Assembly: GCA_964036665.1 (NCBI GenBank) | Contig: OZ038530.1 | Span: forward strand, 22,466,001 to 22,530,000 | Reading direction: 5' to 3' | DNA from: Gordius sp. MW1 | Taxonomy: Eukaryota > Nematomorpha > Gordioida > Gordea > Gordiidae | Length of the DNA stretch: 64,000 nt | In this document: in pieces, positions 1 to 64,000 of the stretch | How positions within the stretch are numbered: position 1 is the first letter of the stretch | Layout of the letters: each line of letters opens with the position of its first letter | The notes under the pieces: model-generated | Told to the model about the DNA's origin: nothing | Database searches by the model: none | The model's input: only the letters and a program-made list of their open reading frames with translations | Made by a program: the position numbers and the translations under genes

Positions 1-9
1 CATGAAAAG

Positions 10-330
10 GTGAATAGCCTTATTCAAGCCGCTTTTAAAAAAGCCAATATCCCCTCCGTTTTAGAGCCGTTAGACCCTTCGTTAGAGGGAAGGATGCGAC
101 CAGACGGCTCTACCCTTATCCCTTGGCAAAATGGTCTACCCCATAAATGGAATTTCACCTGCATAGACATTTTCGCCCCCTCTAACCAGAACTACAACGC
201 TCTGACCCTCGCGAACACCGCAAAACGGTGAAATACCAGGCCCTCCTACCCTCTAATATCTTTACCTATCGTTGCCTCGTGTTCTGGGACTTTTGGTCAG
301 GCCGCCATAAAGTTTTTTTAAAGAAATCAG
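10..330 (+). pseudogene. Non-LTR retrotransposon C-terminal relic (probable REL-endonuclease region)
   Basis: The first 73 codons read through SLIQAAFKKANIPSVLEPLD and RPDGSTLIPW, then CIDIFAPS. This is the signature of the segment downstream of reverse transcriptase in many invertebrate non-LTR elements. After a frame change near 210 the other frame continues EHRKTVKYQALLPSNIFTY, which aligns with the second relic at 50198-50501. The RPDG..W.FTC.D pattern resembles a restriction-like endonuclease (PD..D), with the central Asp replaced by Asn here. Family assignment is from memory. The element is cut by the window edge. Confidence 0.72.
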
Positions 331-1540
331 CCGTCGCTGCCCCCCCCCCTTAAATATTCTACAAATTTTTTAATTAATAAAAAATTGGTATTTTTATAGC
401 AAAGTACAATTTTAAATCCCTGGCAGACAGCTGGCCTTTAATAGATGACACAAGCGACGCTTTTGAATTATAATTTTTATTTTCTTTTATACCCGATCTT
501 ATATTTTTTGAATTTTAACACTTCGTTTTTATAATGTTCTTACGTTTAAATAAACAATATATATTATAAATATATATATATATTTATAAAGTTAGATTTT
601 CACTACTAAAATAAGCTGAATAAATTGTAGCGAGTGAAAATGAAAATTTAATTTTAAACTTATACTAGAATAAATTTTTGAAAATCTTTTATTTTAAAAA
701 TCGGGTCGAACTCGGCGGGTAAAGAATAAATAAGTTGTTAAGGCTCGGGCCGGGCTCGGGCAAAATAAAAACTGAGACGTGGGGCCGAGCTCGGGCAGAA
801 AAAACTTAATTTGCAGGACTCTAGTTGTGACACAGAGTGTATCATCCAACTAGTCAAAAATTTTAAATAGTTTTGTGAGATTTTGAGCAAATAAAGTTTG
901 ACATAAAAGTTTTCATTGACTTATTTTCAGAGTAGGATCGTATTATGTTGTTTGCAGGTTATAAATACTAGTTTAGTCGAGTGAGGTTTTTTTATGAGAA
1001 CCCAATGGTCAAAATTTTTTTAAATTTTTTAATATATAAAATGTTAAAAAAAATTTTTACCACTTTATTTTCCGAACATGTAATAATCGCAATAATATTG
1101 CCATCAAAAAGCATGCATTACGGGGAAGACAAAAGCGAACTATAATAACTAAATAATGAGTAAAGTTATAAAGCTCTCTTAATATTCATATCAATTAATA
1201 ATGTTCGCTTGCTACAACCATCTAATTTAGCAAGCGGAATTTTACAAACGCATTAATTATATTATATGAGATAGAGAGAAAGAGGAGTGGGTAATTGTGG
1301 TGCGTTGTATCCACAATACTTTTTTCATCGGCTGTTTAATTATGCATAAAATTATAACACCCAACTCAAATAAAGAATCTAGATATGAATTTATATGTGA
1401 ATTAGGGCTAATGTCTGCAAAGTCTTAACTATATTTAGATCTGACCAACTAAGTATTTTTTATCATTTTCGGGATTTAGCTCCTTTCTTAGAGTCAGACT
1501 CTAAACATCTGTCGCAAAAGATTTAGATTTTTGTTGCAAA
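331..1540. other. Upstream of ST7, no gene seen
   Basis: AT-rich DNA with a TA microsatellite near 560-585 and the hAT-like fragment at 680-832. The ST7 promoter presumably lies here, but no motif stands out. Lines 1080-1440 hold nothing I can name. Confidence 0.5.
680..832. mobile_element. hAT-like MITE fragment, (G)CTCGGGC-rich
   Basis: GC-rich repeats (GGCTCGGGCCGGGCTCGGGC) in AT-rich surroundings, ending TTTGCAGGACTCTA. This is the terminus shared with the better preserved copy at 21105-21427. Left end not identified. Confidence 0.55.
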
Positions 1541-4500
1541 ATGACAGACGAGGAAATACATGCAGCCCACATTGGTATCTAAATATAATATTTTGATAAT
1601 AATAAATTTATTCTATTAGCTTCAATGTTTCTGAACACATTGACTCCAAAATTCTATGTTGCACTTACCGGCACTTCATCCCTCATATCTGGTCTAATTT
1701 TAGTAAGCCCGCTTCTTATATTACACATTTTATTTAAATATATGCCTGGTAAATTTTTTTGCTAACACATTATGATATGAATAGATCTTAAGTAGTCTAT
1801 TTTACTGCTATATATTTTTTATGGATATAAATTACTAACCCATATTAATCATCAAATATTACATTAGTTTGTATATGGTTGGTGATATTCTTGTTTCCAC
1901 ACTATTTGAATTTATCTATTAAACTGTAAACCTAATCTCATGTTACTATACTTTTGTTTTCTTGCTATACATACATATCTTTATAATAGCTAATAAAGTT
2001 AGACATTTATACCAAATAACTTAAATTTTCATATCACATATGCAGATTCTAATTTATTAATAGAACGTGTATGAAGTAAAATTCACTATTACCAATTGTA
2101 ATACTAAAACAATTTTGACTTTAATATGATATAAAAATTAAGCTTTAATTTTGTTTTAGCACCAATGTGGTTTGTACCTCTTACTACTTATAAATGCCTT
2201 TTGCAGTAATTTGCCCCTTACCATTTAACTATTCCTAATGGAAACCCTAAGCTGACATAAATTTATTGTTTATTAAAATCCATCAAAATAATAAGTTTAG
2301 GTATAGCTTAAGAATATTTGCATCTAATAATATTTTGTGTCAAATGTTATTCAAACAATTTAAATTTTTTAACTAGTAATAACATATAACATATCCAGAT
2401 TAGGCAGCACGTTTTATTTGAATGTGCTTTAAGAATTTTGGACAGCTGTTTTTAACTTCTCAACATTTGAGTAGCTTTTAAAACTTTTTTAATCCCATAT
2501 TAAACTTCTGCCATGACTTTGGTTTTAGTTTATATAAATTGCGCTGAAATCTTGGTAATATTTTCCACGTCAAAAACACAAATCTAAACTAGTATTGTCA
2601 TCAATTATGAAACATTAAAAATGACTAAAAACTTGATCATTATGATTTATTTCTATAGATTTAATGCATTGCGTTTATTCAATGAATCACATAATATTAC
2701 ATTTATATCATAGATATTATCATTTTAACCTAGATTTATTTAATAACCCTTAGATGTTTAAATTTTAATTTGTTTCATTGCTTAGCTAATTAAATATTAT
2801 ATCAAAAAGCAATGCAACCAAAAACAAGTTTTTATAAAAAAATACATGTATCAAAAAAATTTTCCTTTGTCTTCTTCAATCAAGAATTGAAATAAAATAA
2901 ATTTTTCTCGAAGAATGTTTTAAAATGGCATTTGGCAATATAAATCATGATTTTTTGCTTTGTTAAAATGTTAGTCTTGTATTAAATAGGAACACAACAC
3001 GTATCCAGATATTTTTAGAAGACGGTGAAGAAGTGTTGTAAAAAAACCTGGGTTTTGTTTGGTCGATTTTTGGCTTTAGTCTACTAAACATAAACATGCC
3101 AAAGGTCTTTGGTCTATTTTTCTTAGTCGACCTCTAGGCTTGGTTGAAAGTTAAAAATAGACCTGTGTTGGCCATTAGTCTTAGTAAAACCAAAGATTGA
3201 CCGAACCAAATCCAGATCTTTTTACAACACTACATTGAAGCTTGTTGGCCAAAGTACCAAAATGAGCAGCCATCATTGAAAAAAAATCTTTTGTGAATTT
3301 AAGTAATTTCCAAGCCTCTCCACTAGCTAGGGGTTTGTGGCTAGTTAAAGGAAGGGCCAAATAAGTCTAGGCAGGTAGAGACTTTTCTTCACTCTAAACT
3401 CTTTTTCAAATTTTGACTAAGCCTATAGGTATAGTGTGTTTATGTTTATTCAACTAAAATTAAAGGTCGACCAAACTGAACCCAGGTATTTTTACAACAT
3501 TACTTCAATACTTATTATGAAATTCCTTCCATAGAAAGTTAAGAGGGATTGAGACTGAAGGGAATATATTATGTCTATTGAGGACCTATTATGTTATGAC
3601 ACTGTTAAAGTTTTGATTATTTGTTATTTAAATTTTGTGGTGATTTCCTTTTTGCGCTCGAGACCTGCACGGGTGACCCGAAATTCGACCCGAGGTCGGG
3701 TTCCAGGTCTCGATTTTCCGCTTATTATGTAGGAATTTTGTCTCTCCACCCCGCATATATGATTTCTGGGAGAATGGTAATTTCCTAGCTTAGGACTTTA
3801 CCTGTGTAAGATATCTTCCCGCTACGCGTCTGGATTTCGAATCGAATCGAATATTTTTGGTATTCGATTCGGATTCGAGTTTTTTATCAAAAAAAAAAGA
3901 TTCGATTCGAGATTCGTCGAATATTAATGAAGATTCGAATTCGATTCGAAAAAAATTTAAGGATTCGAAATCGATTAGAATATATATTAAGATTTTTTAT
4001 TATTTAAAAACAAATTTAAAGGGTTACTATGATTTTTTATTTGCACATACATTGGAAAAATTTATTTGAAAGATATTTAAAAAAAACACACATTAAAAAT
4101 AAAAATTTAAAGGCGAACAAAAAAACTATGGCGATATGTGTAAGACAATCAAGAACCGTTTTTTAGCCAACTTTTAAGGCAAATTATCTTCCTAACACAT
4201 TTTTCCTTAAACGATTGCCTGTGTTTGGTCAATAAATTTTTCCGATTGAAAATATTCTTTCGCAAGAGATAAATGGTCCAGGCATAGAAACAAGATCCTT
4301 TGCCAATTTTTGGATGGCTAGAAACGACGTTGATTCGATTTTCACCATTGCAACATTGGAGGCCACAGTGGGTTGTGCAAAAATGTCTCCAATGGAGACT
4401 TCGCCTTGTCGCTTTTAATAGACGATCCAATGTTGATACCGCGCTAGTTAATATAAAATCGGGCTGACTTCCTGTGGCAGTTTCCAATTCATCTTTAATT

Positions 4501-7500
4501 TCTCTATAGGATATGCCATGTACTGGTGATAAACACTCAAATTGAACCTTAAATCGACGACACTCACTAATAAGACTATCTTCTTGTTGAATGCCATTAT
4601 CTTCAATTTTCTGTATGGCCATTTTGACAGCATGATCTTCTGTGATAGTTGATAATTCGGTAATACCAAGTTCTAGGATTTGTCCCCCGGATATTAAATT
4701 AGTTGCACTGTAAAAGGGAAAAAGTATCAATTTAACCTTTACAATTTGTTCCCATTCAATGTTGGATAGTAATTCCTCCTAAGAGGAATTTAAAGGCTAG
4801 ATACAATGCCTGTCTTACTAAAATAGCCTTTTCTATTATTATATAGGTGCTATTCCATCTAACTACCTAAGTTTTGCCTTTATGTAATTAATTGGTGGGT
4901 CAAATTATTTACATATAGCCTTTAATTGTGAAATATTTTTGGGCTGTCTTGCAATTTTTATCAAAGTCCATATCTTGATTAAGTTGTGATCCTCGTTCTC
5001 TATAACTTATGTAATTTTGACAATTTTATAAACTTTTTCAAATTGTAGCATGAAAAATAACTAATGCGGTAAGATAAAATATCTAATATCTGCGTAGCGC
5101 CTATTTAAATTAAACCCTAAAAAATAAAATTGAATTTTTTCAAGGATTCGATTATTTTCGAATCTTAGCAGCGTAAATATTCGATTCGAAACTTACACAT
5201 ATGAATTCGAATCTTGAATATTTCCCATAGTAATTCGCGCCATCTAATAACAATTTTAACCCACTGTCTTATGCAAAAGATCGTAAAACACTGAAATAAA
5301 ATTTTTTTTATTCAATAGTAGCTTCCTGTTCCGCCACTTTTGGCAAGAAAGCATTGGCGTTTTTTAAATCGATGGGAAAGAGATCCCCTAAAGCCAAATA
5401 CTCACCAGCTTTATTTTACCAAAATTTGGCGTTTAGCGAAATATAATTATAAATCTTAACTCTGACACATGGCCCTTGTTGGCTCTTGGCGAATCTGATG
5501 AATAGTTTTTTATATAGGGACATTCCATGTCAAATCGCCACGTTTTCGGCCGACCCCCTCAGAATTTTATAAAATTTGGTGGAAATGTTAAAACTAGTGA
5601 AATTTTTAATTTCTGAAAATTTTAGCTCATTTGGGCCACTACTTTTTGAGTTGTGGGCGCTAAAAAGTCGAAAATCGGCCATTAAAAAAATCGGGTTGTG
5701 ACGCTATATTCAATAAAATTTATAAGTTATTGGCCCCCAAATCATAGAATCTTGTTGTAGTAATAGGTAAGACCTATCTTCATAGAAAAAAAATAAAAAA
5801 AAATTTTTTTGTCGATTGGTCATCTCATAATGGTCGAAATGGCCAAAATGGCATAATTACTGTTGAACCCTCTCAAATCGTTTCAAATTTGAGACAAATG
5901 TTTTATACTACCTATTAATCAAATTAAATAAAAGAGAAAGTTGGGCGGCCATCTTGAAGAGGTCATAAATTGCTAGAAATGGTATTTTATTTATTTGGCG
6001 CCAAAATGTATCTCTAAATATGTTTTTTTGCTCATTTAGCCTTCATATAATTTTAATATATCTATGATGCAAATATTTTTGCTATATATTAACACCCCCC
6101 CCCCCACCCGCCATATTCCCTATCAATTACAATCAAAATAGCGTATGATTAATTTTCCCGGAAAAACGATTAGCTTCCAAAGCTAGTCTTCAAAGGCCTT
6201 ACAAGGACCAAATAACAAAACCGATAGAGTTATATGAATGGGCCAAATCAAATATTACCGGAATTGAGTTCGGTTACATGACAAATGAAGAGTACAAAAC
6301 CGAAGAGTTATCAATGTTAGCATGATTCAACAAAGCAAAACCTATTTTAGGAACACAGAAATTACATTGTGTTGTTCCCATCGATAAATTCACTATACTT
6401 ACTAAACAATATTCCAATTCTATAATAAATAAATGGGAACTAATACAAATTATAGCTGATGAGGTTGATATTAAAAGCCTAAATGGATATGTTACTTGTT
6501 CATTCGATTCCAAATGGTGGTTAGCCCTGGTTATAGATAAAAATTATGAGGATGAAAAGATAATAGTTAGTTTGCTTCATCCATGCGGGCCGTCAAACTC
6601 TTTTGCTTTCCCAAATAAATGTCACAAATTATCTCTCAATAAATTGGATATATTAACAATCGTATCACCTTTAACCACAACCGGAAGAACTTATACCTTA
6701 TCTAAAAGGGAAATGCTTGAAGCGACAACACAACTTATTGCCTTAAGTAAAATATACTTTAAATAATGATAAATTAATTTTTTATAGGCTCTTGAAAACA
6801 TGCACTCCGTCATACTTTTATTATAAATATTTATTATTACATGTCGAATAAAAATCAATAAATATCTACTTGTATCTACAACTATATTGAAGTAAATTAT
6901 TTTAGGCTATTTTACAAACCTGTTTATTTTTAATTTTTTTTAATTTATAGCATATTCGGGGAAGAATAATCACTCGCTATATTGATTGTAATTGATAGGG
7001 AATATGGCGGGTGGGGGGGGGTGTTAATATATAGCAAAAATATTTGCATCATAGATATATTAAAATTATATGAAGGCTAAATGAGCAAAAAAACATATTT
7101 AGAGATCCATTTTGGCGCCAAATAAATAAAATACCATTTCTAGCAATTTATGACCACTTCAAGATGGCCGCCCAACTTTCTCTTTTATTTAATTTGATTA
7201 ATAGGTAGTATAAAACATTTGTCTCAAATTTGAAACGATTTGAGAGGGTTCAACAGTAATTATGCCATTTTGGCCATTTCGACCATTATGAGATGACCAA
7301 TCGACAAAAAAAAAATTTTAAATTTTTTTTCTATGAAGATAGGTCTTACCTATTACTACAACAAGATTCTATGATTTGGGGGCCAATAACTTATAAATTT
7401 TATTGAATATAGCGTCACAACCCGATTTTTTAAATGGCCGATTTTCGACCTTTGAGCGCCCATAACTCGAAAGGTAGTGGCCCAAATGAGCTAAAATTTT

Positions 7501-10500
7501 CGGAAATTAATAATTTTACTAGTTTTAACATTTCCACCAAATTTTATAAAATTCTGAGGGGGTCGGCCGAAAAACGCCTTTTTATGATCGATTTAACATG
7601 GAATGTCCCTATATATTATCTTCTGCTCTTTTATTGAATATTTTATGGATCATTTTTACTGAATAAAATCATTTTAATTTCAAAATAAAAGGAAAATAGA
7701 CTTTTTAAATGAACAACCTTAGCATGTATCCATTATTGTTAATTTTTTAAACTGTATCATTTCTCTTTACATAAATTAAGATATCAGAGGTTAGATCCAG
7801 CAAAATCATCAATATAACAACAAATATTAAAATTAAAATATTTTTATTATATGAATTTAACCCTGTTTTATAAATGATAAAAAAACCAAAAATTTTTTAC
7901 CCTTTTTGTTCATTCTGCAAACATCCACTCCTGTTTAATTTTAATTCGAACTCGACTCAACACTAATTCAGTTTTAATTCAAGCAAATTAATTTTTTTGG
8001 TGGCATTTATATCATGAAAGATTATAAATTGTTGATTTCAATTTCTTTATAAACTATCCATACATAATCACTTTCGTCGCAATAGAATATGATAATACTG
8101 AAAAATGTCACTACTGTTTTAGGTTAAATCTCGATGTCCTTAAAATAAATTAAAGTTGTTGAAAAGAATTGGATTGTTTGTGAAATAGCTAAAAGCAGAC
8201 GATATAATCTCACTAATATCGTTTGGTTTTTATTTGATTTTTTGTGTGCGATAGATCAGTGTTTAGTTCAATATGCACGGAGTTACTAAAAAGCGAAAAG
8301 TGAGTTATAATTATTATTATTGTATGTAGTTCTAGTATTATTATTTAGGTATATTTTAAAAAATAACATATGGATTTTATTAAATCGCCCTTTTTACAAA
8401 AGAAATTATCAATTAATGATGCTCGGATTCTAAGACAAATCAACTGAAGGGCAGTTGACGAGTATTTATTAAATGATAAAGTCAATGATTCCTTTAGAAT
8501 GATCCGGGCGCCTCTTACAAGAAGATTTAATCAATAAATTAAAAGTTTTATTCAGAAACAAATAATTATATTAACAAACTTCAATTGATGGTAGTGTTGT
8601 AACGGCTGTGTTTTGTTTGGTCGACCTTTGGTTTTGCTAGACTAACGGTCGACTCTGGCTTGTTTTTTAAATTTCGACTAAGCCTAGAGGTCGATTTGGT
8701 CTGTTTATGCTTAGTCGATTAAACCATACCCAGCCGTTTTTACAACACTACTTGATGGATATCAAAAGATCGAAATTATTAACGTGCTCCTAGCTTTTTT
8801 ATCCTCTGTTTGGCACTTTGTGTAATTTTAAATTTTAATTATATTATTTACGAGAGCTAACACCTTAATGCATATATACTTAAAACGACGCATATTCCAT
8901 CACTAGAGGGTAGGGGGCTGTCCCTTTCAATTAAATAAAAATACACTCGACCCCGCCAAACGTCAATTAATTACAATTTATTGATTTTTTTTTTTGGGGG
9001 GGGGGGGAAGGTTTTACGATTTTTAACATTTTAACCTTAAAATTGCTTAAATTGCCCGTTCTCAGAACTCATTTTGGCCTTTACCCAGCAAATTCCATGA
9101 AAATAATGCGTTTTTGTATAAATTTGTAGAATATATAATATACAAATATATATATATTACAAATTGGACTTTCGTTATCCCTGTGTTAGGCTTTCATCTA
9201 AAAAATTTTATATTCCCCCCTCCCCTTCCCTTTAGAAAGTTTAATGGTTTTTAACTAATATTTATATATTTTTTGAGAATTATGAATTTACCCACATCCG
9301 CCTTTAACCCTTCATCTGTAAAATTAGCTGGTCAATAGGTGCAACAAATTCACAAACCATAACCTTATATTAGGTTGGACTGTAATAGGGCTGCACCGAT
9401 ATTGGTATCGGTATCGGGACCGATATCACGATTTTTTAACGATATCGGTATCGGTTATTAATCGTACCGATACCGATACCGATACTTGAAACTTTTTTTA
9501 CAATATTCTATTTGTTAGAGCTCTATATCTATATACTTTTTAAATTAAATTTTACTTAATTGCTCTTAAATCTTATTTATTTTTCATTGATTCATTCATT
9601 CAAATTTCTACCGCCACTTATTTATATTATTATGTAAGTTAGTTCGTATTTACAATTTACAATATAATGTGTTTAGGTCTAAAAGTAAAAGCAAGTCATT
9701 AATTTGGAATTATTAATTGCTATGCAATTTATGGGATCGTTTTTTGGTGTCCGTCCGTCGTCCGTCGTCCGTCGTCCGTCGTCCGTTACCCTCCCTATCT
9801 ATTTGCATTGGGTATATTAGGTTATCGCTTTTTTTAACTTAATGGATGAGAAAGAGGTGCCCCACCCCTCATCTCTATCTCCCTCGCTGTGTTATTTTTT
9901 GAATTAATGCATAAGAGGTGCCCCACCCCTCATCTCTATCTCTCTCGGTGTGTTATATATAAGATTTGTTAAATTATCTATTATATAATAAACATAAATA
10001 AAAGTTGTTTACTTTTAATTGCTATGCAATTTAACTAGTTATATAATAAACATTAATAAAAGTTGTTTACTTTTAATTGCTATGCAATTTAACTAGTTTT
10101 GGTTATATAATAAATATAGATAAAAGTTGTTTACTTTTAATGCTATGCAATTTAACTAGTTATAAATAAACATAAATAAAAGTTGTTTACTTTTTAATTG
10201 CTATGCAATTTAACTAGTTTTATAATTGATGAGAACTCAGCGTCAGCACATATTGCAGCCTGTACAATTGATAACTGCAATAAAAAGGTTTTACATTAGA
10301 ATATTGGGCAACAAATAGTTCCGATTTGCCAATATTAGCAACACTGGCCAGAAAATATCTGTTGTCACCCGCCACATTTATCCCTTCTGAATCTATTTTT
10401 AGTATAACTGGTGATATTGATAATCCACATAGAAGATCTCTTCTACCTGAGACTACCTGAGACTATCGAAAAATTACTATTTATGAAAAAAAATTTGGAA

Positions 10501-13500
10501 TATTTTAAATAAAGCTTTATAAATATTAACTAACAAGTCTAATTTTTATAAGATGTAAAATATCGGTATCGGTATATTTATTTAAATATCGGTAGTATCG
10601 GTATCGGTATCAGTTGAAAATTTGATATCGGTGCAGCCCTAGACTGTAACTACTATATTGATATTTTTATAACATTCATGAAGTTTGATAGTAAATATTC
10701 TTGATCTAGAATGTGAAACAGATTTAAATTATTAAAATAACAAAGGTTTGTTTTCATAATGTTCCTTAAATCCTTGTTAATTTAATAAACATTAATTTAA
10801 TTTAATGTTTATTAAATTAACAAGAATTTAGTAAATTCCTTTCTCCTTTATATATAAATCAAACTTATTAAATTAAAATTTTACCGATTAATTTTCAAGT
10901 TATTGACGTTTAAAAAAGCAAAATCGCTGGTTTTAGCATTATTTACATCAAATATTTCAAAAACGTGAGGTATAGGGGAAAAAACAAATATGATTTGTGT
11001 TCACCCTAAAAAACTCTACCACAATCTGCAAACAGTGTGCCCGTTGGTTTTTCTTGGTGAACCGTATAATACAGTCACAATAACTACTTTGGCCAAAACT
11101 TAAAAATTAATAGGTCTCGGGCTCGGGTCGGGCCTGATGATTCAACCCGAGGCCTGAGCCCGGCCCGAGGCAAAATTTAGCTAAAAGATTGTGTTAAACT
11201 TTTTACTTATTTCTTTATTGAGTAGGCTATTAAGAGGAGAAAAGATAGTTGTACGTTAAATGAAGGTGCGGGTGAGTGTTCAATTTTTTTTATAAATTTA
11301 CATTTTAAAAAAGTCGGGCCCGATTCGGGCTGAAGAAATTCCATTTCGCAGGGCTCTAATTACGTAATACAAGTGCACATTTTAACGTGGCTGAAAAACG
11401 GTGCACTTTTTTAGCGTCCATAAGTAGTTTACATGGGCGTAGCCAGCATTGGAATTAGAGGGGGGGGGCAATAATGATTTAGGGAGGGGCAAAATTATCA
11501 TTTTTAAAAAGTCACGTTAATTTTAATAAATTTTAACAAATTTTTGGATTTAGCGGGGCCCTGGCACCCATGGTAGTTCATTTATTCTACGTACGATTAG
11601 ACACCAACAAAGTCTGGTCTGGTGCTACATAAAAAATTATATTTTAAACTTTTCTGGAAATAATGTAAGAAATAGTAATGATAGCAGGAGCCCCATAAAC
11701 ATTTTATCAATTGCTCTTGTATTTTGCGCTCTGTCTTTTCGTATCGTCCAACTTTTTGATTAATAATTCAAATCTACACATTGGTTACCGTTTTTGATCT
11801 ATTCGTACTTTTGTTTATAACCTGAAGAATTACGACAAAATTGCTTTGTTAATTCCATCGAACTTCGCTAGAAAATTCTAGTGTTGTAAAAATGGCTGGG
11901 TTTCGTTTGGTCAACTTTTGGTTAGACTAACACTAACGAGCGACTCTAGTCTGCTTTTCTTAATCGACCACCTTTGGCCATCTCTTTATGTTGAATTAAG
12001 ACTAACGCTATGGTCTGTTTTTCAAATTTCAACCAAGTCTTGTGGTCGACCAAGAAAGGCAAACCAAAAAATTTTTGGTCGCGTCTGTTTACGTTAAGTC
12101 GCCTAAAACCAAACCGTTTTTGCAACACTTGTCATAAACCTATATTTTGCCCAAAATATTTCAACTATTTCAAGCAAATTATATTAAATTTTTTTTTATT
12201 AATTGCTATGCAATTTATGGGCTCGCTTTTGGGTCCAACTTGTAATTTTTGAATAAATGCCGTTAAAACTTACACGGGTTCTTAATGGCTATGAACACCT
12301 ATGTTTCTGTAAAAATACTTTTATTTTGCTTTCGCAAACACACTAGTTTTTATAGAGTATTAATTTTTTTCGTTTTTTAGATATTCGAATGGTGGTACTT
12401 TAGAAAGTATGGGACGTCTTTCATAGAACAATTTTCGTTAAATCATTTGTCCCCTTGGTTCGGGAATCCGGACAATTCCGACAATATTAGTGAAACCGAT
12501 ACCGAACCTCAGAATGCACCATTTTGCAGTCAACAAACCATCATGGGTATGTGTCTATGCAATTTATGGGCTCGCTTTTAATTGTCCGTCCGTCCTGTCT
12601 TGTCCAACTCCTAATTTTTCAATAATTGCTGTGGAAACTTATGCGGGTTTTAATGGCTGTGGACACTTATGCTTCTGTAAAAGACTTTTATTATGCTTTC
12701 GCAAATAGACTAGCTAATAACCGCTGGTTAGTTTTACTTTTTCCGACCTCGCCCGAGCCCAAAATCTATTGTTTATGGGCCCAGGGGAGACGGGGGCTAG
12801 TCGTAGCCCAGGGTTACCATTATCTTTGTAATTGTTTTTAAAAAAAAATGATATATAATTAAAGGTTAAACCATATGTGTATTTTTTCATAAGGTATAAT
12901 TAAGATTATTTGGTTAGAAAAAATAAAATTTAAAAATTTTCATAGAAGAAAAACGATTTTTCGAGGCTATTAGTAGCCTTGACAAAATTTTGTATTTTGC
13001 ACAACATTTTTTGGCTACATATTTTTGACTATATCTCATAAAGGGATATTTTTTTTATATTAAAATCGTCTAATAATTAAATTATTATTCGCAATATAAC
13101 ATGTTAAATTATTTTTATAAAAAGGGGTTGGGGCTAGTCGGAGAGAGGCTAGTGCTAGCCATTTTTCACTATGTCTTACAAATGACAGATATAAAAAACA
13201 AAATCTTTGTTTATAATCCATCTTAGTGTGATTTGGAATAAAAATAGACTATGATTATACTTTATAAAACGACAAAAAGATTTTTTCCATTGCACTTTTA
13301 AGTGTACTTAAGTCATATTGTCATCTTGACCTTATTTTTATTTGTATTTTATAAAACACAATCATATTATATTTGCGATTTCCACGTTTTTTATAATAAA
13401 ACAATTTTTTATTGAATTGAGTTGGCATACACTAATAAAAAGTGAAAACGTTAGGTTTAATTTATCCCCTGAACAGGGCTATAACTAGCCCCGGGCACTT

Positions 13501-16500
13501 TCAAAATTTTTAAGATTTTTGATTTTTTTAAACTCAATTTATGAACAAACTATAAACACTTTTTTCTCATTTATTTTCCTATAGTCGAAATTGACTATAT
13601 TGACGGTTGCCTACATCTAATTTGTCTGACCCGGCCAAGGGCCAAAATGCTGGTTAATTCCTATTTATATTAGCTACTTTGTGAATTCTTGTGTTTAAAA
13701 ATTGTGGGGAATATAAACTTTAATTTCAAACTAATCTGTATTTTCCACGCACATTATTGCTTTAAAGTGTTGCAAAAACGGATGGGTTTTGTTTGGTGGG
13801 CCTTTGGCTTTAGTCGACCAAACGTAAACAGCCAAAGATCTGATTTTTGGGTCTATTTTTCTTAGTCGACCTCTAGGCTCGTTCGAAATTTGAAAAATAG
13901 ACTAGAGCGAAAACCAAAGTTCGGCCAAACAAAACCCAGCCGTTATTACGAAACTATAAGATGCCCATTTTATAATTGGAATTTCCAGAAACCTCCACTA
14001 GTTTTAAAAGCATTTGCATTGAAACTTTTACAATTTAGATTTACTAAACGTTTCTCGAACCCGTAGGTGTTTAGTATTTCTAAATTTTATTAACTCCCAC
14101 GCAATTTATACTCGCCTACCTTCCTTGTTACGTGAAATGTCCCGTCTCGTCTTGTTCAACTTTTTCCATCGCTATTTTTAAAAATACCCCCAATACTAAA
14201 TTTTACTGAGTACATTTCAAAATGGCCGCCGTTGAAAATTATGGTGTTGTAGAATGCAAAGTTTGGCGAAATCCGTTAAATTTATTCCGCGGTGCCGAGT
14301 ACAATCGTTATAACCGAGCCACTGGGAGGGAGGCCCTCACCTATTACGATATGAATTTATCGGCTCAAGATCATCAAACGTTTTTCACTTGCGAAAGTGA
14401 CGCTGGCAAATCTGATTACGAAAGTATAAAAAAAATACAAAAAAATCTAATTTTTTCAAATATTTTTTGTTGGACTTTGCCTGAAAAATAATGTTTTTTG
14501 TCTTTTTTTATATTTTATTTGATTTCATTTATTTGTATATTTTTACTAATTTTTGCCCAAAAAATAGGCTAGCGATTGAGTTATATAATCTAGTGATTTT
14601 GTAGTTTTGAATTTGATATAGAACTTGTTGTGTAGATAATGTTTGAGGAAGTCGAATTTATTTCAACATTTTTAGTCATTTATCTAAGTTTTTAGAATGC
14701 TTGTTAGAGCAAAATTTTCATACACTTTTTCTTCCCCATACTTTATTTTATACTTTGTTGGGAATTTATACAATTCTATTATTTGTTAATTTAGATTTTT
14801 TGTTAATTTTGATTTACTATTAAAATATATTTTATGGGCGAAACTTAGTAATGCAAATAGCGTGGAGAGAAAGGGATACGGCTACTCGAATTAGACTGGC
14901 CAAAGAAGCCCTGCAAAAGAATCCCGAGTATATTATCTAATTTACGACCGCCGACCATAAACGATTAAGGCTACAGCAGAGGGGTAGTGTTGTAAAAACG
15001 GGCAGGTTTTGTTTGGTCGACTTAACATAACCAGACCAAAGATTTTTGGTCTGTTTTGTTCGGTCGACCTCTAGGCTTAGTCGGAATTTGAAAAAGGAAC
15101 AGGGTCGACCTTTGTTAGTCCTAGTTGAACCAAAGGGGTCGACCAAACAAAACCCAGCTGTTTTCGCAACACTACAGATGGGTGAACAGCTGATTTTTGC
15201 ATTGCTTTTTATTAAGTGACTTTGGCCGCTATCTGTAATAAGTTATGGGAGAAAGAGTAATGGGAATATCAGCTGTTCGTCAATCTATTGTATCCATCAT
15301 AGACTAGATAGACTGCTCATCAACTTTAAATGAGTCTACCTTTTTTCCGCCGCCATTTTGAAATTAGCATAAATAAGGGAAGGGGTATATAGATTTTTAT
15401 AGTAATTTTGGGTAATTAAAGCGTTTTTTAAGCGTTATAATGAGATATGAACTGGTTAACCTATAAAAACGGCATTTTAAATGTTAGATCAGTTACAAAA
15501 TTGATGACAAAATAAAAAACTGTGATGAAGTGTTGTTAAAGTAATTTAGTGCCATCTGCATTTTATTAAATAATCATCCATTATCATTCTTTTTTATTAA
15601 ATTAACTTTTTCTGCTTTAACAATGGCGGGTACACTGCAGAAAGACATGGATGATAGTTAAATTTTAAAATGGTGGATATAATGGTACACATTTTACCAT
15701 ATATGAAATATATAGCATGAGCAGTCTATGTGGTTTATGATTGTATCACAAGTCTATGTTTAACACACATTTTTCCTTGCCATTTTCTCTAAATACGTTT
15801 ATTATATAAATTTTGCATCAAATTAAAGTTTTTACCTCCTGTTTCATAAAACGCGTTTAAATCGACTTTTTCGAAACTTTTTATTATTCATTTAAATGAT
15901 TGAATTTGAACAATTGTATTTTTAGGTGTCCACCAGCTTTAATTTTATTGGCGGAAGAAGAAGCAACAACTATCATGGAAGTATGTGGATTTTATTTTAA
16001 TTGTTTTTCCTATTAGAATATTTATAGATTATTATCTACTGCTAATAGTGCTACTTTCGAGATTTATTGTTATAAATTTAGATATTTTTTGGCGAGGAAT
16101 AATATTTTATACGCCACAAGAAATTTTTCTAAGATATCTGGTCTCCAAGCATCTTTAAAAACTTTTTTTTTATCATTTTAAAGGGTCGTGAAATGATGTT
16201 ATAATTTTGAAATGACATGAAGATAAGTCGAGTTTAAAACTAATTTTTTGGTCATTTCAACAAAATTGCCTTAGGGACCCCTCTCGTAAAAACATAATGG
16301 CAGAGCTTTAGAAACCCCATCATTAAAAAAATTTCTGATATGATTGCTCTATTTATTTAAAACTTTTTTGTTAAATAACTTGCTTCCCCCCCCCCCTCTC
16401 TAAGTATAAATACCTATAGCTAACAATTTAAATTGATTCAATTTCTATTTTAAATGTCCTTGAAGGCGGAAAAAATGTTGAGGCAAGCGCTAAAATTTGC

Positions 16501-19500
16501 GGAAAACAATTATCGTCAATCTATGCAAAGTGGTCCACACCAGACTCTAGTGGCAGAATCGACCCACCGTCAGTTTGCGTTTTAACCCCTAAAAAATTAA
16601 AAAAAAATAATTTTATTTTCATTTTTAACCCTTTTAACAACTTAAATTTTATTTTAAATTTCTCAAAATTACTTATTAAAGCATTTAATTTTTGTATATT
16701 ACGTTTTACGTAAAAGGTCGCGATACGAATTTGTGCGTTTACATTAGACGACGCCTGGCTATGTGTCTGAGAAAATTGGGCAAGTACAAGGAATGCGTCA
16801 AAATGATGAGAGACGTAATAAAGCCTGGCTTTGTCACATTTTTGTTTTTATTTTTCAATCGAAATGTTTTGCGAGAAAGCATTTTTATTGGGCCACGAAC
16901 CATGAGCTTATAGGCTTGACCTAACGGTCAACTCTGGTTTGTTTTTCTAATTTTGACCGAGCCTAGTGGTCGACCAAGATAAATAGACCAAAAAAACGTT
17001 GGTTCGTTTATGTTTAGTCGACTAAAACCAAAGGGGTCGACCAAACAAAACCCAACCGTTTTCGCAACACTAGTATACGTCTGATTGAAATACGATTAGT
17101 TTAAAATACTAATCTTATGATGCGCTGTTAGTAATATTTGTTATATCTTCCTCTTTCATAAACTCTGTGTGTGCTTGGAATATTTAGAGAAAGGGGATCA
17201 CCTGTCTATTTCTTTGAGAAAAAACGACTTTTTATCACGTGAGTATTAATTGTGGACTAGCCACAAACTACATAGACTGCTCATGTCATATGTTTCGTAT
17301 GGTATATGTGTACCATTAAATCCACGACAATCTCCCATGTCTTTCTGCAGTGTTCCCCATTGTTAAAACAGTAAAAGTGAATTTACCTTACTCATCAATT
17401 AATAAATAAAAACGAATGTTGATACATTATTTTCTAATAAAATGCAGTTGTTATTAGATCGGTTTAACATCACATCATCACAGTATTTTTTATTTTTATA
17501 AATCTTGTAAATGTATATATTTTAAAATGCTATTTTTAATGTTTAACTAGTTCAATATTTTTTCCATCACATCTTAAAAACACTTAACCAAAATCACTAT
17601 TATTTATATATTCATTCCTTTGCACATTTCAAAATGGCGGAAAAAGAACTAATCACATTGATGAGCAGTTTATCTACTCTATGGGAGAGTCGAGTTAAAT
17701 TTAGTGCTAAATAACACAGGTCTACAAACTGAAAACGGTCCAACATACTCTTACAGAGTTTTTTATGGTGAACACAATGGGATAAGGAAGGGAGGGAGAC
17801 CCTAAGTCTGGGTCGATTTTGTGATATTTTATATGTAGGGAGTAAGTGAAATTTTAAGTTATAAATTAAAAACTAATTAACCCAGGGAAAAAATTGTTTT
17901 TGTGTGAATTTCTTCTATATATATGTTTTACCGTCAAGAAATATTAATTGCTATGCAATTTATGGGATCACTTTCCATTTTGTTTGTCCCCCTATTCGGT
18001 GTCTTGCATTCGGTGTCTTGTCTTGCATTCGGTGTCTTGTCTTGCATTCGGTATCTTGTTTTGTTTACTTTTAATTTTTGTTAATTTAACCAGTTTTTGG
18101 GTTCGAATCCCGGTTTTTTTTTTGACTATTATGATTGTTCCTGTTACTACCAATGTTATTATGACTTTTTGGCCGTCCGTTGGGTGCTGACCGATGGAAA
18201 AAAATGACCATTGGCCAAAATGTGAATCTAAGTTTATTTTTTCGTTTTTTTTCGACTATTATGATTGTTCCTGTTACTACCATTGCTATTATGACTTTTT
18301 GGCCGTCCGTTGGGTGCTGACCAATGAAAAAATGACCATTGGCCAAAATGTGAATCCAAGTTTATTTTTTCGTTTTTTTTCGACTATTATGATTGTTCCT
18401 GTTACTACCAATGTTATTATGACTTTTTGGCCGTCCGTTGGGTGCTGACCGATGGAAAAAAATGACCATTGGCCAAAATGTGAATCTAAGTTTATTTTTT
18501 CGTTTTTTTTCGACTATTATGATTGTTCCTGTTACTACCATTGCTATTATGACTTTTTGGCCGTCCGTTGGGTGCTGACCAATGAAAAAAATGACCATTG
18601 GCCAAAATGTGAAACGAAATTATTTTTTTCGTTTTTTTTCGACTATTATGATTGTTCCTGTTACTACCATTGCTATTATGACTTTTTGGCCGTCCGTTGG
18701 CTACTGACCACTGTAAAAAAATGACCATTGGCCAAAATGTGATTCGAAATTTTTTTTTCTCCTTTTTTTCGCTAACATTGATTTATAGACCATCTGTTGG
18801 TACTGACCAATCAAAAAAAATGCCCATTGGCCAAAATGTGATTCGAAAATTTTTTTTCATTATTGTTTTGACTATTATAAATTTATATCCACTTTTAACG
18901 TGTACTGGCTGCTGACCAATGAAAAAAATGACCATTGGCCAAAATGTGAATCCAAGTTTATTTTTTCGTTTTTTTGACTATTATGATTGTTCCTGTTACT
19001 ACCATTGCTATTATGACTTTATGGCCGTCCGTTGGGTGCTGATCAATGGAAAAAAATGACCTTAGGTAACTTTTTATATTTGTTATTAGGTTTTATTAAT
19101 TATATTGTCTGGGTTTCTAAATTTTTAATTGATTTTATTACGTTTTTCGTTGCTTTTTCTATTTTTATATGTTCAAAATTTATAAATTTTACTCGAAATT
19201 TAAATTTTAGATAAATAGCTCTAATCCCATTTCCGAAATTTTAATATGAAATTCCAACAATATTCTTCCATTTATAACTACTTCCCTAAAAAAATAACTT
19301 TTCAATGGAGAAAAGTAGTAGAAAAGTAGTAGCCAGGGTAATTTACAAATTATTATAAATCACTCGAGATTAACATAGAGATCAGGCAGGATCAGGGTTA
19401 TAATATAAGCTAAATATAAATAGATTCTAGAATCTATTTCCATATAAAAAGAAAGATTAAGTATTTGTTATATCTTTCTTAGTTAATCGTTCATCTATTT

Positions 19501-22500
19501 CAGCTAAACCTAATTTAAAAAGGCATTATACAACAACGAGATGTTGTAATAGGCTTCGGGGCTCAAAAAAAAGCTAATAGATCATTTTTTGAATATACCA
19601 TTTTTGAATATCTATGCTATTTTATTTTTAGATATCTTATTAATTAATCTAATTATTATTACATCTTATATTTAAAAGTCATATTTTTGAATATCTAACC
19701 CATTTTCATATATTTAAATTTTATTTTCAAATTTGCTATGCGGCATACACCTCATAAGACATCAAGTACATTTTAGGGTCTAAATTTTTTATTAGCTTTT
19801 TTCTGATCATATTTCCTAGATACGCCTATGACAGTAAACAAAAGTAAGTTTTTAAATTCACTTGACGGCGTCGCGCATCTGTGCATCACTTCACATCACA
19901 TTATCGATTAATTTATTATAAAGGGGAGAGAGGGGAGGGGAAAGGGGAGAAACAGTAGAGCCCCTTATAATTCTAATCCTGCTTACGTCATGCAAATAAA
20001 ATTGTTATTTAGCACAACGCTCTCTCCTAAAAATTTTAGCCAAAGTTTTAATAAATTTCAAATTAATTATGGATTTAAAGGGGGCAACTGCCCCTCTTTG
20101 CCACCCACTGGCTACGCCGATGTTTATTTGTACCTTCAAGGTCGATAGATATTAGGCTTATTATCTCTATACATGGGCGAAGCCAGGTTTTGGATTGGGG
20201 GGGGGGGGGCAAAACATTTAAAAGTAAAAATAATATTTAAACTCATTTATTTATAATTATTTATTATTTATACATTAAGGTTTATATTTTTTCTTTTTAA
20301 CTTTCTTTTTAGGGTTTCTATGAAATCACAATCTAATTAAATGAAATATATTAACCCAGTAAAAAAATATATATACTTTTATAAGGTTAAAAATATATAA
20401 CATAGTTGGCTGTCTTAGCCAAGGGGGAAACCCTAGTAATTATCCTACCCCCTATAGGGATTCTAGCCCCTTCTCACCTTTTTCGCTTATAAATTGCATA
20501 GCAAATAAGCTACATTTATACGTAGAATAGATCAGTCGTCCTTCTTCCCTTCTCCCCCTTCTCCGGGGGTCTGGGGGCGGAGCCCCCAGGAGATGGGGGT
20601 TTGGGGGCGTAGCCCCCAACGGGGGACTGGGGGCGGAGCCCCCAGCAGGGGGTTTGGGGGCGAAGCCCCCAAGGGGGTCTGGGGGCGAAGCCCCCAGTTA
20701 TTTTTTCAATTTTTTATCGGTTCGGTATACACCTCCAAAAAGGAGCAAAAACGTTCATTTTCGCAAATTCGAACTTATTTATTTCAAAAACTTGACGTAT
20801 AAGAAAAAAACGAATGATATATTTGTGTTGCCATAAAAAATTTTAGCAAAATATGTTTACCGTTTTGTTGTCAAGTCTAATATTCCATATCATTGGTCTT
20901 GTTTGTCCTTGGTTTTACATGAAAAATGACGATTTACCCATAATTCCATTGTTAGCCTTTGCTTATTTTTTCCATTATAAAGCTAATCAAAGAATTCCCA
21001 AACATCAACGTCCTGAATATACACGAAAATTTGATCGAGGTTTTGCTAGAGATGCAGGCTTACGCCGACGTTCAAGCCCTCCTCATTAAATACGACGGTA
21101 CGTATAAAGCCCCGCAAAATATATTTTTTTCGGCCCGAGCCCGATTTTATAAACTCAGGCCCGACTCGAACCCGGTCCGACTTTTTTGAAATGGAAATTT
21201 ATCGAAAAAATTTTATTCAGAATACCCACCCTCACCTTCATATAATGTCAAAATTTTTTGTGTCCTCCGAACTGAATAGCCTACTCAACAAAGGAATTAG
21301 TGAAAAGTTTTAAAAATCTTTTAGCTAATTTTTGCCTCGGGGCGGACTCGGGCCTTGGGTCGGGTTGACCCGCGGCCCGAAACTTTAATTTTTGGCCCGA
21401 GCTTCGGACGGCCCGTGCAAGGCTCTAGGTAGGTATTACGATCATAGGCTAATAACAAAAAGCCAAGAAATATTAAGTGAGGCTGTTTATTTTGTGGATT
21501 ATGTAATATTAAACTTTGGTATGGAAAGACAATCCCCTAACGTTCTCATTATTCGTTCTCCCATGACTTTTGCAATTTTCCACCGTACAAGTGCGCATAT
21601 TTCATCCAAAAAAACTCACCAACGATGGCCGCCTTAGTTAATAACTTTTGACGCAGAAATCAGCTGTTCTCCAGTCTATTCCATTATTACTCTATGATTA
21701 CGTTGAAAAGCTTTGCATTTTTTTTACACGATGTTTAAGCAAATTTAGTTTGAAATTTCTTTGAGCTGTATACCTAAAAAATTATTTATTTATTTTTATT
21801 TTCTTATTGATTTTTTGTACAGATATCAGTATGCCCAAATCGGCTACTATTTGCTATACCGCCGCACTTCTCAAGGCTCGCGTAATATCGGATAAGTAAA
21901 AACTCGTTATATATTTCACCATAATAAATTTCAAAAAGCATTCTTACATTATTTTGCTCTAATTATTTATTTTAAAGTTTTGAACCCAAAAGCTAGTCGT
22001 TAACAACATCTGCTATAATTTAATTTTACCCTCCCCCCCCCCCGACCCCTACTTGTAAATTTTTCGTTGAAAGTCATCATGTCAAAATTAAGTCAATTCT
22101 TTTTACAAGACCATTTAGTTATTATAATTTATCTTAATATTTATTACTTTGAACATTATCACACGAGATTTCGACCAGTTGCTTTGTACCGCTCAAACTT
22201 CAAAACTAAGTTTAAATTGTTTTTCCGGCATTTTTTTCGCGAGAAAGGAATAAATGACGTTTTTTATGAATTTTTTTTCCAATAATAGAGGTTTATTTGG
22301 ATTTTATATCTTATTTTGTTGCTAAAGGTTTTCCCCTGAGATAGCCTCTAAGCGTGGTCTTACTACAGCAGAAATGAACGCGGTCGAAGCAATTCACAGA
22401 GCTGTCGAATTTAATCCTCACGTTCCCAAAGTAAAAATATTTTTTCGCCATTTTTTATTAAGATTTTCGTTGAATTTTGTATAATGATACATAATTGTGT

Positions 22501-24245
22501 ACAAATTTTTAAATTGTAGTAGAGGGAGGTATATACCACTGCTCGAACTTATAATAAAAATACTAATTGCTATATGCAATTTATTGGCTTACTTTTGGTT
22601 GTCCTCCGTCCAGTCCTGTCCTGTCCAACTCGTTATTTTTAATAATTGCTGTGGTAATTTATACGTGTTTTTAATGGCTGTGGATTGTGTCTTAAATTAG
22701 GGACTATTTTAAAATACCATTATATTATCTTGCATAATTTTAAATTTTATAAGGTTTTTTGTGTGCGTTTCAATAAAACACATATAATAGATTCTTTTTC
22801 TTTTTTATGTAGTTAAATTAAGAGTGACTTATTTATTCGTTTTTTGTGTTTAGTATTTATTAGAAATGAAGAGTTTAGTGCTGCCACCCGAGCACATTCT
22901 GAAGAGGGGAGATAGCGAAGCCCTAGCCTACGCCTTTTTTCACATTACCCATTGGAAAAAAGTGGAAGGTGCTCTCAATTTACTACATTGTACGTGGGAA
23001 GGAAGTACGCTTATTCATCAAATTTTAACTATTTTTCATCGATTTCTCTTTAAAATCGTCAATTTTCACCCATTTTATATGTTTGCTTTAGAAACCTGCA
23101 GGGTAAACCTAAACCGACCCGCATCATACCTCGGGTCGGGTTCGGGTTAAAAATTTATGCTTTCGGGTCAGGTTTTGGTTGGGGTTGAAAAAAGTGACTT
23201 TGCAGTTGTCTAGTTTGCTTTACGTGAAATTATTTGAGAAATTTGATTGATTTTGACGAATTTATCTTAGTTTTTTAGTGTTTTTTTAATCATATAATAT
23301 AATGTATTTTTTGAAATTACACCTAGCTTTTCGCATGATACCCTACCCGTTGGAAAAAGGTTATCTCTTTTACCCCTATCCTCAGTGTACGGAATCGGCT
23401 GATAAAGAATTATTACCACGTAATTGCCTATTTGATTTCCTTCATTTTTTAATGCAAATCTTGGTGCTTTACTGAGCGTGAATGGAAATTTACTGAGCGA
23501 GAGTTAAAATTAATTTAGGATTGGCATATCATGTCAGTAAGATTGTGTGTTAGTGTTTATTTATTTTTTCCGGCGACGACATTTGTTTCGTGGACACATG
23601 GCTTCTTTAAAGCTAAAAATTTTTGGTAGAAACATTATAAAGGCTAAGTATAAAAATGGGAAATATATGAAATATAAGATCGAGGAAGAAATTAAAATAA
23701 ATAAATCATAATTCGAAAGCGTCGCATTTATCATCCGTTAAAAGCGGTCAGCTGTCGGCCAGGGATTTATTGCGATTAAAATAGGTATATTTTTTGTATA
23801 AGTGAAAAGTTGGTGGAATATTTAGAGACCGGGGAGCGCCCTGGCGAATTTCTTTAAACAGTTTGATGGGTCTTAAAATAATTTAAAGGTTTAAAAAAAT
23901 TGTGATTTATAATTTGATATGAACACGAGCTTTTTGCCGCTAAAATTGTTAAATTTGTTTGTGAAACTTGAAACAAATGGAAGGGCATAACCATAGACTT
24001 TCTACGTCTAAAGAATATTGAATTTTTAAGAAAAATTTAAAAATTAAACTAAATTGTGAATTGCTATTTGAAGTTGAATTGCATTTTTTGATCTTTTTCT
24101 CATAGCTTTCCACGAGGTATCGGTGTACCCGAAGAAAGAGTTGCCATTTTTCATCCTTTTCACCGCTGGCCTGTGTTCTTGTACGGCCCTGCTAGCTTTA
24201 CTAACCCACCAGTACCCAGAGTCAATGGGTTCTTTAGCTAAAATG
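1541..24245 (+). CDS. ST7: ST7 (suppressor of tumorigenicity 7) homologue, C-terminal exon missing
   Basis: ST7 family membrane protein with TPR-like helices; its molecular role is poorly defined, and in vertebrates it is linked to growth and matrix gene control. Exons by GT/AG and phase: 1541-1574, 1620-1702, 12381-12546, 14253-14423, 14849-14927, 15926-15980, 16466-16568, 16717-16814, 20983-21097, 21823-21895, 22328-22430, 22854-23004, 23327-23419 and 24106-24245, totalling 488 codons with every phase closing. Hallmarks are [19 protein letters not shown] (a membrane segment), [111 protein letters not shown] and a C-terminal membrane helix after [17 protein letters not shown]. Vertebrate ST7 has about 30 more residues; I found no convincing last exon after the donor at 24246. 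The start at 1541, followed by a 45-bp intron, is my inference. A 10.7-kb intron (1703-12380) holds several transposons. Confidence 0.93.
3031..3232. mobile_element. hAT MITE, TAGTGTTG family, copy 1
   Basis: Ends AAGTGTTGTAAAAA and, inverted, TAGTGTTGTAAAAA, with GGTCGA-type subterminal motifs. Flanks CGGTGAAG and CATTGAAG match at 6 of 8 positions, consistent with an old 8-bp target duplication. A half-copy with the same right end follows at about 3395-3515. Confidence 0.75.
3836..5235. mobile_element. hAT-like element with (ATTCGA)n ends and decayed transposase
   Basis: Both ends are built from near-tandem ATTCGATTCGA/ATTCGAATC motifs (3836-3985 and 5145-5235), in mostly inverted arrangement. 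Between them the minus strand carries the C-terminus of a hAT transposase. Target duplication not resolved, so boundaries are approximate. Confidence 0.6.
4149..4440 (-). pseudogene. hAT transposase C-terminal dimerisation region, frameshifted
   Basis: Read in two frames: [26 protein letters not shown] in one, then [27 protein letters not shown] in the other, to a stop at 4149. This matches the hAT pattern LA..L..P....S.ERIFS..G...TK.R......V..+..LK. The break near 4240 (a premature TGA in the first frame) shows decay. Further 5' the minus frame stays open to 4730, but I do not recognise that part. Confidence 0.7.
5516..7610. mobile_element. 2.1-kb element with ~650-bp terminal inverted repeats
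   Basis: Starts AGGGACATTCCATGTCAAAT and ends with the inverse. The inverted repeats cover about 5516-6162 and 6958-7610 and are very similar, including AATATGGCGGGTGGGGG inverted. The flanks are AT repeats, so the target duplication (ATAT or TA) is ambiguous. The centre contains one ORF (6152-6766). It lies in the first long ST7 intron. It could fold into a long hairpin. Superfamily not identified. Confidence 0.85.
6152..6766 (+). pseudogene. Unclassified ORF inside the long-TIR element, one stop
   Basis: Open from 6152 to TAA at 6766 (204 codons) except TGA at 6323-6325. Recognisable segments are [60 protein letters not shown] and [20 protein letters not shown]. The pattern WW..LVI....D..IIV..LHP.GP...F..P ... 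P....GR.Y.L recalls a family of uncharacterised invertebrate proteins, possibly transposon-derived (memory, not searched). The ORF enters the left inverted repeat, so its N-terminus may be lost. No catalytic motif recognised. Confidence 0.6.
8592..8750. mobile_element. hAT MITE, TAGTGTTG family, copy 2
   Basis: TAGTGTTGTAACGGCTGTG to the inverted end CCGTTTTTACAACACTA. Flanks ATTGATGG and CTTGATGG agree at 7 of 8 positions, a target duplication. Confidence 0.85.
9713..10219 (-). mobile_element. Composite repeat (ATTGCTATGCAATTTATGGG end) nested in hAT
   Basis: Begins TAATTGCTATGCAATTTATG, then a CCGTC microsatellite, two copies of a GGTGCCCCACCCCTCATCTC unit, and about five tandem copies of a ~57-bp unit (AAGTTGTTTACTTTTAATTG plus CTATGCAATTTAACTAG) at 9985-10219. 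The same segments occur in reverse at 34466-34797. Confidence 0.8.
10296..10451 (+). pseudogene. hAT transposase C-terminal fragment
   Basis: Reads [20 protein letters not shown], then [20 protein letters not shown], then RRSLLPE. This is the hAT dimerisation motif (W....LP.LA.LARKYL..PAT.IPSE.IFS..G.I...R..L). The rest of the gene is deleted or replaced by the nested repeat. Confidence 0.88.
11115..11370. mobile_element. hAT-like MITE, CTCGGGC family
   Basis: GGTCTCGGGCTCGGGTCGGG at the left and GTCGGGCCCGATTCGGGCTG near the right, ending TTTCGCAGGGCTCTA. Same family as 21105-21427. Confidence 0.65.
11432..11575. mobile_element. MITE, CATGGGCGTAGCCA family
   Basis: ATGGGCGTAGCCAGCATTGG, then a poly-G run and CAATAATGATTTAGGGAGGG, to an inverted CTGGCACCCATG. 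Other copies: 25496-25642, 28257-28378 and 51517-51681. Confidence 0.7.
11879..12130. mobile_element. hAT MITE, TAGTGTTG family, copy 3
   Basis: TAGTGTTGTAAAAATGGCTG to CCGTTTTTGCAACACTT with internal GGTCGACC motifs. No clear target duplication remains. Lies 250 bp upstream of an ST7 exon. Confidence 0.75.
12199..12345 (-). repeat. Composite-repeat terminal fragment
   Basis: ATTGCTATGCAATTTATGGG plus GTCCAACTTGTAATTTTTGA. Related fragments are at 12551-12720 (which begins immediately after the ST7 donor at 12547) and 22563-22700, each followed by a shared AATGGCTGTGGA-type segment. Confidence 0.6.
13764..13957. mobile_element. hAT MITE, TAGTGTTG family, copy 4
   Basis: AAAGTGTTGCAAAAACGG at the left and AACCCAGCCGTTATTACG at the right. 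Worn ends, no clear target duplication. Confidence 0.7.
14985..15174. mobile_element. hAT MITE, TAGTGTTG family, copy 5
   Basis: TAGTGTTGTAAAAACGGGCA to CAGCTGTTTTCGCAACACTA. Flanks CAGAGGGG (14977-14984) and CAGATGGG (15175-15182) agree at 7 of 8, a hAT-type target duplication. Confidence 0.88.
15309..15728 (+). mobile_element. MITE with TAGACTGCTCATC ends, copy 1
   Basis: TAGACTGCTCATCAAC at the left and, inverted, GCATGAGCAGTCTA at the right; 420 bp, non-coding. The interior CTGCAGAAAGACATGG recurs inverted in the copy at 17273-17672. Confidence 0.78.
16911..17072. mobile_element. hAT MITE, TAGTGTTG family, 5'-truncated copy
   Basis: Right end ACCGTTTTCGCAACACTA is intact; the left end is lost. 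It begins about 100 bp after an ST7 exon. Confidence 0.65.
17273..17672 (-). mobile_element. MITE with TAGACTGCTCATC ends, copy 2 (inverted)
   Basis: Same ends and interior as 15309-15728 but opposite orientation (CCATGTCTTTCTGCAG). Two inverted copies in neighbouring ST7 introns. Confidence 0.75.
17945..19075 (-). mobile_element. Composite satellite-bearing repeat, copy in ST7 intron
   Basis: Starts ATTGCTATGCAATTTATGGG, then a GTCTTGCATTCGGT minisatellite (17997-18060), a tRNA-type B-box GGTTCGAATCC (18100-18110), then about seven ~130-bp tandem units. The distal end is not defined. Confidence 0.75.
18118..19060. repeat. Tandem ~130-bp satellite array
   Basis: Each unit reads GACTATTATGATTGTTCCTG, TTACTACCATTGCTATTATG, TTTTTGGCCGTCCGTTGG, then GACCAATG, a run of A, and a hairpin-forming ATGACCATTGGCCAAAATGT. 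Two middle units (18720-18900) are shortened. The open frames crossing this array are artefacts of the repeat. Confidence 0.9.
20150..20225. mobile_element. Poly-G MITE fragments
   Basis: ATGGGCGAAGCCAGGTTTTG plus a 12-G run. The adjacent 19820-20120 carries a related inverted pair (TACGCCTATGACAG ... GGCTACGCCGATG) with GGGGCAACTGCCCC. Confidence 0.5.
20440..20560 (-). repeat. Left-end fragment of the composite repeat
   Basis: The reverse complement contains TTTGCTATGCAATTTATAAG followed by the sequence matching 33420-33480. It abuts the GC-rich hairpin array. Confidence 0.55.
20564..20698. repeat. GC-rich hairpin array
   Basis: Four to five tandem units of GGGGGTCTGGGGGCGGAGCC CCCA type, each a near-perfect palindrome (GGGGGCGAAGCCCCC). 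GC is far above its surroundings. It lies 290 bp upstream of an ST7 exon. Confidence 0.9.
21105..21427. mobile_element. hAT MITE sitting on an ST7 splice donor
   Basis: Ends TAAAGCCCCGCAAAAT and, inverted, TAGAGCCTTGCACGGG, with GGCCCGAG arrays inside. Target duplication GGTACGTA (21097-21104) and GGTAGGTA (21428-21435), 7 of 8. The first copy is the donor of exon 20983-21097, so the element begins 8 bp into the intron. Confidence 0.88.
23090..23215. mobile_element. hAT-like GGGTCGGGTT MITE fragment
   Basis: AGAAACCTGCAGGGTAAACC to GACTTTGCAGTTGTCTAG with CGGGTCGGGTTCGGGTT inside. The TIR resembles other GCAGG-ended elements here. Confidence 0.5.
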
Positions 24246-24269
24246 GTGAGTTTATCGTAGGCGAGTAGG

Positions 24270-24480
24270 GGCCTGGGTTTTGTTTGGTCGACTAAACATG
24301 ACCAGACCAAATTTGTTGGTTTTTATTTGGAAAACAGACCAGTCGACCGTTAATCTTAGTTGAATAATAATTTTAGTAGACATAACATAAACGGACCAGT
24401 GGTTTTTTGGTCTGTTTCTCATGGTCGACCTCTTGTGGCTTATGTTAATCGATTTAGAACTCTTTTTTTATAACTAGCAA
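24270..24480. mobile_element. Degraded TAGTGTTG-family MITE pair
   Basis: GGGTTTTGTTTGGTCGAC and several ACCAGACCAAA motifs without intact ends, just after the last ST7 exon found. Confidence 0.5.
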
Positions 24481-24481
24481 T

Positions 24482-24673
24482 TGGTGTTGTAAAAACGGCT
24501 GGGTTTCGTTTGGCCAACCTTCGGTTTTGCTAATACTAGCGATCCTTTCTGGTCTGTTTTTCAAGCCAAGACGTCGACTAAACATAAACACAGGCCAAAA
24601 AACCTCGGTCTGTTTATGTTTAGTCGACTAAAAGCAAAGGTCGATTAAACAAAACCCAACCGTTTTTACCACC
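24482..24673. mobile_element. hAT MITE, TAGTGTTG family
   Basis: GGTGTTGTAAAAACGGCTGG to AACCGTTTTTACCACC. Target duplication not clear. Confidence 0.72.
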
Positions 24674-25043
24674 CAGTTAAAGGTTTGAAAGCCCAGTGGG
24701 TTTTGTTGGGGAGGCCTTAGGTTACTTCGGCCCCCCCCCCCATTTGTAGATACGCTATTTTTGATTTTTATCGCTTATTTAATAAATTTTGCCACTATGT
24801 TAATGATAGCTACTCAACGTCTTGTCGGTACCCTTCAGTTACGTTTTGGAGAAAGTTCAAGTCATTTTGCCGTCCAACATCATTCATCACTTGTCCCGAA
24901 TATGACACACAACTATATATTATGTCCTGTCTTGTCCTGTCCGATAAATTTTAATTTATATCATTTATTAGTCCTTTTTTTCACGTTAATTTTTCTTAGC
25001 AAAATTATGACCCCCTTCGTGCCTCTACGTTTTATAGTGATAC

Positions 25044-25212
25044 TATTGTTGTAAAAACGGCTGGGTTTCGCTTGGTCGACCTTTGGTTTTAGCCGACTAG
25101 TCGACCCCTAGGCTTAGTCGAAATATGAAAATCGGACCAGAATCGACCTTTGTTAGTGTTAGGCGAACCAAAGGAGTCGACCAAACAAAACCCAGCCGTT
25201 TTTACAGCACTA
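25044..25212. mobile_element. hAT MITE, TAGTGTTG family
   Basis: TATTGTTGTAAAAACGGCTG to CAGCCGTTTTTACAGCACTA. Flanks AGTGATAC (25036-25043) and AGTGATGC (25213-25220) agree at 7 of 8. The preceding 24985-25043 reads IMTPFVPLRFIV in one frame, faintly like the ST7 tail, but no phase-compatible acceptor supports it. Confidence 0.85.
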
Positions 25213-25495
25213 AGTGATGCCCGCGTGTTTTTTAAGCCAAATTTTGTAACTTCGTCCCCATCATGTACTAGTATATCGTTCATTTGTTTGTCAAATGCCT
25301 CTCCGAATCATAGCGTATACTATTTAATTTTAATCGAAATTTACGTCAATAATTTTTATCCGTTTCTGCATATATTATTGGTTGTTGAGTAGTAATGGAA
25401 ATTGCGTGAAAGCATTAGTTAATCTAGTGCCGCCTTTTGTTTCAACAATTTTTATATAGGAATGTTTTTGTAATTAAATTGAAAATATGAATTGT

Positions 25496-25642
25496 CATGG
25501 GCGTAGCCAAAGGTGGGGCCGCTGATCCCCTCTAAATCCTAAGATTTGTTGAAATTTAAATTTATGGTTAAAATTTTAAAAAATTATTTTTTTTCCTAAA
25601 TCATTAATGCCCCCCTCTAATCCTAATGCCAGCTACGCTCAG
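25496..25642. mobile_element. MITE, CATGGGCGTAGCCA family
   Basis: CATGGGCGTAGCCAAAGG at the left, AATGCCAGCTACGCTC at the right; orientation opposite to 11432. Confidence 0.7.
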
Positions 25643-25649
25643 GGGAATT

Positions 25650-27106
25650 ATGTTACTAATAAGACGAGCAGGCTAATATGGGGCAATGGTTAAAAATGTA
25701 ATAAAGCTTAACAAGATAAGAAAATTTTTAAAAGTTAATGTAGATTATATTTCTAAGTGGTAATTAAGAATATGTATTATCAATAAATGTGGGATTTTTG
25801 TTAAAAATGTATAATATAATTAATTTTTATTTCTCATAAAATTTGAAAAAGTGACCTTAATAGTGAATTAATTGTCGTGATATCGGATGTATTGTTTTTC
25901 GCGTGTATGCTTTAGTGGCAAAACTTTGATAAAACAATTAATAAAGCAAATCAAGGCCAAAAATAATAAAACTTTAATAGTAATACAAATAATCTATTGA
26001 TTTAGACTGTAAACTCATAATGGAGTGTCAAATCCTATAATATTTAGAGTTTTAAATTGGGTTATACTTTCTGCGATCTTTATCCCAGTTGCATTCAAGC
26101 TTTAGCAAAAAGTCCTTTTTAGGGTTTCATATTATTTTAAACGACGCGTAAAAGTATTTGACAAATAACTAAAATATCATTTTTAAAAAAATTAATCTGG
26201 TGTATATTTTAAAAATTATGGTCTATTAATGTTATCTATAACAACACAAATTTTGGATTTGGTTGTTTAAAATCTTATTTGAACATTCATAAATGAGGGT
26301 ATCATGCTAAACCGTGGACCATAGATTAAAGTATAAATAAGGTCTCCTTGTCACTAAATAAATTGTTTTATTAAATCATCAACATTGAATTTTATAATTA
26401 GGGGTTTTTAATTATGTGATGACAAAATTTTATGGTAGTAATTTGTTGAATTCTATATCATTTTTTAAGCGTATGTGCTATTATTGTAAAAACACACTGA
26501 CTGAATACGCTTGACATTTTATATCGCAACTTTAATCATAAAATAATGTAATCACATGAAAGGCTATCTCAATAATTTGGCATTATCATTTGTATTTTGG
26601 TACCATTTTGGTAATAATTTCTCTATTATAATTATTTTTCAAATCATTGGATAACAAGAATCAACTATAATTCTGAGCACCTAAATTTGCAGATTAATGG
26701 TAGAGGGGGGAAGGGGGCTCTAATAATATAATCTTTATTGATTCGAAATCATAAGAGACGCTTTGAGCTCACAGATACGCGCAATGACATGACGGTGTAG
26801 TTGACGACGGCGTTTCACAAAAACTCATAGACAACAATTTAATATAATTTAGGCAAGGTATGTGGGTCGTGTTAAACATAAATAATGGGTGTCACGTCAC
26901 GGAACAGTAGTGTAATGAAAGATTGAGACGGTACACGTAGAGAAGGTAAATAATAAATGTATATATATGTAGTTTGGGTCTACAAAGAGGGAGATAGAGA
27001 GAGAGTAAACATTTAATATATATGGTGAGTTTTGACAGATCATATTATTTGACGCGAGGCAAGTCGATTTAATTTTGGCGGTTCATCCTCCTCCTCGCTA
27101 GCAGGT
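25650..27106. other. Intergenic between converging ST7 and Sec61 alpha
   Basis: AT-rich, no gene seen. 26695-26850 contains GAGGGGGGAAGGGGGCTCTA and GACGGTGTAGTTGACGACGG, partly similar to 19850-19990. Microsatellite (TA, GA) near 26958-27005. Sec61 alpha 3' UTR sequence should lie at its right edge. Confidence 0.5.
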
Positions 27107-30199
<3,093 letters not shown>

Positions 30200-32970
30200 C
30201 GTCAAAATAGATTTTGTATCATATATTAAATCTGTCGACCAAGCTCAACGTGGTAACAAAATTTAAGAAAATAAAATTCACAGCTTTTATCTCCACAACT
30301 AAAACTAATTTTTAAAAATAACGGTGAAAAAGACGATGGGTAAGCACGCGTATTTAATATCAATTTATTATAAATTTATTTTGGCAATTATTTTAAGGAA
30401 CAACAAAAAAATTTAACTAACAAATTATGAATAGATGATTACTCATTCAGCATTAGCCTATGGTTTTACCTGGATGATAATCATTCAAAGTCGAGTTGAT
30501 TATGCAAAATAGTAATTTATGTAAAATCCTTTTATTTTAATATGCCAGACTTTTTTTCGTATAAATTTGAGTTTATTTTAACCCCAGTAACCTTGGATGG
30601 CCTTAATTTTTATTTAAGTTCATTTATGTTGTGATATAATTTATTGCCATAAAAAATTAATTCACTGACTTAAGGTTTTTAAAATTTAAATACCCCATAT
30701 TGAAGAGCCTCTTTTTTCTCAGTTTAAATCAAGTCCACCATTAAACATCACTATTTTTTCAAGCGCTTTACTATTTGGCAGTGATTTAACGCGTCACTCT
30801 AAATTTCGTTGTTATGTTTATAATTAGGCTAAATCCCGAAAACGCATACCCCCGAATTTTAATGCTACACTATAACCGTATCGATGCATTTGCCAACAGT
30901 TCACTTATCTAAACTCAGATGGAAATAGGAAACATGTTCCTCCAAAAAATCCTAAGCCTCTACCAACTCCAGCCTCACTTTTTAGTCCCCCACATCCCAT
31001 ATTTGTAATTGCAAATATCCATATACATGTATTTACAAGTGTATGATTTAATTTCTGATATATAAATAAAATTTATTTCTTGTTCTATAAATACTTATTA
31101 CGTAACAACTTACTCATGCTATTTCCTTTTTTAAATGTAACAGCTTTAATTTCAGTGGAACTGTAAAAGTGCAGGAGATTTTTAGATAACTCTTAAGTTT
31201 CTTACTAATTTCAATTATAAAAGGCAAATGATTTGTATACTAATATTTTAATAAGTAATTTTAACTTAGATCATCAGTAATGAAAGATAATATTCTTAAA
31301 ATAGATTTGCTAAACACATTTATGAACTTTAAAAAAACAAGTGAAAGTAGGGAATATTTTTCACTCCTACACTTTAATTTATAAAAAAATAAAAAACATT
31401 ATCATTAAAAATTTAATTATATATTGCTTACTAAATCTCTTTGTAAAAGAACATATAAAATAAGGTATCAAATTTAATTTGTTGTAGATTGAAAAGAAAG
31501 TTATATTGAGTTTTTATGAACACATATTAGTATGATAAGTACATTAATTTATAATTTTTTAGAGTATTAAATTGCTTAGCATTAATAATATAAAATATAA
31601 ACTCCTCAAACTAATTAAATGAATTTTGATTACCTAAATTAATAATAAAATTTTTAATACACTTAATGTTAGACAACAGAATCTAAATTAACTTTTTAAA
31701 GGTATAACCAATCTTTAAAAGATTGTCAATCAATCATAATGCATACAAAGTCTTATAAAATATTAAAACACTAATATTAAATGTTTTATTGTATAAAGCT
31801 AACAATATATATAAATTTGTTCCAGATTTTATAAATTTTCATGTACAAGTAGATATTAAACATTGCACCCAAATCTGGCTTCTTGAATTAATTGAAAGTA
31901 ATTAAAATTATATATAGGATAACAACAAGTATGAAAAGATTCAAAAAAGTGATAATATTTTTTAAAATGAGAAACCCTTATTTTGATCTTTCTAATCCTG
32001 TTGGGTAAAAATATTTCATTATAAATTTAACAAATTAAATGTGATTCTTACATAAGAAAATTGTAAAGGTTGCACCCAATTCTAGCTCTTGAATTGATTG
32101 AAACTACATAATATTATCGGGGATATGATAAAACTTAAAAATTAAATAACATATGGAAATTTGAAAATCGTAGCATTAGCATTATCGTAGTATAATTATT
32201 TAATATTAAAATAAGATACATAAAGACATTGAGAACCAGTATAAACTGTTCAAATAAGTTAGTAATAAAATCATAACCTCAAAACTGTTTGATTTGTGTC
32301 TTTAAGATTAGATTTTTTTCTTCAAAACTAATAAAATAATCGTTAAAAATGCTTCATTCAATATTCTGATAATTATATACATCCGTTAATAATTAACAAG
32401 AAATCTCACAAAAGTTTTAATCTTTTATATATTTATCTATCTAATTACGTGACTATTAATCAGTACAGACTTAAATTTACGTGGCCATACTTAGCAATTT
32501 TGGACTATTTCTTTAAACCTTGTATTACTATAATTATAATTACAAAAATATTACTATAAAAAACGCCATAAGTAGGTTTATTAGAAAAATCAGAGCTATG
32601 CCTTTAATTAAAAACATTTGACAAAATCTCTAAAAAAAACTCATTGTTATTAATAGAACCCTTAGTGCTGCGCATATAAAAACAATTAATCACCTTAAAT
32701 AATTTGGAAATTTAATTTAAGTTAAAATGCTATTAAATATAATTGCTCTACTAATCGTGCTGCTTTAGAAATCAAAAATAATTCTTAATTATTTTTCTAG
32801 AAAACTATCTCAATCTCTAAAATAGAGAAGAAAGATACTTATACAAGCCAAATTATTATAAAATCAATGTAATTTAGAATTTAATTTTTCTGGGTGTTTA
32901 ACATGCAAATTTAACCTTTAGAAATCCATGTTATGGAAATTGAGAGTTATAATAGTATAAGAGGGGACTT
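30200..32970. other. AT-rich intergenic, no gene seen
   Basis: Upstream of Sec61 alpha. The 5' UTR and promoter are expected next to 30200; no clear initiator or TATA box stands out in such AT-rich DNA. Two similar segments (TTGCACCCAAATCTGGCTTC at 31864 and TTGCACCCAATTCTAGCTCT at 32069) are weak repeats. Confidence 0.5.
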
Positions 32971-33101
32971 GGTTGAGGCAGCACAGATAAAGGAGCTAAA
33001 ACTCGTCACGATCATCACATTTCGTTACTCTCGTCACGAAAACCATATGAAAAACCATATGAAAATTGATGTGAAAGTGAATCTGGGCATCAGATTTATA
33101 A

Positions 33102-33334
33102 AATGGTGAAATTATAATATGTAATTATACTTAATAAAAGGATACTATAATTGTTAATTAAAACAAAATAAGGTATATCAAAATGTATAATACTATTTTA
33201 TAAATAAATACATATCAAATAAATCACTAAATCTAACCCTTGCCTATATTACATTTTCCCTATATTACATTTTGAACAGAAGAAGGTGAAAGTATATATC
33301 TTAGATCCTAGCTATATGTAGGTAATTATTTACT
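33102..33334. repeat. Left direct repeat flanking a composite element
   Basis: AATGGTGAAATTATAATATG to ATGTAGGTAATTATT. Nearly identical to 34801-35015, with a few indels. Confidence 0.88.
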
Positions 33335-33335
33335 C

Positions 33336-34797
33336 GGGCCTTCGGCCCTCGTTGGAAGGGGGAGAAGGGAAGGGAAGAGGGGAAGGGAAGGGGGGACGAC
33401 TCATCTGTACTTCGTATAAATGTATCATATTTGCTATGCAATTTATGGGCGAGAAAGGTGGGAAGGGACGATAATGCCTATAGTATAGGGGGGTATTAAA
33501 TGCCTAATGATTAATTAATTTTATACAAATTTTCCATTTATAGGCAAAATGTAATATAGGCAAAATGTAATATAGGCAAAATGTAATATAGGCAAGGGTT
33601 AGGGTTAGATTTAGTGTTTGCATCTAGTTGCGTATTACATTAGTTTTTATGGCCTTTAGTGATTATGGGTCTAACAAACATTATATTATAAAACATCACA
33701 ATGTTAAAAATTTGCAGAATTGTTGGGAGAAAATTTTTGTTGAATTTGAACAATTTTTAATTAAAAAAATCAAAAATTTGGCCAATGGTCATTTTTTCCA
33801 TTGGTCAGTACCAACAGATACTCTATAAGTCAATGATAGCCAAAAAAACGGAAAAAAAATTTTGATGCTCACTTTGGCCAATGGTTATTTTTTTCCATTG
33901 GTCAGCAGCCAGCACACGGTAAAAGTGGATATAAATTCATAAGAGTAAAAAAAACGAAAAAATTTTCGAATCACATTTTGGCCAATGGTCATTTTTTTCC
34001 ATTGGTCAGCAGCCAGGACACGGTAAAAGTGGATATAAATTCATAATAGTCAAAAAAAAGGAAAAAAAAGTTTTCGAATCACATTTTGGCCAGTGGTCAT
34101 TTTATTCCATTGGTCAGCAGCCAGCGGACGGCCAAAAAGTCATAATAGCAATGGTAGGAATAGGAACAATCATAATAGTCAAAAAAAATGAAAAAAATAA
34201 TTTCGATTCACATTTTGGCCAAAGGTCATTTTTTCCATCGGTCAGGAGCCAGCGGACGGCCAAAAAGTCATAATAGCAATGGTAGTAACAGGAACAATCA
34301 TAATAGTCAAAAAAAAACGAAAAAATATACTCGGATTCACATTTTGGCCAATGGTCATTTTTTTCATTGGTCAGCAGCCAGCGGACGGCCAAAAAGTCTT
34401 ATTATCAATGATAGTAACAAGAACAATCATAAGAGTCAAAAAAAACTCCGGGATTCTAACCCAAAAACTAGTTAAATTGCATAGCAATTAAAAGTAAACA
34501 ACTTTTATTTATGTTTATTATATAATAATTTAACGTAGCAATTAAAACCCGACCCCGCCCGAAAGCGAGGGAGATAGAGATGAGGGGTGGGGCACCTCTT
34601 ATGCATTAATTTAAAAAATAACACAGCGAGGGAGATAGAGATGAGGGGTGGGGCACCTCTTTCTCATGCATTAATTTAGAAAATCGATAACCTAATATAC
34701 CCAATGCAAATAGATAGGAGGGTAACGGACGGACGGACAACGGACGGACGGACGGACGGACAACAAAAAACGAGCCCATAAATTGCATAGCAATTAA
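33336..34797 (+). mobile_element. Composite satellite-bearing repeat, complete-looking copy
   Basis: Left end CTCGGGCCTTCGGCCCTCG (hairpin), purine-rich GGGAAGG tract, TTTGCTATGCAATTTATGGG, inverted fragments of the flank (GGCAAAATGTAATATA three times at 33543-33594), satellite units, GGTGGGGCACCTCTT twice, GGACGGAC microsatellite, right end CGAGCCCATAAATTGCATAG CAATTA. Both ends recur at 48836-50173. Confidence 0.8.
33775..34445. repeat. Tandem satellite array, inverted relative to 18118-19060
   Basis: Units with TTTGGCCAATGGTCATTTTT, CCATTGGTCAGCAGCCAG and GGACGGCCAAAAAGTCATAA; about five units of two subtypes (with GGTAAAAGTGGATATAAATT or with AGTAACAGGAACAATCATAA). Confidence 0.9.
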
Positions 34798-34800
34798 TAG

Positions 34801-35015
34801 AATGGTGAAATTATTATATGTAATTATACTTAATAAAAGGATACTATAATTGTTAATTAAAACAAAATAAGGTATATCAAAATGTATAATACTATTTATA
34901 AATAAATACATATTATCAAATAAATTACTAAATCTAACCCTTGCCTATATTACATTTTGCACAGAAGTGGGTGAAAGTATATATTTAGATCTTAGCTATA
35001 TGTAGGTAATTATTT
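34801..35015. repeat. Right direct repeat flanking a composite element
   Basis: Same sequence and orientation as 33102-33334, ending TATGTAGGTAATTATT. It lacks an 18-bp duplication of CCCTATATTACATTTT present in the left copy. Confidence 0.88.
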
Positions 35016-37380
35016 AATAATTTGTCATCATCAACTATATCTGAAAGATTTCATAAAATGAGAACCAAAATTTTATTAATTCTCATGTATACAATATTTA
35101 TTAAAATTCAGTGAACAATATGTATTATATAAGATTGATCATTTTCCCTTGAATGTGATCTATGAACTCGTAGATGTTAGGGTGGGATTGTTTTATCATG
35201 TATTTTAATTTGTTGTGGAATCCTTCTATGTGATTATTGGGTTAGGGTTAGGTTTAAATTACTTGGTAATAAATTCCTGGGTTTTCCTATCTTTGCTTTG
35301 GTATAGGAGTATCGGCCATAAGTCAACACCTGACCATTTCTTGCTGACTTCGTAAATTCTAAAAAATATGTACAGCCTATATAATTACACTTACTTAATT
35401 TATCTTTCGCTAGAAAATTTCTAAATTCTTGCACAAATGCCATGTAACAATATGCAAACGATAGGTAGCTAGGTAATCTCTAAAATACGAACCTAATTTT
35501 GTGCTGCATTTTGTGACGATTGTGCTGCCTCAACCATGATTCGTATAAGAGTAGAGCATAATAATAAAAAAAACAAATACGAATTTTGATTTAATGTGAA
35601 CTTGTAAGCGGATGCGAGCATAAACGGACTTTTAATTAACAAAGAGGACATGGGCTAGGCTTAAGTTTAAGTAAGATCCAGCACTGGTGTTAATAAAAAT
35701 TTAAACTATGTGTTTATTATTGTATCTTAATGTAAAAAAAATGGTGTTTATTATGATGTTTTTCAATTTAATAATTATTTAATTTATGATTATTTAATCG
35801 ATATTATTATCTACTCATCATTAATTCATAAAATTTGTCAGTTTTTAATAGAGGATCCCGAGATATTTGATCTGTAAAAAAAACTAGTGTAATTTTTATT
35901 AATTAAATTTAACAGCATAAAGTTTTCTTATGTTTTATTTTGCATAAATAATTTATGCCGGGCTACAAGTGCTACTAGTGGAAAATGAACGACGAATCCC
36001 TTTAAAAGAAATAAAACTTCGTTTGGTTTCTAGAGCGTCAAAGAACCGTTGCAGGTATTAAGTTAAGACAATGGCCCTGGTTGGCATATTTAAAAAAACT
36101 GAAAAGAACTTATTAAAATATTGCGTTCTTGAAGGCACAATATTAAACTGTTATTTTCTATTCACAGGCTTAATATATATGAAACTATTAATGCAGTTAA
36201 AACTGTAGTAGATACTGAATGTATATAATTTAATAAATATCTGATTAAGAATACTGAATCATCTATCAAAGAACTTTGAAACACTTCCCCCTATAAGTAA
36301 TCTTACCTGCGCGACGAATTTATATTAGATTAAAAAGTGTCAAATTAAATTTTTAAATTACTTATCCTGTAAGCCTGTCATGTTTATATATTGTAATGGT
36401 TTTTTAATGGTCCAAATGAATTAAAATATTCCGATTTTTACAAATTAGTCTTCATAAGCGCATAAGAGTGCCTACTGAATTAAATATTCGTGTTTTTAAT
36501 ACAGAGCGATTAGTCTTCTTAGGCGCAGAGTGCATTTCTGATTTTGCTATCTAACTTTCCTTGTTTGATATTGTGGTATACCTCTTTTCCTTTCCATTTA
36601 ATTCCCTTACGTGTGTGTCTTTTCTCCCCCCCCCCCTCCAAGCGCTTGTACGTGTTTGTTATTTCATTCCGCCATATTATTTATCAACACGCATCATTGA
36701 ATTTTGTATACGCGTACACAAAGCGTATTGTATCAATAACTTTTAAATATTAAGTCTTTAATTCTTTGTCTCCTTTGGGGAATAATAAATAAATAAACGT
36801 ACGATGTAAGGTTTAGTAAAATAAATCTTCCTTGAATGGAAAAAGTATTCCCTGCCCTGCCAGCCCAGTTTATCCCCCTATTCCCTCATCTTAAATCGCA
36901 TTTATCAGAATCTGAAAGATATAAAATATCATTTATACAGGCAAGTCTTTTATATATACATGTAAATGGCCATATAATGACTAATTGTTAAGCTTTGAAA
37001 ATGTGTCTTTTATGATTGTATAACGTTGGTCGGTAAAAATATGCTTTTAACTAAAACAGGCATTCAGACTTTTCTATTTGTATATGTCAAATACAAAATA
37101 TAGAGAATTATAAACCTAAGTCATAGGATTCTATATCTTTTAAAACATTTAACCCGCGAGAATATTCCTGAAAATCCTGAGCGCTAGAGCATTCGTGGGG
37201 TAAATTATAGCCAATTTTTCAACTTTCCATAACTTTTAAACAAGTATCTATAAACACCTCAAACTTTAAATATATCTTAATAAAATATTCTTAATTGTCT
37301 TGAAAAAATATGTAGACATTGAATTATAAGTACAAAATTTATGAACAATTTTCTGGTCCCTAATATATCTCCAATGATAT
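35016..37380. other. AT-rich intergenic, no gene seen
   Basis: Nothing coding supported. A C-run and pyrimidine-rich stretch near 36620-36650. Open frames around 36544-36753 have no family resemblance. Confidence 0.5.
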
Positions 37381-37799
37381 AACTAAAGGATTTATTGAAT
37401 TTATTTATATGTCCGCCATAAAAAGTACTGGCGATAAAATGGATCCGCGAAATTTCTTGGTTTTATAATACGTTACATTTTCTGTTTCTCTTTTATTTTC
37501 TACTATTCGAAAGTTAAATAATTAATAGCAAGGTAAAATAATAATACGCGATAAGATAAAGATGGTACATAATAAACGATCTATTTATATCGTAGAGATA
37601 TTAACAATCTATTTATATCGTAGAGATATTAACAATCTATTTATATCGTAGAGATATAAACAATCATGACTCATCAGTCATCCTAACTACGCGTAGATAT
37701 AATGACAAAATTAAAATCGATAAGAACGAGTAATAAAAATTGTAGCGTAGGGTGAACACGATAATGATGAGTAATAAAAATCGCAGCGAGGGTGAACAC
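37381..37799. repeat. Left ~0.42-kb direct repeat (LTR-like)
   Basis: AACTAAAGGATTTATTGAAT to GCAGCGAGGGTGAACACC. Contains GCGATAAGATAAAGATGGTA and a tandem 28-bp unit (ATCTATTTATATCGTAGAGA plus TATTAACA). Same orientation and order as 38933-39349. Confidence 0.82.
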
Positions 37800-38044
37800 C
37801 ACACCTCCCCCTTCAACGAGATGACCACGGCTTAATAATTTTTAAATAAGAGGTCGAGGCGGATTTAGCTAGAGGTCGAGGGGCAAATTTACCTTATCAA
37901 TTTTAAACAAAGTCTAAACAAACCATAGGTATAACAAATAACATAATTTTCAAACATTTTCTGAACTTTAGCCAAAAATTAATATAATTTATCCTTCTGC
38001 TTTTGCCGTCGGAACTTATTCATGAACGACTGATTTATTCAATG

Positions 38045-38180
38045 AAATCCCGCACAGTGAATCAGTTATAAAATGGGGTACTTCATAGCTACTGGACTTG
38101 ACGTCCCACCTCTGTAAAGCAACAATGGGGTACTTCATGGCTACTGGACGTTGTCCCAGCTCAATAAAGCACCACTGAGC
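38045..38180. repeat. Short direct duplication between the LTR-like repeats
   Basis: AATGGGGTACTTCATAGCTA followed by CTGGAC..GTCCCA occurs twice about 54 bp apart (38073 and 38127). Confidence 0.75.
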
Positions 38181-38652
38181 AACAGCTTTAACCAAAATTA
38201 TAATTAATTTAAACTAAATTATCCCACGGGTATTTTATACCTACACTGTAACTTGCCATTTTTAAATTATCATTTCTCTCGCCGCCCCTTCCTAATTTTA
38301 TAAAATCATGCGTAAACCGCCAATAATAATAAACAAAAACGTTACGTAAAATTATGAATAAGATAAAAGGGGGTTGAATAACATCTATTTTTAATTTATA
38401 GCGTGGGAGTAATTCAAGTGTGTATGTTCTTTAAATTCTATCTTACCAGACATTGAAGAATTTTGACCTTCAGAATTTCTAAGGGTTGCTTTTGAATAAT
38501 TGGTATTTGTAATTGAATCATCTGTTCTAAGGTAGGTTTCGGAATTTTCCTTTCGTTCATTAAATATTGCCATTTGTTTTTAGACAACTCTGTCGTTAGG
38601 TTGTTTGCCGATGGTTCAGAACATTGAGGGTTGACACTCGGAATCAGGATGT

Positions 38653-38825
38653 TGGGTATTTTCTTTTTGAGGAATTGTCCAATTTTAGAAGTTTAATTTG
38701 GACGGGTATTTGCTTTTTGAGGAATTGTCCAATTTTTGAAGTTTAATTTGGACGGGTATTTGCATTCTGAGGAATTGTCCAATTTTTAAAGTTTAATTTA
38801 GACGGGTATTTGCTTTCTAAGGACG
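38653..38825. repeat. Tandem ~59-bp repeat, three copies
   Basis: GGGTATTTGCTTTTTGAGGA, ATTGTCCAATTTTTGAAGTT and TAATTTGGAC repeated three times with few changes, inside the interval between the LTR-like repeats. Confidence 0.88.
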
Positions 38826-38932
38826 TGTATCATATCCACGAATTTTGACACCACTAATAATCGATCCCAAATGATATTACTAAAGAAGATCTGACACCAC
38901 TAATAAATCCTCCATAATATGGATTAAAGGAT

Positions 38933-39349
38933 TTATTAAAGTAAATTGTGTTTTATCAAATTATACACATAAACTAATTTATTTATTTATATATTCGCGC
39001 GCAAAGTTATTAATCTTTTTGTTTTATTAACGTTACATTTTCTTCCTTTATTTTTTTAACTACGCGAAAAAAGAATAATAATTAGCGAGGTAATATAATA
39101 ATACGCGATAAGATAAAGATGGTACATAATAAACGATTTATTTATATCGCAGAGATATTAACAATCTATTTGTATCGTAGAGATATTAACAATCTATTTA
39201 TATCGTAGAGATATTAACAATCTATTAATATCGTAGAGATATTAACAATCATGACTCATCAGTCATCCTAACTAAGCGTAGAGTATAATGACACAATTAA
39301 AATCGATAAGGATGGATGAGTAATAAATATCGCAGCTTAGGGTGAACAC
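38933..39349. repeat. Right ~0.42-kb direct repeat (LTR-like)
   Basis: ATTAAAGGATTTATTAAAGT to CGCAGCTTAGGGTGAACAC with the same internal 28-bp tandem unit, four to five copies. Together with the left copy it encloses about 1.1 kb without a recognisable gene, as in a TRIM-type LTR element; TG..CA ends and primer-binding site were not confirmed. Confidence 0.8.
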
Positions 39350-40850
39350 TTCAGTCCCCAAAATTTTGATAAAATTTAAATGCCTTGCCCTATTTTTCCT
39401 CCCAACACCGTATACCTAAAAATATTTAAAAAAAACAATTATGATTTCTTATCAAAAAATGTCTTACAAACATGATTTTACAAATATATACTCACACAAA
39501 AATAAAATAATAATATATGAAAAGAGATAATATTTTCTTGATGCAGATCTCACAAAATATTCTATGGTGATATGAAAGAATGAATTTTAAAGCAATTCTA
39601 TTATTCCTTAATTCTTACAATATTGGATGTATATTCGTATTTCCATACATTTGCAAAGGTTACCTTGTTAATTTCCAATAAAATTGTTTACCTAAGGTAT
39701 ACGCAGATTATTTAATTATTTTTTTAATCAATCTGTGTGCTTATGCTTTCATTTAATTATTATTATTTCTAGTGATTTATATTTACAAAATTATATTAAA
39801 AAAAGATCATTGGACTAATTTTGGTTATATAAAAATGCTTTAATATGTAGTATTTTACAAAATATTGCACATAGCATATATACTTAATAAACTTCCCCCT
39901 CTCTTTGTATATTTTATAAATAAATTTCATACTACTAATTTAATTATTTATCTGTGCTAATTCCCTATCACAAAAATTACCCTCCCTTTCGGTGTATTAT
40001 ATTCATTATTCAAAATACAATCATCCTAACTTGAAAAATAACATCTCCATCTAAGTGATGATATTATTAGATAGATATTAAGTTATGATATTTTATGTAT
40101 AATTGTTGAGCCTAAATTAAACCCTCTCTTAGCTTCTCAACTTAATGATTTTAAGCAATCCTAATATCATTTTATTTTAACAGCTGTTAAAAAATAGATG
40201 TTTTAATCTAACAGGTCAGCTTTATACATCGGTTTTACAGGCATTTGTGAGTCAAACCCATACAAATATTTATTTTTTCACATTAATTTAATTGTTAAGC
40301 TAAAAAAGCTTAAACAAAATTTAATTAGTGGGGTACAGAGAACCCCACGAGCCAAAAAGCTTCTATACATTAAAAAGTATTGGGCCAAAACCGATAAAAT
40401 TTTCACATTCTTGATAAGATTTTTAGGCTACTGAAAAGACTAGATCTATTAGTCAAAAATTGCGTTATATATTTTAAATTATAATTTGCAGGGGGTATGA
40501 GGTACCCCACAAATGCTCTTTTGGGTTAATAAATTTATGGTCACAGGGTCATCATGTTCAATCAGCTGAACGATTTAACAAGGTCTGCCTATTGTATGGG
40601 ATAATATTAATTACATTATCTAGAAACGATTTAATATAAAGTAAGCTGTCACATAATCACGTCCGAAACTTTGCCTATGATTTTTGATCTCGGACTAGTT
40701 AAAGATAATACAAAATAAAGAATTTAGATACCAAATATTTTCTGTATTTTGACATAATGATAGACAAAGATTATTAAATTGTGGCAACGTGTGCGTATAT
40801 TAGATCTAAATCCATAAGTACTAAAATGGCTTAGATCATTTATCAGCTGT
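39350..40850. other. AT-rich intergenic upstream of the F-box gene
   Basis: No gene seen. Two GGGGTAC..ACCCCAC-like patches (40329 and 40491) recall the GGGGTAC repeat at 38073. The F-box gene promoter is expected near 40700-40850; no motif is certain. Confidence 0.5.
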
Positions 40851-42786
40851 ATGAATGCACTGCCCTATGAAGTTAGGGCTAAAGTATTTGACCATTTAGA
40901 TGGCATTACATTTGCTAATATACAATCACTTTCACGTGAATATAATAATTTGTACAAGGAAATAATTTATACCATTCCAAATATATGGCACACAAAATGC
41001 ATTAAGGAAATAAATGAAGATTATATAAATGATGTTCTTGCAAAAAAAGAAAAATTCATGTAAGACTACTAGAACTCTGTATGAAGCTTTATTTAAGAGT
41101 CATATAATTTTTAATTTTTATTATTAAAGACATACAATAAACTTTGTATTTTGCAAATTGATCCCTAAACTTGACTTATTTCTTGGTAACTGAAACAATT
41201 ACTTATTTGTCTTGGCTGCTAATCTTTGAGATATGATCTTGGGTAAATTTCTGAATTTTTACTAACGGATTCTTAATGAGAATGACTTAATGAATGCATT
41301 ATCTTGCTGGTTAGACATGATAACTAAAATTTATTCTCTTCCCCACACATCAGCAATATATGTTTATGCATTTTTTCTAATTTATACCCATTGTATTTAT
41401 AGTTACACCGCTTCATATCATCCATTAGCAATAAAGGAAAGTAGTTGTCAAGAAGTTGGAGATCTAAATCTAGTATGGGAAAAATTATATGCCACCTGGT
41501 ATTTACAGAAAAGGATAGGGGGTTGGAAAAAGGTAGAAGCAATTAAGATTAACAAATATAGTGATGACAAGATTGGAGGAAATTTTTCAAATCCTGATTT
41601 AGACGTGATAACAAGGGCCATATTTAATGGTAGTTATTTAGTGACAGGTCATGAATCTGGTTACATTTGTCAATGGAACCTTGATAACCCAAAAACACCT
41701 CTCCCATTAGCACATCATGTAAGTGGGTGTATCAGAGACATGATATTAATCAACAAAATTTCTGCCCACCAAACCCTTTTAAGTGATCAACCTGTTACAC
41801 AATGGTTAAGGTACATTAGAATAGCTTCGATAGCACAAGATAACATGATAAAAATTAATCCTTTCTATGCAAGTCAACAGACTTGTGTTCCTAACCTAGC
41901 ACCTATATCAATATCACATCCTAGAGGACCTTCTGGGCCTCCAGGTGTTGGCCTTGATAAACCCTTCCTCACAGTCTTATGTCCTGTTGCGGGTCGTCCA
42001 GAATATTTTTGCACGGGGGCTCGTTGTGGTTTCGTAAGTATTTGGGAACAGGACGAAACGTGCGCTTACATGCGAATCCTATTTCAGGCTCACGATTCGG
42101 AAATCATACATTTAGCCACTTGCGGTCGTACCCTAGTGACCATATCTTTAGCCCTGGATCTTAAGCTGTGGTGGTTATTTCCATCTTCAACAGATGAAGC
42201 CAACGACTTAAGAAAGTTTTCCCTCCGGTGCTATCACAGCTTAAGTCTGGGTTTCCATTCTTATCAACAATCTTTACCCTTCGGTACTTCCACCTTTTAC
42301 ACGGGGCCTTGGAGTAATTTCGTTTTCAAAAACGATCTAGTTTTGGCGGCCAACCTCAAGCTCGTCGCGGCGCTCTTCGTTACGGCTCCACCTTACCAAC
42401 ACCAACCAGAGCAGGGAGGAAGTCGAGTAGCGGATACCCAAATTTCTTATCGTCAATGTAGGGCCGCTTCTAAATTGCCTTACTATTGCGAAAACGATTC
42501 CATCAACGCCCTGACCTTTAAGCACAATCTCCTAGGTGTAGCCACTAGCTCTGGTTGGATTTTGGTTTACTACATAAACCATCCAAACCAATTGTTGAGT
42601 GAATGGGAAAAGGGGCAACCTATTTGGTGTAGAAAATTGTCACCGACGAATTTGCTTTCGGAATCGAACTGTCATGCAGTTAGCAGCATTACTGGAATAG
42701 AAATTAGTTTAGATACTTGCAAACCTCGCGTTTCAGTAACAACGACCTTGGGTTTAGTAGTATACACATTCAATTCGAATTTGTGA
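40851..42786 (+). CDS. F-box / WD-repeat-like protein, two exons
   Basis: Predicted substrate-recognition subunit of an SCF-type ubiquitin ligase, inferred from domains only. Exon 1 (40851-41059) encodes an F-box: LPYEVRAKVFDHLDG at residues 4-18, with the typical W at IPNIWHTKC. Its donor, GTAAGA, is at 41060. Exon 2 (41403-42786) starts after an AG in the right phase, replacing the last codon by Ile, and runs to TGA; total about 530 residues. Exon 2 has WD-blade-like strands: YLVTGHESGYICQWNLD (about residue 147), FCTGARCGFVSIWEQDE (about 273) and TCGRTLVTISLALDLKLWWL (about 305). The blades are degenerate and I cannot count them safely. The frame stays open upstream of 41403 as far as 41290, but that part looks intronic. 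An AATAAA lies at 42994. A short out-of-frame uORF precedes the ATG. The closest named family is not recognised. Confidence 0.72.
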
Positions 42787-43639
42787 AAGACGTGCTGCGC
42801 AGACGATTTATTATACACATCTTCGAAAATGCTATTAAATTAAGAATTTAACTTGATCAGTTATGGGACCTTAAGTTTGATTTTTAAAATGCATACCAGT
42901 ATGAAAAATATATCTATATTCAGACTTTATTTATAAAATGCAGTAATATATTGTTAGTCAATTATATGAATCCATTTGTTACCTACATCGAGCAATAAAT
43001 TTAGTTAATTGGTTTATCTCTAATCAAATACAATCAGTTGTATGTTTGTTTATTCAGTATTGACATATCCTCAATTGGTATGTTCGTCAGTCTCAAAATT
43101 ATCCATTTCTAAAATTACATATGGTTCAATTAATTGCTCTGCAATTCTTACGCCAAACGTTGTGTCTTGTCCAAGAGTTGCATATCAAAAACTGTTGCTT
43201 ATCCTAAGTACAAAAGAGACTAGGTTATATACATGTAGCTTAACGCACAAAAGTAACAGACGTGCAAGCTAGGGGTGGAGCCGCGAGCGATGTCCTAAGG
43301 ATTGAGTTTATTCAAGATTTTTCATCTATTTTAAAAGTTGAGTTTAGTCGCTAGAAATATTGTTAGTTGACGTTATTATTGTTTTTTAGTGAAAATTGAT
43401 TTCTACTTTATTGATCTTATTATCTGTTTTTATACATTTAATCTTCAACGGGTTGCCATTTGATGTTTGAATCGAATTTAGATTACAAACTATTTAACAA
43501 TAAATTATAATTTTACGTTTAAACATCTATATATTAAAAAAGACTCAATAAGTTGTTATGATTTATAATATGTTTAGAGTTCTTGCTTATCTGTCTTTTA
43601 GATTTCATTTCAGAAAATGTAAAAAATTACATATCTTAT

Positions 43640-43830
43640 ATATAAAAATGAAACTATGTCTGTGTGTGTGTATATATGCCGCCACCAATTTTGGAAAACT
43701 ACCAGACCGATTTGGCTCAAAATTTCACAGTTTATTCCTGACACTCCGGAGCATGTTTTAAGATTTATTCGAGCCAAATCGGTCCAGTAATTTTCGAGTA
43801 TTCGTACGCGTTGCACTGTATACGGGAAAT
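43640..43830. repeat. Interspersed repeat with inverted ACCGATTTGGCTC
   Basis: ATGAAACTATGTCTGTGTG, a TG tract, then AGACCGATTTGGCTCAAAAT and, inverted 80 bp later, CGAGCCAAATCGGTCCAGTA. Looks like a transposon end or short interspersed element; class unknown. The rest of 42787-44262 shows no gene. Confidence 0.6.
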
Positions 43831-44262
43831 AGAACAATAGAAGTAGAACATATAGACATCAAACTTTATTTTTACTTCAATAACCGCTTTATCATCATAT
43901 ATGCCCTAAAATTCCAACATAATTTAATACACCCGAGTAAATGGCAAAACAACGTTTGCCTGGTTCATCTAGTTTATAATATAATTAAAACAATTATGAA
44001 GTAGCCTATTGCAAGATGGCTAGAGAGTTTTATTTTTAATAATGACGAAATTCATTTCTGTTCATTATAAGACAAAATAATTTCTTGTCGAAGTTGTCGA
44101 CTACATTTTAGTTTTGAAACATTACTCTTACTTATATTTTCGCTTTAAATTCTTTCGTTCCTTTTACAAGTTAATAACAATTATATAAAAACATGTTTTT
44201 ATAAAATAGCCAATATTGGTCAAAATTAATATTATATTTATTATTAAAAGGAATAATTTATA

Positions 44263-47200
44263 TTAAAAAGTTTTTATTTTTCGTTTAGCTAAATGATTAT
44301 CCATTGAGTCCTTTAAACAGACGGGACCCTGTGGACTGTAGCCTTTACAACAAATTTGAGTTCTGTGACATTTCACGTAGGTTGGCAGTTGCGTAGTCGA
44401 ATTTCGAAAACTAATCCATAAAAAATTACATTTAAAAAAATCTTTAAAGTTATTATTATTTATAAAGGTTTTAAATATTAAAAACCAAACTAACTTATTT
44501 ATTCTTAAATTGAGGCAATCGATTAGTTTTAAATGATCTAAATAAACATATGGTTTGATAGACTAGGAAATATTCTTTTCCCGTTAACCACTAAGTTAAA
44601 TATGACTTCAAGTTACTGCCATCTACAGTCAATTTAAAATCCAAAAACCTAGGCATTTTAACCACATTTGGAATCTTGGCAACGCTTGTGCGTTATATAT
44701 AGCATACTTAACGTTTTCGCTCATATATAAGCTCACTAAAATATCATAATATGATAATAATTAAAGCGATAGGTATATAAAGACCATGTTAAATGTAAAC
44801 TCTTATTATGTTAAGATAAGTACAATGAATAATTATTGCTTTGTTTTGTAATCAAAATGAATCTAGCTAATTAGATGGTATCGACAAATTAAAACTTGGT
44901 CAAACATTTGCCTTCAAGCTTTTATCTTGCTAACTATATAAATTCTTTCGATGATTTTAAAGTATTTTTTAATGAAATAATTTAAAACTGTTACCCCAAT
45001 GGTTGCCAGCATAAGTAAGGAGATGTTAGGAGATCTTTTGCTACTTGACATATTTCCAAATTGCATTTTTCGTACTGGGTTTGACGACTGTTAATTATAA
45101 GCATATTAATAAAAATATTATTAATTAATAAGAAAGACTTTACTAACTGTTCGATATATTAGAATTAGATAGCGCTCATAACAATTGTCAGTAAAACTTT
45201 GGAGACCTTTAGAGTTAGAACAAACTTAACTATGGCCAATGGGCACTAGAGGGAGACAGAAACGCAGATGACCCAACCCTCTTGCGTTTCTAATTTTTTT
45301 TTAAATTTTTAACCATATCAGGGTTTGAATATTGAAACATATGATTAAGTCACCCCTACTCCATAACCTGGCTAAGCCTCAATATAATACAGTGATTTGG
45401 CAATTTATTTAGACGGTGTTTTAAACAACACAATAGATTTAGACAATTCTTATATATATTAAAACAGCCTAAAACTGAGAATGTAAGGGGAATGCAGAAT
45501 CAAAGGTCAGATTTGGTCAAATATTTCTGCCCTAACACGGCCCTGTCCGATTTTTTAGCTAAATTGCCCGCCCGAGCCATTCTAAATGTCCGCTCGACCA
45601 AGCCCCTTTAGAGCTGCCCCGGTCCGAAATGATAATTTTCAACTTTTTACCACTATTTGTTATATACTTGTAAAAATTTTAAATTTAATCCTCCATTTTT
45701 TTGGATAAGAACTATGGTTACTAAATAACATACTATCAAAAAAAGTAACAATATAATACAGGAAAACAAAATAATACACTATAAAAAAATTTCATTGAGC
45801 ATTACCGAATCTTGTTACGGTGCCCGCGAGGACCCGCCCGAAAGTTTTATTTTATGGGCCGGGCTTTTAATTATTTAAAATAAAATGTAAGCTAATAAAC
45901 GCCAATTTTTATGCCAACTTTGTATTGTAATTTACTCACATACAAACTTGCCTGCCTTAATGTGTAAACAAAATTGTACCTTATAGTTAAGTGACAATTT
46001 TTTTGACATATCCGACTTCGTGATTTTACTCCGCATCCACCACAAGGTTCCGAACATGGTTCCCAGGGAGTCCAGAGACCCCAAAGGGCCCAGCTGTTTT
46101 GGGAAACGGATAAATATGCATTTCGATACACTATGTCATTTTGGGTACGATTCTGCCACTTTAATGACTCGAGGGGTATCCATTTGAGTTGCGTTAACGG
46201 TTTTAAAGCTTTGTTGGAACTTGACAAGGAGAAAGATTTCCTTATATCTTTAGGTATCTCATAAAATGGCGCCCATTTATTGCTAACTAAGATATTATTT
46301 TTTGGCACGCTTTTAAAAGGTTCCTTAGAAACATGCTTCGAACCTTTAGCCTTTTCACTACGTTCGACTTGGTTTTCATACCCAGCGCTCGATAAGATGT
46401 TGTTGTAGTTAGATTTGAGACTTTTATCAACAATGGCATTCGTCAATGATCGCTGAGCACTCGGCCATATGCTTTGGTTTAACGACTGCAAAATGTTCGC
46501 CGATTTACCATCGATTAAAATAGAGATTCCAGCAATGTTAGAGTTATCATGGGAGAAGTTGCTTTTTTCGAAATAGGTTACTCTAGCTTGCGCGTCATAG
46601 GGTGGAAAGGTGGGTTTTGGTATAGGCCCCGCGGTTTTCTCTTTATGATTTGGTACGTTACTTTGAGTGGGATAAACGGGCTTTGCTGTGACTAAATCCG
46701 TTCGGGTAGTATTAAGGAATCCTGTAACATCCTCTGGTTTAGATAAATCCCAATTTGTCTCTCCAAATCTTAAAATGTCATCCACATTTTCGTGATCCGT
46801 GACAATTGAAGTTAGGTCCAGAGTTCTGTCACCATATTTGTAGGTGTCCATTTGCTCTCGTTTGGGCGGCGGTAAGTGCCAGGGGTTATTTCCTCTAGTT
46901 TTAAAATACAATTCTTGTCCCAACTTATAGGGACGATCGTTAGATTTGTGATGAACTCTATTGCGTGATACAGGCTGACCTAGAAAATAATTGGAATCTC
47001 GTTGTTGGGGAGAAAATTTGGCTAATTGATCATTGGCATCTTGGTAAGTTTCGGGTTGAAAAAACAATTGATCGTAGTCGGCAAAATCATCAATGAATGA
47101 ATCCCCAGAAAAGCGGTCCTCCTTAAACCTTCGAAATTTAAAAAATTGGATGAATTAATGTGTATTAATTAATTACCTGCGAGCTTGGGGGATGACACGT

Positions 47201-50200
47201 TGTCTAATCCAATAGGGGTGAAACTCATAATCGTAATCCAAACGTGGTCTGCCACCATAGTATGTAGAGCGGGTTTGATTAGACTGAATGTAGCGATTTT
47301 GGTATCCACCCCTGGGATCCCTATATTGGGCGTTACCAATTACTGAGGGGTAAGGACGTCTCTGAGGATAATTTATCCTTACTAGGGGCGGAGGGCGATA
47401 CCTCGATTGCCCGTAATAACGTCTAAAAGCCGCACCTACTTGGTATTCCTCACCCTCCTCGTTTGGGGTTGTGGGTAGGGGAAAAAATGAGGGCGTACTT
47501 GAGGGCATAACCGTTTGAGAGGTAGGGACATATGAGGAGGGGTAAGAAACATCACCATTAACCTCAGGGTAATAAATTGGTGCCCTTGTGGTGTGAGGTC
47601 TATCGTACACTTTTCTATCGTAGCCCCAAGGTGGCCGGGTCGGGTAGGGACGTTTCTTGAAGTATTCTGGCCTGGTGGGTGGCTTAGGAGGGATAGGATA
47701 CCTCGAGGATCCTGAACAGTCGCAAACGCTAGGTTTGCTAGGTATTTGATCGATTTCGTTTCCACAAACTTAATACGCGATTATATCACAAACGTTCAAT
47801 AGTTTTAAAATTGTGTTTTAATTGTACATAATAGATTGATAAGTGAATAATAGCTATTAGTGTTATTATAATAGAACTGATACTACCACTAAAAATAAAG
47901 ATACGTAATTAATGGCCATAAGAAAATTGCAGCACCAATTAAAAAAATAATTTAAAGTTTTTTCCTTATTCGAGTTTGTATGCTAATTCTAAGACCACAG
48001 CCATTAACCCGCTTAAGTTTTCAAGGCCAGCACGGACAACCAAAAACGAGCCCAAGTAACGCATAGCAATTAATAAGCATCTTTTATACACTATAAAAGC
48101 ATGTCGTAAGCACATAACTATGATTTGATTTGCCTGTATTTTCTATTATTATTATTGTTATTAGTTATTACCTATAGACACTATCGCACGAAATCCCTTT
48201 CCACCATAATTAGCAGTTTCGCTAGATGATTCAAAAATTATAACCATTTGATCCGTTTCTGAATAAATATCTTCTTGCACATTACTTCCGCTACACATTC
48301 TACCTCATCAAACATAAATTTTAAATATTTTATTTTTAATTTAATAATAATTCGAATACATTTATAATTTTTATTTTTGGTGATAAAAGTTATTTTAACC
48401 TGGCACCGGTTAGACCTAAATCTTTGGCATATTTAACTTCTATCCAATGGGCACAAGCCCCAGTTTTCGATACGGGCATTTTAAAAGGAGCTGTCTTAAC
48501 GTAACTAAACTTGAGTCGGCCAGCTGTATCATTGCATTTTCCCTAAATTACCATAAATATTGGTAGAAATTATAAAAAATAAATAATAATTTTTAAATCG
48601 CTGGGTTTGGATTGATAGGTAGAGGATATGGAACGCGATATTTCTGGCTAGTTATAACCCATCATCAGAGAAAAAAAGGGTGAATATGAAGACACAAAAA
48701 ATAAAAATGAAGTATAGTGGGTGGTAACATGAACAAACACGTTGCAGACAAATTTTATTCAAATTATTTAATAAAAGTATCACATGGGTAAAATACATTG
48801 GTAAATAAAATATATATAAAATAAAAAATAAAACTCGGGCCTTCGACCCTCGTGGGAAGGGGGAGGAGGGAAGTGGACGGGAGGAGGAGAAGGGAAGGGG
48901 GAACGAAACTCATCTATACTCCGTATAAAAGTAGCATATTTGCTATGCAATTTATGGGCGAGAAAAGTGGGAAGGGGCGAGAATGCCTATAGGGAGTGTT
49001 AAATGAAAAATAATTAGTTAAATTTATACAAATGTTCCATCACTTTGGCCAGTGGTTATCTTTTCTATTGGTTAGCAGACAGCCAAATAACTAGCCTATA
49101 ATTATAATCAAGAAAAAAAATCGATTTTAATCTCACTTTGGCCAATGGTCATTTTTTTTAATGGTCAGTAGCCAGGACACGGTCAAATATTCATATTATC
49201 ATTGAAATAACAATAACAATATATTAATTTAAAAAAAACAGAAAAAATTTGCCCTCTCCGGGATTCGAACCCATATCAGTGAAGGCATAGGCTTTTGTAG
49301 GAGGGGGGGGCACAGGGACCCATATCAGTAGAGGCATAGGCCCTTCTACGGAAGGGCATAGGGTAATTATCAATGTTAACCTAATATACCAATTCTAAAA
49401 CTAAAAAAAAATTTCGAATCACAATTTGGCCAATGGTCATTTTTTTCATTGGTCAGTAGCCAGCGGATAGTCAAAAAGTCATATTATCAATGGTATTAAC
49501 AAGAACAAAATATTAATTTAATTTAAAAAAAAAATTTGTCCTCTCCGGGTATTGAACCAGCAAGTCAGAAAGTTGGAAGAAGGAGTTAGATAGGCCCTTG
49601 TAGGGGAGGGCATAGGGTAATTATCAATGTAAACCTAATATACCAATTCAAAAACGTGAAAAAAAATTGCGAATCTCAATTTGGCCAATGGTCATTTTTT
49701 TCATTGGTCAGTAGCCAGCGGACAGTCAAAAAGTCATATTATTAATGGTATTAATAAGAACAAAATATTAATTTAATTTAAGAAATTTTTTTTTGTCCTC
49801 TCTGGGTATTGAACCAGCAAGTCAGAAAGTTGAAAGACGGGGTCAGATAGGCCCTTGTAGGAGAGGGCATAGGGTAATTATCAATGTTAACCTAATATAC
49901 CAATTCAAAAACGAAAAAAAATATTTCGATTCACAATTTGGTTAATGGTCATTTCTTTCATTGGTCAGTAGCCAGCGGACGGTCAAAAAATCATATTATC
50001 AATGGTATTAACAAGAACAAAATATTAATTTAATTAAAAAAAAAATTTGTCCTCTCCGGGCATTGAACCAGCAAACCAGCAAGTCAGAAGTTGAAAGACG
50101 GTGTCAGAACGTTGGAGGACGGACGGACAAATGACAACAAAAAGCGAGTCCATAAATTGCATAGCAATTAATACTACAAAAGAAAACGCGTTAAAGACTA

Positions 50201-53200
50201 ATTGGATGGCATTGATCCATGTATGGAAATCTTGTTGGATTCGATGATTTCCATAGTGATCTTTTGCCTGATGTAGAAGAATTCCTTAGGTTCTCTAGAA
50301 GAATTCGTCATCGCTTTCCCGATTTGTTTGAGGAAAGCGAGAGCCTCTGAATCTAGGTTGCCTGCCAATAATGGTAGCCAACGCGGGGATGAAAACTGTA
50401 TTGGTGAGAGTGGAATATTTTTCGGTTTTTTTCCTCTCTGCCTTGATTATAAGGCCGGGGGAAGAGTTTGAGGGGGCGAAGATGTCGATAGATAAAAACA
50501 ATAGAAATTACAAATCCGGCTATAGCGAGAAATTAACAATAGTTGTTGTAGGGATGGATGCTTTTATAAATATAAGTACAGATGGATATACCGAAATACC
50601 GCGTTCCATTTCCCTCTACCTACTTTATCCATCCGAACCCACCGATTTTATACAAAGAAACACACAATTATGGATTAAATATACAATTTACAATTAGTAA
50701 TTTCAAATTTTAATAATATTTATTTATTTATCAATAAGTGAAACCTTAATAAACCATATACACTCTTGATTCAATGTGTATTGAAGGGGATGATTTGGTG
50801 ATGCTATTTCTATAGATCTCATTGTTGAATTGAGAACGTGGGTTCCGACATTTTCAGGACATTCCACTTAAAAAAAATTATTTTGAAAAATTATATAAAA
50901 TATGTAAAAATAATAAAAACATTCTTAAACATTCTTTAAATAAATTTTCTTAAATTTTTTATTTAACTTTAAAACTAATCATGCTTTTAGATATATTATA
51001 AACTGTTTTAATTTGTCGTTGAAATAAATCTTTTACTTAAATATAAAAGCTTTATTTTTAAATTTAATATACTTAATTTGAATAAAAAAATAAATACCAG
51101 TTCCCATAACACCCATTGTACAATTTCCGTCCCCCAAACCAGTTGGACAAATACATTTTTTGCAATTTTTAGGATTAGCATATCCTCCATTCGAACATTC
51201 GGTACTATTAATCGGACATGAATCTGAATAAATAAATGAATAAACAAACTAATAAATAAATAAATCTTTACTTTTGCAATATAACGTGTTCACTAATTTG
51301 TTATCGTAGAAAGAGGGTTTGTAAGAACTGCCCATCGTGGTTTGGTAATATGAATTTGAGCTCATTATAGTTGGTTCATTTTTGAGCGACTTTTTATATA
51401 ACTGTATATTAAATAAAAAATATCCTATGTAATACAAAATATTTCGATTTTATAATATTTTAATTTTGTTTATAACATATTTAACAAGCGTAATAGTTAT
51501 TTTGTAAGATTAAATCATGGGCTTAGATAGCATTGGAATTAGAAGGGGGCAATAATGATTCAGGGAGGGGCAAAATGATTATATTATAAATTTTAGCCAT
51601 AATTTTAATAAATTTAAAAAAAATTGGATTTAGAGGGGGACAGCCGCCCCTCCCTGCCCCTCCCCCCTGGCTATGCCCATGTTAATGCTGTACCTAAATA
51701 TTCGTAACACAATTGACTGATGAACAGCTGATTTTTGGCATTAAAATTTATTAAGTAACATATAGCCATCTTGGATGAGATTATCTTCAATATACGCATT
51801 GCGCATTTAAATCTTTCAAAATTATGGAAGTATCGAATAATTACTTAATAATTATCAGCTGTTCTCCAGTCTAATATTAATTAAGGCAACTCGAATTTAA
51901 ACAAACTCACCTAAAAATCCTAACTTAGGCATTTTATATTTAAAGTGATAAATAGAAGAAAAAAATAGCTATAAAAGGACGTACGTATTGTGGTATATGT
52001 AGCAGACTTCCATAATCATATGGGATCTTCATGTTCGAACCGCGGTTAATACTGAAAGATTCGTAGTAACTAGGATCAACCTAATCAACAATTTCGAAAT
52101 TAATAAATAAATATTTAAAAATTTTAAAATTAAATAAATTCCTGCAAATAAGGTTATAATAATATACGTTGAATAAATTGAGGTGGACATGTTCGTCCCT
52201 ATCTGTCCTTGTATGGGTGTGCAGTAACCCCAAAACATGCCCAATCACTTTTGCAACTGAACCAATCTAAATAAATAATCATCATAAATTTATTTAATAT
52301 TTGATTTATTTATTTTAATTATAGTAAATGTTATTTTACGTTGGCGCAATACGGAAAATCTAAATAGATTTTTTGTGGTCCTCCAACTCTACCAACAAAA
52401 GTTCGACATCTTTTTTGATAATAAATTTGGAATATTACAAATAAACAAAAGAAAAAATGTATAAATTCTACACAAAATTTAAAGCAAGCAAAAATAATTA
52501 GTTTAAAAAATTGTTGTTAACTAAATTACATTATAAACTATAAAGATAAAACATTTTAAGTTTTTGCAAAATTTGAATTAATTTTGAAATCGAATATATT
52601 TTTAAGTTTTTTATAATAAAAAATCTTACGTATTATCATTGAGATCCTCAAACATGATGTAATGATCAGAACCCTTGGTTTCACGAAAGTCTAAACACGT
52701 GTAATCAGTCCAAGCCTCTAAAGCAAACCTCAGGATTTGTTTATCAATCTCCGCTAAAATATGTAAACAACTATTTACTAAAATCAACCCAACCAATTTT
52801 AAAACTACAGGCACACACATCCACACCTAATTATCTAATTTATCTTTCAGTGCATTACACTATTTTTGTTAAACACAGTTACTATATTTATATATAAGAG
52901 TGTTTATCTTTTTATTTTATTTTTTTGATATTTTTCCTTTTCGCACCTTTTTTCAAGCACCATCTGTACTTAGTTATTCCTATTTCTTATAAGAACTCCA
53001 TTGTTACAATCGCTATTGTTAATTACACGCTATAATCAGATTTGCAATTTCTTTGTTTTTATCTATCAACGTGTTTTTGTTAACCATAAACTCACTATAA
53101 TTCATTTTTTTGTGTGGCTTTATCCTCACCCTTTTTTTCTTCTGATGGGCTATAATTTCCCAAAATATCGCGTTCCATTTATCTCTACCTACTTAATCAA

Positions 53201-54150
53201 TCCAAACCCACAGATTTTGTACAAAAAAATTAACTATTTAATTGGTTATTTATTATTCATCCCAGCATTATTTTTGTCTTCAAGTAAAATAACTTTGGTT
53301 GTACATTGTAAATTTTCCTAGACAATTTTTGAATCTACATACTACTTAATGATGTAACGGGCGTGTCGGGGAGGGGGGGGGGCGTTATGGGATGTTATGC
53401 ACAAAATGTCCATAGCATAGTTAGGACTATAGGGGAGGGCACTATTAAAAAAGGGATCTAACACTAGGGAAGCGCTGCTCATGATACACTTTTTTGATTG
53501 TGATGATAATAAGTATGTTTGCTCCTTTCAAAAGCGTACGTCTAAAAAGCCAGGCTAGATAACAACGCTATATTACCAATTCGTCACATCCTTATTTTTA
53601 AGTTATCAATTCTGGTATTTTTTATCTTACATCTTAAAGAGCTTTCTATATTTAATAAAATTATTTAATTTTGGATAACAAGAAACAACGTTTTCACAAA
53701 CTACACAACAAACTCACATCCGATACTAGTTCCAAATTTGTAATAAATTATGTTGGAAGTCCACAAAAATTCGTTCATGTCTCCGGTTATGGCGTTACGC
53801 CGGTCACGTGACATCGTACCACGTGGTCTCGCGACTTGGGGTGGTTCGAAGTATTGATATTGGCCCTTATCTAACATCAAATCCCCTTCAAACACTCCTT
53901 TAAAGCTTTGGGCATCCTAAATATATTTAATTTACAAAATTATTTATTTATCTATTTATTTAAACTTTTATTCCAAATTGAAAAAAATATATTTTAATGT
54001 GATACTTTTGTATAGGATCCATAAGAACCATAATAATTGCCATAGGTAGTCAAAACATATTCAACTCTCTTTTTATATATAGCTTTGAGATTATTTAATT
54101 CTTCTGGTGGAATTCCCTCCAAATTTCCATTTTCTTTATTATTCTTAAAT
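44263..54150 (-). CDS. Astacin-EGF-CUB-TSP1 protein (NAS-33/38-like), probable pseudoprotease
   Basis: Predicted secreted multidomain protein of the astacin family with the domain order of nematode NAS proteins carrying TSP1. Exons in transcript order: about 54150-54006, 53916-53718, 52753-52630, 52409-52340, 52266-52168, 52080-51985, 51401-51272, 51223-51098, 50867-50745, 48542-48400, 48299-48172, 47768-47177, 47128-45980 and 44410-44263; all phases close, about 1090 residues. The propeptide contains the cysteine-switch-like FEGD. The mature start is RNAITGDMNEFLW. The astacin core has YTCLDF, CRTFVGRVGG and the metal region KVIGHVLGLLHTHTRTDRD, where HExxH would be expected. The Met-turn reads SLLHI instead of SxMHY. 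Next come EGF (CSNGGYANPKNCKKC), CUB (51-kb to 48-kb exons), a Pro/Tyr/Arg-rich linker, and TSP1 (WALWGLWTPWEPCSEPCGGC) ending in CHRTQICCKGYS. The signal-peptide exon was not resolved; a possible in-frame start lies near 54200. Confidence 0.85.
45520..45885. mobile_element. GCCCGCCCGA-type MITE, copy in astacin 3' intron
   Basis: GATTTTTTAGCTAAATTGCCCG to GTGCCCGCGAGGACCCGCC and GGGCCGGGCTTTT. The interior TTTTTTTGGATAAGAACTA is shared with 55175-55485. Confidence 0.65.
48035..48078 (+). repeat. Composite-repeat right-end fragment
   Basis: GGACAACCAAAAACGAGCCC then AACGCATAGCAATTAAT. An equivalent fragment with a GGACGGAC run is at 57638-57698 in a vezatin intron. Confidence 0.7.
48836..50173 (+). 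mobile_element. Composite satellite-bearing repeat in the CUB intron
   Basis: Left end CTCGGGCCTTCGACCCTCG and purine tract, TTTGCTATGCAATTTATGGG at 48941, satellite units, and right end GGACGGACAAATGACAACAA followed by CCATAAATTGCATAGCAATTAA (split motif). Same order as 33336-34797. No host-site duplication seen. Confidence 0.82.
49130..50100. repeat. Tandem ~256-bp satellite with tRNA-type B-box motifs
   Basis: About four units combine GGCCAATGGTCATTTTTTTC, AGCGGACAGTCAAAAAGTCA, a TCCTCTCCGGGTATTGAACC block and GGGCATAGGGTAATTATCAA. On the minus strand the first block carries GGTTCGAATCC (49261-49271) and the next three GGTTCAATACC or GGTTCAATGCC (49548, 49804 and 50059). Confidence 0.88.
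50198..50501 (-). pseudogene. Second relic of the same non-LTR retrotransposon C-terminus
   Basis: In reverse, one frame reads SIDIFAPSNSSPGLIIKAER, KKTEKYSTLTNTVFIPALAT, then shifts to LDSEALAFLKQIGKAMTNSS, REPKEFFYIRQKITMEIIE and a TAG stop at 50198-50200. It continues exactly where the relic at 10-330 breaks off and shares IDIFAPS and a K..KY motif with it. It lies in the CUB intron of the astacin-like gene, next to the end of a composite repeat (48836-50173). At least one frameshift, so non-functional. Confidence 0.75.
51517..51681. mobile_element. MITE, CATGGGCTTAG/CATGGGCATAGCCA family
   Basis: CATGGGCTTAGATAGCATTG to CCCTGGCTATGCCCATG, with CAATAATGATTCAGGGAGGG inside. In an astacin-gene intron. 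Confidence 0.75.
51712..51875. mobile_element. MITE with GAACAGCTGAT ends
   Basis: GACTGATGAACAGCTGATTT at the left and, inverted, TAATTATCAGCTGTTCTCCA at the right. Related sequence at 15178-15295 (GGTGAACAGCTGATTTTTGC ... TCAGCTGTTCGTC) and a half-copy at 21655-21690. Confidence 0.7.
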
Positions 54151-54199
54151 ATTATTAAATTAAATATATGTTTCAAATATACACAAATTAGTAGAAACA

Positions 54200-55595
54200 A
54201 TTTATATTAATAAAAATAAATGTTATTTAAAGGGTGATTTAGTAAAAGTGACATTTAAATTATTTCCAAATTATAATATGAATTCAAAAAAAAATTGAGC
54301 TAGTGACCTATTCAATTTCAGGCAGGTTCAAAATATAATTCATACCTAATTATTTATAAAAAGTAACACTGAAAATATATTATTAAATTTATTTTGATCA
54401 AATATTATTTTAAATAAAGTTACTTCATAATCAGGATACTGTCCATTTGAAAAATCGATTAATATAATAATTAGAAATAAAATCATGATTTATATCAAAA
54501 TATAGGAATAACTAAATTCTAGACTTTTTGTCAGAAATATGATATCATCACATGAGTTAGAAGTTCATACAACTCTGTAGTGTTAAGTAAACATAAATTA
54601 AAGGGTTAATAAAGTTGGTTGATCTTGTTTTAAAAATAAAAGTATGTACATTTAATAGAATTAATATCAAAAATTTATAATTGTTCAAAAAAGCTAAAAT
54701 TAATATAAGTCAAATAGGCATTATTTAAAACCATACAAATCTACCAAATTTGAAAATAACTAGTAACGTGTCTAAAATAAAATCGTTTAATTTATTTTAT
54801 TTATATCATTAAATTAGTTTTGACAATTTAATATAAAACCAATTTAGAATGGAAAATAAATTAATTGTTAAAAATAATTAACTCTGCTTTGATACTCCCA
54901 AAATATCAAATTACATATAACCTATATAAAGACGTCATTTTTTTATTTAAACAATCATCAAAATTTTTTAATATTTTAAAGTACTATAATGGCCAGAAAT
55001 TTTTTTTTTATATTTGTTAATAACCATCTTAAATTACTACAATTTTTTTTTATAGTTTCATTGAATAAAAAATGCCTATTAAAAAAATTACTACAATTAG
55101 CATTAAAAAAAAATTATGATTAAATTCTTTTTGATAAATTTTGATAATAGGCGTAGTTCTAAAAAAAGTTGACGTTCTGAACAGCAGAAATCAGATTTGT
55201 CAAAATTTTTTGCCACGCCCGAATTATTAAATGCCAGGCTCGAAATGATGTTTTTTAAAGTTTTTAGTACTAATATTTTGTAAAAAATTTCTATTTCAAT
55301 TTACGATTTTTTGGGATAAAAACTAGGATTAATAAAAATCAAGATCAAATAAAATTGTGAAAATTCAATACACGAAAACAGAATAAAATTTTTTTTGAAG
55401 ATATCATAGAGCCCAAATTTTAATATGGTGCCCGCCCAAAAATATAAGGCGGGGCTTTTTGGTCTCTGCTGAACATGAAACTAGGGAAAAATTGCTAGAG
55501 TTCATTAAATTTTACTAAAAAGTTTTGGTACATCAATTCCTGATCAATATTTTCAAAGAAATATTTAAAATTAATTTAAAATATAAATCTGGAAA
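54200..55595. other. AT-rich intergenic between astacin-like and vezatin-like genes
   Basis: Both neighbours are on the minus strand. No gene seen. A GCCCGCCC-type MITE spans about 55175-55485 (AACAGCAGAAATCAGATTTG to GGTCTCTGCTGAAC). Confidence 0.5.
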
Positions 55596-55599
55596 GTTT

Positions 55600-57535
55600 T
55601 AAAGTAATTTAAAATTAGGGACAAACATTGACTGGCAGGGCAGGATAATAATGGTATTGGCTATATAACTATTTTAATATAAGATTAATTTTTTAAAAAA
55701 TAGCATATGCCATCTATATTTCTACTAATTTACCAGAGCAAATCACAATTAGTTATAATTATGAAAATATAAAATAACTACAATGGATAGAATGAGTTAT
55801 TACATAATATTATATTACCAATGATTATTTATCAATACAATCCAAATAAAAATAAAATTTCTTAAAAGTTTAAGATGGCGGTCGTTTTTTGCAATACAGT
55901 TGAAACTTCTTAATCGCAAATCGGATTATCGCGAAAATCTTTTAATCGCGAAGTTAACCGCCATTTTGTTTATTTTTAAACGATAATATTAACAAAAACA
56001 TCGTTTATTGACAAATCGCTTAATATTACAATATCGGATATTCACAAACATTTGGAGTCCTTAAATCAACGAGATAATTATATAAAATATCGTTTTATTA
56101 CGAAGCGTAAGAAATGAATATTTAATATAATGTACATATACTTTTATTTCCATGGTTTAATCGAGAAATATCGGTTAATCGCGATTTTTTCAGGCCCAAG
56201 GCTTTGCAATTAAACGGTTTTGACTGTATAAAGTCTATGGAAAACTATGTATTAATACAAAATAACGCTAGTTTATTAAATTAAGAATTATATAAACATT
56301 GACAAATTCGGCAATTGTTTTACAAAATAAAATATATCAGGAATAAAATTCTTCGGTATCGTTTGCTTTTATTTCAAGTGCTCGCGTAGCCACCTCGTGT
56401 GCTAAAGTCATCGTAGAAAAACTCCGATTTGGCATTAAAATTTGTGGGCAAACTTCTAAACAACTTTCAGGAGCGATTGTCTCATTCTCATGGGATCCAT
56501 TTTCAAATTCCAAGGCGATTTCTGGCTCATTCTTATGCAAATTAAGTAGAATAAATTTAATTCACTTCTATAAATTATGGTATAAGCGTGGTAAAAAAGC
56601 TATAAATCATATAATAATGACTTTAATAAGACTAGGGTTTTGAGAATCATTATCTTGATCTAGATCCCCGAGGTTGATACCATTTTCCAAAGCTAGCAAA
56701 TCCAACATTTCTTCAATACCGCGCAAAGAAGTAGAAGAAGCCTTATCATACAATTTAACTGCCACCAATTTTTTGTTGAGCTCATGAAATTTCTCTTCTA
56801 TCGTACCTATATTGGTCGGCAAATTGCCGTCCTCTCCCTTTGAAGAGTCCAGACTTCGGCCTTTAAATTCGGCCAAGAAGGTACGAAATTTCCAAAATTT
56901 TTCCCTTATCCGCAAAATATCCTTGAGTTCTTTGTGAATTCCACGAAATTTGGATTTAATTTCCTCGTCCTACCACATATATTGACAAACATAAAGTAAA
57001 ATATTATCTTCAAAAAGTTCCTAAAACATTTTGGTGAGACAGGATTTTAAGTAAGATTTTATGGCATTCTTGAAGAATTCTCTTGTCATAAAAATCCTTT
57101 TGACCTAACCTGAACAATGTTTTACAACTTATTTTATATTCGGCGGTCAAAAAAGCTCATCAGGTCTATAACACGCTATGGAAATTGCGACAAAATAAAT
57201 GTCATTTTTAATAAATGGCGTCAAAAGTTGGATCCAAAATTACGAATTCTAATTTGAATATAAATTGTTATAATTATTAAATTACCATGATGTAAAACTC
57301 ATTAAAAGTTTTTGTCTAGTTTTATAATGCAAAATATTCGCAAATATTTAGACTATAAAAAATTATGACTTACTTTGATAAAATTTCCGTCCCAATCTTC
57401 AACATCATCGCTTTGATTTACTTCAATATCGCTATGGTTTCTTACGAAAGGGTCGGCCTGAAAGAACTGACAAAACAATTATTAATTGTTTTAGCTATTT
57501 ATAAAATATTGTGCAATAACTAGCCAATGTAAACA
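55600..57535. repeat. Left arm of a large inverted duplication (vezatin 3' half)
   Basis: The sequence from about 55600 to 57535 matches the reverse complement of about 60160-61745, including introns and 3' flank. For example, GACCGCCATCTTAAAC and GTTATATAGCCAATACCATT are found in both arms. The arm contains a 330-bp MITE absent from the other arm. The spacer between arms, about 2.6 kb, is the 5' part of the vezatin-like gene. Confidence 0.85.
55897..56226. mobile_element. pogo/Tc1-type MITE with TA target duplication
   Basis: 330 bp bounded by CAGTTGAAACTTCTTAATCG at the left and, inverted, CAGTCAAAACCGTTTAATTG at the right, flanked by TA on both sides. The interior repeats motifs such as ATCGCGAAAAT and ATCGCGATT. 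The orthologous site in the other duplication arm (around 61425) has one TA and no insert, an empty-site proof of insertion. The CAGT terminus and TA duplication fit the Tc1/mariner superfamily (pogo/Tigger-like). No coding sequence. Confidence 0.85.
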
Positions 57536-60028
57536 ATTTATTTTTAATTATCTAACGCACGCAAAGTGTGAGAAATTTGAAAATTGTTTGGCTAAGTTTA
57601 ATACTCAAATTTATATAAATTTAAACTTAATTAATCTAACAGACGGACGGACGGACGGACAACCAAAAGCGAGCCCATAAGTTGCAAAGCAATTAATAAC
57701 ATAGATTAAGGATAATCGATGCAATTGTCGTAGTATTGGGACCTCAGTCAGCCCAGCCATATAGAAAAACTAGATAAAGACATCATGTTTATAACATCAT
57801 TCCTAGATTAATATTTAAGTTTATTAGTAATAATTAATTTTAGGCTTCCAGAAATAATTTTAAACATTAGAAAAGAATTTAAAAGATTAATTTTCAAGAG
57901 ACCTGATCTTGGATGGGCTCATCAGCGGAGCAGTAAATTGGCTTGAAATCATGACCTAAGGTCAAAACGAAATTTTATTAAATTTTAAAATGGATATAAT
58001 CCCTCACTTTGGTCATTTTTGGGAAAAAGTGTTAACCGGTCTAACGATGAACCTTCATCCGTGTCAGAGCGTAGATCGGGAGATATTATAGCCTGCTCGT
58101 TATTAATCAGCTGATCGAAACATTGTTCGCAAACCTCAACTTTGGATTTAATCTCGCGCATTATTTTCAAAACGATGTCGGACCTATCGACGCCATCTTG
58201 AATTGTTGCGGGATTTCCCCGGCACCAATCCACATATTTAATCCTAGGCGCGTAAAAATCAATTTAATCACGAGAGTTTTAGACTATAATTTATAACTTT
58301 ATGTTGCAATGCCCCCCCCCCTACATTTTTATGGATATATATAATAGATAATAATTTTTTTTGCCATTTTCCATTATGCCCCCGCTTCAGAGTTTAACCC
58401 TACAATGACTTTAAGGCTGGCAATTTTTTTTACATTTCTATAATAATATCCGTTCAAAAGACTTAGGTACATTTTTTTAATGAATACTTCATAATTTCAA
58501 GTAGATTTGAGATTTCCCCCATTTAAAGTTCGATATATGACACAAAAAATGTTTGAAGTTTTAGAATTATTTAGCCGCTAATTTTATATATAAATCTAGT
58601 TAAGCTTAATTTAAAATTAAGGTAAAAAGAAAAATAAAGTGGATTTTTAAAAGAGTATATACATAATCGTGGCTTGGTTCAAATTTTCCAAAATGGTGCG
58701 CGTTACGAATCCGTCCGCGTTTCCGGTCAGACCGCGGCGGCCATCTTGAAATGATGGGGTAAACTTAGGAGGGTCATTCAACTCCGCTACCCCCATATAT
58801 AACCACGTGACGTATTCCAGCTGATTAGTCAACCTAGACACGTGACCCTTAGATGAATGTTAAAGAAACAATTGAAATTTACACTTAATGTTGGTCAAGT
58901 AGACTCTATTGAAATAAATATTTAAGTAAATTCCAAAATGTTAAATATTTATCCATTTTTAATATAACAGCAATTTAAATTTCTTTTCAAACCTTCAATA
59001 GTTGAGTACAGGTGGTCACGTGATTGATTTCGGCGTCCCATATTAAATCCCGTGACCCTAGCTGCCCATTGATCACATTTTTACGAGGGTATGTCAGGAG
59101 GGAGTATAGGAAATCATCAACCAAACGATTTATGACCACGTTATATAGACTGTACGCATTGTGAATCCTTGGGGCTTGTGGACTGCCAACATTTTGCAAA
59201 GAATCAATGTAAGCCAATATTTCCTACAGATATACACAAGTCAAATTGTTTTTGAATATTAAAATGAACAAGGATAAATGAGAACAAAAAAAAATTAAAA
59301 AAATTAATATTTTTGAATTTGTTAGACAAGTTTATGTTTAAAAGATATAATAATATAAAAATAAGTAATACTACATAATAAATACCTTACATCCCCTAAA
59401 TAAACAAGGTTATAATCAGATAATTGCCTTATTGCTGTGGTGATATTTCTTTGCAAAGTTGTTTCAAATTCCAAAGCAGATTTGAAAAAATGGCTAGTTG
59501 TTAAATCTCTTATATTAATATAACTACATTTGATTAAATTTATCATAAGAATGTTGTTTACTGCAAGCAACTCTTTTGATTGAGTTTAAAGTGATTAACA
59601 AATTGCACAGCTTCTTTGAGTAAATCTTTGTATAATTTCAATTGTTGCAAAAAAGATGATAAGTAGTAAACTTTATAGTTTAGATATAGTAGATCATAGC
59701 ATCTTTTTAGCAAGCTTATAATATAGAAAATCAAGCTGCAGCCAATGAGTAAAAATAATGTAACATACAATGACCCTAAATTGCCATAATTTAACCAGGC
59801 AAAAAAGCAAGTGATGTATGAAATAAGGAATAAATTTAATTTTCTATAAATAGTTGCAAATTTAATTATTTAATTGCACCTGTCATAGAAAATTATGCCT
59901 ATTAAACCATTTTTAGTATTTTTTCTTAAATCATTTTCATTATAGCATTCTATTTTCCGTTTCAAGTTGCTATCTATTAAACAAAATTGGTTCAATAACC
60001 TTATTCCTTTAGCTAATATGTATTTATC
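56337..60028 (-). CDS. VEZT: Vezatin-like membrane protein, 5' end incomplete
   Basis: Vezatin is a transmembrane protein of adherens junctions that binds myosin VII. Exons in transcript order: 60028-59908 (donor GTTTAA, weak), 59775-59562, 59508-59391, 59223-58993, 58847-58663, 58243-58008, 57955-57903, 57457-57374, 56969-56622 and 56531-56337. Every junction keeps phase and the gene ends in TAA; about 594 residues. The second exon begins with a membrane hairpin (LYVTLFLLIGCSLIFYIISL). The 56969 exon is Lys/Glu-rich and coiled-coil-like (DEEIKSKFRGIHKELKDIL). The C-terminus, PNRSFSTMTLAHEVATRALE, resembles the conserved vertebrate vezatin tail SPDFTFTAGLAAEVAARSL (recalled, not searched). 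The similarity is weak in the middle. Upstream exon(s) with the start codon were not found; they would lie in or beyond the inverted duplicate that begins about 60160. A different double-pass junction protein cannot be excluded. Confidence 0.62.
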
Positions 60029-60159
60029 CTGTATAATCAAACAATTAAATTAAATGCTCAAAAATTTGAAATATAAACCAACCATGTGTTTTTCATGAAA
60101 CCGGTCAAAGTACAGAAAAGCAGCGAATTGTCACAAAAATAAGAAATTGTTATTATTAG

Positions 60160-61745
60160 TGTATGTTATTGCACAATATTTTATAAATAGCTATACAGAA
60201 AATATTTAATAATTGTTTTGTCAGTTCTTTTAGGCCGACCCTTTCAAAAGAAACAATAGCGATAGAGGTAAATCAAAGCGATGATGTTGAAGATTGGGAC
60301 GGAAATTTTATTAAAGTAAGTCATAATATTTTATAGTCTAAATATTTGCGAATATTTTACATTATAAAACTAGACAAAAACTTTTAATGAGCTTTATATT
60401 ATGGTAATTTAATAATAGTAACAATTTTTATTTAAATTATAATTCGTAATTTTGGATCCAACTTTTGACACCATTTATTAAAAATGAAATTTATTTTGTC
60501 ACAATTTCCATAGCGTTTAATAGACCTGATGAGCTTTTTTGACCCGCCGAATATAAAATAAGTTATAAAATATTGTTCAATTTAGGTCAAAAGGATTTTT
60601 ATGACAATAGAATTCTTTAATAAAGCCATAAAATTTTACTTAAAAATCCTATCTCCCCAAAATGTTATAGGAACTTTCTGAAAATGATATTTTACTTTAT
60701 GTTTGTCAATATATGTGGTAGGACGAGGAAATTAAATCCAAATTTCGTGGAATTCTCAAAGAACTCAAGGATATTTTGAGTATAAAGAAATTTTTTTGGA
60801 AATTTCGTACCTTCTTGGCCGAATTTAAAAGCCGAAGTCTGGACGCCTTAAAAAGAGAGGAAAGCGAATTGCCGATGAACATAGATGCGATAGAAGAGAA
60901 ATTTCATGAGCTCAACCAAAAATTGGTGGCAGTTAAATTGTATGATAAAGCTTCTTCTACTTCTTTGCGTAGCATTGAAGAAATGTTGGGTGTGCTAGCT
61001 TTGGAAAATGGTGTTGACCTTGAGAGACCAGGATAATGAATCTAAAAACCCTAATCTTCAAACTCCTAAAGTTAATGATTTATATTTTTACTAAGATTAT
61101 ACCATAATTTAAAGAAGTGAATTAAATTTATTCGTCTTAAAATTAAGAATGAACCAGAAATTGCCTTTGAACTTAAAAATGGATCCCTTGAGAATGAGAA
61201 AATCGCTCATGAAAGTTGTTTAGAAGTTTGCCTACAAATTTTAATCCCAAATTGAAGTTTTTCTACGATGAATTTAGCGCGCGAAGTCGCTACGCGAGCA
61301 CTTGAAATAAAAACAGACTTTATTTTGTAAAACATTTTCCAAATTTGTCAATGTTTATATAATTGTGAATATAATAAATTAACGTTATTTTGTAGTGAAT
61401 ACATAGTTTTCCACAGACTATATAGTGCAAAAGACCGCCATCTTAAACATCTAAGAAATATTTTATGATTTGGATTGTTTTGATCAATAATCATTGGTAT
61501 TATAATAGAACTCATTCTATCTATTAGAGTTTTTTCATTATTTCCTAATTAAAATTAATTGTATCCTGGTAAATAAGTAGAAATGTGGATGGCACCATTA
61601 ATTTTATTTATTAAGGTCATTTTTCTAAAAATTATAATATTTTTTTAAATAGTTATATAGCCAATACCATTATAATAATATCCAATCATCAAAATTTGAA
61701 ATTTAATTATTTCTCATTTTAAATTACTTTAAAACTAGTTTAAAT
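60160..61745. repeat. Right arm of the inverted duplication
   Basis: This is the mate of 55600-57535. It starts just upstream of the most 5' vezatin exon seen, near the shared sequence TTATTGCACAATATTTTATA, and ends near TTTAAATTACTTTAAAAC. The exon copies are described in the pseudogene entry. Confidence 0.82.
60234..61328 (+). pseudogene. Inverted, broken copy of the 3' exons of the vezatin-like gene
   Basis: Three exons and their introns repeat 57457-56337 in opposite orientation. The copy of exon 57457-57374 lies at 60234-60315 and is 82 nt instead of 84, so it is frameshifted. The copy of exon 56969-56622 lies at 60722-61070; it is open for most of its length but has a small indel and a stop at 61034-61036. 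The copy of the last exon starts at 61148 and has CGG changed to TGA at 61253-61255. Splice sites are largely retained. Many differences between the copies look synonymous or conservative, so the copy may have been functional for a time. Transcription cannot be judged from sequence. Confidence 0.85.
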
Positions 61746-61759
61746 ATACAATTCTAGAT

Positions 61760-64000
61760 CATGCTAATTGTGGTCATAGCACCTTTTTCATCTTGCATTT
61801 TTACAAATCATCTTTATAACTCAGACACTAAATAATTCTCGATAACCTTAATATAGTCGTTTTATAATTTTGCCGTTGTTTTTTTGCGATATATTTTATT
61901 CATTTAAGATAAAAAAATTGTTAATGAAATATTTTTTGGGCCTGTTTATGGACGAGGTCGTAGTAAATAATGGGTAGTCCGAAGCTGATTGGACATATTA
62001 TTGATAAGGATTGAAAGGAGCTCAGGCAAATTTGGTCTATAAATAGGCATAAGAGAGAAAATACAGAGCAGTTGACTTATTTAGTTACAAAAATTACTAT
62101 AGGAAAAAGTTAAAGCCGTTACCCTCCTACTCACCTGATGGAATCAATGTTTGGCTCCACCCAAGGGTAAAACTCTACTCCTTTGGGCAAGCTGACCATT
62201 AAGTTTAACAAATGGCTATGGGGAAAAGATTTAAATCGCAGTTGACCCCTCCTCGATCGCGTATGTCTGATAGGCCCCCCAAAAAGAAAAAAGTTAGGCT
62301 ACGGCCAATTAATCCATAAATAGTTATCACTTACACACATGATATGATGTTTGATATACAATCGCCGCGTCCAGGTTTGGGAATTTAATTATCACTCGAG
62401 GTATTACCACTAGCTTTCTATAGTCCCCCCCCCCTTCCATAGAAAAATCTTTTACGAACCCTGAGGGTTTAAATAACGCTGCGGATATCTAGGTTTCACA
62501 ATAGCCGTCTCTACGTGATTTCAAATTTGTTCCCTTGGGGAACTTGTGTGCAATTATCGTTCCACCAACTCCTCTTTGGGTCTAATTCTTTGAGGCTACC
62601 CGTTCTATTTTTTAATTGGAGTAGGGTCTTTTTGTTCTCCTACTTGGTCCAAGTGTCGATGGTGCTTTCGTCCCTGATCCCACACTTTTGGATGTTATAG
62701 CGCCTATGATATCCTCCAAGAACATAAGGACCCAAACCTTGTCACCTACTTCAAATGCACGCGGTTTCCTGGCCTCTATAAATCTATAAAAAATATCAAA
62801 ATGATGAATTGAAAATTCAACGGGAAAATCTTAGCAGAATTTAAACAAAATTTTATTGTTTTTAGGTGAAATGCTTGCTTTTCAAATATCTAATTAGCAT
62901 GGCGATAATATTTAAACTTTATGACTTTCAGGGCAATGGTAGATATAACTACATATATATTAAACTAAATTCGTATTTTCAAATTTGTTTTAAAATTCAC
63001 AGAAAACTGTTCGTTCTAGTCTATTGATAAAAACAGTTTTGATCTTGCACTAGAGACCAAACAAATGGGATCCAATCAATCATGAAAATTATGTAAGGGT
63101 TAAAAAAACTTTTTAGGTTTTTCTGAACTGTGTTGCGTTATAAAGCAATATAAGATTAAAAATAGTAAAGTTGTTTGATATATCGCCCTGCAGGTCCAAA
63201 AAAATAAATAAAATTTTAAAACTAATGATTCTTACAACTCAAAATTTAAGTTAAAGAGGAGCCGTATGGGCTATATAGAAATTTTAAGAAACATTGCGTT
63301 TCCCTAGCTGTAACTGCCGTGATCAAATTCGAACTTGATCTGACTATTCTACCTTTGAAATTTCACAGGTCTCAAAAAACATCCTGCAATCGGACTCATC
63401 CGATAGAGAATTTTGCGCTGAAAAATATTCTATTTTTAGTTTTTCCACATTACCAGTTTTTTAGCTAAACGAGGTTGAAGGTGCCAAAAATGTCCAAATA
63501 AAGCCTTTTTGAGGCTATATTATATTACAACTTTTTAATATTTAGTGAAAAATAGTAATTGATACATGTAGATAGTTTCTCCATTATTATTTTTTGTTTT
63601 ACCTCTATATTTAAATTTATTCGCATTTACGTGCACCCCTTTCCCTTATTAAATTTCGCCCCATTATGGTTAGAAAACGGAGTACATAAGAGTTCATACT
63701 ACACAATCGATGTTTACTATCACATCTCTCTCCCCCTTCACCTACCCTCCTATTTTTCTCCTTCAATCCCGCCCTTTTCATGTGTGCTTTTGATAGATGT
63801 GGGGGCGGGAGTGTAGTGTTTCGATCTCGTCTCGTCTCGGTCTCGAAAACAAAATCTCGTCTCGTCTCGGGAGCGATTAAGAAAATCTCGATCTCGTCTC
63901 GTCTCGGTCTAGAAAAATCTCGGTCTCGTCTCGTCTCGACTTTTAAAAAAAAATATATTCGGAATAAAAATTTCTCCTGTTTTATTAAAAATATAAATAA
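61760..64000. other. Repeat-rich flank, no intact gene
   Basis: Contains the possible integrase-tail relic at 62515-62790. The block 63815-63950 is made of TCTCGTCTCGGTCTCG-type repeats, probably the terminal array of a further DNA transposon that runs past the window. Nothing else is supported. Confidence 0.5.
62515..62790 (-). pseudogene. Possible LTR-retrotransposon integrase C-terminal relic
   Basis: One reverse frame reads FIEARKPRAFEVGDKVWVLM, then SVGSGTKAPSTLGPSRRTKR before stops. 'P..F.VGD.VWV' is typical of the integrase tail of Ty3-type elements. Short, with stops, so only a weak suggestion. Confidence 0.3.

What the first reader, a model, noticed from the sequence alone, without database searches (positions are those of the whole stretch)
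51985..52409. Astacin domain with its catalytic residues replaced: a candidate extracellular pseudoprotease
The expected astacin signature HExxHxxGxxHExxRxDRD reads KVIGHVLGLLHTHTRTDRD here. The first zinc His is Lys, the catalytic Glu is Val, and a conserved Glu is Thr. The downstream Met-turn SxMHY reads SLLHI, losing Met and the Tyr ligand. The surrounding fold residues, the cysteines, the propeptide FEGD, and the EGF, CUB and TSP1 modules are intact with all exon phases kept. That argues for a maintained non-enzymatic protein rather than a decaying gene. Several independent substitutions also argue against sequencing error.
Basis: partly seen in the sequence, partly recalled or inferred. 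Interest (0 to 1): 0.78.

Follow-up and report, generated by a model that had tools for sequence, protein, structure and literature searches.

The report
Secreted astacin with dead active site
An animal gene for a secreted, multi-domain relative of the astacin proteases has lost the residues that bind zinc and cut protein, yet its reading frame and most fold residues are intact, so it probably works as a binding or regulatory protein rather than as an enzyme.

Summary
A minus-strand gene (16 predicted exons, 54486-44263) encodes 1,139 residues without internal stop: signal-like peptide, prodomain with FEGD and RDRR|NAI, astacin domain (Pfam 134.9 bits), six-cysteine EGF-like segment, CUB, 539-residue Pro/Tyr-rich linker, TSP1. 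The zinc motif reads KVIGHVLGLLHTHTRTDRD and the Met-turn SLLHI; 81 of 81 comparators keep HExxHxxGxxH. Of 36 columns at least 90% conserved, 26 are kept; five of seven metal or catalytic columns are lost against five of 29 others (p = 0.010). The five lost residues lie at least 11 of 15 nucleotides from canonical codons; neutral drift that far predicts about 76 stops. Unconstrained decay is therefore rejected for this gene model. Best reading: a maintained non-catalytic astacin, probably an extracellular-matrix adaptor or decoy; partners and mechanism are inferred. Orthologues, expression and dN/dS could not be tested; species and phylum are unknown. The domain is also more divergent overall than active astacins. 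The architecture matches nematode subgroup V. In an open library I found no study of an inactive astacin, though one paper mentions spider astacin-like transcripts without the full motif.

The parts
54424..54486 (-). Exon 1: start codon and signal-peptide-like MILFLIIILIDFSNG, then QYPDYE
54006..54143 (-). Exon 2: N-terminal part of the prodomain
   Evidence: Open frame, AG/GT borders
53718..53916 (-). Exon 3: prodomain with FEGD (Asp79 codon at 53883), furin-like RDRR (codons from 53808), mature start N108-A-I (53796) and start of the astacin domain
   Evidence: motif meaning from PMC9629494
52630..52753 (-). Exon 4: astacin domain, Cys153 (astacin Cys42)
52340..52409 (-). Exon 5: astacin domain, Cys176 and Cys196 (astacin Cys64-Cys84 pair)
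52168..52266 (-). Exon 6: zinc motif replaced: K204 V205 I G H208 V L G L L H214 T215 H T R T D R D (52251-52195)
51985..52080 (-). Exon 7: Met-turn region, S-L-L-H-I in place of S-I-M-H-Y (52008-51994)
51272..51401 (-). Exon 8: end of the astacin domain, Cys305 (astacin Cys198 by position; the astacin fragment aligned here ends before it)
   Evidence: Pfam match reaches the last model position
51098..51223 (-). Exon 9: EGF-like segment with six cysteines
   Evidence: Sequence and count; no Pfam EGF hit
50745..50866 (-). Exon 10: CUB, first part
   Evidence: Pfam PF00431, 28.2 bits, cut-off 21.4
48400..48542 (-). Exon 11: CUB, middle
48172..48299 (-). Exon 12: CUB, end
47177..47768 (-). Exon 13: Pro/Tyr/Arg-rich linker, first part
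   Evidence: Composition (10.4% Pro, 7.1% Tyr over 539 residues)
45980..47128 (-). Exon 14: rest of the linker and first part of the TSP1 domain
   Evidence: Pfam PF00090, 23.7 bits, cut-off 21.6
44995..45087 (-). Exon 15: end of TSP1
44263..44410 (-). Exon 16: cysteine-containing C-terminus and stop codon
   Evidence: Open frame to the TAA stop

Best explanation
The gene encodes a maintained, secreted, non-catalytic astacin of the EGF-CUB-TSP1 architecture. Shown here: the predicted gene anatomy, the intact frame and the loss of five of seven zinc or catalytic residues. Inferred: it is secreted, the prodomain is removed at RDRR|NAI, and the astacin module folds with both disulphides but cannot hold a catalytic zinc or activate water. 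Inferred further: through the cleft, CUB and TSP1 modules it binds the matrix partners that an active sister enzyme binds. It would then act as an adaptor, enhancer or competitor in the extracellular (probably cuticular) matrix, with the long Pro/Tyr-rich linker as a spacer.
For: A 1,139-codon frame over 16 exons with 15 of 15 introns GT-AG and no internal stop. Across the propeptide and astacin part, exons are 28-44% GC while the five introns of 220 nt or less are 10-15% GC (the two longer ones, 583 and 964 nt, are 29-31%). Pfam Astacin 134.9 bits over model positions 2-189 of 189, CUB and TSP_1 above cut-off. 26 of 36 columns at least 90% conserved are kept: 24 of 29 non-catalytic against 2 of 7 metal or catalytic (Fisher one-sided p = 0.010). 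The five lost residues are at least 11 of 15 nucleotides from canonical codons; at the neutral divergence where that reaches about 5% (d = 0.8) a mean of 75.7 stops is expected and none of 2,000 runs was stop-free. At the same divergence 5.6 of 29 non-catalytic columns should survive, against 24 seen. The four disulphide cysteines are kept.
Against: No orthologue, transcript or dN/dS was available. Five conserved columns that I did not class as metal or catalytic also changed (S66T, I146L, F154Y, Gln to Ser, Arg to Ser), and the domain is more divergent than astacin or BMP1 from the comparators (29% against 39% and 40%). One of the 79 bacterial relatives has a natural Met-to-Leu Met-turn (SILHY, L061) with HExxH intact, so M147L alone need not abolish activity. 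FEGD and the NAI start are retained although their partners (zinc, Glu103) are gone, which is unexplained. Any binding partner is guesswork. The gene model has no RNA support.
Confidence: 0.66

Rival explanations
1. Structural matrix or cuticle protein: the former protease domain is only a stable folded block, and the selected function lies in the CUB, the long Pro/Tyr-rich linker and TSP1, with no regulatory link to active astacins.
For: The linker is 539 of 1,139 residues, 10.4% Pro and 7.1% Tyr; the astacin domain has diverged more than active ones.
Against: 24 of 29 conserved non-catalytic columns are kept, more than neutral drift leaves, and the prodomain motif and cleavage site are kept, so the protease part is itself constrained.
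Confidence: 0.2
2. Recently disabled gene on its way to decay (pseudogene).
For: Accelerated divergence of the domain; no expression data.
Against: No stop in 1,139 codons; neutral drift to the seen change gives dozens of stops. Losses are concentrated at metal and catalytic columns. All 15 pairs of splice borders are GT-AG.
Confidence: 0.07
3. Still a metal-binding or weakly catalytic protein: the two remaining histidines, with another ligand, hold a metal.
For: H208 and H214 (astacin His96 and His102) are kept, as is the prodomain Asp of FEGD that binds the metal in zymogens (PMC9629494).
Against: The first histidine, general base and Tyr ligand are lost together with the Met-turn Met and the family Glu.
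Confidence: 0.05
4. Artefact: assembly error, or an unseen alternative exon restores the motif.
For: No reads or transcripts were available.
Against: Five separate codons, at least 11 of 15 nucleotides, differ in two exons without frameshift; no HExxH in an astacin context in 64 kb, six frames; no second astacin stretch.
Confidence: 0.02

Closest known systems
Nematode astacins of subgroup V (NAS-33 to NAS-38, including HCH-1 and DPY-31)
   Same: Order signal peptide, prodomain, astacin, EGF, CUB, TSP1 (PMC2824743, passages; PMC4406453, passages)
   Different: The zinc motif and Met-turn are broken here; 1,139 residues against 592 and 614 for DPY-31 of C. elegans and T. circumcincta, with a 539-residue linker. 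PMC4406453 states that subgroup V is nematode-only; the phylum of this window is not established. The group's layout is not rigid: H. contortus NAS-33 lacks TSP1 (PMC8313830, passages).
ADAM pseudopeptidases (for example UNC-71, ADAM11, ADAM22, ADAM23)
   Same: Metzincin fold with a broken zinc motif, kept for roles other than cleavage; UNC-71 reads QSIGHLLGLEHD (PMC11266112, passages)
   Different: A different metzincin family, typically membrane-anchored with disintegrin domains; ADAM pseudopeptidases typically keep the Met-turn, which is lost here
Limulus LAST-MAM and crayfish astacin
   Same: FEGD(I) propeptide motif and N-A-I mature start in LAST (PMC9629494 abstract, passages and section 3.4); 29-32% identity to crayfish astacin
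   Different: Active enzymes with zinc, the family Glu and the Met-turn
BMP1/tolloid proteinases and the CUB protein PCPE-1
   Same: Astacin plus CUB and EGF modules; non-catalytic modules and CUB proteins bind substrate and tune cleavage (PMC4988381, passages), a model for a non-catalytic role
   Different: Tolloids are active; PCPE-1 is described there as a CUB-domain protein, with no astacin domain mentioned
Spider digestive-fluid astacin-like transcripts without the full motif
   Different: No sequence, architecture or functional claim for the other three was seen; they may be fragments

Membership tests
Astacin family M12A as active peptidase | Astacin-domain homology | tested here: met
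   PF01400 134.9 bits, cut-off 22.5, model 2-189 of 189
Astacin family M12A as active peptidase | Zinc motif HEXXHXXGXXH | tested here: not met
   KVIGHVLGLLH; definition from PMC9848320
[quoted passage not shown]
   Thr215; 77 of 79 bacterial relatives have Glu there
Astacin family M12A as active peptidase | XXRXDRD after that position | tested here: met
   HTRTDRD
Astacin family M12A as active peptidase | SIMHY Met-turn with the zinc-binding Tyr | tested here: not met
   SLLHI; 77 of 79 bacterial relatives match S[IVML]MHY, the other two read STMHY and SILHY
Astacin family M12A as active peptidase | Prodomain aspartate (PP motif FEGD in LAST) | tested here: met
   FEGD, Asp79
Astacin family M12A as active peptidase | Cysteines of the two conserved disulphides | tested here: met
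   Cys153, 176, 196, 305; bond formation itself not testable
Astacin family M12A as active peptidase | Peptidase activity | not testable with these tools
   Needs protein
Subgroup V (EGF-CUB-TSP1) astacins | CUB then TSP1 after the astacin domain | tested here: met
   PF00431 28.2 bits (cut-off 21.4) and PF00090 23.7 bits (cut-off 21.6)
Subgroup V (EGF-CUB-TSP1) astacins | One EGF module between astacin and CUB | tested here: inconclusive
   Six cysteines in the right place but no Pfam EGF hit up to E = 1
Subgroup V (EGF-CUB-TSP1) astacins | Groups with subgroup V in a tree | not tested
   No animal subgroup V sequences were available
Pseudopeptidase (inactive metallopeptidase homologue) | Homologue of a peptidase lacking metal-binding and general-base residues | tested here: met
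Pseudopeptidase (inactive metallopeptidase homologue) | Maintained as a protein under selection | tested here: inconclusive
   Neutral decay rejected from the single sequence; no orthologues or expression

The most novel reading that the evidence does not exclude
A catalytically dead member of the EGF-CUB-TSP1 astacins that regulates matrix or cuticle processing from outside the cell, as a substrate-binding competitor or enhancer of its active sisters. It may be kept in a permanently latent proform in which the retained FEGD segment lies across the metal-poor cleft.
Probability: 0.2. Interest if true: 0.65.

Novelty: new variant of a known kind. Interest (0 to 1): 0.4.

Why it matters
Pseudoenzymes are well described among ADAM metzincins. 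The 2024 review of inactive metallopeptidases holds the word astacin once, in a general list of metzincins (passages only). If this protein is expressed and conserved, it gives the astacin family a clear non-catalytic member whose active-site loss is extensive while the rest of the zymogen design is kept. That would let one ask what the fold and the CUB and TSP1 modules do without cleavage in matrix assembly or moulting.

Tried and rejected
Pseudogene: rejected by the open frame and the neutral simulation. Alternative exon or local paralogue restoring the motif: none found in the window. Orthologues: no genome is held for the window; viral-contig scans with an astacin alignment and with residues 1-482 of the protein found no relative. 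The genome-contig scan matched 445 relatives in a collection of bacterial and archaeal genomes; the tool kept the best 80, giving 79 distinct loci, and all 79 were used. They serve for conservation, not for orthology. They were chosen by two peptide patterns, one around the third His and HTR, one around the Met-turn, so conservation at those two places is partly built in; the first His and the Glu after it are in neither pattern. Organism: an exact 19-base repeat search in viral contigs, Rfam at gathering threshold and ARAGORN gave nothing; the phylum stays open. A tree was not built, for want of animal sequences.

Literature: ten searches in the open-licence library. Several listings were capped (20 of 93, 20 of 56, 15 of 22, 15 of 118, 10 of 40), so a paper could be missed. 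No listed title or abstract start describes an inactive astacin. I opened 11 papers, for passages only except for one section of PMC9629494. Two of these bear on novelty: PMC5553785 reports astacin-like spider transcripts of which only 9 of 12 show the motif and/or cysteines, and PMC4545420 mentions atypical residues in a few Poecilia meprins. The 'catalytically inactive' protein in the scorpion paper PMC4398375 is a chitolectin, not an astacin. MEROPS and UniProt, which may list inactive astacin homologues, were not searched.

Full report
What is there. The minus strand from 54486 to 44263 carries one predicted gene of 16 exons. All 15 introns start with GT and end with AG. The joined frame has 1,139 codons and one stop, at the end. 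In the 15-exon model, at the stop-triplet rate of the introns (7.6% per codon), about 85 stops would be expected. Pfam finds Astacin (134.9 bits, model positions 2-189 of 189), CUB (28.2) and TSP_1 (23.7), all above their cut-offs. The EGF-like part has six cysteines but no Pfam hit. Between CUB and TSP1 lies a 539-residue linker, 10.4% Pro and 7.1% Tyr.

The active site. The stretch that should read HExxHxxGxxHExxRxDRD reads KVIGHVLGLLHTHTRTDRD, and SxMHY reads SLLHI. By alignment with crayfish astacin the changes are H92K, E93V, E103T, I146L, M147L and Y149I; His96 and His102 remain. PMC9848320 (abstract and passages) names the three histidines and the Tyr as zinc ligands, the Glu of the motif as general base/acid, the Met as the floor of the metal site and Glu103 as the anchor of the mature N-terminus. 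So zinc binding in the usual way and catalysis should both be gone; this is inference from the sequence.

Is it chance or decay? The genome-contig scan gave 79 distinct astacin loci (the best of 445 relatives). 79 of 79 carry HExxHxxGxxH, 77 of 79 have the following Glu, and 77 of 79 match S[IVML]MHY, the other two reading STMHY and SILHY; astacin and BMP1 carry HExxHxxGxxH too. The scan patterns did not include the first His or the Glu after it, but did include the third-His region and the Met-turn. With these 81 comparators, 36 columns are at least 90% conserved (60 or more ungapped rows required); the window protein keeps 26. Of seven metal or catalytic columns (His92, Glu93, His96, His102, Glu103, Met147, Tyr149) it lost five; of the other 29 it lost five (S66T, I146L, F154Y and a C-terminal Gln-Arg pair); Fisher one-sided p = 0.010. 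The five lost codons differ from the nearest canonical codon at a minimum of 11 of 15 nucleotides. In a neutral model with intron base composition and a transition bias of 2, that much change has about a 5% chance at 0.8 substitutions per site; there a mean of 75.7 stops is expected, and none of 2,000 runs was free of stops. At that divergence 5.6 of the 29 non-catalytic columns would be left unchanged, against 24 seen; none of 3,000 runs reached 24. The model counts no indels, which makes it lenient. It takes the canonical residues as ancestral and the gene model as correct. The result rejects free drift of the gene; it does not by itself show purifying selection today.

Evidence that goes the other way. 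The domain is more divergent from the comparators (mean 29%) than astacin or BMP1 are from the bacterial set (39% and 40%), and it keeps 26 of 36 conserved columns where the next lowest sequences keep 31 of 36 and crayfish astacin 25 of 29. Constraint on the domain has therefore relaxed beyond the active site. No orthologue was found and no transcript data were available, so fixation of the changes is untested. The Met-to-Leu change alone also occurs in one relative with an intact zinc motif (L061).

A detail worth a test. The zymogen design is kept although its partners are gone. FEGD is present; its Asp binds the catalytic metal in the Limulus zymogen and in other metazoan astacin zymogens (PMC9629494, abstract and passages). 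The mature start after RDRR would be N-A-I, as in Limulus LAST, whose Asn is modelled to bind the family glutamate (section 3.4); here that glutamate is Thr. Arg106 of the same network is kept (Arg218). The prodomain may still be needed for folding, or may still lie over the cleft.

How it most likely works. The protein is probably secreted, matured by a furin-like enzyme and folded, and acts by binding. Two precedents suggest how: ADAM pseudopeptidases such as ADAM22 act as receptors for secreted partners (PMC11266112, passages), and the non-catalytic modules of tolloids and the CUB protein PCPE-1 bind substrates and tune cleavage (PMC4988381, passages). The same architecture with an intact site is the nematode subgroup V, whose characterised members digest eggshell, shed old cuticle or process a cuticle component (PMC2824743; PMC4406453; passages). 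A competitor or enhancer of such an enzyme in the outer matrix is therefore the favoured guess, with a purely structural matrix role as the main rival.

Membership and novelty. It has the astacin fold signature but fails three defining sequence features of active astacins, so it should be filed as a non-catalytic astacin homologue and not as an astacin peptidase. Its domain order is that of subgroup V, but membership in that group was not tested by a tree. PMC4406453 calls subgroup V nematode-only; I could not establish the phylum of the window. Ten open-library searches (several listings capped) showed no study of an inactive astacin as such. One paper notes spider astacin-like transcripts that lack the full motif and/or cysteines (PMC5553785, passages), so motif-less astacins have been glimpsed before. 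This says nothing about subscription journals or about MEROPS and UniProt entries. I rate it a new variant of a known kind, interest 0.40.

Noticed in passing
56227-57545 and 60138-61424: Inverted duplication of about 1.3 kb, 86% identical; both arms carry related open frames (56607-56969 - and 60722-61036 +) with no Pfam hit at E 0.01. Possibly two diverged copies of one gene.
   Followed up: partly
5511-6163 and 6955-7615: Inverted repeat of about 0.66 kb, 94.6% identical, with a 0.8 kb spacer: looks like a recent mobile element or hairpin.
   Followed up: no
18061-19061 and 33777-34501: Two blocks of the same tandem repeat in opposite orientation, 72-86% alike over the listed pieces; a related but weaker match (70%) lies in intron 10 of the astacin gene (49403-49763).
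   Followed up: no
49115-50049: Tandem array of units of about 255 nt inside the 2.2 kb intron between exons 10 and 11.
   Followed up: no
54486-44263 (-): The 15 splice acceptors of this gene end in TAG (7), AAG (5) and CAG (3), few CAG for an animal gene (that expectation is recalled). It may help to place the species.
   Followed up: no
14210-14488 (+): Exon of an ST7 homologue (PF04184, 116.2 bits).
   Followed up: no
40818-42786 (+): Open frames with weak, below-cut-off hits to F-box (16.3 bits) and beta-propeller models (up to 22.9 bits): perhaps an F-box/WD gene; its frame ends about 1.5 kb from the astacin gene, on the other strand.
   Followed up: no
29416-29712 (-): Frame containing VYVMTGMYGDPAEIGAGICLLIIIQ, which I recognise from memory as Sec61 alpha; Pfam gave no hit at E 0.01.
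   Followed up: no
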